From assembly GCF_000340215.1 (NCBI RefSeq), contig NW_006921541.1, positions 243,876-307,875 on the forward strand: DNA of 64,000 nt. The letters run 5' to 3'. This document shows, piece after piece, positions 1 to 64,000 of the stretch (its first letter is position 1; the number at the start of each line of letters is the position of its first letter). Below the pieces are notes generated by a model. The model saw only the letters and a list, made by a program, of their open reading frames with translations. It ran no database searches and had not been told where the DNA came from. Position numbers and translations under genes: made by a program. Source of the stretch: Pseudocercospora fijiensis CIRAD86 (lineage: Eukaryota > Ascomycota > Dothideomycetes > Mycosphaerellales > Mycosphaerellaceae).

Positions 1-852
1 GCCTTGTTTTGCTATTAGGTAATAGGTATTTATGGATACGGAGGTTCTTTATACTAAGTATAACTATATCGCCTTGCTTAAAGGTTATTAGTATATAGCG
101 CTTATCGTAGTAGGTCTTTTAGTACTCTTAAGCCTTTGTTAGCTTCTTAGCTATCTTAGTATAGATTTCTCGCATCTTCTAGATACGTTCTATTGCCGCT
201 AGTATCTCTAGTACTTAACGCGCTTCCCTCTCCTTACGCTCGGCCTCGAGCGTTAGTAGGTCTTATAGTAAGGCAGCGTTTTCGCCTATTATAGCTATAT
301 AGGGTGAAACCTTAGTTAATAAGTGTACGCTATTATTGTATACGAATTCTGTAGGTTATAGTAGGTTAACCTAGTCTTTAGGGTTCTTATTAACATAGCT
401 GCGTAGGTACTACTATAGGGTAGTATTCTGCCTCTCTATTTAACCGTTAGTCTATAGATAGAAGGCTATTAATAGCCGATGCTTTAGTCTTAGCTATAGG
501 CATATTTCGCTCTAATAGTGCGATATTAGTATTAATCTACGATTAGACACTATTCCCTTAGGGGTCCCCTAATAGGTACAAAAGATATTATTCTATAGCG
601 CTTCTACTATATTAATAGTAGTCTAATCCTTCCGCGCCGGGATATATCGAGCGCCTTTAGTAAACCGATCTACTATAATAAGAATAGCATTAAAGACGTC
701 CTTGCTACCCCTACGCTTAGTAGGCGGAAGGCCTATAATAAAGTCTATTATAAGCTCTACAAATAGCTTCTTTAGAATAGGAAGTAAAGACAACTCGCTA
801 AATAGTAAGTGCTTTAGTGCTTTAATACGCTAGTATACTATATAGGTCTATA
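1..852 (-). pseudogene. G1 integrase core fragment
   Basis: Read on the minus strand, this is the catalytic and C-terminal part of a gypsy integrase. The same region in the sister element (about 36660-37500) reads with the DD35E landmarks: an IDRFTKGARYIP stretch, GIVSDRG, and a TDSxTERQN stretch. Trp and Gln positions are TAG/TAA. The right boundary is the LINE insertion point. The integrase would insert retroelement cDNA into chromatin, but this copy is dead. The gene continues beyond base 1. Confidence 0.8.
838..852. repeat. 15-bp target-site duplication, left copy (LINE)
   Basis: CTATATAGGTCTATA is found here and again at 5742-5756, exactly bracketing the LINE. The gypsy sister at about 37490-37515 is uninterrupted at this point. 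The length fits target-primed reverse transcription by a non-LTR element. Confidence 0.85.
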
Positions 853-880
853 ATAGTCTAAGAAGGAAAGGTCCTACGGA

Positions 881-2060
881 ATGGCAGCGAACAATTAGAG
901 ACGAAGGGAAGATAGTTAAGAAGGAAGGGAGGACGAATGGAAAGCACTATATACGAGGGTAGAGGAGGTACTAAAGGCGGAAGATAGAAGAACCCCTAAG
1001 AGGGCATATAGGATAATAATCTTAGAACTCCTTAGAGGACTGAAAGCAATCTACAACTAGGCAAGCTACGTAATTACAAAGGTAGCTAATACAGTCGTAG
1101 CAAAGATTACGAAGAAACAATAGGAGATAAGCCTAAACTACCGTACCTAGGCAGTAGTAGCTAGTTAGGAGGCGCTAAAACCCCCGAGGACAGTAGTTAG
1201 AGTCTACATTACGGACCTATAGGAGCAAAAGGAAATCTAAGGACTTATAGGGAAAGAGATTGTAGAAAGAATTGCAGTTAAAGAGGTAATTAGGGCTAGG
1301 AACGAAGGCAAAGGGGTAATTAAGCTGTTTATAGCACAAGAGCAGGACAAAAAGAAGCTAGAAACACAAAAAGAATAGACAACTAAGATAGGGAAAACAG
1401 CAAAGGTCTCCTAATAGCAATTCATAATTATAGCCTATAGTATAATAAGAAGCTTCAAGGAAGAATAGGATATTAAGAGCCTATAGAGACAAAACCAAGC
1501 TATATGCCTAGGCCTAAAGATTATAAAAGTGGTATAGATTAAAAGGAAAATCGAAGAGACTAAGAAGCAGTCCTCCCTAATTATCTAGGTAGGGAGTGTA
1601 GAGTAAGCTAATATAGTGCTAGACTAGGGGTTGTTCTAGGACTTTAAAAGATTAGAAACAGAGATATATAGAAGCAACTATAGGATAATGCAATGCTTCA
1701 AATGTTAATACTATAGATACTTAGTAGCTAAGTATACAAAGACAACCGATACCTGCTCCTATTATATAGGGGATTACTAGGTTAAAGAATGTAAAGTATA
1801 CAAGGGAGAAGCAAGATATATATACTATACTAAAAGACACCCTTCTTAGGCGAAGGAATGCCTAGTAAGAATACAGGCAGCTAGGAAGGCAAAGGAAGCT
1901 AGAATCAATATACTAAAAAGATACATAACAAGCTAGGGCAGCTAGGTATAGAAGCAACCTAGCTAAGTGCTATAAAAGAGGTCTAGGTAAGATAATAGGT
2001 TCACATTTAGGGCTTCACTAGCATAAGAGAGCTACTAGCAGCTAGGGAGACTAAGATACC
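881..2060 (+). pseudogene. LINE ORF1, gag-like RNA-binding protein with CCHC knuckles
   Basis: ATG at 881 opens a frame that stays continuous for about 370 codons if TAG/TAA are read through at Gln/Trp positions. The N-terminal part is charged and probably helical or coiled. Near 1690-1870 a cysteine-knuckle block follows: CFKC, then a degraded C-x-x-C around DTCSYYIGDY (two Cys now Tyr), then a third around YYTKRHPS with AKEC. This triple knuckle followed by a CLVR-like end is typical of Tad1 and I-clade ORF1 proteins, which bind the element RNA. The C-terminal limit is uncertain. Confidence 0.82.
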
Positions 2061-2179
2061 TTAATATTGTAGGAAAGGAAGCAGGGTAGATAAAGCTTAG
2101 TTAAATATTGGTCTAAAGTAAGGGAAGACTAAAGGAAAACTTATAGGGAAACGAAATAGATAAAACCTAATAAACATTG

Positions 2180-5100
2180 CAACATTACTAAACATTATAT
2201 AGTACAATGTCAATAAGAGCAAAGATAAGGTATAGAGGAGCTTCCTTTAAGCACTAAACCTAAAAGAACATTATATTATTGCAATCTAAGAGCCCTAGCT
2301 CAACCTATATATAAAGAGACTAGCAATAGTTAAAGACCTAAGATACTACCCAATTATCTACAACTAGGGAGCCCTAAGGACATACATCTATATTAGTAAG
2401 GAGATAGATACAGAAACCTAGTAGGCTATACTATAGGAGGATAGGGACCTAATATTAGTTTAAGTAGAGACATCCTAAGGTACACTCTAAGTCTACTATA
2501 TATACAACCCACTACTAGACTCAAGAAGCAGTACCTAACTAAAAACCCTAGAAAGACTACCTAGAGTTATCTAGGGGAATACCTATCAAATCCTACTTAG
2601 GGATTTCAACCTCTACTACCCCCTCTAGGGCTTAGACTTTACCCTAGCTTACTACTTCCTAGTAGGAAGACTAATTAACATATTAGAGAGGGAAGGAATA
2701 GAAATTGTTATCCTAAAGGGACTGATTACTTAGGAGGCAAGAGGAAGCAGTAGCACACTAGACCTATACTTTATATTATATCAGATTAGGAATAGGATTA
2801 CAAGATATAGGGTTAACTAGGAACTAGAAGAATTATTAGACTACTTCCCGGTATAGATTAAGCTGAATGTCTAAGCTAATTAGGAAAGGGAACTAGAGGA
2901 GAAGCTTAACTAGAAAGGTGCCTAATAGGGCAGGATTAGGGAGGAACTAGAAAGGGACCTAAAACTAGAGGAACTCTTAACAAAGCACCTACTAAGGCTA
3001 GAGGACATTAATAAGGCAGTAGAAGAACTAATAGGAATCCTAAAACAGGTAGCTAGGAAGCATACTCTAGCAAAGAAACATTTACTATACTAGCAGCTAT
3101 ACTAGACTAGTAAGTATATAAGGAAGGTTAAAGTAGCAAGGAAGGCTAGGAGGCAGTAGACATAAACCTATACCTAGGAAGCATAGGACAACTATAACAA
3201 AGCCTACTAGGAAAAGAAGATCTAGATTAAGAAAGACAAGATATAAGAATAGAGATCTATAATAGGAATGATTATAAAGAAACTAGAGGAGATATAGAGG
3301 ATAGCTAAATAGGTAAGGAGACCTAAACAGGACAAGGATATACTACTACAATTCCCGGACATTATAGACTAACAAGGACAAATGCAGACTATAATAGAAG
3401 GGAAAGTAAGAGCCCTAGGCCAACACTTCTTCTATAAAAAAGTACAAGCAGACCTATTAGACATAAAGGAGAAAGAATAAGAGACTCTACTGCTAGGTAT
3501 ACTAAGAGATACCTAGGTTAAACCCGAAACCATTAAAAGGATCCTAAAGAAAATTCTAGGCAATAAGGCACTAGGAGAAGACAAGATCTACAACAAACTT
3601 CTAAAAGCATATAGGAAGGGGCTAGCCCTAGCACTAGCTAATATCTTTTTATAAAGCCTAGTACTAGGATACTACCTAAGACTATTTAGGAAGTCCCTAA
3701 CAGTAGTACTAAGGAAGCCCTAGAAGGAAGACTATATATAGCTTAAGGCCTATAGACCAATAGCCCTACTTAATATAATAGGCAAGGTACTAGAAAAAAT
3801 TGTCGCTAAAAGGCTAATAACCTTTACCGAGGAAAGGAACATCCTTCCTAAAGGCTAGATAGGAGGAAGAAAGAAGAGGTTAATACTAACAGCTATAGAA
3901 CTAATTACAGAACAGATCAAGCATATCTAGTACTATAGTTAGAACTAGGTAGCAACCCTCCTCTCCCTCGATATCTTAGGAGCCTTTAACAATATCTCTT
4001 ATAAAAGGCTCCTATATATACTTAAACAGAAAGCTATACTAAACTAGATAGTCTAATTTATCTAGTCCTTCCTATAGGAAAGATCAATATAGCTTATTCT
4101 AGGCAAATTCAAATTAGACCTAATGCTAACTAAAAAGGGAATCCCCTAAGGATTAACACTCTCCTTAATCCTCTTCTTTATCTTTATAGTAGACCTACTC
4201 CTACTCCTAGAATCAAAAAACATATTAGTATTAGGGTTTATAGATAATACAAACATCCTAGCCTAGTCTAAGACAACAGAAACTAACTGCAAGATCCTAG
4301 AAGAGAAGCACTAGGAATATAAAAAATAGGCAAGGAGGTATAGAGCAAAATTCGCCCTAGAAAAGTACTAGCTTATCCACTTTAGTAAGGCTAAATCAAC
4401 CTACAATATAAAGCAATCAATTACTATCTAAGGCTTTAAAACCTAACTATTAGTAGAGCTTAGGGTACTAGGGATCTAGCTAGATCCAAAACTGAATTAG
4501 GGACTACAAGTAAAGAAGGCAAAGCAGAGGGCAGATACTAATATATAATCTATTAATAGGCTTATAGCCTCTATATAGGGGGCTACATTCGAGAAAGCTA
4601 AAGTTATATACAAAGCAATTGTCAAGCTAGTAATGCTATATAGAGCACAGATATAGATAGCCTAAGAGAAAACACTAAAGAGGATTAAGCAACTAGTTAG
4701 CAGGTCCTAAACCTAAAGCCTAAAGAAAATCCTAGGAGTATATAAAACTATACTAACAAGGGTAGTAGAAATAGAATTAGGGATCCTACTAGTTAAACAA
4801 TACTTTAAGGGACTAAGATACTAATATGCAGTAAAGACAATAGAATACCTAGCCTAATAGACTATCTAAAAGGTACTAGACAAGATAAAAGCCTAGTACA
4901 TTAGGACTAGGAGGCGAGATAGACTACAAATGACTCCCTAGAAAGTTAAAGACCTAGAGCAATATAGAGTCTTAACAAGAGAAATGCTAGAGAAAGAGCT
5001 TTAGGGACTAAATACAAGGCTAAAAGAAGATAAGCTAAAGGGAGAGAAACAAAGCCTAGCAGAATCAATTGCTAAACACCTATAGGAGCAGGAATAGAAC

Positions 5101-5540
5101 AAAACACAAGTCAGACTAGGAACCCTAAAGGCACTAATCAAATTTAGTCAATATAACTACTAGCTCTATAAGGACCTAAATAGGGCCGAGGCAAGCCTAG
5201 CTATCTAAATTAGATCTAAATACATTAGACTTAGATCTTACCTATTTAGAAGAAACGTCTTAGGAATTGAAAGCAGAGCTTACTAATATAGCTACTAATC
5301 TCAGAACCCTAAGTATATGCTGCTAGTCTGCCCTTAATAGTTAGAAGGTAGAAGTGATTAGAGACTAAAAGCAATAGAAAGGGAATACGATAAGCTAATC
5401 TAGAGCAAAGAAGACCTAAAGAGGATAGTAAAGTAGATTATTAAACAGGGATTTGTACAACAATTCGTACTAGCAAGGGAAACTAAGGAGTAGATAAGAA
5501 GGAGGGAAGAAGAGGGGGAAAGAAGGGCAGGGCAGTAGGC
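2180..5540 (+). pseudogene. LINE ORF2: endonuclease, reverse transcriptase and C-terminal zinc motif
   Basis: One frame of about 1,100 codons broken by Gln/Trp stops. The endonuclease starts with a QYNVNKSKDKV stretch and has AIQEP near 2285 and the DFN motif near 2605 (His next to it now Tyr). The RT has KAYRPIALLNIIGKVLEKI near 3745, motif A LSLDILGAFNNIS near 3970, motif B GIPQG near 4145, and motif C as FIDNTN near 4240, where FxDDTN is expected, so the second catalytic Asp is changed. The C-terminal LRSYLFRRNVLG block and a degraded CxC...H...C knuckle lie near 5230-5335. This matches Tad1-family ORF2. The gene nicks target DNA and copies the element RNA into it. Confidence 0.92.
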
Positions 5541-5741
5541 AAGGTAGTTAGAGGGTAACAACTATAACACTAGTGCACCCTAGAGGAAGGAAAATAAGGA
5601 AACGAGGAAGATTAACACTTATAAATAGGACAGGAGAGAGGTTTTTACTAACTAAGTTGGTTTCCTACCCAAAACAATACATAGAAACAGACCTACATAG
5701 GCCGAAAGGCACTACAACAGGCAAATGAAATATCTATCTAT

Positions 5742-5756
5742 CTATATAGGTCTATA
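5742..5756. repeat. 15-bp target-site duplication, right copy (LINE)
   Basis: Second copy of CTATATAGGTCTATA (see 838-852). G1 sequence resumes immediately to the right. Confidence 0.85.
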
Positions 5757-6618
5757 TATATTCTTTTATATACCGTTTACTATTCGGCTAGTAGTATATA
5801 CGCGATAGTAGCTCGTACGACCTCTCTATACTATAGTAACTAGCAAGCTTACTATTATAGTGCCGCTTTAAAAGCTCTTATCTAATCGATTGTTTAGCGG
5901 GGATATAGTATCTGCCCTTAAACTTTAAGTAACCCTTATTATCGATCGACTAGTTACTCTTACTAGATCGAGTCGTTCGCCTACTTACAAGCTTATTAAT
6001 ACGTTTAATAGCAAAGGCGTCCCTCTGCTAAGTACGTAATAGCTTATCTATAAACGATTAATTATCCCTATTTGTAAGGTTATTTAATAGTATCCTTACT
6101 ATCGAACGAGGTACGTATTATATATATCTAATAGTACTAGCAGCCGGAATAACTATAACCTCTTCTATAGTGCTATCGCTATAGATAGCAATATCTTTAA
6201 TCGAGTCGTTATAGCTCGAGCGATCTACGTCCTTTCTAACGCGTACTAGAAGAACGACAACTCCGCTATAGTATTTATTGCTACCGTAGGGTCCGGAAGT
6301 CCGCTTATCCTACGCTTACTTATTAATAATACGAGCTATAGCAATCTTATACTATAGGATTAGAAATAATAAATTAATATACTAAGTCTCGCTATCGTAA
6401 TTAGGTCGCCTCGGTAGGCTATTAGTAGGGTTACTTACGCCTAGCCGATATAATATATTAAAATCGATCCCGGCGAGGTAGACGGCCTATCTAGCCTGTC
6501 GACCTATAACCCTTATAATCTTAGTAATACTACGCAGGTTGTTATAGTCTATACAGACCTAAATTGTATACTAAGCACTATCGAGATAGTAGCGCTAATA
6601 CTTAAAGGCTTCTACGAT
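5757..6618 (-). pseudogene. G1 pol fragment: RNase H to integrase zinc-domain region
   Basis: The minus-strand reading aligns with 37515-38370 of the sister element. It carries the end of RNase H and the linker into the integrase HHCC domain. The DNA still shows blocks shared with the sister, such as gaccggcctatctagcct-like stretches. The right end is cut by the hAT composite at 6619. Frames contain many TAG/TAA codons. No independent function. Confidence 0.8.
6611..6618. repeat. 8-bp target-site duplication, left (hAT composite)
   Basis: TCTACGAT directly precedes the terminal TAGACCCC of the transposon and is found again at 27034-27041 just outside the right terminus. An 8-bp duplication is diagnostic of the hAT superfamily. 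Confidence 0.88.
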
Positions 6619-6690
6619 TAGACCCCGTAGTAGTTCGGGTTAGTTTAGTTTAGTTAGACCCCGTAGTAGTTCGGGTTAGTTTGGTTTAGT
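6619..6690. repeat. Left terminal inverted repeat, first 36 bp duplicated in tandem
   Basis: TAGACCCCGTAGTAGTTCGG starts at 6619 and again at 6655, separated by 36 bp. GTTTAGTTTGCTAAGCC-type sequence follows. The matching right end is at 27011-27033 in inverted orientation. The terminal duplication is absent from the internal junction at 16765. Confidence 0.8.
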
Positions 6691-6783
6691 TTGCTAAGCC
6701 GAAGATCTAGTTTGGTTTAGGTTGGTTTGCTAAGCAACTATAAGAGTAGCTGGTTCGAACTATAGAATTTATCGGTTTCTAAG

Positions 6784-7189
6784 AAGTGTAAGAATGTCTA
6801 CGTAACTCGAAGCAAGCCCTTTATAAGATACGAGAGTGTAGCCGGCAGCGTAGCCGGCGTTTTTCAGTTGTAGGAAGGTACTTATATAACCCTAAATCTA
6901 TAGGCAATTAGCTAAAGGCACTAACTAATCAAAAGCATATATACAGACAAGCTATTATAGTTTAGTTTAGAAACTGCACTTATTAGAAGTATAAGAATGT
7001 CTACGTAACTCGAAGCAAGCCCTTTATAAGATACGAGAGTGTAGCCGGTAGCGTAGCCGGCATTTTTCAGTTATAGGAAGGTACTTATATAACCCTAAAT
7101 CTATAGACAATTAGCTAAGGGCACTAACTAATTAAAAGCATATATATATATAAGCTATTATAGTTCAGTTTAGAAACTGTACTTATTAG
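6784..7189. repeat. 203-bp subterminal tandem duplication (unit A only)
   Basis: Two copies with a period of 203 bp, anchored on AGAATGTCTACGTAACTCG at 6791 and 6994. Each contains a pair of TAGCCGGC-type motifs. Unit B has a single copy (about 16864-17290, split by a solo LTR). The two copies differ mainly by C-to-T and G-to-A changes. Confidence 0.85.
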
Positions 7190-7282
7190 GTATGAATTTT
7201 ATTCTTTCGCTCGCTATTCAATTCCCTAACTGCTCGGTAGAATATTATTATCTAGATCTAGGTAGAACTCATCGATTTCCCT

Positions 7283-7840
7283 AGAAGTCCTCCTCCTTAA
7301 GAAGTTCTAATGCTTTCCTACCGAACTATTCGATAATATTAAGTACTAGGACAGCTCCTCCCTCGGTATCGGCACAGTATACAAAAGAGCTATAAGGCAG
7401 CTCTATAGAACGTTCTACTAGTTACTCGCTATACTAAGGCCGAATACTAGTTCGTTCCTTAGAACTCTTAGTTATTTAGGAGATATAAAGGGTAGGGCAG
7501 GTAGTAACTTCGTATTATATAAGGAGGTAGAGGCTGCTATAGAAGAGGCCTTTAACCTATAGAAGATAGTAAAAGATATAGAGGTAGCTGCAGGTCTAGG
7601 TACCTAGTTGAATTTCTAGTAGGTAGAGTATAAGGATATTTAGAGGGAGTATTAGGTAGAGTTGCGAAGGCAGATATATAATATGCTCTAGAAAACAGGG
7701 ATAGTGCCTATAACTATAACTATTAGGCTCTTCAACCTTCCTTATTTTTCCCTATTTTCTTTTTATAAAAATCTAAACTAATACAAATTAACCGGAATGT
7801 CTATCTTCTTTTAGTTCTTTAAAAAACCTAGTAGCGTAGC
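7283..7840 (+). pseudogene. Unidentified plus-strand frame in hAT unit A
   Basis: A plus-strand reading of about 180 codons with stops only as TAG where Gln/Trp are likely. It includes the segments SSLGIGTVYKRAIRQLY, FLRTLSYLGDIKGRAGSNF and VLYKEVEAAIEEAFN, and it looks mostly helical. It faces the other genes of the unit. A good intron acceptor (TACTAAC...TTTTAG, about 7893-7908) lies downstream, so a further exon is possible. A four-copy 12-bp TAGCCGGC array follows at about 7838-7880. I do not recognise the family. Conservation of the frame in unit B (17371) supports coding. Confidence 0.5.
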
Positions 7841-8191
7841 CGGCAGCGTAGCCGGCAGCGTAGCCGGCAGCGTAGCCGGCCTTTTTACTCCTTAGTACTA
7901 ACGGGATTTTAGGAGACTTCTATTCTATACGGCTAATAAAGTATACTATACTATATATATATGCTTAGAGAGTATTTAGAGCGCGGTATACAGCGCCGTA
8001 TAACAGCGGCTTATTTCGTATATAGAAAAGCTTATAGATAATACTACGAATATCCTTCCTACTAGAATATCTATCCTATCTAGTACCGTCTCGAATATAG
8101 ACATTCTAGCCTTTTAGAATCTAATCGAGTGCTTTGAAATCCTTGTCTATAATCGTTATACGCTTCGCGTAGATAGCTATAAGGTTAACCG

Positions 8192-8239
8192 CTAAAATAG
8201 TATTAGTATAGTCCGAAAAGAGGTAGAAGAGAAATATAT
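8192..8239 (-). other. H3-1 intron 2 (unit A), 48 bp
   Basis: Donor GTATAT (seen in unit B; ATATAT in A), a branch ACTAAT and acceptor TTTTAG. Removal joins ...TTC-GAA-T to CG-GTT-AAC, giving FESVNL, which aligns with the FEDTNL region of H3. No TAGCCGGC motif is present in it. Confidence 0.8.
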
Positions 8240-8422
8240 ATTCGAAGATACGAACTAGGTAGGCTTCTATAGCCTCTTAAAGGGCGCCTATCGCGGAGGC
8301 TTAGAAGCGAAGGTCCGTTCTATAATCCTAGGCAATTTCGCGAATAAGTCGTTAGAAAGGAGCTTTGCGGATTAGGAGCTTAGAACTCTTCTAATACTAC
8401 CGAATCTAACGGAGGGCTACGG

Positions 8423-8537
8423 CTAAAGAAGGATTAGTAAAAAGACAGTAAGAATGCCGGCTACGCTACCGGCTACGCTACCGGCTACGCTACCGGCTAC
8501 GCTGCCGGCTACGCTACCGGTTATAAATAGGACTTAC
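8423..8537 (-). other. H3-1 intron 1 (unit A), filled by a TAGCCGGC array
   Basis: Donor GTAAGT (complement of 8532-8537), branch TACTAAT and acceptor CTTTAG (ending at 8423). Splicing joins GGA-A to CC-GTA-GCC, restoring the H3 GTVALR motif exactly, which is strong proof of the intron. About five 12-bp units of the GCCGGC/TACGCT type fill it. Unit B has a shorter array here (79 bp) and its donor reads ATAAGT. Confidence 0.85.
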
Positions 8538-8809
8538 TTCCTAGGCGCTATCGACGCTTCGCACGATTACTACTAGTAGCAGAAGCGCTAGTTATCGTCT
8601 TACGTAGAGCCTTGCCCGCCGTTGTCTTACGCGGAGCCTTACTCGCGACGCCCTTTCTAGTACCGGAGCTAGCGGTAGTAGTAGCAGCTCTCTTAAGTTA
8701 ATGTACTATACTCGTTCTACTATTTCCGGTCTTATTGCGACCCGTAGAAGTACTAGGTCCCTTCTTATAAGGCGTCGTAACTTAGTTAAGTAGACTCGCT
8801 ATTATAAAA

Positions 8810-9343
8810 GTCGTCGAATTGAGGAAAAAAGTGCGTTACGAAGGTATACGAAGGCGCGCGCGGAGCGAGGGTATTACGGAGGTAGTAGATATAGAGCGTA
8901 GAGGTATAGGTATCGATACGAAGGTTGAATATAGCGGTAGTATCGCGGTATCGCTAGGTAATAGAGTAAGCTTCGCGTAAGCCTACATTATAGTAACGTT
9001 AGAGCAAGGAAAGAAGGTAGGTACGGCTAAAAAAGGCAGGTACGGCTAAAAAAGGCAGGTACGGTAGACTTTGAAATATAGCCGGTATATATAGCCGGTA
9101 TAGTAATAGGCGAAAGCCTCCTTTTAATAAATAGCCGGCGTAATAATAGTATCCTACTATAGTATAGATATTCTTTAGTAATGCCTTTACTAGCTATAGT
9201 AATCTTATAAGTAACCTAGGCCTATTGCTAGTAAATATAAGAAATATTAGATAGGCTATACTAAACAAGCTAGTTATTTAGTAGGAAAAGGCCTACTACC
9301 GTCTCTATATGCCGGCTACGAGTGCCGGCTATCGCTCTAAATT
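8810..9343. other. Intergenic stretch between H3-1 and the 361-bp repeats (unit A)
   Basis: No convincing gene. It holds a short tandem of GGTACGGCTAAAAAAGGCA (about 9018-9062) and TAGCCGG motifs at 9074-9100, 9132 and 9309-9330. It lies upstream of H3-1 on the minus strand and so probably contains its promoter. No TATA box could be trusted in such TpA-rich DNA. Confidence 0.5.
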
Positions 9344-10065
9344 CAACTCCGCCCTATCTCGGAGGCTAAGGTACCGAGCGGAAACCCTATAGCTTATATT
9401 TACTCGGTTATCGCGGAGCGCTTATAGGTAAGGTATTAGAAAAGAGTATAAAAAGTACGAGAAGAGTATCCTAGGATATAGGTCGTAAGTGAATAAGAGT
9501 AGTACGCCTAGTTATTTATATAGTACGTTACTCTATACGACTAAGAGCCTATATTATCTTATGCTTCGCTTATAAGACCTCGACTCTACTAGCATACTAT
9601 CGATCTCCTCCTCGGTCGCTAATACGCTGTCTTAATTCTTCTTCGAGTTGCCGGACTTAGTACGTATCTATAGCTATGTAATAGCGCTACGTATTATAGA
9701 GAATCAACTCCGCCGTATCTCGAAGGCTAAGGTACCGAGCGGAAATCCTATAGCTTACATTTACTCGGTTATCGCGGAGCGATTATAGGTAAGGTATTAG
9801 AAAAGAGTATAAAAAGTACGAGAAGAGTATCCTAGGATATAGGTCGTAAGTAAATAAGAGTAGTACGCCTAGTTATTTATATAGTACGTTACTCTATACA
9901 ACTAAGAGCCTATATTATCTTATACTTCGCTTATAAGACCTCGACTCTACTAGTATACTATCGATCTCCTCCTCGGTCGCTAATACGCTATCTTAATTCT
10001 TCTTCGAGTTGCCGGACTTAGTACGTATCTATAGCTATATAATAGCGCTACGTATTATAGAGAAT
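9344..10065. repeat. 361-bp tandem duplication (unit A), possible coding remnant
   Basis: Copies 9344-9704 and 9705-10065 are about 95% alike and start at CAACTCCGCC. A plus-strand reading gives KAKVPSGNPIAYIYSVIAERL and then a Lys/Arg/Glu-rich helix-like stretch (KVREEYPRI). A minus-strand reading is also fairly open. I could not decide the strand or recognise a family. Unit B has the same duplication with a 353-bp period. Confidence 0.75.
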
Positions 10066-10431
10066 TTCTCGTTAAAGTTTCTCTCTCGTAGGCTTGCTAT
10101 CTACCTCGTAGTATAGAGGATTAAAGTACTAATACTAAAGAATCTCCTTATAGTTAGGATGCTAGGGCTCCTTAGGACCTTTATATTTTAGGTCTAAATA
10201 GAGACGTATTATAAACGTTCTATCGCCCTTTCGCTTACTACTCGCTAGATCGCGATATACGAAGAAACTAATCTAAATATAGCTCGTCTCTATAATAGCC
10301 GGGTAAATATAGAGCGCTAGGTTTCTACTTCGTACCTTAGATTTAGGGACGGCGCGGAGATAAAATCAGAAATATAGCCGGCACCTATAGCCGGCAAAAG
10401 GATACGAAAATAGGCCTCCTCTTAGGTTAAT

Positions 10432-11097
10432 CTAACGACTAAATACAATTTCCAACTAATCCGCTATAAACCGACGCCGAATTTTAGCTAGAAGCTATAT
10501 ATCTTTATTTTAAAGAGTAACCCGCTTCGTATAGGTAGTAAGGAGGTTTAAAAGCTTAGGCTCGGTTACGAGAAATGCCTCCGTAGCTTCCTAAAAAGCA
10601 CTAATCGCCTTAGCCGTAAATCGTATACTAGACCGAAAATCTAATATAATTTCTCGGACGAGTCGCTAGAAGGGAGTCTTAGGGATTAAAAGCTCGGTCC
10701 CTCTTTTGTTTTAGAAAAGCCGGATCTAGCGAAGGGTAATAGTATCTAGTTTAAAGCGCCGCTTCTTTATCGTCGAGTCCTGCTTTATTCCCTTTCTTTT
10801 AATAGAAAGATAACTTTTCTTCGCGATAGTCTTCGTCCGCCTACTCTTTTTAGCCTTCTCCTATCTATCTATAGCCTTCTTGTTTTTCGGTACTGTTTTC
10901 CGAGGAACCCCCTTCCTTCGTATATACTACGGAGAGCCTTACTCTTCCGATATCTCGTTCTCGCTACGGTCTCCCTATACTTAGCTTGCTTTACCTTTGC
11001 CCTTTAGCCTCTAAAGATATTTATCTACGCGTTTAGGCGACGAGGGTATATCGATAGGACCTAGAAAATTAATAAGTATATAATCGTAAGGAGATAT
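10432..11097 (-). pseudogene. H3-2 (unit A): second, divergent histone H3-fold gene
   Basis: Starts at an ATA (ATG in unit B) followed by SPYDYILINFLGPIDIPSS. A long, very basic N-terminal region of about 125 residues follows (KKSRRTKTIAKKSYL, IKKRRFKLDTI). Then comes an H3 histone fold: TITLRxIRLF, TELLIPKTPF, RLVREIILDFRSSIRF, AISAF with EATEAFLV, then YTKRVTL and NKDI ending KIRRRFIAD. Helix and loop spacing equal canonical H3 except for two extra residues before TELLI. The canonical tail marks are absent. No intron is needed. It sits just downstream of the transposase on the same strand and differs from H3-1 at most fold positions, so the two are old paralogues or separate captures. A CenH3-like role was considered, but loop 1 is not extended. 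Confidence 0.85.
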
Positions 11098-11409
11098 TAA
11101 TGCTTCTTACCTTCTAGAACAAATAGTCTTCTATTAAACCGCTTTAGTAGATTATCGTTAGATTCGAATAAAGGATAGTAGCTTAAGGAAGGGGAGGTAG
11201 CCGGCTTAGGAAGGCCCGAAGAGCCGAATCCTTAAGGTATATTTGTCTTTAAGAATATAGGGAAAAGGAAGAAGGAGAGGAAGAGCGAATAGAGAATTAG
11301 AAATAGTCCGTAGGTAAGCGGGGTCGGTTGCTATAGCAACTAGTCTATTTAGGTCCTAGGAATTCGAAATATATTCCGGATATATACCGGCTATATACGC
11401 CGGCTATAT
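11098..11409. other. Spacer between transposase end and H3-2 (unit A)
   Basis: About 300 bp without a gene. It carries TAGCCGGC near 11199 and a CCGGATATATACCGGCTATATACGCCGGC cluster near 11376-11404, which are isolated copies of the motif that fills the introns. It probably holds the H3-2 promoter and the transposase 3' UTR. Confidence 0.45.
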
Positions 11410-12756
11410 TACCTTATACGTAAACGCTTCGTCTCCTTAAAGCTACTCTAAGCCTATATACGTTTCCGCTTCTCGATCCGGTATCGCCTTCTACCTCCGC
11501 TCTCTTCCTCTTCGTTATCGCTAATTAGGGTTTCGCTTAGACTAAATTTCGTATTCTCTTCGCGCTTCTAGGTTTCTTCGATCTTAAGGTTTTCTAATTC
11601 CTCGATTAACTTCTTTAGTATAATCTTTAGTAACCTGCCTTAGCGATTCTAGTAGAGGAGATAGTATCGGAATACTATAATAGATTCGAAGATAGTAGGC
11701 GAGTATATTCGATTAAAGCGGCCCTAGTAACGAGCGATACTAAAAGACCTCTTATAGCCTATACCTACGCTCGGGATAGCGAGGACGTCCCGAGCGACCG
11801 ACGCTATCGTTAGAAACTTAGGCTCTAACCGCTACTATATAGCGAGAATATCGTCTCCGAATTCGTCTAGAAGACTAGTAAGATCTAGAGATTATTAGCC
11901 CTCTTTCCGAGCCTACGGGTTTATACTTACTCGCGCGCCGATAGAGATCGAACTCTTCTTTATTTACTTTAGTAGTTGCTTCCTCTTCTACCTCTACTTC
12001 CTACCTACGAAACAGATATAATATCGGAATCTTCTAAACCTTCTTTTTCTTTATAGGAGCTGCATCTAGACTAGTTTCTTTCCGACGCTCGTAGAACATC
12101 TTTTCTAGAATAGTCTAGTAATACTTCGGCTATACCTCGTTTGCCTTCTATTCCGGCCTCTACTAGTATATATCCTTTTCTACCGGGTTAAGCAAGTACG
12201 TAACGCTATAGATATCCCCGAACGACTTAAAGGTAGCACTATAATATTTATATAACTTAGTATAGGAGGTGTCTATAGCTTTCGTTATAGCTACTTTCTA
12301 GGGAACGCTCTTCTTAGCTAGCTTAGCTACGGTTTCCTCGAGCTCGTTAAAGAGCTAGTTATAGTACGTAAAGACAAGGTAGATCGTCGGTCCTCGGATT
12401 CTTCTAATCGTAGTAGTAACCTTCGCGTAATACTTACTAATATCGACGAGATACTCTACTTAGCGCTATTCGGCGGCGGTAAGGCCGAGCTACTTAATAT
12501 CCTCGGAACTCTAATAGATCTCGAAAGCGGTACGTAAAGTATATCCCCTCGTAACTATATAGAAAGTCGAATCGAACCGGGTCTTAACGTCTTAGGTAAA
12601 ACGGAGTAGGCGCTAAGGAGGCCGCTTTTGCTATCGCTTATTCTATACGATATTCTAGGTATCGGTTTTAGGGCGCTCGATTAGGTTCTTTTAAATAGCC
12701 TCGAATCGGTTATATCTCTATAAGCTCGAGTTCGTATATATTGCTAGACGACGAAG

Positions 12757-12825
12757 CTAGAGAAAAAGAGTTAGAACTATACTAGGTTACTAGCTATAGG
12801 TGCCGGCTACGGACAAAAGTTGTAC
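12757..12825 (-). other. Transposase intron with GCCGGC motif (unit A)
   Basis: Donor GTACAA, branch TTCTAAC, a pyrimidine tract and acceptor CTCTAG. It contains TAGCCGGC once in A and two GCCGGC-type copies at the matching site in B (about 23102-23120). Confidence 0.65.
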
Positions 12826-13780
12826 CTTATATAAAACGAGAGCGAGGCTCTCTACCTTATCCTATCTTATTGCTATAATAAGTTTCTCGACTTTCGACTT
12901 TGCTTTATCCTTATCTAGGATCTTCTATTAGTCGTCGTTTAATAGTGTAATTTTAAGCGTCTTAAAGAGGGCTCGGATCGCGATTTAAACTATATAAGCG
13001 AAGTAGGGAAACTTCTATAGGGATATAACTAGTAACGACGTCGGCTCCGATTTAATAAGGCTAGGGCTATTAATAGGCTCCTCTTTATCGTTATTATCGT
13101 ACGTATTGTCGTACGTATCCGGAATCGTAGCGAGCTTAATATTCGGAAGATTAAGCTAGATTGTAGACCTTGTAATCTCCTCTACGTACTCGACCCTATC
13201 GATACAATTAGTGATTTTAAAGATATATACGAGTAAATTGTATATATAATGCCTTATATAATGTTCGATTATTACTAGCGTTGTCCGTAGTAATCGAGAT
13301 CAGTTTCGTTATTACGCTAACCCTATCTATTACCGTATAGACAAGCTTCGCTATATCCTTACTAGTATAGGAACCTAGAATTTTAGGGAATCCGATTATA
13401 AGTTCCTAGAGTTTCTAATCCGAATTAATAAAGTATAGTATAATCGAGAGGAAGGAGGCTCTTATAGTCCGGCTTAACTAGCTATCGATAGTAATAGCTA
13501 CTCGGCGAGTATTACGGAGGATCTCCCGAATGTCGTCTAACGTAGCCTCTTTGTTCTTTTCGAATATAATACGCTAGGTTGTCGCGCCGAGAAATAGGGG
13601 AGGGTAGTTTGTAAGATATAGGTATATCTTCTATATAGACTCCCTTTCGTAGAAGTCTTCTAGAAGACCGTTTATAGCTAGTATTTCGTTTGCTAGTTGC
13701 TTAAAGTCTTCGGGGGAGAAATCGGTAGCCTTTAATCCTAGAGCTTCCTTAAGCGTAGCTTATAATAATTAGCTAGACCT

Positions 13781-13885
13781 CTACGGTTAATTTAGGTAGC
13801 CGGAATCTATAGCCGGAATCTATAGCCGGCAGCTATAGCCGGCAGCTATAGCCGGTAGCTATAGCCGGTATTTTAGAAGACGTAC
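13781..13885 (-). other. Probable transposase intron with a TAGCCGGC array (unit A)
   Basis: Donor GTACGT, branch-like ATTAAC and acceptor CGTAG flank about six copies of GCCGG separated by AGCTATA or AATCTATA. Unit B has fewer copies (about 24108-24152). Frame continuity across it was not fully verified. Confidence 0.5.
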
Positions 13886-15215
13886 CTCTTTCTAGAACGC
13901 TATATCTATATTAACTCTCCTCTCTCCTTAAGATTCCCGATACCGTTTAGAATAGAGATAGTTCGTAGGCGATAAGTTCCTATCCCCTAGTTTCGGGTAT
14001 TTCAAGATTAAACCGTAGAAGTTACAGATAATTACTAGTTAACCTTTAAGTCGAGAAGTCGTATAACGGTATAATGCCCCCTCTATAAAGAACTTCTAGA
14101 ATATATCCGTTCGCTCCTTACTTCCCTATCGTATCGAGTACTTCCGGAGTTTATACTCCTTTAAACGTAAGCATAAAGGGAACTATATCTTATAAACCTA
14201 TTAATTGAACTGCTCTATATACTCGGGTTTCTAAAGATACGCCTAGCTAGCCTTTTCGAAGATTTCCGGATTAATACTCGATGTTCTTATATCTCCGAAT
14301 AACCTTCTACTTAGACTCCGTAAAGGTAAGGACTAGGTAGTAGTACCCTATAATAAATTCCTACTACTAGGATTCGGAGAGGATAAATCTAGCCCTAATC
14401 GTCGTCTAGGACTTAATAGGCTCGAAGGTAAGTATACGACCTCCTCTCGACGATGTCGCAATCTCGCTCGTATACTAGACTATTTCGACTATCGTCTCGT
14501 TGTTACCCTTCCTAGTATAGTGCCTAGTATATATACAATGTCGGTCGGTATGTTTTAAGGTTTCGTACGGTAAGGTAAGGACTTAGGAGTAGTAGATATA
14601 TACTAGTAGCTATAGGGAAACACCCTTTCTTTTATAGTATCGTATCGTTAGGAATAGCTAGGTAGTAAATAGCTAGCTACCTTTTTTTTTGTTTCCTAGC
14701 TATCTAACTACTAGATTTCTTTTCCCTAGCTACCCTAGCTAGCCTAACTACTAGAATTTCTTTCCTAGCTACCCTAACTACCTAAATTTTGCCTTCTATA
14801 CGGCGGCTCTCTCCTACTAACGGAACCGAGCTACTATACCTAACGAATCTAAGCTCGTTTTTAGTCTTAATCTATCCTCTTTTAGTATAAGACACTCGAT
14901 AAGTAAATGCTTAGGCCGAGTCTAACTACGAAACCTAAGACTAACTAATAGCTCTATTAACTAATCCTAATCCTCGAACTCCTTCCGCTTCTTAGTAAAG
15001 ACCTTAAAGAGCGCTCGAGCTTCTTCGGGTACCTACGGAGTAGTCGAGATAAAGCTATATCGCTAAAATAGGTAATCCTTCGGAGGCTTATATAGAGATT
15101 TAGAGAATTCTAACGCTAACCTATCCTACTAGTAGCTTAGATTCCGGATACAAGCCCTCTCTGCCTTAGTAAAGATTTTATATAGTAGTAGTACTCTGCC
15201 TTCGAGAAACGCTTT

Positions 15216-15263
15216 CTATTTAACTATTAGTATCTGCCGGCTACGAACGCCGGCTATATATAC
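15216..15263 (-). other. Intron 2 of the unidentified gene (unit A), 48 bp with two TAGCCGGC motifs
   Basis: Donor GTATAT, branch TACTAAT and acceptor AAATAG. Removal joins CTA-TAC-TCG to AAA-GCG-TTT in frame. Two GCCGGC copies occupy most of it. Confidence 0.7.
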
Positions 15264-15762
15264 CGAGTATAGAATAATTACCTATACCCCTTCCTCCTAT
15301 AGTAATACTTCTACCGTCCCTAGATACCTAGCCCCGATTGTATTAATCGCAAGCTACTTTGCCTTTATAGATGTAAAGGCTTCGCTCTAATACTAATAAA
15401 GAAACTTCTACTCTATATCGAGGATATAAAGACGACTAGTCTCGATTCTAATCCTTGCTAGCTTTTCGTAGTAGCTTTAACTATAATTTTCTAGATTAAT
15501 AGGACTTATGCCTTAGCCCTTTACTAGTATCTCGTCTCTTTAACTGTACTCGATCTACTCCTAGCGCTTATCGTCTATAGCGTTAGGCCCTAAGACTATA
15601 CCTATTACTAGATCGACGTATAGTATCTCCTCGCTTTTTTTAGTTCCTTTATTCGTAGTATTAAGCTCTATCGCGGCATCCTAAACCCTAGTATTATTGT
15701 TCTCGGCTATCTAAATATCTCCGTTACTATCGGTTGTATCGATAGAGGTAGCGGCTATAGGT

Positions 15763-15869
15763 CTAAATACTATTAGTTAACGTGTTAAAGAAAAATATGC
15801 CGGCTATAGCTGCCGGCTACGGCTACCGGCTATAGCTACTAGCTACGGCCGCTAGCTAGATTAACTTAC
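15763..15869 (-). other. Intron 1 of the unidentified gene (unit A), with a TAGCCGGC array
   Basis: Donor GTAAGT, branch TTAACTAAT and acceptor TATTTAG. Splicing keeps the frame (GTA-GC|A-CCT-ATA-GCC). Four to five GCCGG-type copies lie inside. At the donor, unit B reads GCAAGT, so A may be a RIP derivative of a GC-AG intron. Confidence 0.7.
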
Positions 15870-16289
15870 GCTACTAGAACTTTACGCTCGAAAACTGGCC
15901 GCAATTCTTTCCTCCTCTTAGCCTTCTCTTAGGTTGTCTTCTTATTCTAACCTTCACTTTTTTCTATAGGCGCTAGCTATCGATAGAATGCCTTATTCCG
16001 CGCCTTTCTTCTCTTATCCTTAGCTCTTTTATCTTTATCTATCTTCTCCTTTCTCTCGCGGTCTCGTACGGAATTCTTCTTCGTAGAGTACTCCTCTTTA
16101 GTCTTACGCTTTTTAGTTAGACGCTTAGGTAAAACAAACTCGCGCTCTTTAGTTCTATCTTCTATTTCGCGCGCGGCGCGCTTCTCTCTTACTATTATAA
16201 GGGAAAGGGGCGGGGGCGTAGCGTATAGTAGTTATTGTCGGTATAGGTATAGAGGAAGAAGTTAAAAGTATAAGAATATCGCGAAGCCC

Positions 16290-16765
16290 TAATTATTGCC
16301 GCCTACGTAACGTTATATAGGTAAGCTTTCGCAACTACGGCAACTACGCCCCGGCAATAGCAACTACGCCCTAGCAACGGCAACTACGCCCTAGCAACGG
16401 TAATAAAGCGTAGTAAATACAACCTAGTAACTATTATAGCCGGCAATCGTAGCCGGCAGTCGAATAAGAGTGTCCTTATAGCAAAACTACGCCCTAGCAA
16501 CGGTAACTACGCCCTAGCAACGGTAACTACGCCCTAGCAATAGCAAAAGAGCGTAGTAAATATAATAGAGTTACTATTATAGCCGGCAATCGTAGCCGGC
16601 AGTCGAATAAGAGTGTCCTTATAGTAAAACTAATATAGTCTCTAGTTCAAACTAGGAATCTATATAGTTCGAAAAAACCAAACCGGAACTAGGGAGCTAG
16701 TTCGCCGCTAAGAAACCAAACTATATACGTTTAGTAGTTCGGAAACCGAACTAGTGCAGGGTCTA
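16290..16765. repeat. Right subterminal repeat region and internal right terminus of unit A
   Basis: Two clusters of a 20-bp repeat, CAACTACGCCCTAGCAACGG (16341-16400 and about 16485-16544). Each is followed by a TAGCCGGCAATCGTAGCCGGC block (about 16437-16460 and 16573-16596) and a shared GTCGAATAAGAGTGTCC segment, so the region is a roughly 150-bp higher-order repeat. The terminus (ACCGAACTAGTGCAGGGTCTA) ends at 16765. Such subterminal repeats are typical transposase-binding regions of hAT elements. Confidence 0.75.
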
Positions 16766-16883
16766 AGTTTAGTTTGCTAAGCCGAAGATCTAGTTTAGTT
16801 TAGGTTAGTTTGCTAAGCAACTATAGGATTAGCTAGTTCGAACTATAGAATTTATCGGTTTCTAAGAAGTGTAAGAATGTCTA

Positions 16884-17081
16884 TATAAGAAGGGTTATAT
16901 TAGCAGGTAGATAGGGTAGTAGTAGGTTAGTATAGTATTCGATAGAGATCTAAGAGGAGAGGGAGGAAGGCAGGCTAGTTAGCCTAACGCTAAGCGCTAA
17001 GCCCTGCCTAAGGCATTAGGACCCTAGCTTCACTCGAACCTAGTTACATACTAATTACGCATAACCTCTTTAGTCCTAATA
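16884..17081 (-). mobile_element. Solo LTR of the G1/G3 gypsy family inside unit B
   Basis: A 198-bp sequence matching the LTRs at 30373-30568, 34916-35113 and 41630-41827, starting TATAAGAAGGG and ending AGTCCTAATA. It is flanked by 5-bp duplications GTCTA at 16879-16883 and 17082-17086. Unit A has the uninterrupted site (AATGTCTACGTAACTC at 6794). It is given the minus strand only because the family members with coding sequence are minus here in the same LTR orientation. Confidence 0.92.
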
Positions 17082-17370
17082 GTCTACGTAACTCGAAGCA
17101 AGCCCTTTATAAGATACGAGAGTGTAGCCGGTAGCGTAGCCGGCATTTTTTAGTTATAGGAAGGTACTTATATAACCCTAAATCTATAGACAATTAGCTA
17201 AGGGCACTAACTAATTAAAAGCATATATATATATATATAAGCTATTATAGTTTAGTTTAGAAACTACACTTATTAGGTATAAATTTTATCCTTTCGCTCG
17301 CTATTTAATTCCCTAACTGCTCGGCAGAATGTTATTATCTAGATCTAGGTAGAACTTATCGATTTCCCTA

Positions 17371-17880
17371 GAAGCCCTCCTTAAGAAGTTCTAACACTTT
17401 CTAACTAAACTATTCTCTAATAATAAGTACTAGGATAGCTCCTCCCTCGGTATCGGTATAGTATATAAAAGAGCTATAAGGTAGCTCTATACAACGTTCT
17501 ACTAGTTACTCGCTATACTAAGGCCGAATACTAGTTCGTTCCTTAGAACTCTTAGTTATTTAGGAGATATTAAGGGTAGGGTAGGTAGTAACTTCGTATT
17601 ATATAAGGAGGTAGAGGCTACTATAGAGGAGTCCTTTAACCTATAGAAGATAGTAAAAGATATAGAGGCAGCTGTAGGTCTAGGTACCTAGTTGAATTTC
17701 TAGTAGATAGAGTATAAGGATATTTAAAGGGAGTATCAGATAGAGTTGCGAAGGCAGGTATATAATATAGTCTAGAAAACAGGGATAATGCCTATAACTA
17801 TAAGCATTAGGCTCTTTAATCTTCCTTATTTTTCCCTGTTTTCTTTTTATAAAAATCCAAACTAATACAAATCAACCGGA
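17371..17880 (+). pseudogene. Unidentified plus-strand frame in hAT unit B
   Basis: Counterpart of 7283-7840, with the same frame and segments (GIGTVYKRAIRQLY, FVLYKEVEATIEESFN). A 3-bp deletion near the start keeps the frame, which argues for past coding. Product not recognised. Confidence 0.5.
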
Positions 17881-18159
17881 ATATCTATCTTCTTTTAGTT
17901 CTTTAAAAAACCTAGTAGCGTAGCCGGTAGCGTAGCCGGTAGCGTAGCCGGTAGCGTAGCCGGCCTTTTTACTTCTTAGTACTAACGGGATTTTCGAAGA
18001 CTTCTATTCCGTACGGCTAATAAAGTATACTATACTATATATATATACTTAGAGAGTATTTAGAGCGCGGTATATAGCGCCGTATAATAGCGGCTTATTT
18101 CGTATATAGAAAAGCTTATAGACGATACTACGAACATCCTTCCTACTAGAATATCTATC

Positions 18160-18853
18160 CTACCTAGCACTATCTCGAATATAGACATTCTAGCCTTTTA
18201 GAATCTAATCGAGTGCTTTAAAATCCTTCTCTATAATCGTTATACGCTTCGCGTAGATAGCTATAAGGTTAACCGCTAAAATAGTATTAGTATAGTCTAA
18301 AAAGAGGTAGAAGAGAAATATACATTCGAAGATACGAACTACGTAGGCTTCTATAGCCTCTTAAAGGGCGCCTATCGCGGAGGCTTAGAAGCGAAGGTCG
18401 GTTCTATAATCCTAGGCAATTTCGTAAATAAGTCGTTAGAAAGGAGCTTTATAGATTAGGAGATTAGAACTCTTCTAATACTTCCGAATCTTACGGAGGG
18501 CTACGGCTAAAGAAGGATTAGTAAAAAGATAGTAAGAATGCCGGCTACGCTACCGGCTACGCTACCGGCTATAAATAGGACTTATTTCCTAGGCGCTATC
18601 GACGCTTCGTACGATTGTTACTACTAGTATTAGAAGCGCTAGTCGTCGTCTTACGTAGAGCCTTGCCTACCGTTGTCTTACGCGGAGCCTTACTCGCGAC
18701 GCCCTTTCTAGTACCGGAGCTAGCGGTAGTAGTAGTAGCCTTCTTACGTTAATATACTATACTCGTTCTACTATTTCCGGTCTTATTACAATCCGTAGAA
18801 GTAGTAGGTCCCTTCTTACAAGGCGTCGTAACTTAGTTAAGTAGACTCGGTAT
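18160..18853 (-). pseudogene. H3-1 (unit B): histone H3-like gene
   Basis: Counterpart of 8076-8802, with the same three-exon structure: exon 1 18853-18586, intron 18507-18585, exon 2 18506-18324, intron 18276-18323 and exon 3 18275-18160. The intron 2 donor GTATAT is intact here. The intron 1 donor reads ATAAGT, so this copy would be expected to splice poorly. The array in intron 1 is shorter than in unit A. The H3 tail and fold motifs are retained through the RIP stops. Confidence 0.85.
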
Positions 18854-19381
18854 TATAAAAGTCGTCGAATTAAGGAAAAAAGTACGTTACGAAGGTATAC
18901 GAAGGCGCGCGTAGAGCGAGGGTATTACGGAGGCAGTAGATACAGAGCGTAGAGGTATAGGTATCGATACGAAGGTTAAATATAGCGAGAGAGATACTAT
19001 CGCGATATCGCTAGGTAATAGAGTAAGCGTCGCGTAAGCCTAGATTATAGTAACGTTAGAGTAAGGAAAGAAGGCAGGTACGGCTAAAAAAGGCAGGTAC
19101 GGCAAACTTTGAAATATAGCCGGTATATATAGCTAGTATAGTAATAGGCGAAAGCCTCCTTTTAATAAATAGCCGGCGTAATAATAGTATCCTACTATAG
19201 TATAGATATTCTTTAGTAATGCCCTTACTAGCTATAGTAATCTTATAAGTAACCTAGGCCTATTGCTAGGAAATATAAGAAATATTAGGTAGGCTATACT
19301 AAACAAGCTAGTTATTTAGTAGGAAAAGGCCTACTACCGTCTCTATATACCGGCTACGAGTGCCGGCTATCGCTCTAAATT

Positions 19382-20090
19382 TAACTCTGCCCTATCTCGG
19401 AGGCTAAGGTACCGAGCGGAAACCCTATAGCTTATATTTACTCGGTTATCGCGGAGCGCTTATAGGTAAGGTATTAGAAAAGAGTATAAAAAGTACGAGA
19501 AGAGTATCCTAGGATATAGGTCGTAAGTGAATAAGAGTAGAACGCCTAGTTATATATATAGTACGTTACTCTATACGACTAAGAGCCTATATTATCTCGT
19601 ACTTCGCTTATAAGACCTCGACTCTACTAATATACTATTAATCTCCTCCTCGGTCGCTATCTTAATTCTTCTTCGAGTTGCCGGACTTAGTACGTATCTA
19701 TCGCTATATAATAGCGCTACGTATTATAGAGAATTAACTCCGCCGTATCTCGAAGGCTAAGGTACCGAGCGGAAATCCTATAGCTTATATCCACTCGGTT
19801 ATCGCGGAGCGATTACAGGTAAGGTATTAGAAAAGAGTATAAAAAGTACGAGAAGAGTATCCTAGGATACAGGTCGTAAGTAAATAAGAGTAGTACGCCT
19901 AGTTATTTATATAGTACGTTACTCTAAATAACTAGGAGCCTATATTATCTTACACTTCGCTTACAAGACCTCGACTCTATTAGTATACTATCGATCTCCT
20001 CCTCGGTCGCTAATACGCTATCTTAATTCTTCTTCGAGTTGCCGGACTTAGTACGTATCTATCGCTATACAATAGCGCTACGTATTATAG
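19382..20090. repeat. 353-bp tandem duplication (unit B)
   Basis: Counterpart of 9344-10065. Copies begin at 19382 and 19735. The first copy lacks a TAATACGC block and a few other bases, so the period is 353 rather than 361. Confidence 0.75.
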
Positions 20091-20461
20091 AGAATCTCTC
20101 GTTAAAGTTTCTCTCTCGCAGGCTTACCATCCACCTCGCAGCACAGAGGATTAAAGTGCTAATACTAAAGAATCTCCTTATAGTTAGGATACTAGGGCTC
20201 CTTAGGACCTTTGTGTTTTAGGTCTAAATAGAGATGCATTATAAACGTTCTATCGCCCTTTCGCTTACTACCTACTAGGTCGCGATATGCGAAGAAACTA
20301 ATCTAAATATAGCTCGTCTCTATAATAGCCGGGTAAATATAAAGCGCTAGGTTTCTACTTCGTACCTTAGATTTACGGACGGCGCGGAGATAAAATTAGA
20401 AATATAGCCGGCACCTATAGCCGGCAAAAGGATACAAAAATAGGCCTCCTCCTAGGTTAAT

Positions 20462-21127
20462 CTAACGACTAAATACAATTTCTAACTAATCCGCTATAAA
20501 CCGACGCCGAATTTTAGCTAGAAGCTATATATCTTTATTTTAAAGAGTAACCCGCTTCGTATAGATAGTAAGGAGGTTTAAAAGCTTAAGCTCGGTTACG
20601 AGAAATACCTCCGTAGCTTCCTAAAGAGTACTAATCGCCTTAGCCGTAAATCGTATACTAGACCGAAAATCTAATATAATTTCTCGGACGAGTCGCTAGA
20701 AGGGAGTCTTAGGGATTAAAAGCTCGGTCTCTCTTTTATTTTAGAAAAGCCGGATCTAGCGAAGGGTAATAGTGCCTAGTTTAAAGCGCCGCTTCTTTAT
20801 TATTAAGTCCTGCCTTATTCCCTTTTTTTTAATAGAAAGATAACTTTTCTTCGCGATAGCCTTCGTCCGCCTACTCTTTTTAGCCTTCTCCTATCTACCT
20901 AAAGCCTTCTTATTTTTCGGTACTATTTTCCGAGGAACCCCCTTCCTTCGTATATACTACGGAGAGTCTTACTCTTCCGATATCTCGTTCTCGCTACGGT
21001 CTCCCTATACTTAGCTTACTTTATAATTGCCCTTTAGCCTCTAAAGATATTTATCTACGCGTTTAGTCGACGAGGGTATATCGGTAGGACCTAGAAAATT
21101 AATAAGTATATAATCGTAAGGAGACAT
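20462..21127 (-). pseudogene. H3-2 (unit B): divergent histone H3-fold gene, ATG retained
   Basis: Counterpart of 10432-11097. The initiator is a true ATG (complement of 21125-21127), followed by SPYDYI, which fixes the start chosen for unit A. The long basic N terminus and the H3 fold (RLVREI, EATEAFLV, TKRVTL) are readable with TAG/TAA at Gln sites. Confidence 0.83.
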
Positions 21128-21483
21128 TTATACTTCTTACCTTCTAGAATAAATAGTCTTCTATTAAACCGCCTTAGTAGGTTATCGTTAAATTCGTATA
21201 AAGGATAGTAGCTTAAGGAAGGGGAGGTAGCCGGCTTAGGAAGGCCCGAAGAGCCGAATCCTTAAGGTATATTTATCTTTAAGAATATAGAGAAAGGGAA
21301 GAAGGATAGGAAGAGCGAATAGAGAATTAGAAATAGTCTGTATATAAGCGGGGTAGGTTGCTATAGCAACTAGTCTATTTAGGTCCTAGGAATTCGAAAT
21401 ATATTAAAGATATATACCGGCTATATACGCTAGCTATATTACCTTCTATATAAACGCTTCGTCTCCTTAAAGCTACTCTAAGC

Positions 21484-24400
21484 TTATATACGTTTCTACT
21501 TCTCGACCTAGTATCGCCTTCTACCTCCGCCCTCCTCCTCTTCGTTATCGCTAATTAGGGTTCCGCTTAAACTAAATTTCGTATTCTCTTCGCGCTCCTA
21601 GGTTTCTTCGATCTTAAGGTTTTCTAATTCCTCGATTAAGTCCTTTAGTATAATCTTAAGTGTCCTATATTAGCGACTCTAGCAGAGGAGATAGTATCGG
21701 AATACTATAATAGATTCGAAGATAGTAGGCGAGTATATTCGATTAAAGCGGCCCTAGTAACGAGCGATACTAAAAGACCTCTTATAGCCTATACCTACGC
21801 TCGGGATAGCGAGGACGTCCCGAGCGACCGACGCTATCGTTAGAAACTTAGGCTCTAACCGCTACTATATAGCGAGAATATCGTCTCCGAATTCGTCTAG
21901 AAGACTAGTAAGATCTAGAGATTATTAGCCCTCTTTCCGAGCCTACGGGTTTAGTACTTACCCGCGCGCCGATAGAGATCGAACTCTTCTTTATTTACTT
22001 TAGTAGTTGCTTCCTCTTCTGCCTCTATTTCCTACCTACGAAATAGGTATAATATCGGAGCCTTCTAAACCTTCTATTTCTTTATAGGAGCTATATTTAG
22101 ACTAGTTTCTTTCCGACGCTCGTAGAATATCTTTTCTAGAATAGTCTAGTAATACTTAGGCTATTCCTCGTCCCCCTTCTATTCTAGCTTCTACTAGTAT
22201 ATATCCTTTTCTACCGGGTTAAGCAAGTACGTAACGCTATAGATATCCCCGAACGACTAAAAGGTAGCACTATAATATTTATATAACTTAGTATAGGAGG
22301 TATCTATAGCTTTCGTTATAGCTACTTTCTAGAGAACGCTCTTCTTAGCTAGCTTAGTATCAGCTAGTAACCGGCCCTACACCTATAGGCTAGTTTTGAG
22401 CCTATATAAGAGGCCTCCTTCTATAGAGTAGATAGATTATTAACCTCGTATAGCACATTGTTTATGTTGCACTTCTACAATGCCTATATTACAGGGCTCT
22501 CGTTACTAGTCTAAGCGACAGTCTCGTTATCCTATTATGCTAAATATAGCTGCCTATATTGCTATAGGTTATGTTACCCTCGGTTGCCTATACTATTGCT
22601 GCTAGTAGTAGTAGTAGTGTTAGTTTCCGTCCTTTATTAGCTACGGTTTCGTCGAGCTCGTTAAAGAGCTAGTTATAGTACGTAAAGATAAGGTAGATCG
22701 TCGGTCCTTAGGTTCTTCTAATCGTAGTAGTAACCTTCGCGTAATACTTACTAATATCGACGAGATACTCTACTTAGCGCTATTTAGCGGGAGTAAGCCC
22801 GAGCTACTTAATACCCTCGGAACTCTAATAGATCTCGAGAGCGGTACGTAAAGTATATCCTCTCGTAACTATATAGAAAGTTAAATCGAACCGGGTCTTA
22901 ACGTCTTAGGTAAAACAGAGTAGGCGCTAAGGAGGCCGCTTTTGCTATCGCTTATTCTATACGATATTCTAGGTATCGGTTTTAGGGCGCTCGATTAGGT
23001 TCTTCTAAATAGCCTTAAATCGGTTATATCTCTATAAGCTCGAGTTCGTATATATTACTAGACGACGAAGCTAGAGAAAAAGAGTTAGAACTATACTAGG
23101 TTGCCGGCTACGGGTACCGGCTACGGACAAAAGTTATACCTTATATAAAACGAGAGCGAGGCTCTCTACCTTATCCCGTCTTATTACTATAACGAGTTTC
23201 TCGACTTTCGACCTTGCTTTATCCTTATCTAGGATCTTCTATTAGTCGTCGTTTAATAGTATAATTTTAAGCGTCTTAAAGAGGGCTTAGATTGCGATTT
23301 AAACTATATAAGCGAGATAGGGAAACTTTTATAGGGATATAACTAGCATCGACGTCGGCTCCGATTTAATAGGGCTAGGGCTATTACTATGCTCCTCTTT
23401 ATCGTTATTATCGTACGTATTATCGTACGTATCCGGAATCGTAGCGAGCTTAATATTCGGAAGATTAAGCTAGATTATAGACCTTATAATCTCCTCTACG
23501 TACTCGGCCCTATCGATACGATTAGTAATTTTAAAGATATATACGAGTAAATTATATATATAACGCCTTATATAATATTCGATTATTAGTAGCGTTGTCC
23601 GTAGTAATCGAGATTACTTTCGTTATTACGCTAACCCTATCTATTGCCGTATAGACAAGCTTCGCTATATCCTTACTAGTATAGGAACCTAGAATTTTAG
23701 GGAATCCGATTATAAGTTCCTAGAGTTTCTAATCCGAATTAATAAAGTATAGTGTAATCGAGAGGAAGGAGGCTCTTATAGTCCGGCTTAACTAGCTATC
23801 GATAGTAATAGCTGCTTAGCGAGTATTACGGAGGATTTCCCGAATATCGTCTAACGTAGCCTCTTTATTCTTTTCGAATATAATACGCTAGGTTGTCGCG
23901 CCGAGAAATAGGGGAGGGTAGTTTATAAGATATAGGTATATCTTCTATATAGACTCCCTTTCGTAGAAGTCTTCCGGAAGACCGTTTATAGCTAGTATTT
24001 CGTTTGCTAGTTACTTAAAGTCTTCTAGGGAGAAATCGGTAGCCTTAAATCCTAGAGCTTCCTTAAGCGTAGCCTATAATAATTAGCTAGATCTCTACGG
24101 TTAATTAAAGTAGCCGGCAGCTGTAGCCGGCAGCTATAGCTGGCAGCCGTAGCCGACATTTTAGAAGACGTACCTCTTTCTAGAACGCTATATCTATATC
24201 AACCCTCCTCTCTCCTTAAGATTCCTAATACTATTTAGAATAGAGATAGTTCGTAGGCGATAAGTTCCTATCCCCTAGTTTCGGGTGTTTTAAGATTAAA
24301 CCGTAGAGGTTATAGACAATTACTAGTTAACCTTTAAGTTAAGAAGTCGTATAACGGTATAATGCCCCCTCTATAAAGAACTTCTAGAATATATCCGTTC

Positions 24401-24880
24401 GCTCCTTACTACCCTATCGTATCGAGTACTTCTGGAGTTTATACTCTTTTAAACGTAAGTATAAAGGGAACTATATCTTATAGACCTATTAATTAAACTG
24501 CTCGGTATACTCGGGTTTCTAAAGATACGTCTAGCTAGCCTTTTTAAAGATATCCGGGTTAATACTCGATATTCTTATATCTCCGAACAACCTTCTACTT
24601 AGACTCCGTGGACCGTAAAGGTAAGGACTAGGTAGTAGTACCCTATAATAAATTCCTACTACTAGGATTCGGAGAAGATAAATCTAGCCCTAACCGTCGT
24701 CTAGAACTCGATAGGCTCGAAGGTAAGTATACGACCTCCTCTTAACGTTATCGCAATCTCGCTCGTATACTAGACTATTTCGACTATCGTCTCGTTATTA
24801 CCCTTCCTAGTATAGCGCCTAGTATTTATATAATATCGGTCGGTATGTTTTAAAGTTTCGTACGGTAAGGTAAGGACTTA
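21484..24880 (-). pseudogene. hAT transposase, unit B, disrupted by a 279-bp insertion
   Basis: Counterpart of 11410-14600, with the same catalytic and dimerisation landmarks (for example GYKRSFSIARY near 21800 and TRFDLTFYIVTRGY near 22850). An LTR-like insertion at 22358-22636 breaks it in the region just before the catalytic centre is completed, in addition to the RIP stops. One Leu for Ser change in the TRFDSTF motif is RIP-like. Confidence 0.88.
22358..22636 (+). mobile_element. 279-bp LTR-like insertion, poorly mutated by RIP
   Basis: Absent from unit A (compare 12316-12335). Flanked by TTAG (22354-22357 and 22637-22640). It starts TATCAGCTAG, has a TATA-box-like CCTATATAAGAGG near 22411, and a TAGTAGTAGTAGTAG run near its end. 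Unlike all surrounding DNA it keeps many CpA and TpG dinucleotides (GCACATTG, TTATGTTGCAC), so it probably arrived after RIP or escaped it. It is probably a solo LTR of another family. The ends are not clean TG...CA, so this is tentative. Confidence 0.65.
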
Positions 24881-25074
24881 GGATTAGTAGATATATACTA
24901 GTAGCTATAGGGAAATACCCTTTCTTTTATAGCATCGTATCGTTAGGAATAGCTAGGTAGTAAATAGCTAGCTACCTTTTTTTTTGTTTCCTAGCTACCT
25001 AACTACTAGATTTTTTTCCTAGCTACCCTAGCTAGCCTAACTACTAGAATTTCTTTCCTAGCTACCCTAACTAC

Positions 25075-26462
25075 CTAAATTTTGCCTTCTATACGGCGGC
25101 TCTCTCCTACTAACGGAACCGAGCTACTATACCTAACGAATCTAAGCTCGTTTTTAGTCTTAATCTATCCTCTTTTAGTATAAGACACTCGATAAGTAAA
25201 TGCTTAGGCCGAGTCTAACTACGAAACCTAAGACTAACTAATAGCTCTATTAACTAATCCTAATCCTCGAACTCCTTCCGCTTCTTAGTAAAGACCTTAA
25301 AGAGCGCTCGAGCTTCTTCGGGTACTAACGGAGTAGTCGAGATAAAGCTATATCGCTAAAATAGGTAATCCTTCGGAGGCTTATATAGAGATTTAGAGAA
25401 TTCTAACGCTAACCTATCCTACTAGTAGCTTAGATTCCGGATACAAGCCCTCTCTGCCTTAGTAAAGATTTTATATAGTAGTAGTACTCTGCCTTCGAGA
25501 AACGCTTTCTATTTAACTATTAGTATCTGCCGGCTACGAACGCCGGCTATATATACCGAGTATAGAATAATTACCTATACCCCTTCCTCCTATAGTAATA
25601 CTTCTACCGTCCCTAGATACCTAGCCCCGATTGTATTAATCGTAAGCTACTTTGCCTTTATAGATGTAAAGGCTTCGCTCTAATACTAATAAAGAAACTT
25701 CTACTCTATATCGAGGATATAAAGACAACTAGTCTCGATTCTAATCCTTACTAGCTTTTTGTAGTAGCTTTAACTATAATTTTCTAGATTAATAGGACTT
25801 ATACCTTAGCCCTTTACTAGTATCTCGTCTCTTTAACTATACTTGATCTACTCCTAGCGCTTATCGTCTATAGCGTTAGGCCCTAAGACTATACCTATTA
25901 CTAGATCGACGTATAGTATCTCCTCGCTTTTTTTAGTTCCTTTATTTATAGTATTAAGCTCTATCGCGGTATCCTAAACTCTAGTATTATTATTCTCGGC
26001 TATCTAAATATCTCCGTTACTATCGGTCGTATCGATAGAGGTAGCGGCTATAGGTCTAAATGCTATTAGTTAACGTCTTAAAGAAAAATATACCGGCTAT
26101 AGCTGCTAGCTACGGCCGCTAGCTAGATTAACTTGCGCTACTAGAACTTTACGCTCGAAAGCTAGCCGCAATTCCTTCCTCCTCTTAGCCTTCTCTTAGG
26201 TTATCTTCTTATTCTAACCTTTACTTTTTTCTATAGGCGCTAGCTATCGATAAAATGCCTTATTCCGCGCCTTTCTTCTCTTATCCTTAGCTCTTTTATC
26301 CTTATTTATCTTCTCCTTTCTCTCGCGGTCTCGTACGGAATTCTTCTTCGTAGAGTGCTCCTCTTTAGTCTTACGCTTTTTAGTTAGATACTTAGGTAAA
26401 ACAAACTCGCGGTCTTTAGTTCTATCTTCTGTTTAGCGCGCGGCGCGCTTCTCTCTTACTAT
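25075..26462 (-). pseudogene. Large unidentified gene of hAT unit B
   Basis: Counterpart of 14780-16195 with the same exon order and segments. Intron 2 (matching 15216-15263) is conserved with both GCCGGC copies near 25530-25555. The intron 1 array is reduced to one or two degenerate copies near 26090-26115. Function not recognised. Confidence 0.63.
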
Positions 26463-26579
26463 TATAGGGAAAAGGGGCGGGGGCGTAGCGTGTAGTGGTT
26501 ATTATTAGTGTAGGTATAGAGGAAGAAGTTAAAAGATATAAGAATATCGCGAAGCCCTAATTGTTGCCGCCTACGTAAC

Positions 26580-27033
26580 GTTATATAGGTAAGCTTTCGC
26601 AACTATAGTAACTACGCCCCGGTAATAGCAACTACGCCCTAGTAACGGTAACTACGCCCTAGCAACGGCAACTACGCCCTAGTAACGGCAATAGAGCGTA
26701 GTAAATATAACCTAGTAACTATTATAGCCGGCAATCGTAGCCGGTAGTCGAATAAGAGTGTCCTTATAGTAAAACTACGCCCTAGTAACGGCAACTACGC
26801 TCTAGTAACGGTAAAAGAGCGTAGTAAATGTAACATAGTTACTATTATAGCCGGCAATCGTAGCCGGCAGTCGAATAAGAGTGTCCTTATAGTAAAACTA
26901 ATATAGTCTCTAGTTTAAACTAGGAATCTATATAGTTCGAAAAAACCAAACCGGAACTAGGGAGCTAGTTCGCCGCTAAGAAACTAAACTATATACGTTT
27001 AGTAGTTCGGAAACCGAACTACTATAGGGTCTA
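26580..27033. repeat. Right subterminal repeats and outer right terminal inverted repeat
   Basis: Four 20-bp units (about 26609-26688) and a second smaller cluster (about 26775-26815), each followed by TAGCCGGCAATCGTAGCCGG. The terminus ACCGAACTACTATAGGGTCTA ends at 27033 and is the RIP-altered inverse of the left end at 6619. Confidence 0.8.
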
Positions 27034-27041
27034 TCTACGAT
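27034..27041. repeat. 8-bp target-site duplication, right (hAT composite)
   Basis: TCTACGAT, second copy of 6611-6618. G1 RNase H/RT sequence resumes at once. Confidence 0.88.
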
Positions 27042-28790
27042 TGCTAAGAGCTCTTACTCGTAGGTCTCGTATCGACGCTCTATATCGATTATCTTTCGTA
27101 AAAAGAAGGCAATCGGGTACTAGTAGGTATTATTAGCCTACTATAATATAATAGCTAATATAGCGAACTATAAAGCGTTAGTCTCAATTCGGATCTGTTT
27201 GCTTAGTACGAAATAGTATAGTAAGGGGACTTTAGTAAAGCGTTGCTTTAGACCGTTAAAAGCGGCTTGTGTTTTATTAGTCTATTTAAACTCTCTAGAA
27301 GGATTTGCCTTAGTCTTAGTAAGCTTAGTTAATAGTATTACATGCCTCGAATAGCCCTTAATAAATCGACGGTAAAAGTTAGTAAAACCTAGGAATAACT
27401 AAAGTTCCTTAAGGCTAGTAGGGGTTAGCTATTCGGTAATAGTCTTAATCCGATTAGGATTAGCCTTAATACTATTAGTTAATACGAGGAAGCTAAGGAA
27501 GGCTACCTCCTTAGTAGTAAAGGTACATTTAGAAGGCTTATAATATAAGCTATAGGTTCTTAGGCGATCGAGTACCTTACGGACTATAGCCTAGTAATCC
27601 GCAATATTAGGTAAGTATATATAAACTAGGATATTATCTAGGTAAACTATATAGAGGTAGTCTAATAGGCCTAATAAGGCCCGATTAATATAGGACTAGA
27701 ATGTCGTAGAGGCGTTAGCTAGCCTAAATAGCATAACTAAGTACTTAAAATAGCTATAACGGGTACGGAAGGCTATTTTCTATTTATCGCCCTTGCGAAT
27801 ACAGATACGATAGTACGCATCCTTAATATCTAATATAGTATAGAAATAGGCGCTAGATAGGCGATCGAGGGTCTCGTTAATAAGCGGAAGTAGATAGCGG
27901 TCTTTAATAGTAATAGTATTAAGTCTACGGTAATTAATATATAAGCGTAGGCTACTATCCTTCTTTAGAACAAACAGGATTAGTATACTAGTAGGGCTGT
28001 TGCTATACTAAATTCGACTATTAGCTAGGTTTTTATCTAGGTATTTACGCAATATAGCAAGCTCTCGTTTACTAAGGTTGTAGAGTAGCCTAAAAGGAAC
28101 CTCTTTGCCCTCTATAATATTAATCTTATAATCTGTCTCTTTAAATATAGGCAATGTCGATGCTAGGTAGTGCTTAAATATATTAATATAGGTTTCTCGA
28201 ATAGGCTATAGTATACGAGTAAGCTAATTAGGGTCTATGCTATTAGGGGGCATAGGTTTATCGTTATTACTACCGAGTAGATCGGCAGTCGGATTAGCTA
28301 AGGCAGGTGTTAGGTTGCTAATAAATAGGACCTTAATATTGTTAGGACACTCGCTAACGTTAATGTGCTTAATGTCCTCTTTCCTAGCGATTCTAAATCG
28401 CTACTATTAGCTGCCTAAGTCTATAGCTACGGCGTGTTGCTTAAGGATAGGGTTACTAATAACAATATTAGATAGAAGGTTGTCTATATCTACTACGTAG
28501 GTAGTACAATCTAGCAAGCGCTCGTTACCGAGGTCGTCTCTTAGAACTATAGGGATATAGTAAGCTCTATAGGTTAAGTGCCGAGCGTTATTAAACTAAG
28601 TAAGGATTGGCATATTAGTCCTCTTTAGTTGTCGAAGGTCTAATTGCTTAGCTAGGCGGTAGTTAATAAGGGCACTAACTAAATTGCCTAGGTCTAGCAC
28701 AACCTTAGTCTTATAGTTAGTGCTATGCGTGTCCCCTACGAAATAGGTACGTATAATAGCTAGTATAATATCGATAGTTTTACGCCGTAT
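27042..28790 (-). pseudogene. G1 pol fragment: RNase H start, reverse transcriptase and protease
   Basis: The minus-strand reading aligns with 38375-40010 of G3. RT motifs are readable around 27780-28200 (LDIKDAYY-type motif A region, RYLDKNLANS, FVLKKDSSL equivalents). The protease region near 28685 reads VLDLGNLVSALINYRLAKQL, where a gypsy protease has DSG/DTG. The Ser/Thr position is Leu here, a possible RIP change (TCA/TCG to TTA/TTG). G1 keeps this motif, whereas G3 has lost it. Confidence 0.8.
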
Positions 28791-30360
28791 AAGGCTAATA
28801 GTTAGTGCGGCGCTTATTCCTTTTTCGAAGGTTAGCCTATAGGGGTAGCGTTAGCCGCTAAAAGGTGCCTCCTATACTCGGCGGAAGCACGGTTAATTCG
28901 GGCCTAATCCTTAGGTTTATCGTATTAGCCTAGTAGATAGCTAGTGCTATTATAGTTATAGCACTTTAATCCGGTTAGGGCATTGCTATAGCTATTACTA
29001 CTATTTTTAGCCGAGCGATTAGTATTATAGGGATACGAGCCTCTTCTACGGCCCCTATTATAGCCTCCTCTATATAGCCGTCGGCTACGGCTTCTTCTAC
29101 GGTTAATGTAACTATTTCTATTATTAGTATTGTTACCTTAGTAGGAACCTTAGTTTCCTCCGTAGGTACTATAGTTGCTACGGTTAGTACTAGCTAGTCG
29201 GATCCTCGACTCTAGTCGTTACTAGAGATAAATAGCTCGTTTAGCTGTTTCTACTTCGACTATAAATTAAATACGTATTAGGTTAGCCTATTTAAATACA
29301 CGGCGGCGGTCTAGTTTAAGGATAAGCTCCTATCTAAGCTTTAGGCGTATTTCCGAGATCTGTATAGAATTAGTCTTAGCCGGAAGGTCGTCCTCGAGGG
29401 TCTTTAAATAGGCCTCGAATAAGCGAGCCGATTAATTAGTCTTTTATTTAGCTCGGAGGTACTAATCCTAAGTATATTATTGCCTTAGTATAGGATTTCT
29501 AAGGGTATCTAGTATAATAGTTTTGTAGGTTTACTACTAAACGGTAGTCTAATCGTCGAGGGAGTTAAAATAGTTATCCTAGGTGCGTTTTAGGTCGCCG
29601 TCGATATACTATATAGCGTAGACGACTAACGAATAGTCGTCTAGAAGAGCCCTCGGTATATTCCGCTAGTTAAGCTTATAATCGCGTATGTAATTATTAT
29701 ACTGCTTGCGACTAGAGCCGTTAAATACGGTATAGTCTCTAAGCTTAGCATCCTTCTTCTAGACTAGTAGTAAGGGAGGCCCTACTATTAGTTTAGCATT
29801 AGTTGCTAGGGCTTCCTATAGGCGGCGAATCTCGAGGAGATTATCCTTTAGCTACTACTCTTAACGCAGGGCAGTAAGCCTGTTTCAAGTAGCTTCTTAA
29901 AGTCTCCCTACTAGTTAGGGGCTAAAGGCTAGTTAGCTATATCTTCGATTAATAATATTATTAAGAGTATCGTTAATAGGCAATTCTAGATTATTACCTA
30001 GAACTATAGGCTCCTTAATAGGCTCTATACTACTAGTATTATTATTGCTAGCGCTGCTAGCGGCGCCGCGGTTGTTATTATTTTGTAATAAACTAGCTAT
30101 TATAAGGGGTAGTACTAATAGTATATCGTAGGCCCCTATAATACGGATATAGCGGAATTAGTAGATATCGGCCTAGTACGATTAACTTAGTATAATAGGC
30201 CGTATAGAAGGCCTTGCTTAATAATTGGTACGGTTGTTTTAGTAGAATAGTACGTATAGGTCCTATTCTTCGGGCGTAATATAGTTAAATCGATAGTTTT
30301 TATAGCTATACCGCTAAAAGCTTAAAATAAGGACTATCTAGCTACTACCCTTAAAGGGTA
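28790..30360 (-). pseudogene. G1 gag
   Basis: Nucleocapsid/capsid gene of G1. The zinc knuckle lies near 28935-28985. Its Cys codons have become Tyr (YNYNSTSY for the CxxC...H pattern that is still seen as CFNCNSTSY in G3). Upstream are an Arg/Asn-rich low-complexity part and the capsid region. Ends about 15 bp before the LTR. Confidence 0.72.
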
Positions 30361-30372
30361 GATCGAATACTA

Positions 30373-30568
30373 TATAAGAAGGGTATATTAGTAGGTAGAT
30401 AGGATAGTAGTAGGTATAAGTAGTATTCGATAAGGATCTAGGAGAAGAGGGAGGAAAGTAGGGAAGTTAGCCTAACGCTAAGCGCTAAGCCCTACCTAAG
30501 GCATTAAGACCCGGGCTTTACTTGGCCTAGTTATATGCCAATTACGTGCAGCCTCTATAGTCCTAACA
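30373..30568 (-). repeat. G1 5' LTR (right end of the element)
   Basis: 196 bp, TATAAGAAGGG...TCCTAACA, about 85-90% like the G3 LTRs. The CpA at its end is intact (TCCTAACA), supporting an original TG...CA form. The primer-binding site would lie just to its left (about 30355-30372), but the complementary tRNA was not identified. Confidence 0.88.
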
Positions 30569-31233
30569 ATAATATATTAAAAAGCAGGGCTTAGTCTCTA
30601 GATAGCTAACCTAATAGAGAGGCAATTAATCTATATATTAAAGCCGCTAGCTATTAAGGGAAACGACTAATAACTTTTTAGAAAATCTTAGATCTGTAAA
30701 GGAGTAGTAGGATATAGCTATCTCCGATAATAGCTTTAAGTTATAGCGACCTCTAGGGTCTTCGCTAAATAGGCTATCTTAGATACTTAAATACTATTCT
30801 AGTACTTTATAGTATATATAAGGCTTCGATAGGCCTAGACTCTATTACGGGGTAACCTTCCTATTTATAGTTATAGATGCCTTAGGCATTAGTTCTTAGC
30901 GCTGCGACGACTTTTACGCTTCTCGCGCCCTCTCGTAGATAGACATCTTCGAGAACTCGTTATAAACTATCTACTTAGTTGCCGCCCTTAATATTTCTCG
31001 AAAATCCTAAATAGATTAAAATACGACTATTCGGAAACTAAATCGTATCTTAGTCCTACTCGTATATAGACCGGTGCGCCTAAAGCGCGTCTAACTACTA
31101 TATAAACGGTATAGTATTACAAACGTAACTATAGTGCTAAATAGACTCTTTATAGCTAGAAGACATATTTGTATATATTATTAATAACAAGTTATTAGGT
31201 AAGGATAGTATATCCTAGTAGTAGGAGGCCGAT
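30569..31233. other. Leader region of G2, no gene seen
   Basis: TpA-rich sequence with no readable protein. It lies between the G1 LTR and the G2 gag start, so it should contain the G2 5' LTR and untranslated leader. No matching sequence was found after G2 pol (43830-44220), so the LTR could not be defined. Confidence 0.4.
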
Positions 31234-33230
31234 ATGCCTCTACCGCTAGTTCTATAGCATAGTAATAATAATAGCAACTAGCAGTCTACCTAGTCTTAGA
31301 CTCTACGTAAACAATTAAACCTAGATCCTACCGACGACGAATCCTTCGACTTTAATACTAGTCTTAAAGATAAGTCGGAAGAGGAGGAAGGTAGCGAGTT
31401 CGTACCTATCGGCGAACCTAAGCTAGGGCAATATATATAGGAAGAGTTCGAAGAAATTATAGGTACTAGCTATACCGGCTATACTAACCTAGATATCGAC
31501 GACGCTCGCTTCTTAGAAGACGACCCTCTAACTAAGAAGCTAGAGAAGCGTAACCGCTTACTATACCCTAATAATACTAAGGACGAAGGCAATATATTAC
31601 TACGTCGCGGTAGGAATAACCGCTAAGAGTATAAGTCTTACGGTTCCTAACTCCCGTCTCTAATATATTCTCCTCGCTCGGTTAAGTTATTAAGGAACAA
31701 GTCTAAGCTACGCGGTCCTAGTCCGAACGCTTCTAGTTCTAACTCTAGACGTATTATCCCGAATAACGAACAAGGCACTAGAGCCCGCCTAGGCCTATAT
31801 CTCGACTTCTTAGAGTTTATACCTAATAACTATACTTAAGCTAGTAAAGCTATTCTTCGTTATAACCTAAAGCACTTTCGCAATATTATAGACGCTAATA
31901 ATCTAGCTATACGCGTATAGCAGCACCTAGACAAGTAGCTTAACGTGCTTAATAATACTATCCTCTTATTCGCTAACTAACTAGCTATCCTCTAAGATAC
32001 TATTAACGAGATCGAATAAACAAAGAAGGAACGAGATAGCGCCGTTACTCGTAATAGCTACCTTAAGAACGCTAATAACGCCCTTACTATCTAAGTAAAA
32101 GAGCTAACCGAGAAGTATAAGCGCTACGAGCCGGCTCTTAAGACTGCCTAAGACTATATCGCTAGATACTATTACATTCGAGACGAAGATAAAGCTAATA
32201 TCGACAAGCTCTAAAGCAAAGTTAAAGATTTAGAGATACAACTAGCAACTGCTAACGCTAAAGCTACCTAGGCTAATACTAGATATACGCTAGCCGAGCG
32301 TCGTAAGAAGTAGAAGCTATAGCTACGAATAGATAACGAAGACCTCCTCGCCTAACTCGAACGATACTCTAACGACGACGAGGACGTTTACTTTACTATA
32401 CGTTAAAACAAAGGTACTAGCGGTACTAGATATACCGGTCGTACTTAGAAGATTACTACAAAGAGCTCGCGTAATACTCCGCTTAAGACGCGCCTCGATC
32501 GTAAGCGCGCGCGGCGTAATAAGTTAGAAAATACCTATACTACTATAGACGAAGACGATAGAGACAATAACCTAGGTTCTAACTCTAGTACCTTATCTTT
32601 AGATAACGATCGCCGAGGTCGCCGCTACTGCTATAATAGCCGTAACCGGACGTATAAGCGTAAGGACAAATCTACGAAGCTTCTAGCAATCTATACTATA
32701 GATAATAAGGCTAAAGATAAGGATATACCCTTCTGCGAATAGAAAAGTAAGATATTGTTCGCCCTCGGAAAGAGTAAGAAGTCTAAGAGGAAGAAGATTC
32801 GTATAGTACTAGATAATACGATATCTAACGCTTTTAACTACCTCGAACTAGTTATCGACTCCTTTACGTCCTATAAGGAAGCCCTCTAGTTTATAGAAGA
32901 GCGCTAGGTTAATTAGTACTAGAAATATACAAAGCGCGCTAAGTTTACTACTCTTTAGTAAGGCAAAGATAAATCCTTCTCTAACTTCTAGCCGCGGTTT
33001 ATCTATTATTAACTATTTCTTAGCTTCGGTAATAACGACGAGGAGATAATAGACAACCTACGGGACAAGTTAAACGATAGCTTAGTAAGTACTCGATCCG
33101 ATTAAAGTTCTTTACGTCGCTAACTACGATACGGGACGAGTTACGTATCTATAATATTAATAATAACTATAAGCAAGCTAGAAGCGGCTAGATTAAGCAA
33201 GTCCTATATATCGAATTAGACCTTAACGGT
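31234..33230 (+). pseudogene. G2 gag with coiled-coil region
   Basis: ATG at 31234 (MPLPL) is in frame with the readable protein. Order: acidic segment (DPTDDESFDFNTSLKDKSEE), a region with ARLGLYLDFLEFIPNNYT, then a long heptad-like stretch (about 31990-32330: VKELTEKYKRYEPALKTA, KVKDLEIQLATANAKAT). Then comes a basic linker (TPLKTRLDRKRARRNKLE), and a capsid-like part (NAFNYLELVIDSFTSYKEAL, FLSFGNNDEEIIDNLRDKL). No CCHC knuckle was found. The coiled coil is unusual for gag but known in some chromoviruses. Stops are RIP-type. Confidence 0.75.
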
Positions 33231-34915
33231 ATATAAGAAAAGATTAATATATAGGTTATAGATATTAGCTAGTACGACTTTATCCTTAGTATCGATTAGT
33301 AGACTAGATACCGACCTACCGATATCGACTAAGCGGTAGGTATTATTACTCTCCGATTCGGCTATTAGTTTAAATACAAGATAGTAGATTACGGCTCCGC
33401 GTTTATAATACCCTCCTTTACTTCCGAACCTTCCTAACCGACTCCTATCGTCCTATAGATCGCCTTTATAACTATTAGCAAAGCTTACTTTAAAGAGAAA
33501 GACGACTCTACGTACCTAATATAGAACTTTACGGACATCTCTTATAGTACTAACGACGCGCTAGCTATAGTAGTAATATACGCTTATACTATGTCGCCGG
33601 AAGACGTAGATATATATATAAAGGGCAAGGTACCGATTAATAAGCAAATAGCTAAAGACCTACTACTACTAGAATTCTAAGAGTTCTAGGATATATTCTA
33701 ATAGGAACGCTCGAAACGCCTCCCTATATACCGTAAAGGGCTAGACCTAGCAATCGACTTCTAAAAGAGCGCTAAGCTACTATATTTACGCCTAAGACTA
33801 GTTAGTATATAAGACAATATAGTTATTAAGAAGTATATCGACGACTAGAAAGCTAATAGTACTATCCGAGAGGCTTTACTACGAGTAGCCTCCCCTATAC
33901 TTATCGTTAAGAAACTAGGTAGAGGGCTACGCGTATACGTCGACTACCGAGCTATTAATAAAATTACCCTTAAGGATCGATACCCTATTCCGTAAGTACG
34001 AGAGACAATAGTACGTGTAGCCTAGGCTAAGTACTAAGTAGTTTACTATATTAGACGTTGTCGCCGCGTTTAATATACTCTGTATTAAGGCAGGTAATAA
34101 ATAGAAGACAGCTTTTACTATACGATATAGCATATATAAGTACTTAGTAGTCCTATTCGGGTTATGTAACGCGCTAGCCGTATTCTAAAGATATATTAAT
34201 AAGGCTCTATCTAAATACCTCGACGAGTTCTATTCCGCCTATTTCGACGATACTATAGTCTTTACGGATAGAGAGAGGGATCTCTATAACTAGTATATTA
34301 AGGCTATACTCTAACGCTTCTGCGAGTACGAGCTGCCTATTAATATCTTTAAGAGCAAGTTCTTCGCTAAAGAAGTTAAATACCTAGGCATTATAATTAC
34401 TTAGGAAGGCATTAAGATAGATCCCTCTAAAGTAAAAGCTATTATCGAATAGGCGACGCTACATAACGTAAAGGACGTTCTAGTATTCCTAGGAATAGCT
34501 AATTTCTATAGACGCTTTATTACAAACTTCTCTACTATCGCTCTGCCTATAACGGCACTTACTAAAGGCATAAACGCTAAAGATCCGAAGTAGCGAGCGC
34601 TATTGTAATAGACTGCTATATACTAAGCCTCCTTCGAAGCTCTTAAGGATGCTTTTACTAAGGCTCTAGTACTAGTATATTATAATCCCGAGAAGCTATA
34701 TACCGTCGAGACTAACTCTTCTAACAGAGTAATAGGTAGTATACTATCGCAACTAAGCGATAAAGATAGTATACTTAAGCTAGTCGCGTTCTACTCTAAG
34801 AAGATGTCTCTAGCCGAATATAACTACGAGATCTACGATAAGGAGCTTATAGCTATCGTTAAGGCCTTCGAAGAATAGAGACCCGAACTAATAGATATAG
34901 AACACGTTATTAAGG
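33231..34915 (+). pseudogene. G2 pol, first part: protease region, RT, start of RNase H
   Basis: RT landmarks: [23 protein letters not shown] (about 33890-33955), [20 protein letters not shown] (motif A, about 34050), FGLCNALAVF (34160), YFDDTIVFTD (catalytic motif C, about 34240), and NFYRRFI in the connection domain (34505). RNase H: YTVETNSSNRVIGSILSQL (34700) and AFYSKKMSLAEYNYEIYDKE. A 7-bp tandem duplication at 34027-34040 shifts the frame just before motif A. The block ends at the G3 insertion. Confidence 0.88.
34911..34915. repeat. 5-bp target-site duplication, left (G3)
   Basis: TAAGG precedes the LTR that starts TGTAAGA. The same TAAGG follows the right LTR at 41828-41832. Confidence 0.9.
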
Positions 34916-35113
34916 TGTAAGACGGGTTATGTTAGCAGGTAGATAGGGTAGTAGTAGGTACGAGTAGTATTTAATAAGGAGCTAGGAGGAGAGGGAGGAA
35001 GGCGGACAAGTTAGCCTATTACTAAGCGCTAAGCCCTACCTAAGGCATTAAGACCCTAGCTTTACTCGAGCCTAGTTACATACTAATTACGTATAACCTC
35101 TTTAGTCCTAATA
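34916..35113 (-). repeat. G3 3' LTR (left)
   Basis: 198 bp, TGTAAGACGGG...AGTCCTAATA. It has retained its TG start and several TpG/CpA sites, so it is less mutated than the right LTR. Confidence 0.9.
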
Positions 35114-36284
35114 CACGCTTCCCTTCTAAAGGCCGCGCCCTCGTAGCCGGTCTATATCTAATCTTAACCTCTATTACTACTAACTTAGTAGGTCTAATAA
35201 GCCGCTTAGTCCGCGCTAAATTAAACGCTTAACTACCTAATTATATAACTATATTAAACCTTACCTTCTAACACTATGTCTAACTCTAACTGCGCTATCC
35301 TTATATATAATAAAGTAATATATAACTAATAGAATTAAGGACTATCGACTAATTATAATATAAGCGCGCCTTCCCTACTATAATAGGTAGGCGTACGAGG
35401 TATTATAGCACTGCCTCTATTCTAAGTAATGTTGTACCGAGTTCTTTGCGTCTACTCTTAAAAGACCTAGCAATGTCTGCTCCCGAGGGTTGTTCTTATT
35501 GTTACGAGGGCTATTATTTACTGTCGTAGTTTTACTAGCCCTAATTAGTTAGGTTTAGTAGCCTTTAATTGTTAATCTTATCTTATCTCTTTAAAAAAAA
35601 CACAGTTCGTCTAGTTTCTATAAGTAAAGGCTATTATAAGTGTAATAGTTAAGGTTCGCCTCGCTTAAAAGGTCGGAAAGATCGAGGAGTAACCTATTGT
35701 CCGTAAGATCGACCCTAGCTAGCTTAGCTCTATAGTTTTGCCCTTAGTTAGTCTATTAGTCGCTTAATCTTTTAAGCGGCTTAAAGTTTTGCTCTAAGTT
35801 TTAATTAAACCCTTAGTAGGTTCAATCTTTTAACTTAGTTAGTATAGTGCTTTAGGCTCGTAGTATAGGTAAGGTTATACCTACGGCGTAGTAATAATAG
35901 CAAGTAATATTAACAATAGCGGCGCTAGCCGTCTTAGCGCTAACTTTACCTTGCTTCTAATTTCCTTCTTTAACTAACAACAACTTAGCAATACCGTTAC
36001 TAATATAGCCGCGCCGGCCGCCGGCATACTGCTAGCTCGTAGCGCGACACTATTATCTTTATTACCGTTATTTATACGCGCGCGCGCGTATCGCTAATTG
36101 CCTAGGCTTCGAGGCCCTATAAATAGATAAACAAGAGGTAGAGCCTTTAAAAGAGTAGCGACTAATTAACGCGTCGTAGCGCGCCTAGTATAGTCTTATT
36201 ATCCTAGTTTGCCGGCCCCTAATTAGTTAGCTAATAGCACCCCGGGGGTGCTATTAATCCTAAGCCTTAGTAACATTACGAGCT
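35114..36284. other. Long untranslated region of G3 between pol and 3' LTR
   Basis: About 1.17 kb with no readable protein on either strand. It contains an alternating CG run (about 36076-36088), a GGCCGCCGGC cluster near 36018, a poly-A-like AAAAAAAACACAG stretch near 35592 and a perfect palindrome at 36233-36255. It is longer than a usual gypsy 3' UTR, so an old unrecognised insertion inside it is possible. Confidence 0.5.
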
Positions 36285-37700
36285 TTTAGCCTTCTTCTTA
36301 TTCTTTACGCTAGTCTAATACTTATCTAACAACTCGGCTATATCCTCGAAGGAGTCTTTAGCCTCCTACGAGTCCTATTTAGGTAAATAGCCCTACTATC
36401 TTAAGAGGTATTCCTTCTTGCCTTGCCTAGTCCGGTGCTTTAGAATACGTTCTATAGACTATAGCTCTTCGCTATTAGCTAGTATATCCTCGGATTTAGT
36501 AGGCGCTTTATCCCCTTCGCGTAGGTAGTATAGCTTAAGGAGGGATATATAGAAGGTGTTATAGATAGTGTAATAAGGTAGAAGCTATAGTTAATAGGCC
36601 TAGGTGCCCCTAGGTTCTCGGACATAGAAAGGGCTAATATACCTTAGTACGAGTTTAGGCCTTGTTTTGCTATTAGGCGAGGGGTGTTTGCGGATGCATA
36701 GGTTCTTCGTACTAAGTATAACTATATCGCCCTTCCGGAAGGTTATTAGAAGGTAGTGTTTATTATAGTAGGTCTTCTAATAGGCCTAGGCCTTTGCTAG
36801 TTTGTTAGCTATCTTAGCGTGAATTTCTCTTATCTTTTGAACCCTCTTAATAGCCGCTAGTGTCTTAGGGGTTGGTACTTAATACGCTTCCCTTTCCTTA
36901 CGCTCGGCCTCGAGCGATAAAGGGTCTTATAGTATAGCAGCGTTCTAGCCTATTATAGCTATATATAGTAAGACCTTAGTTAATAAGTAGACACTGTTAT
37001 TATACACGAATTTAGCTAGTTATAGGAGGTTAACCTAGTCGTTAGGGTTCTTATTAATGTAGCTACGTAGGTACTGCTATAGGGTAGTATTTTGCCTCTC
37101 GGTTTAGCTATCTGTTTGTAGGTAGAAGGCTATAGATAGCCGATGCTTAAGTCTTAGCTATAGGCATATCTCGCTCTAATAATAAGATATAAATGTCGAG
37201 CCTCGGTCGGAGACTATCCCTTTAGGGGTTCCCTAATAGCTATAGAAGATATTGTTCTATAGTGCTTTAGCTATATTAATAGCTATTTAATCCTTCCGAG
37301 TAGGGATATAGCGAGCACCCTTAGTAAATCGGTCTATAACGACTAGTATAGCGTTAAAGACGTCTCTGCTTCCTCTTCGTTTAGTAGAGGGAAGACCTAT
37401 AATAAAATCTATTATAAGCTCTATAAATAGCTTATTAGGGATTGGTAGTAAAGACAACTCCCTAAAAGGCTAATACTTTAGTGCCTTAATACGTTAATAT
37501 ATAGCATACGTATTAACGTATTCTTTTATATCCCGCTTACTATTTAGCTAGTAGTATATACGCGATAGCAGCTCGTGCGACCTCTCTATACTATAGTAAC
37601 TAGCAAGCTTACTATTATAGTGTCGCTTAAGAAGTTCTTATCGGATCGAATACTCGGTAGGAACATACAATCTACCCTTATAGCGTAAATAGCTATCGGC
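36285..37700 (-). pseudogene. G3 integrase and chromodomain
   Basis: The C-terminal chromodomain reads YLLRxxGYLPKxDSxEAKDSF then DIAELLDKY (about 36300-36480), the pattern of CR1-type chromovirus chromodomains that target heterochromatin. Before it is the GPY/F-like end (RYISPFYVREPRG, YNTFYISLLKLYYLREGDKA). The catalytic core has AILVVIDRFTKGARYIPT (37370), GIVSDRGSTF (37215) and TDSxTERQN (37110). The N-terminal zinc region is near 37600-37700. RIP stops throughout. Confidence 0.85.
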
Positions 37701-39520
37701 ATTAATCGACTAATTCTTGCTAGATCTAGTCTTACGGCTACTTCTAAGCTAATCTATACGAGCAGTAGCAAAAGCGTCCCTTTGCTAAGCACGTAATAGC
37801 TTATCTATAAACGCTCGTCTATCCCCTTCTATAAGTTCGCTTAATAGTACCCTCGCTATCTTACGTAGTACGCACTATATACATCTAGTAGCACTAGCAG
37901 CCGGATTAACTGTATTAGTACTCTAATCGCTATTACTATATATAGCGATATCGACTAGGGAGTTATTATAACTTCTCCTATCTATATTCTTAACACGTAC
38001 TATTAATATAGTAAGAGTATTAATATGCTTTAAGCCGTCGCAGAGTCCGGTAAGCCGCTTATCCTACGCTTGCTTATTAATAATACGGGCTATAGCAATC
38101 TTATACTATAGGGTTAGAAATAGAGAATTAATAGATTAATAAGTCTTGCTATCGTAATTAGGTCGCCTCGATAGGCTATTAGTAGGGTTGCTTACGCCTA
38201 GCTAATATAATACATTAAAATTAAACCTAGCGAGGTAGACGGCCTATCTAGCCTATCGACCTATAACCCTAGTAACCTTAGTAATGCTACGGAGGTTGTT
38301 ATAGTCCGTATAGACCTGTATTGTATATTAAGCCCTATCGAGGTAGTGCCTCTAATACTTAAAGGCCTCGATAATAGCTAGCAACTCTTACTCGTAGGTC
38401 TCGTAGCGACGCTTAGCGTCGATTATTTTCCGCGAGAAGAAGGCGATCGGGTGCTAATAATAGTCCTTATCCGATTGTTGTAATATAATAGCTAATATAG
38501 CAAACTTTAAAGCGTCAGTCTTAATGCGGATTAGTTTGCTTAGTACGAAGTAGTATAATAAGGGGACTTTAGTAAAGCGTTGCTTTAAACTGTTAAAAGC
38601 GGCTTGTGCTTTATTAGTCTATTTAAACTCTCTAGATAGATTGGCCTTAGTTTTAGTAAGCTTAGTTAGGGGCATTATATACTATAAATAGCCCTTAATA
38701 AAGCGACGATAGAAATTAGCGAAGCCGAGGAACGACTATAGCTCCTTAATTAACGTGGGAATAGGCTATTTAGTAATAGTTTTAATCCGATTAGGATCAG
38801 CCTTAACACTATTAGTTAATACAATAAAGCCGAGGAAGGCTACCTCCTTAGTAGCGAAGGTGCATTTAGAAGGCTTACAATACAAGCTATAGGCCCGCAG
38901 GCGGTCGAGTACCTTACGTATAGCGGCCTAATATTCTACAATGTTAGGTAAGTATATATAGACTAGGATATCGTCTAGGTAAACTATATAGAGGTAGTCT
39001 AATAGGCCCGAAAGGGCCCGATTAATATAGGACTAGAATGTTATAGGGGCATTAGCTAAGCCGAATAGTATAACTAAGTACTCGAAATAGCTATAACGAG
39101 TGCGAAAGGCTGTCTTCTATTTATCGCCCTTACGAATACAGATGCGGTAATAGGCGTCTTTAATGTCTAATATAGTATAGTAGTAGGTACTAGAAAGGCA
39201 ATCGAGGGTCTTATTAACAAGCGGAAGTAGATAGCGGTCTTTAATAGTAATAGCATTAAGTCTACGGTAATTAACACATAGGCGTAGGCTACTATCCTTC
39301 TTTAGTACGAATAGGATAGGTATACTAGTAGGGCTATTGCTATACCGAATTCGACTATTAGCTAGGTTCTTATCTAGGTACTTACGCAATATAGCAAGCT
39401 CTCGTTTACTAAGGTTATAGAGTAGACTAAAAGGAACCTCTTTGCCTTCTATTATATTAATCTTATAGTCCGTCTCTTTAAATATAGGCAATGTCGATGC
39501 CAAGTAGTGTTTAAACACCT
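37700..39520 (-). pseudogene. G3 RNase H and reverse transcriptase, including an unbroken RT fragment
   Basis: RNase H is readable about 38250-38560 (LIRIKTDALKFAIL, PIAFFSRKI, YETYEQELLAI-type motifs with RIP stops). RT lies at 38700-39518. The part at 39117-39518 is open for 133 codons, starting MFKHYLASTLPIF and including IRYSNSPTSIPILFVLKKDS, NAITIKDRYLLPL and TILDIKDAYY (motif A). It is one of the few stretches in the window that survived as an open frame. This is chance survival rather than a functional gene, since the rest is broken. Confidence 0.87.
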
Positions 39521-39699
39521 CGATATAGGTCTCTCGGATAGTCTAGGGTATACGAGCGAGCTAATTAGGGTCTATACTATTAGGGGGTATAGGCTTATCG
39601 TTATTACTACCGAGCAGGTCGGCAGTTAGATCCGCTAAGGCGGAAGCAGGTATAAGGGTGCTAATAAATAGGACCCTAATATCGTTAGGGCACTCGCTA

Positions 39700-40000
39700 A
39701 TATTAATGTATTTAATATCCTTTTTCCTAGCGATTCTAAATCGCTACTTCTAGAGGCCTAAGTCTATAGCTATAGCATAGTACTTAAGATTAGGGTTGCT
39801 AATAACAATATCGGATAGAAGGCTATCTATATCTACTATATAGGCAGTAAAGTTTAGTAGGCGCTTATTGCCGAGGTCGTCTCTTAGAACTATATAAACA
39901 TAGTAGGCTCTATAGGTTAAGTGCCGAGCGTTATTAAACCAAGTAAGGGTTAGTAGGTTAGTCCTAGGCAATTGTCGGAGGTCTAATTGCTATCGATAGT
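39700..40000 (-). pseudogene. G3 protease remnant with catalytic motif deleted
   Basis: A 73-codon open stretch at 39750-39971 (NNARHLTYRAYYVYIVL, SDIVISNPNLKYYAI) is the C-terminal part of the retroviral-type protease. Compared with G1, about 121 bp are missing at 39990/39991 (G1 28649-28769). The lost piece contains the DLG/DSG catalytic loop. Confidence 0.75.
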
Positions 40001-41600
40001 CTTACGCCGTATAAGGCTAATAGTTAGTGCGGCGCTTATTCTTTTTTCGAAGGTTAGCCTATAGGGGTAGCGTTAGCTGCTAAGAGGTGCTTTTAGTGCT
40101 TAGCGGCAGTACGGTCGATTCGGGCCTAGTCCGTAGGTTTTTCGCATTAGCCTAGCAGATAGCTAGTGCTATTACAGTTAAAGCACTTCAATCCGGTTAG
40201 GGGATTGCTATAGCCGCTGTTACTGCTATTATTAGTTAAGCGATTAGTATTATAGGGATACGAGCCCCTTCTACGGCCTCTATTACGGCCTCCTTTATAT
40301 AGCCGCTAGCTACGGCCTCTTCTACGGTTATTGTTACTATTCCTATTGTTAGCATTGTTGTTTTAGTAGGAACCCTAGTTTCTACTACGGCTACGGTTGT
40401 TAGCGGCTAGTCGTGTCTTAGATTCTAACCGTTGCTAAAGCTATACTATACGCTCTATAGTTTCGACTTCTACTATAAATTAAATATATATAAGATTAGC
40501 CTATTTGAACATACGGCGGCGGTCTAATTTAAGGACTAATTCCCATCTTAATTCAGGTCGTACTTCGGAGATCCAGATAGAGCTAGTCTTAGCTAGCAAA
40601 TCGTCTTTAAGGGTTTTTAAATAGGCCTCGAAGGATCGACAGGATTAGTCGGCCTTTTGCTTAGTACGTAGGTATTAGTCCTATATATATTGCTATTATA
40701 ATATAGGGTTGCTAAGGGTGTTTAGCATAATAGTCTTACAGTCTTGCTATTAAACAGCGGTCTAGTCGTAAAGGGAATCAAAATAGTTATCCTATATACG
40801 CTTAGGGTTACCGTTAATATACTATATAGCATAGACAATTAAGGAGTAGTCGTCTAGTAGCGCTCTTAGTACGTTGCGCTAGTTAAGCTCGCAGTCACGA
40901 ATGTACTTATTATACCACTTTCGACTAGAGCTATTAAATACGGTATAGTCCTTAAGCTTAGCATCCTTCTTCTAAACTAGGACGGATAGTAATAAAGGCC
41001 CTGCTATCGGCTTAGTATTAGTTATTAGGGCTTCCTATAGGCGGCGAATTTCGAGGAGGTTGTCCTTTAGCTATTGTTTTTAACGCAAAGTAGCGAGCCT
41101 GTTTTAGGCAGCTTCTTAAAGTCTCGCTACTAGCTAGGGGCTAAAGGCTAGTTAGCTATATCGACGGTTAACAATATTACTAAGAATATCGTCGACGGGC
41201 AACGATAGGTTATCCCCTTCGATTATAGGTTCTTTAGTAGGCCCTCTAGTAGGCTCTTTAACAGGTACTTTAGCAGGCCCCGTGCTACTAGTATTGTTAT
41301 TGCTAGCGCTACTAGCGGCGCCGCGGTTGTTATTGCTTCGTAATAAGCCGGCTATTATAATAAAGGGTAATACTAATAATATATTATAGGCCCCTATAGT
41401 CCGGATATAGCGGAATTAGTAGATATCGGCCTAGTGCGATTAACTTAGTATAATAGGCCGTATAGAAGGCCTTGCTTAATAATTGGTACGGTTGTTTAAT
41501 AGAATAGTACGTGTAGGTCCCGTTCTTTAGGCGCAATATAGTTAGATTAACGGTTTTCGTAGCTATACCGCTAAAAGCTTAAAATAAGGACTATCTAGCT
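40000..41600 (-). pseudogene. G3 gag with CCHC knuckle
   Basis: The zinc knuckle near 40150-40200 reads LKCFNCNSTSYLLGxCEKP, a Cx2Cx4Hx4C knuckle with His now Tyr. It is followed upstream in coordinates by an Asn/Arg-rich low-complexity stretch (about 40200-40420) and the capsid region to about 41150. The N terminus is near 41330-41450. It encodes the particle protein that packages element RNA; broken by RIP stops. Confidence 0.75.
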
Positions 41601-41629
41601 ACTGCCCTTAAAGGGTAGATTAAATACTA

Positions 41630-41827
41630 TATAAGAAGGGTTATATTAGTAGGTAGATAGGGTAGTAGTGGGTACGAGTAGTATTTAATAAGGAGCTAGG
41701 AGGAGAGGGAGGAAGGCGGACAAGTTAGCCTATTACTAAGCGCTAAGCCCTGCCTAAGGCATTAAGACCCTAGCTTCACTCGAGCCTAGTTATATACCAA
41801 TTACGTGTAACCTCTTTAGTCCTAATA
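41630..41827 (-). repeat. G3 5' LTR (right)
   Basis: 198 bp, TATAAGAAGGG...AGTCCTAATA, followed by TSD TAAGG (41828-41832). Confidence 0.9.
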
Positions 41828-41832
41828 TAAGG

Positions 41833-43830
41833 TTCTTACTAACTACCGTACTCTATAGTATTTTATAATAATAAAGTAGCTTAACCGTTACTAAGCCTAA
41901 TAGAGCGAATTCCTCTTAGCCTTCCGCTTTAAGATCGACTATCGCCCTAGTAAGCAAAATATTAAAGTAGACGCCCTTACCTGTCGCGCTTAAGACTAAG
42001 ACGCTACTAACGATGTCTATAATCGGTAATAGGCTATCCTTAAACCTTATAATATCTCCGAAGGTATAGTACCGTAGGTCGCCTATCTAACGATAGAGAT
42101 ATCTAAAGCTACTAACCTCGTATACGATTAGTATTATCTTGCTCTCGCCGCGCTAGAGGTAATTAATATAGGTAATAATAAATCCTCTAAAGAACTTACT
42201 AAGGCCGTATACGATAACGACCCGCTCGTAATCGCGATTCGCGAGGCACTAGCCGCCGATAAAGACTATATTAACCCTACCGTCCTCTCTAAGCTTAATG
42301 CCGGCATTTCCTTAGTAGACTGCCGTATCGATAACGAAGGTTATATACGCATTTGTAATAAAGTTTACGTCCTAGATAGCGACCTCCGCTAAGAGGTTGT
42401 ACGTATATACTATAACGAGCCCTCTATAGGACATCTAGGCTATAAGAAGATATATAAGTTAGTCTCGCGGAACTTCTACTAGCCCGGAATATATAACTAC
42501 ATCCGTAGATACGTATACGCCTACGCTATATATCGTCGAATTAAATCCTAGTATAACTAATTCTAAGGCAATCTACGTTAGCTCCCGCTTCCTAACGGTA
42601 TTTAGACCTAAGTAACGCTCGATTATATTATAGAGCTCCCTACTAGCCTTAACCGACTCGATAACAATACCTACGAGAATATACTTACTACTACTTGTCG
42701 TCTATCTAAGCGTAAGAGATTTATACCTGCCTTAAATATAATAGGAGAATATGCCGGAGACCTCTAGTACTAGTATATATAGCGTAATATAGGTTACGTA
42801 GAGATCTTCTATACGGATCGAGATAGTTAATAGACTTTAGTATTCTTTAAGCGGCTAATAAAGAACGTCGGTATAGAACAACGTATATCTACGGCCTTCT
42901 ACCTAATAACTAACGGCTAGTCCGAGAACACTAATAAGGAGCTCGAGTAGTACCTACGAGTATATATTAACTATACCTAGGACGATTAGGTTAACTAGCT
43001 TCCGAATATAGAATTCGTAGCAAATAGTATATAATTATCTATTACTAGAGTTAGCGCGTTCTTCGTAATAACTAGCCGCAACCTACGTACGAGATCTACT
43101 AAGCCTATAAAACTAGACCTACCTAGCGCGGCCGGGCCTATATACACGTCCGAGCGTAAAGCTAACGAATTTGCTAAACAAATAGAGCTCCTTTACGAAT
43201 ACCTTATTATTTAAATGCAATACGCGCAAGCTCGTATAGTAGCCGCCGACGACAAAGCGCGACGATATAGACTAGCGCGCTTATATAAAATTAGAGATAA
43301 GGTATAGCTTAATATACAAAATATCTAGACTAAACGCCTAGCTAAGAAGCTCGACTATAAGTATATCGGACCCTTCGAGGTTACTCGAGTAATTGCCCTA
43401 GATATCTATTAGCTCGCGCTACTAAATACTATATATATTTACGACCGCTTCTATACCTTACTACTACGCCTTAATAACGGTAAACCCTTCCTAAACTAGA
43501 CTAATATAGAGCCACCGCTAGAGGCCGATAAAGAAGTAAAGAGCGCTAGGAAATTAATAAGGTTGTAGCAAGCTAATAGAAGAATAACTATAGTAAGAAG
43601 GAGGTAATCTATATAGTATAATAGATAGGAGATATATTAACCGATAATAAGTACGAAAAGGATCTTAAGGGTATAGCCGAGGACGCGATCGCCGACTAGT
43701 ATTACGATAATCCTCGAGCCGTAGGCCTACCGCCGGGGTAGAAGAAACTACTAGAATAGATACTATATAAGCCTATTAAGAAGCTGCCGCCGCTAGCTAT
43801 ACCTCGCTACTCTATACGCTATCTATCTTC
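41833..43830 (+). pseudogene. G2 pol, second part: RNase H end, integrase, chromodomain
   Basis: Resumes as LTNYRTL, then LNRY, SEFLLAFRFKIDYRPSK and DALTC (RNase H end). The integrase zinc region is near 42390-42550 (PSIGHLGYKKIYKLV, then IRRYVYAYAIYRRIK). The catalytic core has VIFVYTD-like and FYTDRDSQ positions (about 42820) and LITNGxSENTNKELEQYLR (about 42900). The C-terminal domain has KLDYKYIGPFEVTRVI (43350) and a chromo-like end EINKVVAS, KEVIYIV, GDILTD, EDAIAD (43560-43690). Confidence 0.85.
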
Positions 43831-44224
43831 CGCTTAACCTATCTGCTAAAGTATTAAATACCTTACTAGTATAGCCCTCTAGTATAGCTCTCTCTAAAGA
43901 GACCCTAGCTAAGGCTCTAACTATAACGGTACTATATTATACCGCTCGTATCGTCCGTAGGATATAGCGCTATATATATAGCCTCTACTCCGCTACTTAG
44001 ATACTACCGCCGCTATACGCTCTATCGCGTAAGGGACGAATTAGTAGACGTGCTATAGTATAGTATTAGGGTAAGTATCTACGGTTCTACGGAAAGTATA
44101 TACTAGGCTTAGCTAGCGTACCGTCCCTATCGTAATAGTACCCCTATCCGACAGAACGAAGGCTAGCGTACTATATTAGCTAAACCCCTTCTTATATACT
44201 CTTTCCGCTTTTACTCGTTTTCCT
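43831..44224. other. Boundary region between G2 and G4, no gene seen
   Basis: Sequence with short open stretches but no recognisable protein. It should hold the G2 3' end and the left end of G4. No direct repeat or LTR-like terminus was identified, so the boundary is unresolved. Confidence 0.4.
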
Positions 44225-47200
44225 TACCGCTCGTATTCGTATTATACGTTCTCGTACGTCTCGAGTATATCCTCCTCTCCTTAGTCTAAGTCTACTAGTT
44301 TAGCGCGCGTCTTCTTAGTAGCCGACTTTAGTATAGCCTTAGTATCGGAGCTAGTTAAGAAGTTTGCGTACTAGCGTCGTCTCTTCTAGTTAGATGTCTC
44401 GCTAGTACTAGTACTAGCCCGCTTGCGTTTCGCTCCGCCGCTCTTATCTTATGTTTTCCGTATACCGACGTACTAGACTTGCTTTAGCGTCTTAGGTACG
44501 GGCATTAAGGCGGATACCGAAGCTAGTAGGGATAAGGCGCGTACGAAGGGTTAGCTTGTCTAGATTTTTAGTAGCTTAGTCTTGTCCTTGCCTTTTAGTA
44601 GGGGGAAGGCCTTACCTTTACCCTTAGAGGCTAGGGCGAGGGTACTAGCGTCGGCGGCGCTATACTAAGACTTAGTCTTACGCTTCTCCGATAGTTGCGG
44701 CGTAGCTAGCGCTTCTTTATTAGTAGCTACGGTGCTAACGAGAGTTTTAGACTTAATAGCTACGGCGAGCTCGTCTAGTAGGTAGAGGTATAGGTCGGCG
44801 CGTTGCTCGTCGGTAAGCGACTAGTATCGTCCTATAATACCTATACGCCCTAGTCCGCGGTATAGCTTTACCGGATCTGCGTCCTCTATAGCGTAATCGT
44901 ACTTAATATCTTTTAGTAGTAGGCCCTTCTTATTACGGGTAGTAACCTAATCGTAGTTAGCGCTCGGCGTACGGCCTATTTATAGCTAAAGATACGCTAT
45001 ACGTAGGAAATAGTCGAGCGCGATATCCGTCGGTATACCGTCTTCGTTAGTCGTATTATAGGCCTATATGTTTACGAGGGCGTAGTCTAGGATTACTACG
45101 ATATCGATCTCCGTTAGCTACTCTACTATAGCGGCCTTAAAGGTAAGCTAAGACGGGGAAATAATTTAGAGCTACTTCTTATATAGGTCGTAGTTTAGGT
45201 CCTTATAGTACTTCCGCTAGCGCGCCTACTATTAGCGTAAAGAGGTAACTAGCTTAGTTTCGCCCTCGATATCTAGCGGTATTATAGTTGTAATTATCGC
45301 CTAGTTGCTTACGTTGTCGATATGCGTCTAGGTAACCTAATCTAGGGCCTTATAGCGGAAGGTACCGCTGCCTATAAGTATAGTGCGATAGATAATAGCG
45401 GCAATCTTGTGTGTTCCGTTAGGATACTGCTCGTAGTATAGGTATAGCGGGCCGATTAGCTTACGCTTAGAGCGTAGATATCCCTATGCCTCGACGGAGT
45501 ATATATACTACTTTCCGAGATCCTTTAAGCCGATAGTCGTATCGTTAACCTTGCGGTATATTATTCCTAATTTGAAGTCGGATAAGCGGGTGCCTATTAG
45601 TAGTATATAATCTATTGTCTTAAATCCTAGCGTATTATATATTAGTACTGCTATATTAGCTTAATACTGCGACTCTAACTAGTCTTCTATACTAGTATAC
45701 TATATACTAGAGCGCTAGAAGTTCTTGTCCTTATCTATATTAACCGCTCTACGGCGTACCTTCTTCTTGTTTATAAAGGCTAGGGCGTCTTCCTAATCGT
45801 CGTCCTTATCTGCCTTGCCCTTATTTATCTTAGCTGCTCTAGCCGCTCTACGGCGCTGCTTCTTCTCCTTTATATCTATTAGGGTGTCCTCCTTATCGTC
45901 GTCCTCCTTTTATCCCTTAGGCGTATCTATCGCGTCGTCGATAGTAGATATATCGCTAGCGTTATCGATATAGTCCTCGGCTTATATAAGGTCCTAAACG
46001 TTAGCGTCCTTAGTATCGGCTTATATAGAGTCCTAATTGTCCTCGGTGTCGTTAGTAGGCTTATCGTAGATAGTAGGATCGGCGCTATCGGTAGGCTCGG
46101 CGTAATCGGTAGGCTCGTCCGATATCTCGTTTTTATAGTTAGTAGCTAGGGGGTTAGCGTCGTACTCTACTGCCGTACGTATTTGTAGTAGCGTATAGAG
46201 TAATAGGGTCGGTCCTAAGACTAGCGGGCCTCTATAGTATCCTTAGACGCGGTCGAATATAGCTTAGAGCCTACTACGTAGGTCTATACTAGATACCGGA
46301 GTAGGGTAAAAGTCGCTAATAAATTCTTTAAAGTACTCGTTTATACGAGTAGTCTTATATACCGAGCTACGGAATTAGTGTTCGTATACTAGTTAGAGCG
46401 TAATATGCCCTATACGGGCTAACTTGTCTATTATTATAAGACGCTCGATAGTATTATTATCCTCCTTTATAGCGGCCTTAATAGCGTTTACTATCGTTAT
46501 ATAGGCGAGGGCGGCGGTGCGCTAGCGGGCGCCTAATAATTTTATAGCGTCTCGTATATCTCTATTTATATCGACGCTGTCTAGAATCGGGTATTGCTAT
46601 CGCTTACCGTTATTCTAATCGCCGTACTATAAGTCGTCGCTATTGTCGGTATTTTAATATACTAGAGAGTCGTCGCTGTCGTTAGAGTTCTTATATACTA
46701 GGGAGTCGTAGTCGATAGGGGCTAGGGTATCGTTATACTCGGTCTCCTCGTCGTATACTTACTCGAGTGTTTTAGCCTTAGGGTCGTTTGCTACGACGTA
46801 CTATCCTAGATTGTACTCGTCGTTAAAATAGGTAGTTTCTATTACGCGAAGCTTCGCCCCTAACCTACCTTTCGAGGTTAGAATAAACGCGTCGCCTACC
46901 TCGGTAAGGCTTATACCGACGTTAGCTTCTAGTAACTCCTACGCGAACTTAGCGTCTAGTATAGTCTTTATACTTAGGAACGCGATAGGGACGGCCTCGG
47001 TTAGCTACACTACCGTTATAGGCTCTATTACGTAGGCTAGAATTGCCTCTATTGCTATCTCCTAGAGCTCTTCGTTACGTTCTCGCACCTCTATAGAGTC
47101 CTACATTTCGATGTCCTATCCTAGAGCCTTACTTCCTACTACGGCTATCTATATAGCGACTAGACCTATATCCTCTATATTCTCGGCGTCCTTAGGTATA

Positions 47201-49440
47201 GCCTTTAGCGACTTTAGTTGTTCGGTATTAGCGTTATTAGGTATATCCTTTAGCGACTTCTTAGTAGTAGCGTCCTATACGCTATCGACGTTCTTCGGTA
47301 GTTGTAGCTACTTAGTAGCCTTTTGCGGTTGCCGCTTATTAATAGTCTTTAGCTAGTATACGCGATCTTGTAATAGCTTAGTATCCGCCTAGGGAAGCTT
47401 GCCTACCGCCTTTTTATATACTACTTAGCCGTATAAGGTAAGTACCTACTCGCCGTCTACTATAATTACCGTACTATTCTCGTCTTCTACCTACCTACCG
47501 AGCTCCTTGTCGACGGAACGCGCTATTATTATAGTCCTAAGGAGGATCTAGACGTTCTTATAAACGGCGTCGAGCGTTATCTTACGCGGGAAAACGTTCG
47601 TAAGTACCGCCTAGATTAGCGTCGGCTAGTGCTTCCGTAGCGAGTTCTTAAGGTAACGGCCCTTAGGTAGCGGTAGATTAGCTTCGGTGTTCGCTATAAC
47701 GTACTATATCTTAGTGTCTTTTATTAGGATCGTCGCGCTAGACGTTATAGGCTCTAGCTCCTTAGTATCTTACTTGTCTTACGCCGCGTCTATACTTAGC
47801 GGGTCTTGCTTGTTATTTACTATAGTCTTGCTTAGCTCGGCGTCCTACTTGTCCTTTAGTGCTACTATAGTTAGCTCGGCGTCCTACTTAGGTTGTAGGG
47901 CCTTCTTATTTAGATTTAAGCCCTCGTCGCTCTAGTAGTAGTATAGCGTATTATAATAATCCTTCTACTCTCTGCTTATCTTACGCTTTTATATAATAGT
48001 ATTGTAGTCGTAGACGACTATAAAGGTACGCTTAGGCTAGTACCGGTATTTAGTCTAGAAGTCTACCGTTAACGCGGTCTATATAGAGTATCGTAGGGGC
48101 GTCGCTATCTCGCTAGTAATAGGGTCTACTAGCTCTGCGGCTAGAATCTTCTCTTGCGCCTTAACGTATATTACTACTGTTTACTAATTACGTATCTGTT
48201 CGGCCGTAAGGTTCTACTCCTAGGGATACTATCCTAGTAGGTCGTCGCGGTTTAGGCGCTATTCTATCTCGTTGCGGCCTACGACCTAAGCGATCTAGTC
48301 GTAGGCTACGACAAGGTCGACGTTTGCGTTATACTATCTAGGTATATCCTTAAGTACCTCGTATAGAGTGCTAATAGCGTTAGAATAGAAACTATACTTT
48401 GCTAGCGCGCCGAATAGCTACGTCGCTATCTAGATATAGCCTCTACTATATAGCGCCCCTATCTATAGGTAATTAGTTATACTAATATTAAGCCGCGATA
48501 GCGTCCGGATAGCGTAGTATATATCGTAGTTTCGTATAGGTATAGGGATATCGTCTAGGTCGTAGAAAAGCTTCGTATACTAGGGATTAGAGAGCGTAAC
48601 GACCGCGCCCTCGTCGTTAGTATCGGCTACGTTAGGCGCCTAGTCGAGGAACTAGCAGAATTCTAGCAAGCTAAAGAACCGGGCCTACTCGGAGCAGTCG
48701 TCCTTTTTATACCTATAAAGGCTCGCATTTTCCTAGAGTATAATCTTAGTATATTGTAATAAGTTATAGTCCGTTATATTAGGCTCTAGGTCGAGGAGTA
48801 GTAGGGCGAAGTCTGTAGCTTCTATATAGTCCTACGCGCGAATGCGCGTAATAAAGGCGCGGTAGGAGCCGTACTTATATAGGAAAAAGTCTACGATCGT
48901 AATTAGGTAGATCTTAGTAGCGCGTCCGCGAAGGAGAACTCGTAGAATCGGCGTATTATAGATTCGCGTCTAGATCTTAGCGCTTATAAACTTACCGACG
49001 TAGTCGCGGAGCGGCTAGTCTAGTTTGCGGTATACTAGTACTAGCACCTACTCTACTAGGATACTATAATTAAGTTTCTACGCTGCTTCTATTAGCGTAG
49101 TAGCGTAGTCGTCGTATAGCTCGAATTTAGGCTCTTAGGAGGCGAAGAATAGTAGGGACTTATAGCGGCGTTTATTTAGCTAGGTCTAGCTAGGGTCGGA
49201 CAACTCGTCCTAGCGGTATATATATAAGGCAATAGGCGGCAGGCCGTAGTTATTATTCTAAGGGCGGTAGCGTACTATTGCGGTAATATTGCTAGGCGTA
49301 CTAGCGTCGCTCGATATAATAAGGTTGCCGATAGGGTAGCGGTATATTACTAGAGGGCGTCCGTAGTCGTAGGTTCGCTAGAGTAGGGAGAGGTTAATAT
49401 CGTATTAAGTTTGATATATACGTAGCAACTAAAAATTTTT
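44225..49440 (-). pseudogene. Giant unidentified frame downstream of G4 pol
   Basis: A minus-strand reading of about 1,700 codons in one general frame with stops only at likely Gln/Trp codons. Its N-terminal third (about 47900-49400) is mostly globular: DELSDPS, DDYATTLIEAA, RDYVGKFISAKI and ATKIYLITIVDFFLYKYGSY. The centre (about 45700-47800) is rich in Asp/Glu/Asn and Lys with repeats such as DTKDANVQD and EPTD. A later part has GIIYRKVNDTTIGLKDLGK and GPLYLYYEQYPNGTHKIAAI (about 45390-45580). The C terminus is basic (GGAKRKRASTSTSETSNQKR, 44410). I recognise no family. It lies 3' of an integrase/chromodomain in the same orientation, as does the frame after G5 pol, so a third ORF of a gypsy lineage is possible. 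Confidence 0.6.
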
Positions 49441-49690
49441 AGAGCGTTACTAGGGCGTTCCGCTTTATTATAACGCAAACTTTACCTCGCCTACGCTACG
49501 CCGTTTATATATGCGGTACGGCCCGTCGGATTAGAGTAATAATAGGGGAAAGACAATAAAGTAAACTATTTGCGTTTTAAAAATAAAGTAAAGTAAGGTA
49601 CGATTTAAAATAAGGTAAAGTAGGGTACGATTTAATTATAGACAATAATACTATAACGTAGCGTACTGCGGTAAAGATGCCTATTATTAC
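49441..49690. other. Spacer between G4 pol and its giant downstream frame
   Basis: Contains a two-copy tandem of about 28 bp (AAATAAAGTAAAGTAAGGTACGATTT type, about 49580-49640) and a CpG-rich CGCCTACGCTACGCCG stretch. No frame was seen. It could hold a polypurine tract, an LTR remnant or the promoter of the giant frame. Confidence 0.45.
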
Positions 49691-51562
49691 GTATAGTCCT
49701 GCTTAGTTAACCGCCTATAAGGGTGCTCGTTAGGAGTTACGTAAGCTAGGCCTCCGAGAGGGCCGAGCTTGTAGTTCTTCTACTATCGAGGGCGGCGCTA
49801 TATATTGCGGTACCTGCTATTATAGCGCTTATCGTCGCGTCGTCTGCTATAGATAGAGGCGGTCGTACTCCTAGACGAGTTCCGCTAAATCGCGGAAGTC
49901 GTCGATATTATACTAAACGTTATATACGTAACTATAGCTACGCTATTTAACTAGGTACTATGTTTTGCCTCTCGAGATCCTACGTCCGAGGAGCTTTTCG
50001 ACCTCGTAATATAGCGCTTTTAGGTATAGATAGTCGTTATCGAAGGGCGCTTTATCTACTAGGCCCGGCTCTAGTATCTCTCGGTCGTATAGGTTATAGC
50101 CCTTAGGACACAGTTCTAGCTACGAAACTAAGATTATAGGATAGATACGTATTACTAGGGGGAGATCGAGCTCGTACGCGAGGTTGCTAACTAGGCGTAG
50201 CACCTTAAATAGTCTAGTACGCTATATAGAGAGCTTACGATTAGGGTTCCCTAGTAGGCGGTATCCTATATATAATTTAAGTAGTACCTTTTAGCCTATA
50301 TTAAAGGAAATAGGGCGATACTTACGGTCGTATCGGTCCTTTATTATCGCTACCGCCTACGTAAGAGAGTCTGCTACCTAGTCGCGTGCCTCCTATCTTA
50401 ATACTAAGTAGTCCTTAGTAGGGAGCTCGGTTAGGGGGTTTAGCGCGTCTAGGTTCGTCTTAAATCCTTAAATTAGAATATTAGGTACCTCTCTAGTCGA
50501 TGTATTCCTAGCGTTATTAAGCTTAGCCTAGATATACGGTAGCGCGTCCGTCTAATTAGCGTCCGGATAATTAGAGGTAAAGAATTAGAGCGCGATCTCT
50601 ACGGACTAATTAGTTCGCTTAGATTAGCCGTCCGACTAGGGATAGTACGCTGTCGTTACGAAGAACCTCGTACCTAACTTCTTAAAGGCCGCTTTTATAA
50701 ATTCGCTAAGCTAAATAGGGTCCCGGTCGCCGATTATAATAGCCGGAAGGTTGCGTTCTATTTCGATATGTCCTTAAATCTAATCGCTGCCGTACTACTA
50801 CGCCGTCTACGTTAATTTGTACTTACGTAGTATAACGCGCTTAGAGTACTTATACGTCTTAGTAAGGAAACTATCGTAGCCGTCTTTATTAGGTAGTAGG
50901 CCGTAAACCTAGTCCGTAGTAATAGCGTACTATAGAATAGGCTAGCATTTAATCGGTTGCAATTTACTATATAGAGGATAGCGTAGCGTCTAGTTTAGGA
51001 TATACTCGGAGCAATAAGCGATATACTTAGAGACCTTGCGCCCGAGCCGGCGTATATAGAAGCTAGCGTATAGACGAGCGTATATGCGGTAGTAACCTAC
51101 GTAGTAATAATAATCGTAGGCTATTTAGAAAACTTCTTTATATAGGGAACGGGGAATATATAGCCTCTCTCTACCGTTAGTATCGTCCTTAAAATAGATA
51201 AGGTCGTTACGTAAGAAAAAGCAGAGTCTTAATAGGCTTAACTCGGCCTCGCCTATAATGTCTGCCTCTTTATAATTAGGGTTAGCGTCCTTATCTAGAG
51301 TCCTCTTAGCGGTATCTCGTAGCCGGCGTTCCTCTACTACGTTTAACTACGCTAGAATTGTAGCCTAATAGGGATCCTCGGCGTATCCTACTTTTAAGTC
51401 GTCCTTAAATTCTATAGCGAGTTCGACGAGTACGGAGTAGAAAACTATAGGCTTGTTAGAGGTATACGTTCGGCCGGAGTGCTCGTTAATTATAGTAGCG
51501 TAAAAACAAATCGCACTCTCGCTTTCGTATAGGTATATATAGTACGTGTTACGATATAACAC
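49690..51562 (-). pseudogene. G4 pol fragment: RNase H end, integrase, chromodomain
   Basis: From the right: an open 65-codon RNase H tail/linker (51365-51562, YYIYLYESESAICFYATI), GRERLYIPRSLYKEVF, and a degraded zinc region (YYYYVGYYRIYARLY, YIAYCSEYIL). The catalytic core has AITTDxVYG (about 50930), IIIGDRDPI (about 50745) and TAYYPxSDGxSKRTNxSVE (about 50620-50670). The chromodomain reads YYEVEKLLGRRISRGKT, YLVK and YNIDDFRDLAELV (about 49850-50030). Gag, protease and RT are absent: the right side is cut at about 51562 where G5 begins. Confidence 0.85.
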
Positions 51563-51725
51563 TATTGTATATACGATAGCAGGCAGCGGTTACTATCGAC
51601 CGCTGCGGTCGCTATTGCTACTAATAGTAGGACTATTATATAGATAGCTTGCCTCGCGGTACCTTAGAGAATGCATTAACTTTTACACCGTATAACCGTT
51701 ACGATACCTTCGTACTATAACCGTG
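51563..51725 (+). other. Short leader of G5
   Basis: Only about 150 bp separate the broken G4 gene from the first readable G5 codons. It includes the hairpin and a GCGGTACC...ATGCATTAAC stretch. No LTR could be defined because the right end of G5 is outside the window. Confidence 0.4.
51583..51606. repeat. Perfect 8-bp stem hairpin at the G4/G5 junction
   Basis: GCAGCGGT, an 8-nt loop, then ACCGCTGC. CpG and CpA/TpG are kept although the surroundings are mutated. It lies within the short leader ahead of G5 gag. It may be an element terminus, packaging signal or chance. Confidence 0.55.
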
Positions 51726-54700
51726 TGCCTAGCAACTTAGTAGCTTCGCTTAGCACTTAGTTAGCTTCTATACTAACTACTAGTCCTCTACCCGAATCGA
51801 CCCCGGTCGTTACGGCTACGACGAGAATCGACGCGATTAGCTACGGGTCCTACCGATCTTCCGCCGATTACTACGATTTAACTCCTACCCGTTACGACGG
51901 TACCTATTCGATTTACTACCCTTCCGCACTATACCCTACCGACGCGCGAGCGCCTTATCGGCGATCCTATTAGTACCCCGAGGAGACAGTAGTAGTAGTT
52001 TCTACCTTTAGTAGCAATTGCCTACTATACCTAGGTCTAGGGGTAGCTGCTTTCCCTAGGAGGACCTGCCCGATAAGCTACGCTCCTCCGCCTTTAGTCG
52101 GTTCTCCGTTATTGTTCTCCGTTTAGAGACTATCTCGCCTCTACCCTCTTACTAATAGTTCACCCGCTTGCCGTAGCTCCTTCGGACTCGCTTTTAACTC
52201 CGGTAGAAGCCTCGAAATTAGCTAAGCTAGCGGTTCAACCGCTACCCTAGTACTACAATCTCGGATTGCTAGATATAGAGCCCTATATCCTACGCATCTG
52301 TTCCTATATTTAGAACTACGTCGATTATAGCGAGAACTTCGCGACCTAGCTTAGAGCAAAGTACGGCCGAATCGACTTGCTTGCCTTATACGTTCTATAT
52401 TATTACCCGCTCGTAGGAAATCCGCCGCCTCTATAGACTAAAATCGAGGAACTCTACCTAGACGCCCTTAACGGTTACAACTTCCTAGGATAGTAGGTAG
52501 TAGATAAAGGAATCCTAACTAAATCGGTTAAGGAGCTTAAAGCCGCGCTCCTAACGGTGCGCGATTTACGCTATTACCGTTAATTCTACCCGGAGATCTA
52601 TCTACTACCTATAGTAGAGTAGCGCCTACTAGCCCGACCGCCTTAAGTCCTACCGCGGCCTACGGTTTCGCCTATTACTACGGTAGAAACAACCGTACCG
52701 CCGGAATAGCGTCCTAGTTCGCCTAATAGCTCGCTTAAATCGGTTTTCTTACGAAGGCTACTTAAGCTACGATACCCGGCAGACGAGAATCCTTAGAAGC
52801 TAAGGGGGCCTCTACCTAAGACTTCCCCTAAGGAACCGTTAGCCGGGCCTTCCGATCTGTCGACGTCGCTATTCTAGGATATCGGTCGCGGCTAATTATC
52901 TCTAATAAACGACGGCCTCGCCGACCCGTAGGCTAACGAGCCGCGTAGTCGTTTCTAATATCGCACTCCGGTAGATGCCTCGTAGACAACCGAGGAGATC
53001 GATAGGGCGAATATCGCTATATAACAAAACCGTTAGCGTCGTAATTATCTTCGCGAATTAGCTAGACGGAGAGGAGTCTATCTTAACGAAGTCGTATTAG
53101 ACTTTCTAATAGAACAGGCGATTTTACCGCTATCGGCTACGCGTAAGCTAAGTCCGCCCTAGCCGAACCTAGGTTAATACGATTACTAGTAGAGGGCAGA
53201 CGCATATATAAATGCCTGTAGGTATAGCCGCTTGCGGCGGGGTAGGTTTGCGCTAGGCGATCCGCCTAGCAATCCGCCTAGTAATCCTCCTAGCAATCTA
53301 CCCGGAAATCCTCCTAACGATCCTCTACTACCGCTACCTAGTAACTTCGATCCGGATAATTCCCCTTGTAACCCGACGTAGGGTTAGCCTTTGCCCTTTC
53401 CGCTATTAGACTTATAGGGTCTGCTATAGGAAGGTAAGAAGCAACGCCGGAAACACCGTCGGTATAGGGATAATCCGAGTAAAAATAGATCTTTATCTAA
53501 TAGTAAGGATTCGGACGACTCCGATTAATCCTCGTCGGATAACGATAGTTCCTTAGATAGTAGTTATTATAGACACGCCCGCTATCGTAGATACTATTAG
53601 CATTATCGGGACTACGTCGTAGAAGCGCTAGTTTCTAAAGCGAGTTATGTCTAGGGGCACTACGCCCGCCCCTAGCGGCTACGGTTCGATCTAGCGTATC
53701 TTAGGTTCTTCGATCCCCTACTTAGCGTTACGGATTATAGCGAGGGAGACTACGCCTTAGTCGGGAACAAGATAATATACCGTTCGGTATATACTTTTAT
53801 CGAAGCGGCTAAGGATTATACTTATATCGTAGGGCGAGAGACGGTTCGTCTTAACCTCTCCCTTTACTTTCAAGGGGTAGCGCTTAGTTAGTATTATAGT
53901 TACCTTTCTAGCCGTAACCGAGTAAAGCTCCGCGGCGGACACGGTCTAAAACGCTAGGAACGTTGTCTTAGCAAGAAATAGAAGGTCCCTCTAATAAAGG
54001 CGATAGATCTCCTCGATAAGTAATACTTCGACCGGTAGGATATCGCTTTAGGGCGTTTAGTAACGGACTTTATTATTAAGACGGTACGACTCGCTAAGGA
54101 TACCGGTATGCGGAAATCGAACCGGCTCTTAGAAGCTTATCGTCGAATAGATCTGCGCCTCTAATTAAATATAGACGAGCTAAATCGTTATATAAAGGTC
54201 GATAAGTAGGTTACGTACTACGAGAAGTAGGCATTAATCTAGGAACATATACTTTCGTCCTCGTCTAATCGTCGCCTAGACGCTACGACTAGGAACATTA
54301 GCCGCGCTAGTAAGGCTACCTAGTAGAACCGATACGAAGGGAATGCCTCTTATGCCCTAGCGAGCTTCGCTCTAGTAAGAGCGTCCCCTAACTACTAGAA
54401 CCGCGATACTAACCGACCGAACCTACTACGCCTTACTAACGCCTATTAGCAGAATCGCCTACCTAGCGCCCCTTAGTAGAATCGCCTGCCGCCGGTAGGA
54501 AATAGTAAAGGACCGTCGAAGGGTAGTAGCCCTATCTTCCTTTCGAAAGACCTAAAGCGAGTCGATTCGCGCCTATTTAATCGATAGAATAGAAAGCGCA
54601 ACGATCGAGCTCGTAAGTAGGCTAACTTTGCCGATAATAGTAAGAGAGTAGGCGATACTATAAATAATACTAACTAAGCCGACGACGGCTATCGGGAGGA

Positions 54701-55080
54701 TAGTTAGGAGAATAATCGGAGAACCGACGCGGATAATTATAGCTATTTTAGTAACGCCGGAGAAGACGCCGACTACTTTACCGACCTATACGACTCCGAT
54801 CCGGGCTTAGGAGCTTACTTTACGAGCGTAGGCGATCGCTCGCTATTAGCGTTAAACTCGGTGCTATAGGCTAAAGCGTCCCTACTAGCGGCGATCTAAC
54901 TATTTGCCTCTACGAAGCATGCTTACAAGGTCTATAGGCGGCGATTTAAGTTAGGCAACCTTCTATACTAGTATGTTCGTAAGGAGCACGTAGGGGCGAC
55001 GACGCCTTCTACTATTATCGAACGCATATCGGCAAACCCGGAAGTAATTCAGTCGAAGGCGCCCCCGTTAGCTTAGTAAG
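51725..55080 (+). pseudogene. G5 gag-like gene
   Basis: Plus-strand readable protein of about 1,100 residues. The N terminus is Pro/Ser/Tyr rich (ISYGSYRSSADYYDLTPTRY). There is a Pro-Asn repeat of the NPPS type at about 53265-53340. The capsid-like core follows (about 53640-54250: RFDLAYLRFFDPLLSVTDYS, LVGNKIIYRSVYTFI, YYSYLSSRNRVKL, LIKAIDLLDKQYF, RLVTDFIIKTVRLAKD). Then comes an Asn/Arg/Gln-rich linker to about 54700 and the acidic AGEDADYFTDLYDSDPGLGA. No CCHC knuckle was seen. Stops are RIP-type. Confidence 0.7.
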
Positions 55081-58000
55081 GTTACGCATTCCGGAATTAG
55101 TAATATATAACTTTCCCTCTTCGGTTGTTACTATCCGGTACGTCTATATAGGTCTACCTAGATACCGGCTATACGCTTACTATTGCGGAAAAAGACTTCG
55201 TTTTAAGCTATTACCCGGACGTAGAGGTACGTAAGCTACGCGAACCGATCGAAATCGGCGGCATTACCGGCGCGTATCGCTCCGAGGAATACGTCGTATT
55301 AGATATATTTGTCCTAGTAGCGAAGACGGACGGTGCAGTCTCCCTAGTACGAATAACTCGCGAGGTTTACCTAGTTCCTAAACTAAAGGCAAAAATCCTA
55401 GTTAGTATAGATACGATTACCCTAGAGGGAATAAAAATCGATATTCCCGTACGGACGGTTACCGTAGCTAGTTAGGACAACGCCCGCTTTAAAGTAGCCG
55501 TTAAGCGTAAGAAAGGGAAGTCGGTCTAGCGCCCTATAAGGCTAGCGGAGGACGTAACATTAGCGCCGCGTACGGTCGCCCTCGCTCTAGTTAAGTACGG
55601 CGGCGACCTCCCTAAGGGCCGGGATTTTATTCTTAACGCCGGTTTCTTAGTCTAGCTAACTAGCAATATATAGGGATTGTCGTTACAAGCTCCGCTATTA
55701 GTAACGGCGTATAATTAGGTCGTAGACGCTAATTTTTCTTATATATATATTCGTAACGATGCGACGACTCTAGTAACGATTCGAGCCGGACAGCTGCTCG
55801 GTTTATTAAGTAATAGGACTATTGCTAGGGCCTACTATATCGACGTAGCCGACTACAGACTAGCGGGATTGAGTCCTAACGCTTTTACGGCTACGCGGGA
55901 TATGCTAAATACATAGCGGGAATACCGGCACGCGTTAGGCGTAACGATCTACGGTAACGATAACTAGGCAGACTAAATCGCTATAGCGGTCGAGCGGTAC
56001 CCGGAGCTTTTTACGGATCGCTAAACGGTAGTCGATATTCCCGAGTACGATTACATACCTATCCTAACCGTACTAAATTACCTAGATCTATTGCCGCCCC
56101 CCGTATAATTAACCTAGGTAAGAGGGATCGTAAAGTAGTAGATAAGATATATAACGACCTATACCGCTAGGGGAAGATGTAGTATACAACCGAGCCTACG
56201 CCCTTCGGCTTTCTAGTGTTTGTCGTATAGAAGCGCGTTGCTAACGGTAAAGGTAGCATAATTAATAAGCCGCGGGCGGTAGTCGATATATACGCCTTAA
56301 ATAAGGTAACGATCCCCGACAGCTATTAGATACCGCTCTAGGCGGATCTCTTTACACAGTTAGTAGGGTGCTAGTATATTAGCACTATAGACTATCTAAC
56401 CTTCTTCTACTAATAGGGCGTAAAGCCGGAGGATCGTTACAAATTAACGATTAATACTTATCGTAGCTAGGAATAGTACAAGGTCGCTATTATAGGATAT
56501 TCGAACAGTGTCCAATTCGTATAGCGGAAGCTAGATTAGATCCTTCGCGACTATCGTAGCTTTGCGCGAGCTTATATCGACGATATCGTAGTGTTTTCGA
56601 AGACGTTGCCGGAGCATCTCGATTATCTAGAAGCGGTCTTCTAGAGATTAGACGCCGTAAGGATTAGCATTAGTCCGAAGAAGACTTTCTTAGGCTTCCC
56701 CTCTGCGACCCTTTTAGGCTAGCACGTTAGCGGCCTTAGTCTAGCTACGAGTAAGGAGAAAATCGCGGCGATTACCTTACTTTAGTTCCCGGAAAACGTA
56801 TAGAAGTTAGAGTATTATCTCGGTCTAACTAATTAGTTGCGGCAACATATCCTATACTACGCGCAGATAGCGGCGCCTCTATAGGCGGAGAAGACGCGCT
56901 TATTAAAAGGGGCGCTAGTTACTAGTAATAGTCGTCGCCGGTACGTCGCCGTTACGACGCTAGGTAAAAACGATTAGTACTGCGACGAGCTAGTAAAAGC
57001 GTTTCGCTTGTTATAGTCGATGTTCTACGAGCCCTCCTTCCTATACTATTTCGACCCTAACTGTCGCTTATACGCTAATATAGATTCCTCTAAAGAGTTT
57101 AGCTATAGCGCGGTGCTCTACTATGTCGATAGGGACCTAGACCCTATTCTGTCTAAGGGAAAGGCGTAGTTGTTTCCTTATTACAAGGTTTAGCCTATTT
57201 TGTTCTTAAGCCGAGGCCTAACTTAGGCGGAGATACGATATTAGCTAATAGAGCTCGAATACTCGGGAATCGTATAGATAGTAAAGAAGGTAGGCTATTT
57301 AATGTATACTTTATCGAGGCCGACGACTATCTTTATAGACTACTATACCGCGGTCGGTCTTACTAACTCGGTGTTAATAACTACGACTACCGATATAGGT
57401 AAGCAGAACCTAAAATTAGTAAGGGTATCGATGTTCCTTTCCTAATATCGAGTCGATATAGTTTACCGTCTAGGGCGGATATACCTAGTTCTAGACGCCC
57501 TTAGTCGACTTCTAGGGGATACGGAGTCGCCTAAGCTAACGCCGGACGAGGAGAACTTAGACCCGCTCTCTTACTATACCGACGCTACGCCCTCTTCGGC
57601 CGATCTAGAGGAAGTAGCCTACTTCTATACGATATTAGTAGAGCTAGATCCGGATTTCCGACGTCGGTTAAACCGAGCGTACGATAACGACGAATATTAG
57701 TCTAGGGTTTTGCGACTAGTTCGATAAGCGTAGGCGCGGAATGCTTTAAAGCGTCTCTATTCGGAGGGAGCTAATATACCTTCGGTAACGAAAACGCTAG
57801 TTCGGTATAAGGGTAGCAAAAATCCGGACCTATTCGTAGGTAATAAGTTTAATAGTCCGCTAAGCATTCGATTCTTCGAGAGGGACGGCCTCTTATATTT
57901 CCGTAACTAATCTTTAGGGCGCGAGCGACTCTATATCCCTCGAGCCTTAATAGGCGAGATCTTCGAGTAGGCTTACGATAACCGTTGCTACTAAGGCTTT

Positions 58001-59420
58001 TAGCGCGTCTTCGACCGCATTTAAGCTTCCTTCTTTATATATCGACTCGCTCGCTACCTTCGCCTCTATTTAGATTATTGTTACTAGTATCTCCTTTTAC
58101 GTACCCCCCGATACGCTCCTTACGGCGAACTTTACCCGATCTAGAATGCGGAGGGCCTATACTATACTATAACGATAGATCTCGTAACCGCCTTGCCGGT
58201 TACGACCGATAGATTTAATACACTATATACAATTACTTGTAAGACGTCTAAGCAGGTAGCAGTCGTCCTAGGTAAAGAGGACTAGAAGGCCTACGACTAG
58301 GGTATCGCTCTAATCGATAGGCTTTGCTTAATAGATATAAGTATGCCGGCAGTGCTTATCGCTAATCGTAATCCTCGCTAGCTAAGCGACTTCTTTAAGG
58401 GCGTTTTCTCGCGCCTACGTACGAAGCTAGCTACGTCTACGGCCTACTATCCTCAAACCGATAGTTAATCCGAGCGAACTAACTAAACGGTCGAGACGGC
58501 GATTCGTTACTAGTTAGCGGATTATCCTAGCGAGGATTGGACGACGTTTATCCTATAGCTATAGGCTACGCTTAACAACTCCCGTAATACGACTACCGGT
58601 TAGTCGCCGAACGAGGTTGCTACGGGCGTAAGGACGAATCTCGACTCGCTCGATGTACTATACGACTATCCGTATAATAGGGCGGTAGCGTATAGCCGTA
58701 TCTAGAAGGAAGTCTAGGACGCGATTGCTTAGGCGAACGTAAAAATAAAAGAACAGTATAATAGCAAGCATAAGCCCCTGTTCCTTAAGCTAGGTAACTG
58801 TATTATACTTCGCCTATACCGTAGTTACGAAGTGCTAGGTTAGTCGTACAAGTTTGGCTACCGTTTTAAAAGGCCTTTTACGGTTTTCGAGAAGGTCGGA
58901 CGACTAGCCTACCGTCTCGAGTTGCCGCTATTAATACGTATCTATCCGGTAATATCGGTTTCGCAGTTAGAAAAAGCTCCTAAAGACCTAGATCCTTTTA
59001 AGAGAACTATTAATTATAAGCCCCCGCCCGTCGTAGCTAAGGATAGTCTAGGTTCTAGCGACGAGGGCGACTCTTACGAAATCGAGCGCTTTCTTAGGTA
59101 ACGGACCGTCGTCCGAAGAGGCTAGCCCGTTCTCTAATACCTAGTAAAGTAGAAAGGGTATAGGAGCGCCTATAATATATAGTATAATATCGACGACTTA
59201 ACGGGCGCGGACGATCTACGTAAAATCTACGATAACGTATACCCTCTAGAGGAGGCACCGCTATCCCGTACCCTCCGTAAGGTAGTAAAGCGGACGAGAG
59301 CTCGCTAGCCTTTTTTAGAAGTTGCTAGCTCCGCCGATAAAGGCGAGGCCGGACAATCCCTCGCGGTTCGTCGTAAATCGATACGACTCCGCGGCGCGAC
59401 TCCTCCTTCGGAGTCGTAAT
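55080..59420 (+). pseudogene. G5 pol: protease, RT, RNase H, integrase, chromodomain
   Basis: Protease active site VYLDTGYTLTIAEKDF (about 55145-55190). RT: TEPTPFGFLVFVV (about 56180-56230), STIDYLTFFY (56385), and AYIDDIVVFS (about 56570-56600, catalytic Asp pair intact). RNase H: LYANIDSSKEFSYSAVLYYV (about 57070) and IFIDYYTAVGLTN (57340). Integrase: GRERLYIPRALIGEIFEQAY-like start (about 57918), a degraded HHCC (YLDYCY), TITIDLVTALPVT (58180), a NRNPRQLSDFF-like second Asp region (58365), and a TAYYPxTDSxSERTNxTVE glutamate region (58430-58500). Chromodomain about 59080-59210 (DSYEIERFLR, RSAYNI, YNIDDLTGADDL). About 1,440 codons with RIP stops. Confidence 0.9.
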
Positions 59421-62400
59421 CCGCCTAGGCGTACCCTTATATCGTTATCGTAACTACGTTACTTAGGCAACCGTTATACGTAGACGCGGGCTATCCCTTA
59501 TTTAGTATCGATCTTTCCGGACGATAAGAGAGCTTTCTATTAATTACCGACGACAATTAGAAACGGCCCTCGAGCGCAATAACCGCGTCCGTCGCGGGGA
59601 ACGTAAAGTAGCAGCTTTTCGGCAAAAATTTCTATAGTACCGATCGCGACGTAAGCGCTTAAACGTTACATTATACGAGGCGGAGTTATAGCGCGCGTCT
59701 CGCTTATACTATAAGGCCGATACGCTCGACCTCCTCTAAGGAGCGATAGCTAAGGAATATCGTAGAAGCGAGGATCGAGACCCTTAGGATACCGCGATAG
59801 GGAATAGTAAGATTAACGCTCCTCGCGGGGAACCGCTACTATTAGACGGTCTAGGATCGGCCGGATAGTCCTTATTTGTTACCGGCTCGACGCCTACGCC
59901 TAAGCTAGAGAGTAAGGCAAGTAATAAGGATATAGTATTAGATACTACGGTTAAGAATTATACGGCCGCGCCTAAGCTAGAGGACCTAACGGACGAGGCG
60001 AATATAGTATTAGATACTACGGTCGAGAGTCGTACGGCCGCGCCGGAGCTAGAGAATATAATAGATAAGGAGGATACGGTATTAGACGAAACGGTCGAGA
60101 ATCGTATAGCCGCGCTAGAGCCTAGGGCCGTAACGAGTAGAGAGGATGTAGCCTTAGATACCCCGATCGAGATTCCTACGCTCGCGGCTAAGCTTAAGAA
60201 TATAACGAACGGAAAGGATATAGCGCCTAGCGCTACGGTCGAGATACGTACGGCTACGCCTAAGCTAGAGGATATAGAGAACTCGATAAAGGATTCGGTA
60301 GGCAGAGAAGACGCAATAGCGGATTAGATCGGCGAGTATCGTAGGGAGATAGATAACGCTACGCTTAACCCGCAATAAACGTGTCTAGAGGAATACGGTA
60401 TTAACCTAGCGTAGACGTTAGAGAGCTTTACGATCCTCGCTACGGTAAAAGGCAATCTTCGATAGACCTTTCGTAAGGCGCTATCGCTTATTTCTACTAA
60501 CAGTAGTTTAAGCACCGGCGAGGTTTAGGCGGTATTAAGCTACGCTACTAAGAATAGACATATACGGCCTTTCCTAATATTTACCGAGGACGGATTAGAT
60601 ATAGAATTATACTACGTATTAACGGACTCCGGCCGACAACTGTTATAGCGATACGCACCGTTGTTCTTAGGCCGTAGTCGCATTAACGATACGCTAATAG
60701 CGAGCTTAGCACCGTTACCCCCGGCTAATAATATAGACGGATCCGATTTCGACTTACTCGAGGTAATAGCTCGCCTACAATCGTAGGGGACGCCGGGTAG
60801 CGAGTTTAGTACTATATAGCGTTAGACTATTACTAGCCTGTCGATAGTGCTTCCGAATCTAGACTGTCCGCTCTCTAATATTAGACGATTTTCCTTTCTA
60901 AAATATTACGTACTAGCGGTTATCGCGGCAGTTAATCTAGATTACGTTTTCGATAGGAAGTCGTTTATATAGGCGGTTACGGCGCTTACTACGAAGAAGA
61001 AATAGTTAGCGGAGCTAGCGAAGGCGTTGCTAGGCGAGGGCCGATAGACGGGCCGAGCGCTCTATAAGGCTATAGCCGACTACTTTATCGATAACGACGA
61101 CCCTCCGCCGCACTATTTAAGTAAATAGGAGTTTGTTTAGAAGGGTAAAGCGTTATAGGTCGAGATCCTAGAGGCCGAGAAGCTATAGGACATCGTACCG
61201 GGCTTCTTTACCCTTTACCGAGACGCCGCTACCTACGCGTCTAGTAGCCCGGCTAACGGTACGGAAAGCGGCCCGATTGATCCCGTTAGCGCGCAGCCTC
61301 TTAATGCGCCTTCGGCTTTAGAATCGGTACTACCGTTAATAATACCCGCAAATCGACCGGCTTTACTAGAATTACTATCTCCGCTAGCGCGCATACTTCC
61401 TAATTTACCGCTACTATAGGTAACCGCCTCCCTAACGCAGGCGCCGAGTAACGGCTCGCTATAAGCGCCCGTACTAGCTCCTCCTAAGCTCCTAGCTACT
61501 CCGATCGAGTCGGTTTTTAAGGAACCTCCGGTCCTATCCCTTAAAGAACTCAAGTTCGAGCGGTAGCGGCTTCGAGGCTAGCGCGCGCGCTAGACTTTAA
61601 TTAATAAGCGTCTCCTTCGCGCTAACGAGACGCCCGAACAAGCTACAATCCGGTAGTACGTAGAGTACGAGGACTGTAATAAGAAAGTCGATACGCTAAT
61701 CGCCGCTAATCCTATAGAGCGTAATAAGAATAGAGACGTACGCTTTATCTAGGCCGCGAAGCTCGTACGTAACGCGTACGCTAAGGACGCTAACGGTCGG
61801 CTGCCTAATCTCTTTCGCCTACGCCTATATAAGCGAATAGTCGAACACTATTTAGTAAGGCTTTAGCATTACCTATATTATCTACACCTTATAGCTAGCG
61901 ATCGGCGCTTCTAGATTCTACGCGAATTGCATTAGTATATAGGCAAGCTAGTTACCGATTTTGAAAACCTACTCTTTACGTAACCGTACTCCTTCTAAAT
62001 CGTAAACGACGATCTCGCTCGTAAATACTCTATCTTTAGGACCGACCTCTACTCGGACGGTTACGATACGTAGTAGGAGATTTACGCGATACGCTTTAGC
62101 GAGTACGTAGCGCTTATAACGGCGGGCGAATTAAAGGAGCTTCCTAACCTAGCTAACCTCGATACGAATTTTCTGCTAACTATTACTTTCTACTACGCAA
62201 AGTTGTAGCACCGACTCCTAGTAAACATTACCCGCTTACGCGAGAACTTCCTCGGCTTAAGTACCTATACCGGCGACTTACGATTCTAGCTAGCACCGTC
62301 TCCAATCTGTAATAGAGCCGTCGGTCTTATAGTACGCGCTATCTTACACTTCCTATAGACGGTCGACCTCGTATAAGAGTAGTTCTACCGCTTCGTCCTA

Positions 62401-64000
62401 AAAGAACATCGCGATAGTATTATAGTAGGCGGTTACCCGGTCCTATATAAGCGTAGCGAGAACGGTAAGGATGTCTCCTACCGCGATTACGGTAAGGAAT
62501 ACTAAAAGACGGGCAAGCGACCTATTAGTAAACACGTCGGAGCGACTAAGTATTATAAGATCGACCTAACTACCTACGGCGAAGTCTAATTCTTGTAGAT
62601 AGTAGCTACCGGACGACTCTTAATAGTACGCCTGCCTCTACTAGACTCCTAGCTTAAGGACTACACCGTTTAGCTACTACTAATCGGTATAGAGCTTAGT
62701 GCCTAGTTGGCTATACAGCTCTATAAGTAGTATAAGTCCTCCCTAAACTCTAGTAGTCTGCCCTACCTACACCGTCGCAACCTAGGTCGCCTAGCTATTA
62801 CCTAGGACGTCGTCGCTTACACCTAGCGGTATGTTATAGTCCGTAACGCCTATACGCTCCGCGGCGAGGGCTATATATCCGCCCTCTGTACTAATAAGGC
62901 GCTTACGGACACGAAGGCTACTAATACGTCGCGTATAGAACAGTACGCTTAGCTTACAGGTAGCGGTCGCTACTAGAACGGTACCTACGCCGCTAATAAG
63001 GGCAAAGGCATGCCTCTACTGCTCTTTAACCGTTAGTGCCCGGTAGACTTCGGCCTAGTCTGCTAGCTAACGTAGATCGATCCGGTATACGCCTTATCTA
63101 CCTTTATCGCCTATATCTAGACGCTTAAGGACGGCGCTATCCCTAATAGATTGTAGCCCGCGCTAACGCTATAGTTCTATAAGTTGCCGTAGACGGCCGC
63201 TACCGATCTAGTCTTCGATCCTTTAGGCGTCTAGGAGCGTATTATATAGGGCAATACTATTTTTAAGTACGATAAGATAGTAACGAATAAGAATTACTAG
63301 TAGTACAACATCGACTATACTTAGGATCCTATAGGCGTATTCCTAGTACCGTTACCCGACTACTCGCTAGACGAGACCGACCTTACTAACGCGCGCCTCT
63401 TTAGTAAAATTATCCCTCCTAAGCTCGCGACTCGGGCTAAGCCGCAACCTCCGGCCGTTGCCCCGCTAACTAAGGCGATCTAGCTAAATTCCTCGCGCGT
63501 ATTACTATTAACTAAGTTAAACACTCGCTAGAAGCTAACCGCTAGCCCGTTCTTAGCGCCTCGCCTACCGTCGAAGATGCCGCTACCGTCTAACCTATTC
63601 TCTACGCCTACGAAGGCTCTAGTTGCGGCTTAGCTACTACCGCCTAACAATACGGTTACGTAGCTATAGTACAAGCTCCTATCGCTTCCGATACGCTTGC
63701 TACCTTTGCCCGCCCTATAAGAGAACACTATAGGCGCCTACGGACAATACTAATACAATGTAACGGCAATTAGTATACGTACGCTTAACTTACAAGCTCT
63801 CTACTATATACGCTAGTCCGAGTTAGCAGCAACCGAGGTGCACTAGCTTTAATAGATGCTAGCTAAGGTATAGATCCGCGAAGCAACTAAGCGCTAGATA
63901 GCCTAGTAGTGTCGTCTTTCCGCTACGGTCTTAAAGGAGTCGCTTACGCTATCGCTAACCTATTTTTACTACGATTTCTTACGCGTCGCGCCGTAATAGG
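59420..64000 (+). pseudogene. Giant unidentified frame downstream of G5 pol (continues past the window)
   Basis: From about 59520 a plus-strand frame is readable to the window end (about 1,490 codons), again with stops mostly at Gln/Trp. It begins ELSINYRRQLETALERNNRV and a basic helical part (RSRRKRLNVTLYEAEL). A diverged repeat block follows (59900-60300). Then come a neutral region (RPFLIFTEDGLDIELYYVLT), a Pro/Ala/Ser-rich linker (61230-61550), and a larger domain from 61600 (LRANETPEQATI, RNAYAKDANGRLPNLFRL, NDDLARKYSIFRTDLYSDGY, YRDYGKEY and GKRPISKHVGATKYYKIDL near 62480-62570). The C-terminal part is Pro-rich (KLATRAKPQPPAVAPLTKAI). I recognise no family; no nuclease or polymerase motif was found. 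It has the same position relative to pol as the giant frame of G4. Confidence 0.58.
59900..60300 (+). repeat. Diverged tandem repeat of about 27 codons in the G5 extra frame
   Basis: Four to five imperfect units with the consensus pattern LDTTVExRTAAPKLEDI and then an acidic spacer (T/D)(D/N)xED. The units vary by codon-length steps, so the frame is kept. The acidic repeat suggests a flexible linker or binding array. Confidence 0.7.

Follow-up and report, generated by a model that had tools for sequence, protein, structure and literature searches.

Does the DNA transposon at this locus carry real histone H3 genes, or has it merely swept up H3 sequence? We addressed this question in a window of 64,000 nucleotides from Pseudocercospora fijiensis CIRAD86 (the window being the whole stretch of DNA analysed) and in the genome around it (73.9 Mb, 30 contigs). 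Taken as a whole, the locus is very likely best explained as a RIP-damaged, doubled hAT element of a family whose two H3 genes were probably once coding, one of them, H3a, being spliced and most likely derived from a gene.

A doubled hAT insertion

The window segment 6619-27033 is one insertion made of two hAT units in tandem, which are ~93% identical to each other (Table 1). The element is a hAT, as judged from its 8-bp target duplication and its terminal inverted repeats, and 8-bp target duplications are a hallmark of hAT elements, as a published account also states (PMC6710886). When compared by eye, the first 20 nt of the left and right inverted repeats differ by two transitions only. A related, diverged repeat at ~38370 contains the target site and lacks the hAT element. 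RIP indices are high across the whole window (TA/AT 1.70-2.61).

The stretch with TTDNAS, a motif of hAT transposases, is a candidate for part of the transposase. No Pfam transposase match was obtained for the window copy, the search returning one weak unrelated family under the cut-off, and a PDB search with one transposase segment gave no useful match. Genome searches for DUF659 and for the dimerisation domain gave 21 and 47 matches, respectively, none of those listed being inside the window. Dhillon et al. 2019 report DUF659 for their family and, in the available text, no dimerisation domain (PMC6710886).

The surroundings of the insertion are themselves repetitive. RIP-damaged retroelement repeats lie at 27040-30566, 38374-41825, 1-837 and 36659-37501 of the window, and one copy of this repeat hosts the hAT insertion. 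Within 27100-36998 the minus strand matched reverse transcriptase, RNase H and Tf2-1-like sequences and, weakly, a chromo domain. The segment 30370-35121 resembles an LTR element, in that direct repeats of ~0.2 kb (30370-30566 and 34918-35121) enclose plus-strand matches to reverse transcriptase and RNase H; its 0.2-kb repeat recurs at 41627-41835 and within hAT unit 2 at 16881-17081. Inside the hAT units, a ~361-bp tandem repeat lies between H3a and H3b (9343-10065 and 19381-20095), and this stretch had no blastn match in the five subfamily-B copies compared.

Table 1 Features of the hAT insertion in the window
Feature	Position	Strand	Remarks
Left 8-bp target site duplication	6611..6618	.	TCTACGAT; identical right copy at 27034..27041
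Left terminal inverted repeat	6619..6641	+	starts TAGACCC
hAT unit 1	6619..16765	-	~10.1 kb; genes on minus strand; right inverted repeat ends at 16765
H3a, whole gene, unit 1	about 8106-8805	-	
H3a exon 3	8106..8191	-	NLIAIYAKRITI... to ILKG, then stop codon
H3a intron 2	8192..8239	-	48 nt; donor AT in unit 1, GT in unit 2
H3a exon 2	8240..8422	-	TVALR... to ...IFE; first part of histone fold
H3a intron 1	8423..8537	-	115 nt; GTAAGT ... CTAAT ... TAG; contains 12-bp tandem repeat
H3a exon 1	8538..8805	-	N-terminal extension and H3-like tail; K9, K14, K18, K23, K27 in register
H3b, second H3 gene, unit 1	10459..11049	-	intronless; 12 in-frame stops
C-terminal transposase-like stretch, unit 1	12004..12654	-	assigned by eye; repeated in genome, without Pfam hit
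hAT transposase-like stretch, unit 1	13220..13759	-	TTDNAS motif; weak DUF659-locus match (45% over 33 aa, E 6e-4)
hAT unit 2	16766..27033	-	tandem copy without outer left end
H3a region, unit 2	18034..18951	-	
H3b, unit 2	20489..21079	-	12 in-frame stops
Right 8-bp target site duplication	27034..27041	.	TCTACGAT

Two H3 genes as apparently fixed parts of a high-copy family

The original prediction placed an H3 gene on the minus strand, readable after the splicing of two introns. We confirm this observation: after in-silico splicing, tail and core of the gene join in both units, and histone matches were obtained. With stops written as X, the minus-strand H3a core in unit 1 matched Pfam Histone at E 2.7e-15; the spliced H3a of copy L013, treated in the same way, matched solved H3 chains across tail and core (E 9.7e-40). 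Only H3a had been noticed originally; a second H3 gene, H3b, was found here in each unit. The H3b of unit 1, likewise on the minus strand and with stops as X, matched Pfam Histone at E 1.5e-17, and the contiguous H3b of L013 matched solved H3 chains at E 7.6e-27. The two H3 genes of unit 1 scored 64.5 and 57.2 bits against a Pfam cut-off of 26.4. H3b of unit 1 has a long K/R-rich tail that could not be placed in the H3 register. The stops in all four H3 genes of the window are RIP damage, and H3a of unit 1 has 11 of them in frame; with 11 or 12 stops in each H3 gene for which they were counted, the window copies cannot make the proteins.

A genome search with Pfam Histone gave 772 candidates, with 150 scored matches, and 148 of these 150 had internal stops. 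From the 148 loci we fetched 40 (the best 38 and two chosen for a shorter match), a sample that favours well-preserved copies. H3b was matched in 40/40 and most of H3a in 39/40, with L043 cut short. Subfamily A comprises 35 of the 40 loci together with the window units, and subfamily B comprises five, with 74-81% identity in the main matches (and 68% in an additional short segment of L017); both subfamilies carry the two H3 genes. The element is thus a RIP-damaged tandem member of a high-copy hAT family with two diverged H3 genes in each element.

First-look searches with parts of the element gave 378 candidates for the transposase, 407 for H3a and 412 for H3b, 40 being scored in each case. 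Absence of the H3 segment from related hAT elements had been named as an outcome that would speak against the original prediction; H3b was instead found at the expected place for all 40 scored transposase matches of the 378, by coordinates in 23 (offsets 2176-2204 nt) and by fetched DNA in 17, one of these over only 243 nt. To judge from these 40 matches, H3 appears to be integral to the element rather than inserted into it later.

Intron-like segments in H3a

To describe the introns, we aligned 41 H3a copies, namely 39 loci and the two window units. Intron 2 was 48 nt long in 40 of the 41, with CTAAT near its end and a terminal TAG, and it began with GT in 18 copies and with AT in 22; the AT donor is preceded by T, as a RIP-type change would require. 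The intron 1 pattern was recognised in 38 of the 41 copies, with a GT donor in 37 and AT in one (window unit 2). Divided by three, the length of intron 1 left a remainder of 1 in 36 of these 38 copies and of 2 in the other two, and because it is not a multiple of three, the unspliced tail and core of H3a stand in different frames. In-silico splicing gave ...RLG-TVALR... in both window units, which confirms that GTVALR is restored across intron 1 as had been proposed. By eye, with stops disregarded, the spliced frame is kept from the start of the H3-like tail through to the gene's end in 37 of these 38 copies, the sole exception being L016, which has a frame shift in exon 2. L017 failed both intron patterns, and L022 and L027 failed that of intron 1; L042 differs further upstream in H3a, beside unreadable sequence, and L048 has a frame-changing indel in H3b. 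The 12-bp tandem repeat CCGGCTACGCTA (7833-7880, 8457-8520, 17915-17963 and 18541-18571) occurs both in H3a intron 1 and downstream of the gene, and its length in intron 1 differs among elements.

The second intron of the host H3 gene (L001) lies in codon Gly44 in phase 1, and H3a intron 1 lies in codon Thr45, one codon away and in the same phase. With its two intron-like segments, H3a resembles an ordinary spliced gene in its sequence rather than a processed fragment. Because intron 1 is one codon from the host intron, the most likely source of H3a is a genomic H3 gene rather than a transcript; alternatively, its introns could have been gained after the capture of a transcript.

This description differs from the published one. 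In the available text of Dhillon et al. 2019 (PMC6710886), introns are reported as absent and a captured transcript is inferred; ten near full-length copies are taken as intron-free, 94% of copies are said to resemble the third exon only, and the second of two H3 copies is given a 16-residue insertion. We infer that H3a is this second copy, and the ten intron-free copies may be H3b. A stopless intron of 48 nt, together with an intron 1 that shifts the frame, would explain the published 16-residue insertion as well as some of the seeming third-exon fragments. Among the open-access titles listed, none pointed to a follow-up on introns in the element H3.

The H3a tail and its lysines

The lysines at positions 9, 14, 18, 23 and 27 had been proposed to be kept in the H3a tail. 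This holds in both window units, but the later lysines are shifted in 20 of 34 subfamily-A copies. Of the 34 A copies read, 14 have a single nine-residue tail unit, KAPRKTTAG or a close variant, and 20 have two; the doubled unit moves the later lysines, so the register past the first unit is kept only in the shorter form. The tail of L047, in subfamily B, is longer. Individual copies differ; L019, L021, L032 and L023, for instance, have lost Arg26. As to the predicted 50-residue N-terminal extension, an in-frame stretch of ~48 codons is present, but none of the copies inspected shows a Met codon where it begins, and the stretch is unreadable in L042.

We compared the subfamily-A tail of unit 1, RKGVASKAPRKTTAGKALRKT, with 21 host residues and found that K/R were kept at 8/8 positions and other residues at 4/13 (p 0.002, one string). 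For subfamily B, whose string XKQTTGKAPRKTTAGKTPRKT was assembled by eye, the corresponding numbers were 7/7 and 5/13 (p 0.01, one string). This contrast between K/R and other residues could stem partly from RIP, because RIP seldom hits Lys codons.

Signs of a coding past

RIP transitions would distort dN/dS, which was therefore replaced by a count of transversions, changes that RIP cannot make, between subfamilies A (35 to 37 copies) and B (four or five). In the cores of both genes, transversions were found at 22/189 third positions versus 19/379 first and second positions (p 0.004); the excess had a p value of 0.013 for H3a alone and 0.12 for H3b alone. The tails showed no third-position excess between the subfamilies (9/173 vs 31/348). 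H3a exons differed more between A and B than its introns did (52/525 vs 1/138, p 4e-5), and they differed no less than much of the flank, where 3/97 positions differed on one side and 11/126 on the other. Majority indels between A and B were multiples of three in 6/6 cases within the two reading frames (3, 27, 3; 3, 6, 21), versus 0/5 outside them, intron 1 included (1, 13, 1, 17, 13). The selection signal at H3a and H3b is thus weak, and the pattern carries signs of a coding past and no strong constraint. We consider it reasonably probable that both H3 genes of the element had a real protein-coding past, and rather doubtful that the element gained a benefit from making H3 proteins.

Origin of the two genes and alternative explanations

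In copy L013 the H3a core is identical to host H3 at 57/81 positions and to H3b at 46/81, and H3b is identical to host H3 at 48/88. A tree of eight sequences grouped H3a with H3b (support 83, long branches), and the two genes have changes in common, for example Leu65 to Thr/Ala and Ala127 to Leu. A protein homologue search with H3b gave no match at 1e-5 (62 candidates). The search with H3a retained four proteins out of 2496 candidates. A canonical-like H3 core plus an extension is present in two of them, another is diverged and the last is partial. The diverged one (P0003), a database protein of 157 aa, is an H3 with an altered tail and has KAPF in its core, as in the element H3.

In an active element, both H3 would have been real protein-coding genes. 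H3a, captured most likely as a genomic gene and not as a transcript, would have been spliced, and its product was probably a variant H3 that could enter nucleosomes and be modified at its tail lysines.

DNA transposons are well known to capture pieces of host genes, which favours a passenger account, in which a hAT caught H3 sequence by chance and amplified it without its ever being useful, before RIP destroyed the copies. The RIP-type stops in the element copies that were read agree with such a history, as do the H3a exons, which are no better conserved between subfamilies than the flank. It fits poorly with the presence of two H3 genes in both subfamilies, with splice signals and a frame retained in H3a, with indels that keep to multiples of three in coding sequence and not outside it, and with tails in which every K/R compared was kept while other residues changed. 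A hAT of Pyrenophora with an expressed H3-like gene (PMC3538342) also speaks against it, though no similarity between the two hAT sequences was found (PMC6710886). This account, which is the view of Dhillon et al. 2019 as far as the available text goes (PMC6710886), is a serious possibility that nonetheless falls short of being probable. The same paper reads the two copies as the outcome of a single capture of a spliced H3 transcript, with a 16-residue insertion gained afterwards by the second. The lack of an intron in H3b and the union of H3a and H3b in the small tree would agree with this; the 16 codons of H3a, however, are 48 nt that lie midway through the histone fold and carry splice signals (donor, branch and acceptor), and intron 1 joins tail and core in frame at nearly the site, and in the phase, of the host intron, which makes this reading very unlikely.

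The genes might also have been taken from the host at different times, H3b early and from a transcript, H3a later and from a gene. The H3a core is indeed nearer to host H3 than to H3b, and the two genes differ in intron content, but the tree unites them, with the reservations of sample and branch length given above, and they have substitutions in common; separate captures are in our estimate unlikely. The data are compatible with one H3 capture as well as with two. A further candidate source is the centromeric H3 (CenH3) rather than ordinary H3, to which the long divergent tails and the fast core would be suited. CenH3 has a longer first loop than ordinary H3, whereas the stretch from the first to the second helix has ordinary H3 length in both genes in a typed alignment, and the top-scoring PDB chains bear the names H3.3, H3.6 or H3. 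A CenH3 origin was set aside on loop length and is extremely improbable. The gene-derived, once-coding H3 pair is the preferred reading.

Comparison with known H3-carrying transposons

The original prediction knew of no described family of DNA transposons with H3, and in this it was mistaken: such hAT elements have been published by Manning et al. 2013 (PMC3538342) and Dhillon et al. 2019 (PMC6710886), so the finding as first given is not new. What is new is the intron evidence, which corrects the published account in that one H3 copy looks spliced and not like a processed fragment.

We infer that the element belongs to the family of Dhillon et al. 2019, described from P. fijiensis and five relatives (PMC6710886). 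According to the available text, full elements of that family have two H3 genes, one of them longer by 16 codons, with an original, open-frame H3 on scaffold/contig 6, an 8-bp duplication, a 20-bp inverted repeat that includes two sites of RIP type, damage by RIP and hundreds of copies, all of which is common to the element described here. The family is stated to have intronless H3, which is true here of H3b and not of H3a with its two intron-like segments; this mismatch calls for a corrected description rather than for a denial of membership. The units are also slightly longer here (~10.1 kb vs 9.5-9.9 kb at full length), and two of them stand in tandem inside one target duplication, unlike the elements in the available description.

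The hAT of Pyrenophora tritici-repentis (PMC3538342) likewise has an H3-like gene, H3L, between its inverted repeats, with insertions in the tail, and its protein is reported to be neither canonical H3 nor CenH3, as here. Unlike the present element, it is about 5.6 kb long with a single H3L, ESTs were seen, and its 26 copies are very similar and mostly intact. No sequence similarity between this hAT and that of the Dhillon family was found, according to the accessible part of the later report (PMC6710886). That the element altered chromatin through its H3, as originally suggested, would be a hypothesis; Manning et al. 2013 had already raised aberrant nucleosomes and asked whether they alter chromatin (PMC3538342), and the reading of H3a as a spliced gene makes this question about a transposon histone easier to test. 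One might imagine that the element made its own H3 pair, a spliced H3a with modifiable tail lysines and an H3b with a private tail, and escaped silencing by using the pair in nucleosomes, either on its own DNA or in the host, in which case unrelated hATs would have arrived at this strategy twice; we regard this as speculative and quite unlikely. The Pyrenophora and Pseudocercospora elements thus stand as two H3-carrying hATs, one with a single expressed H3-like gene and the other with two RIP-damaged H3 genes, of which one looks spliced.
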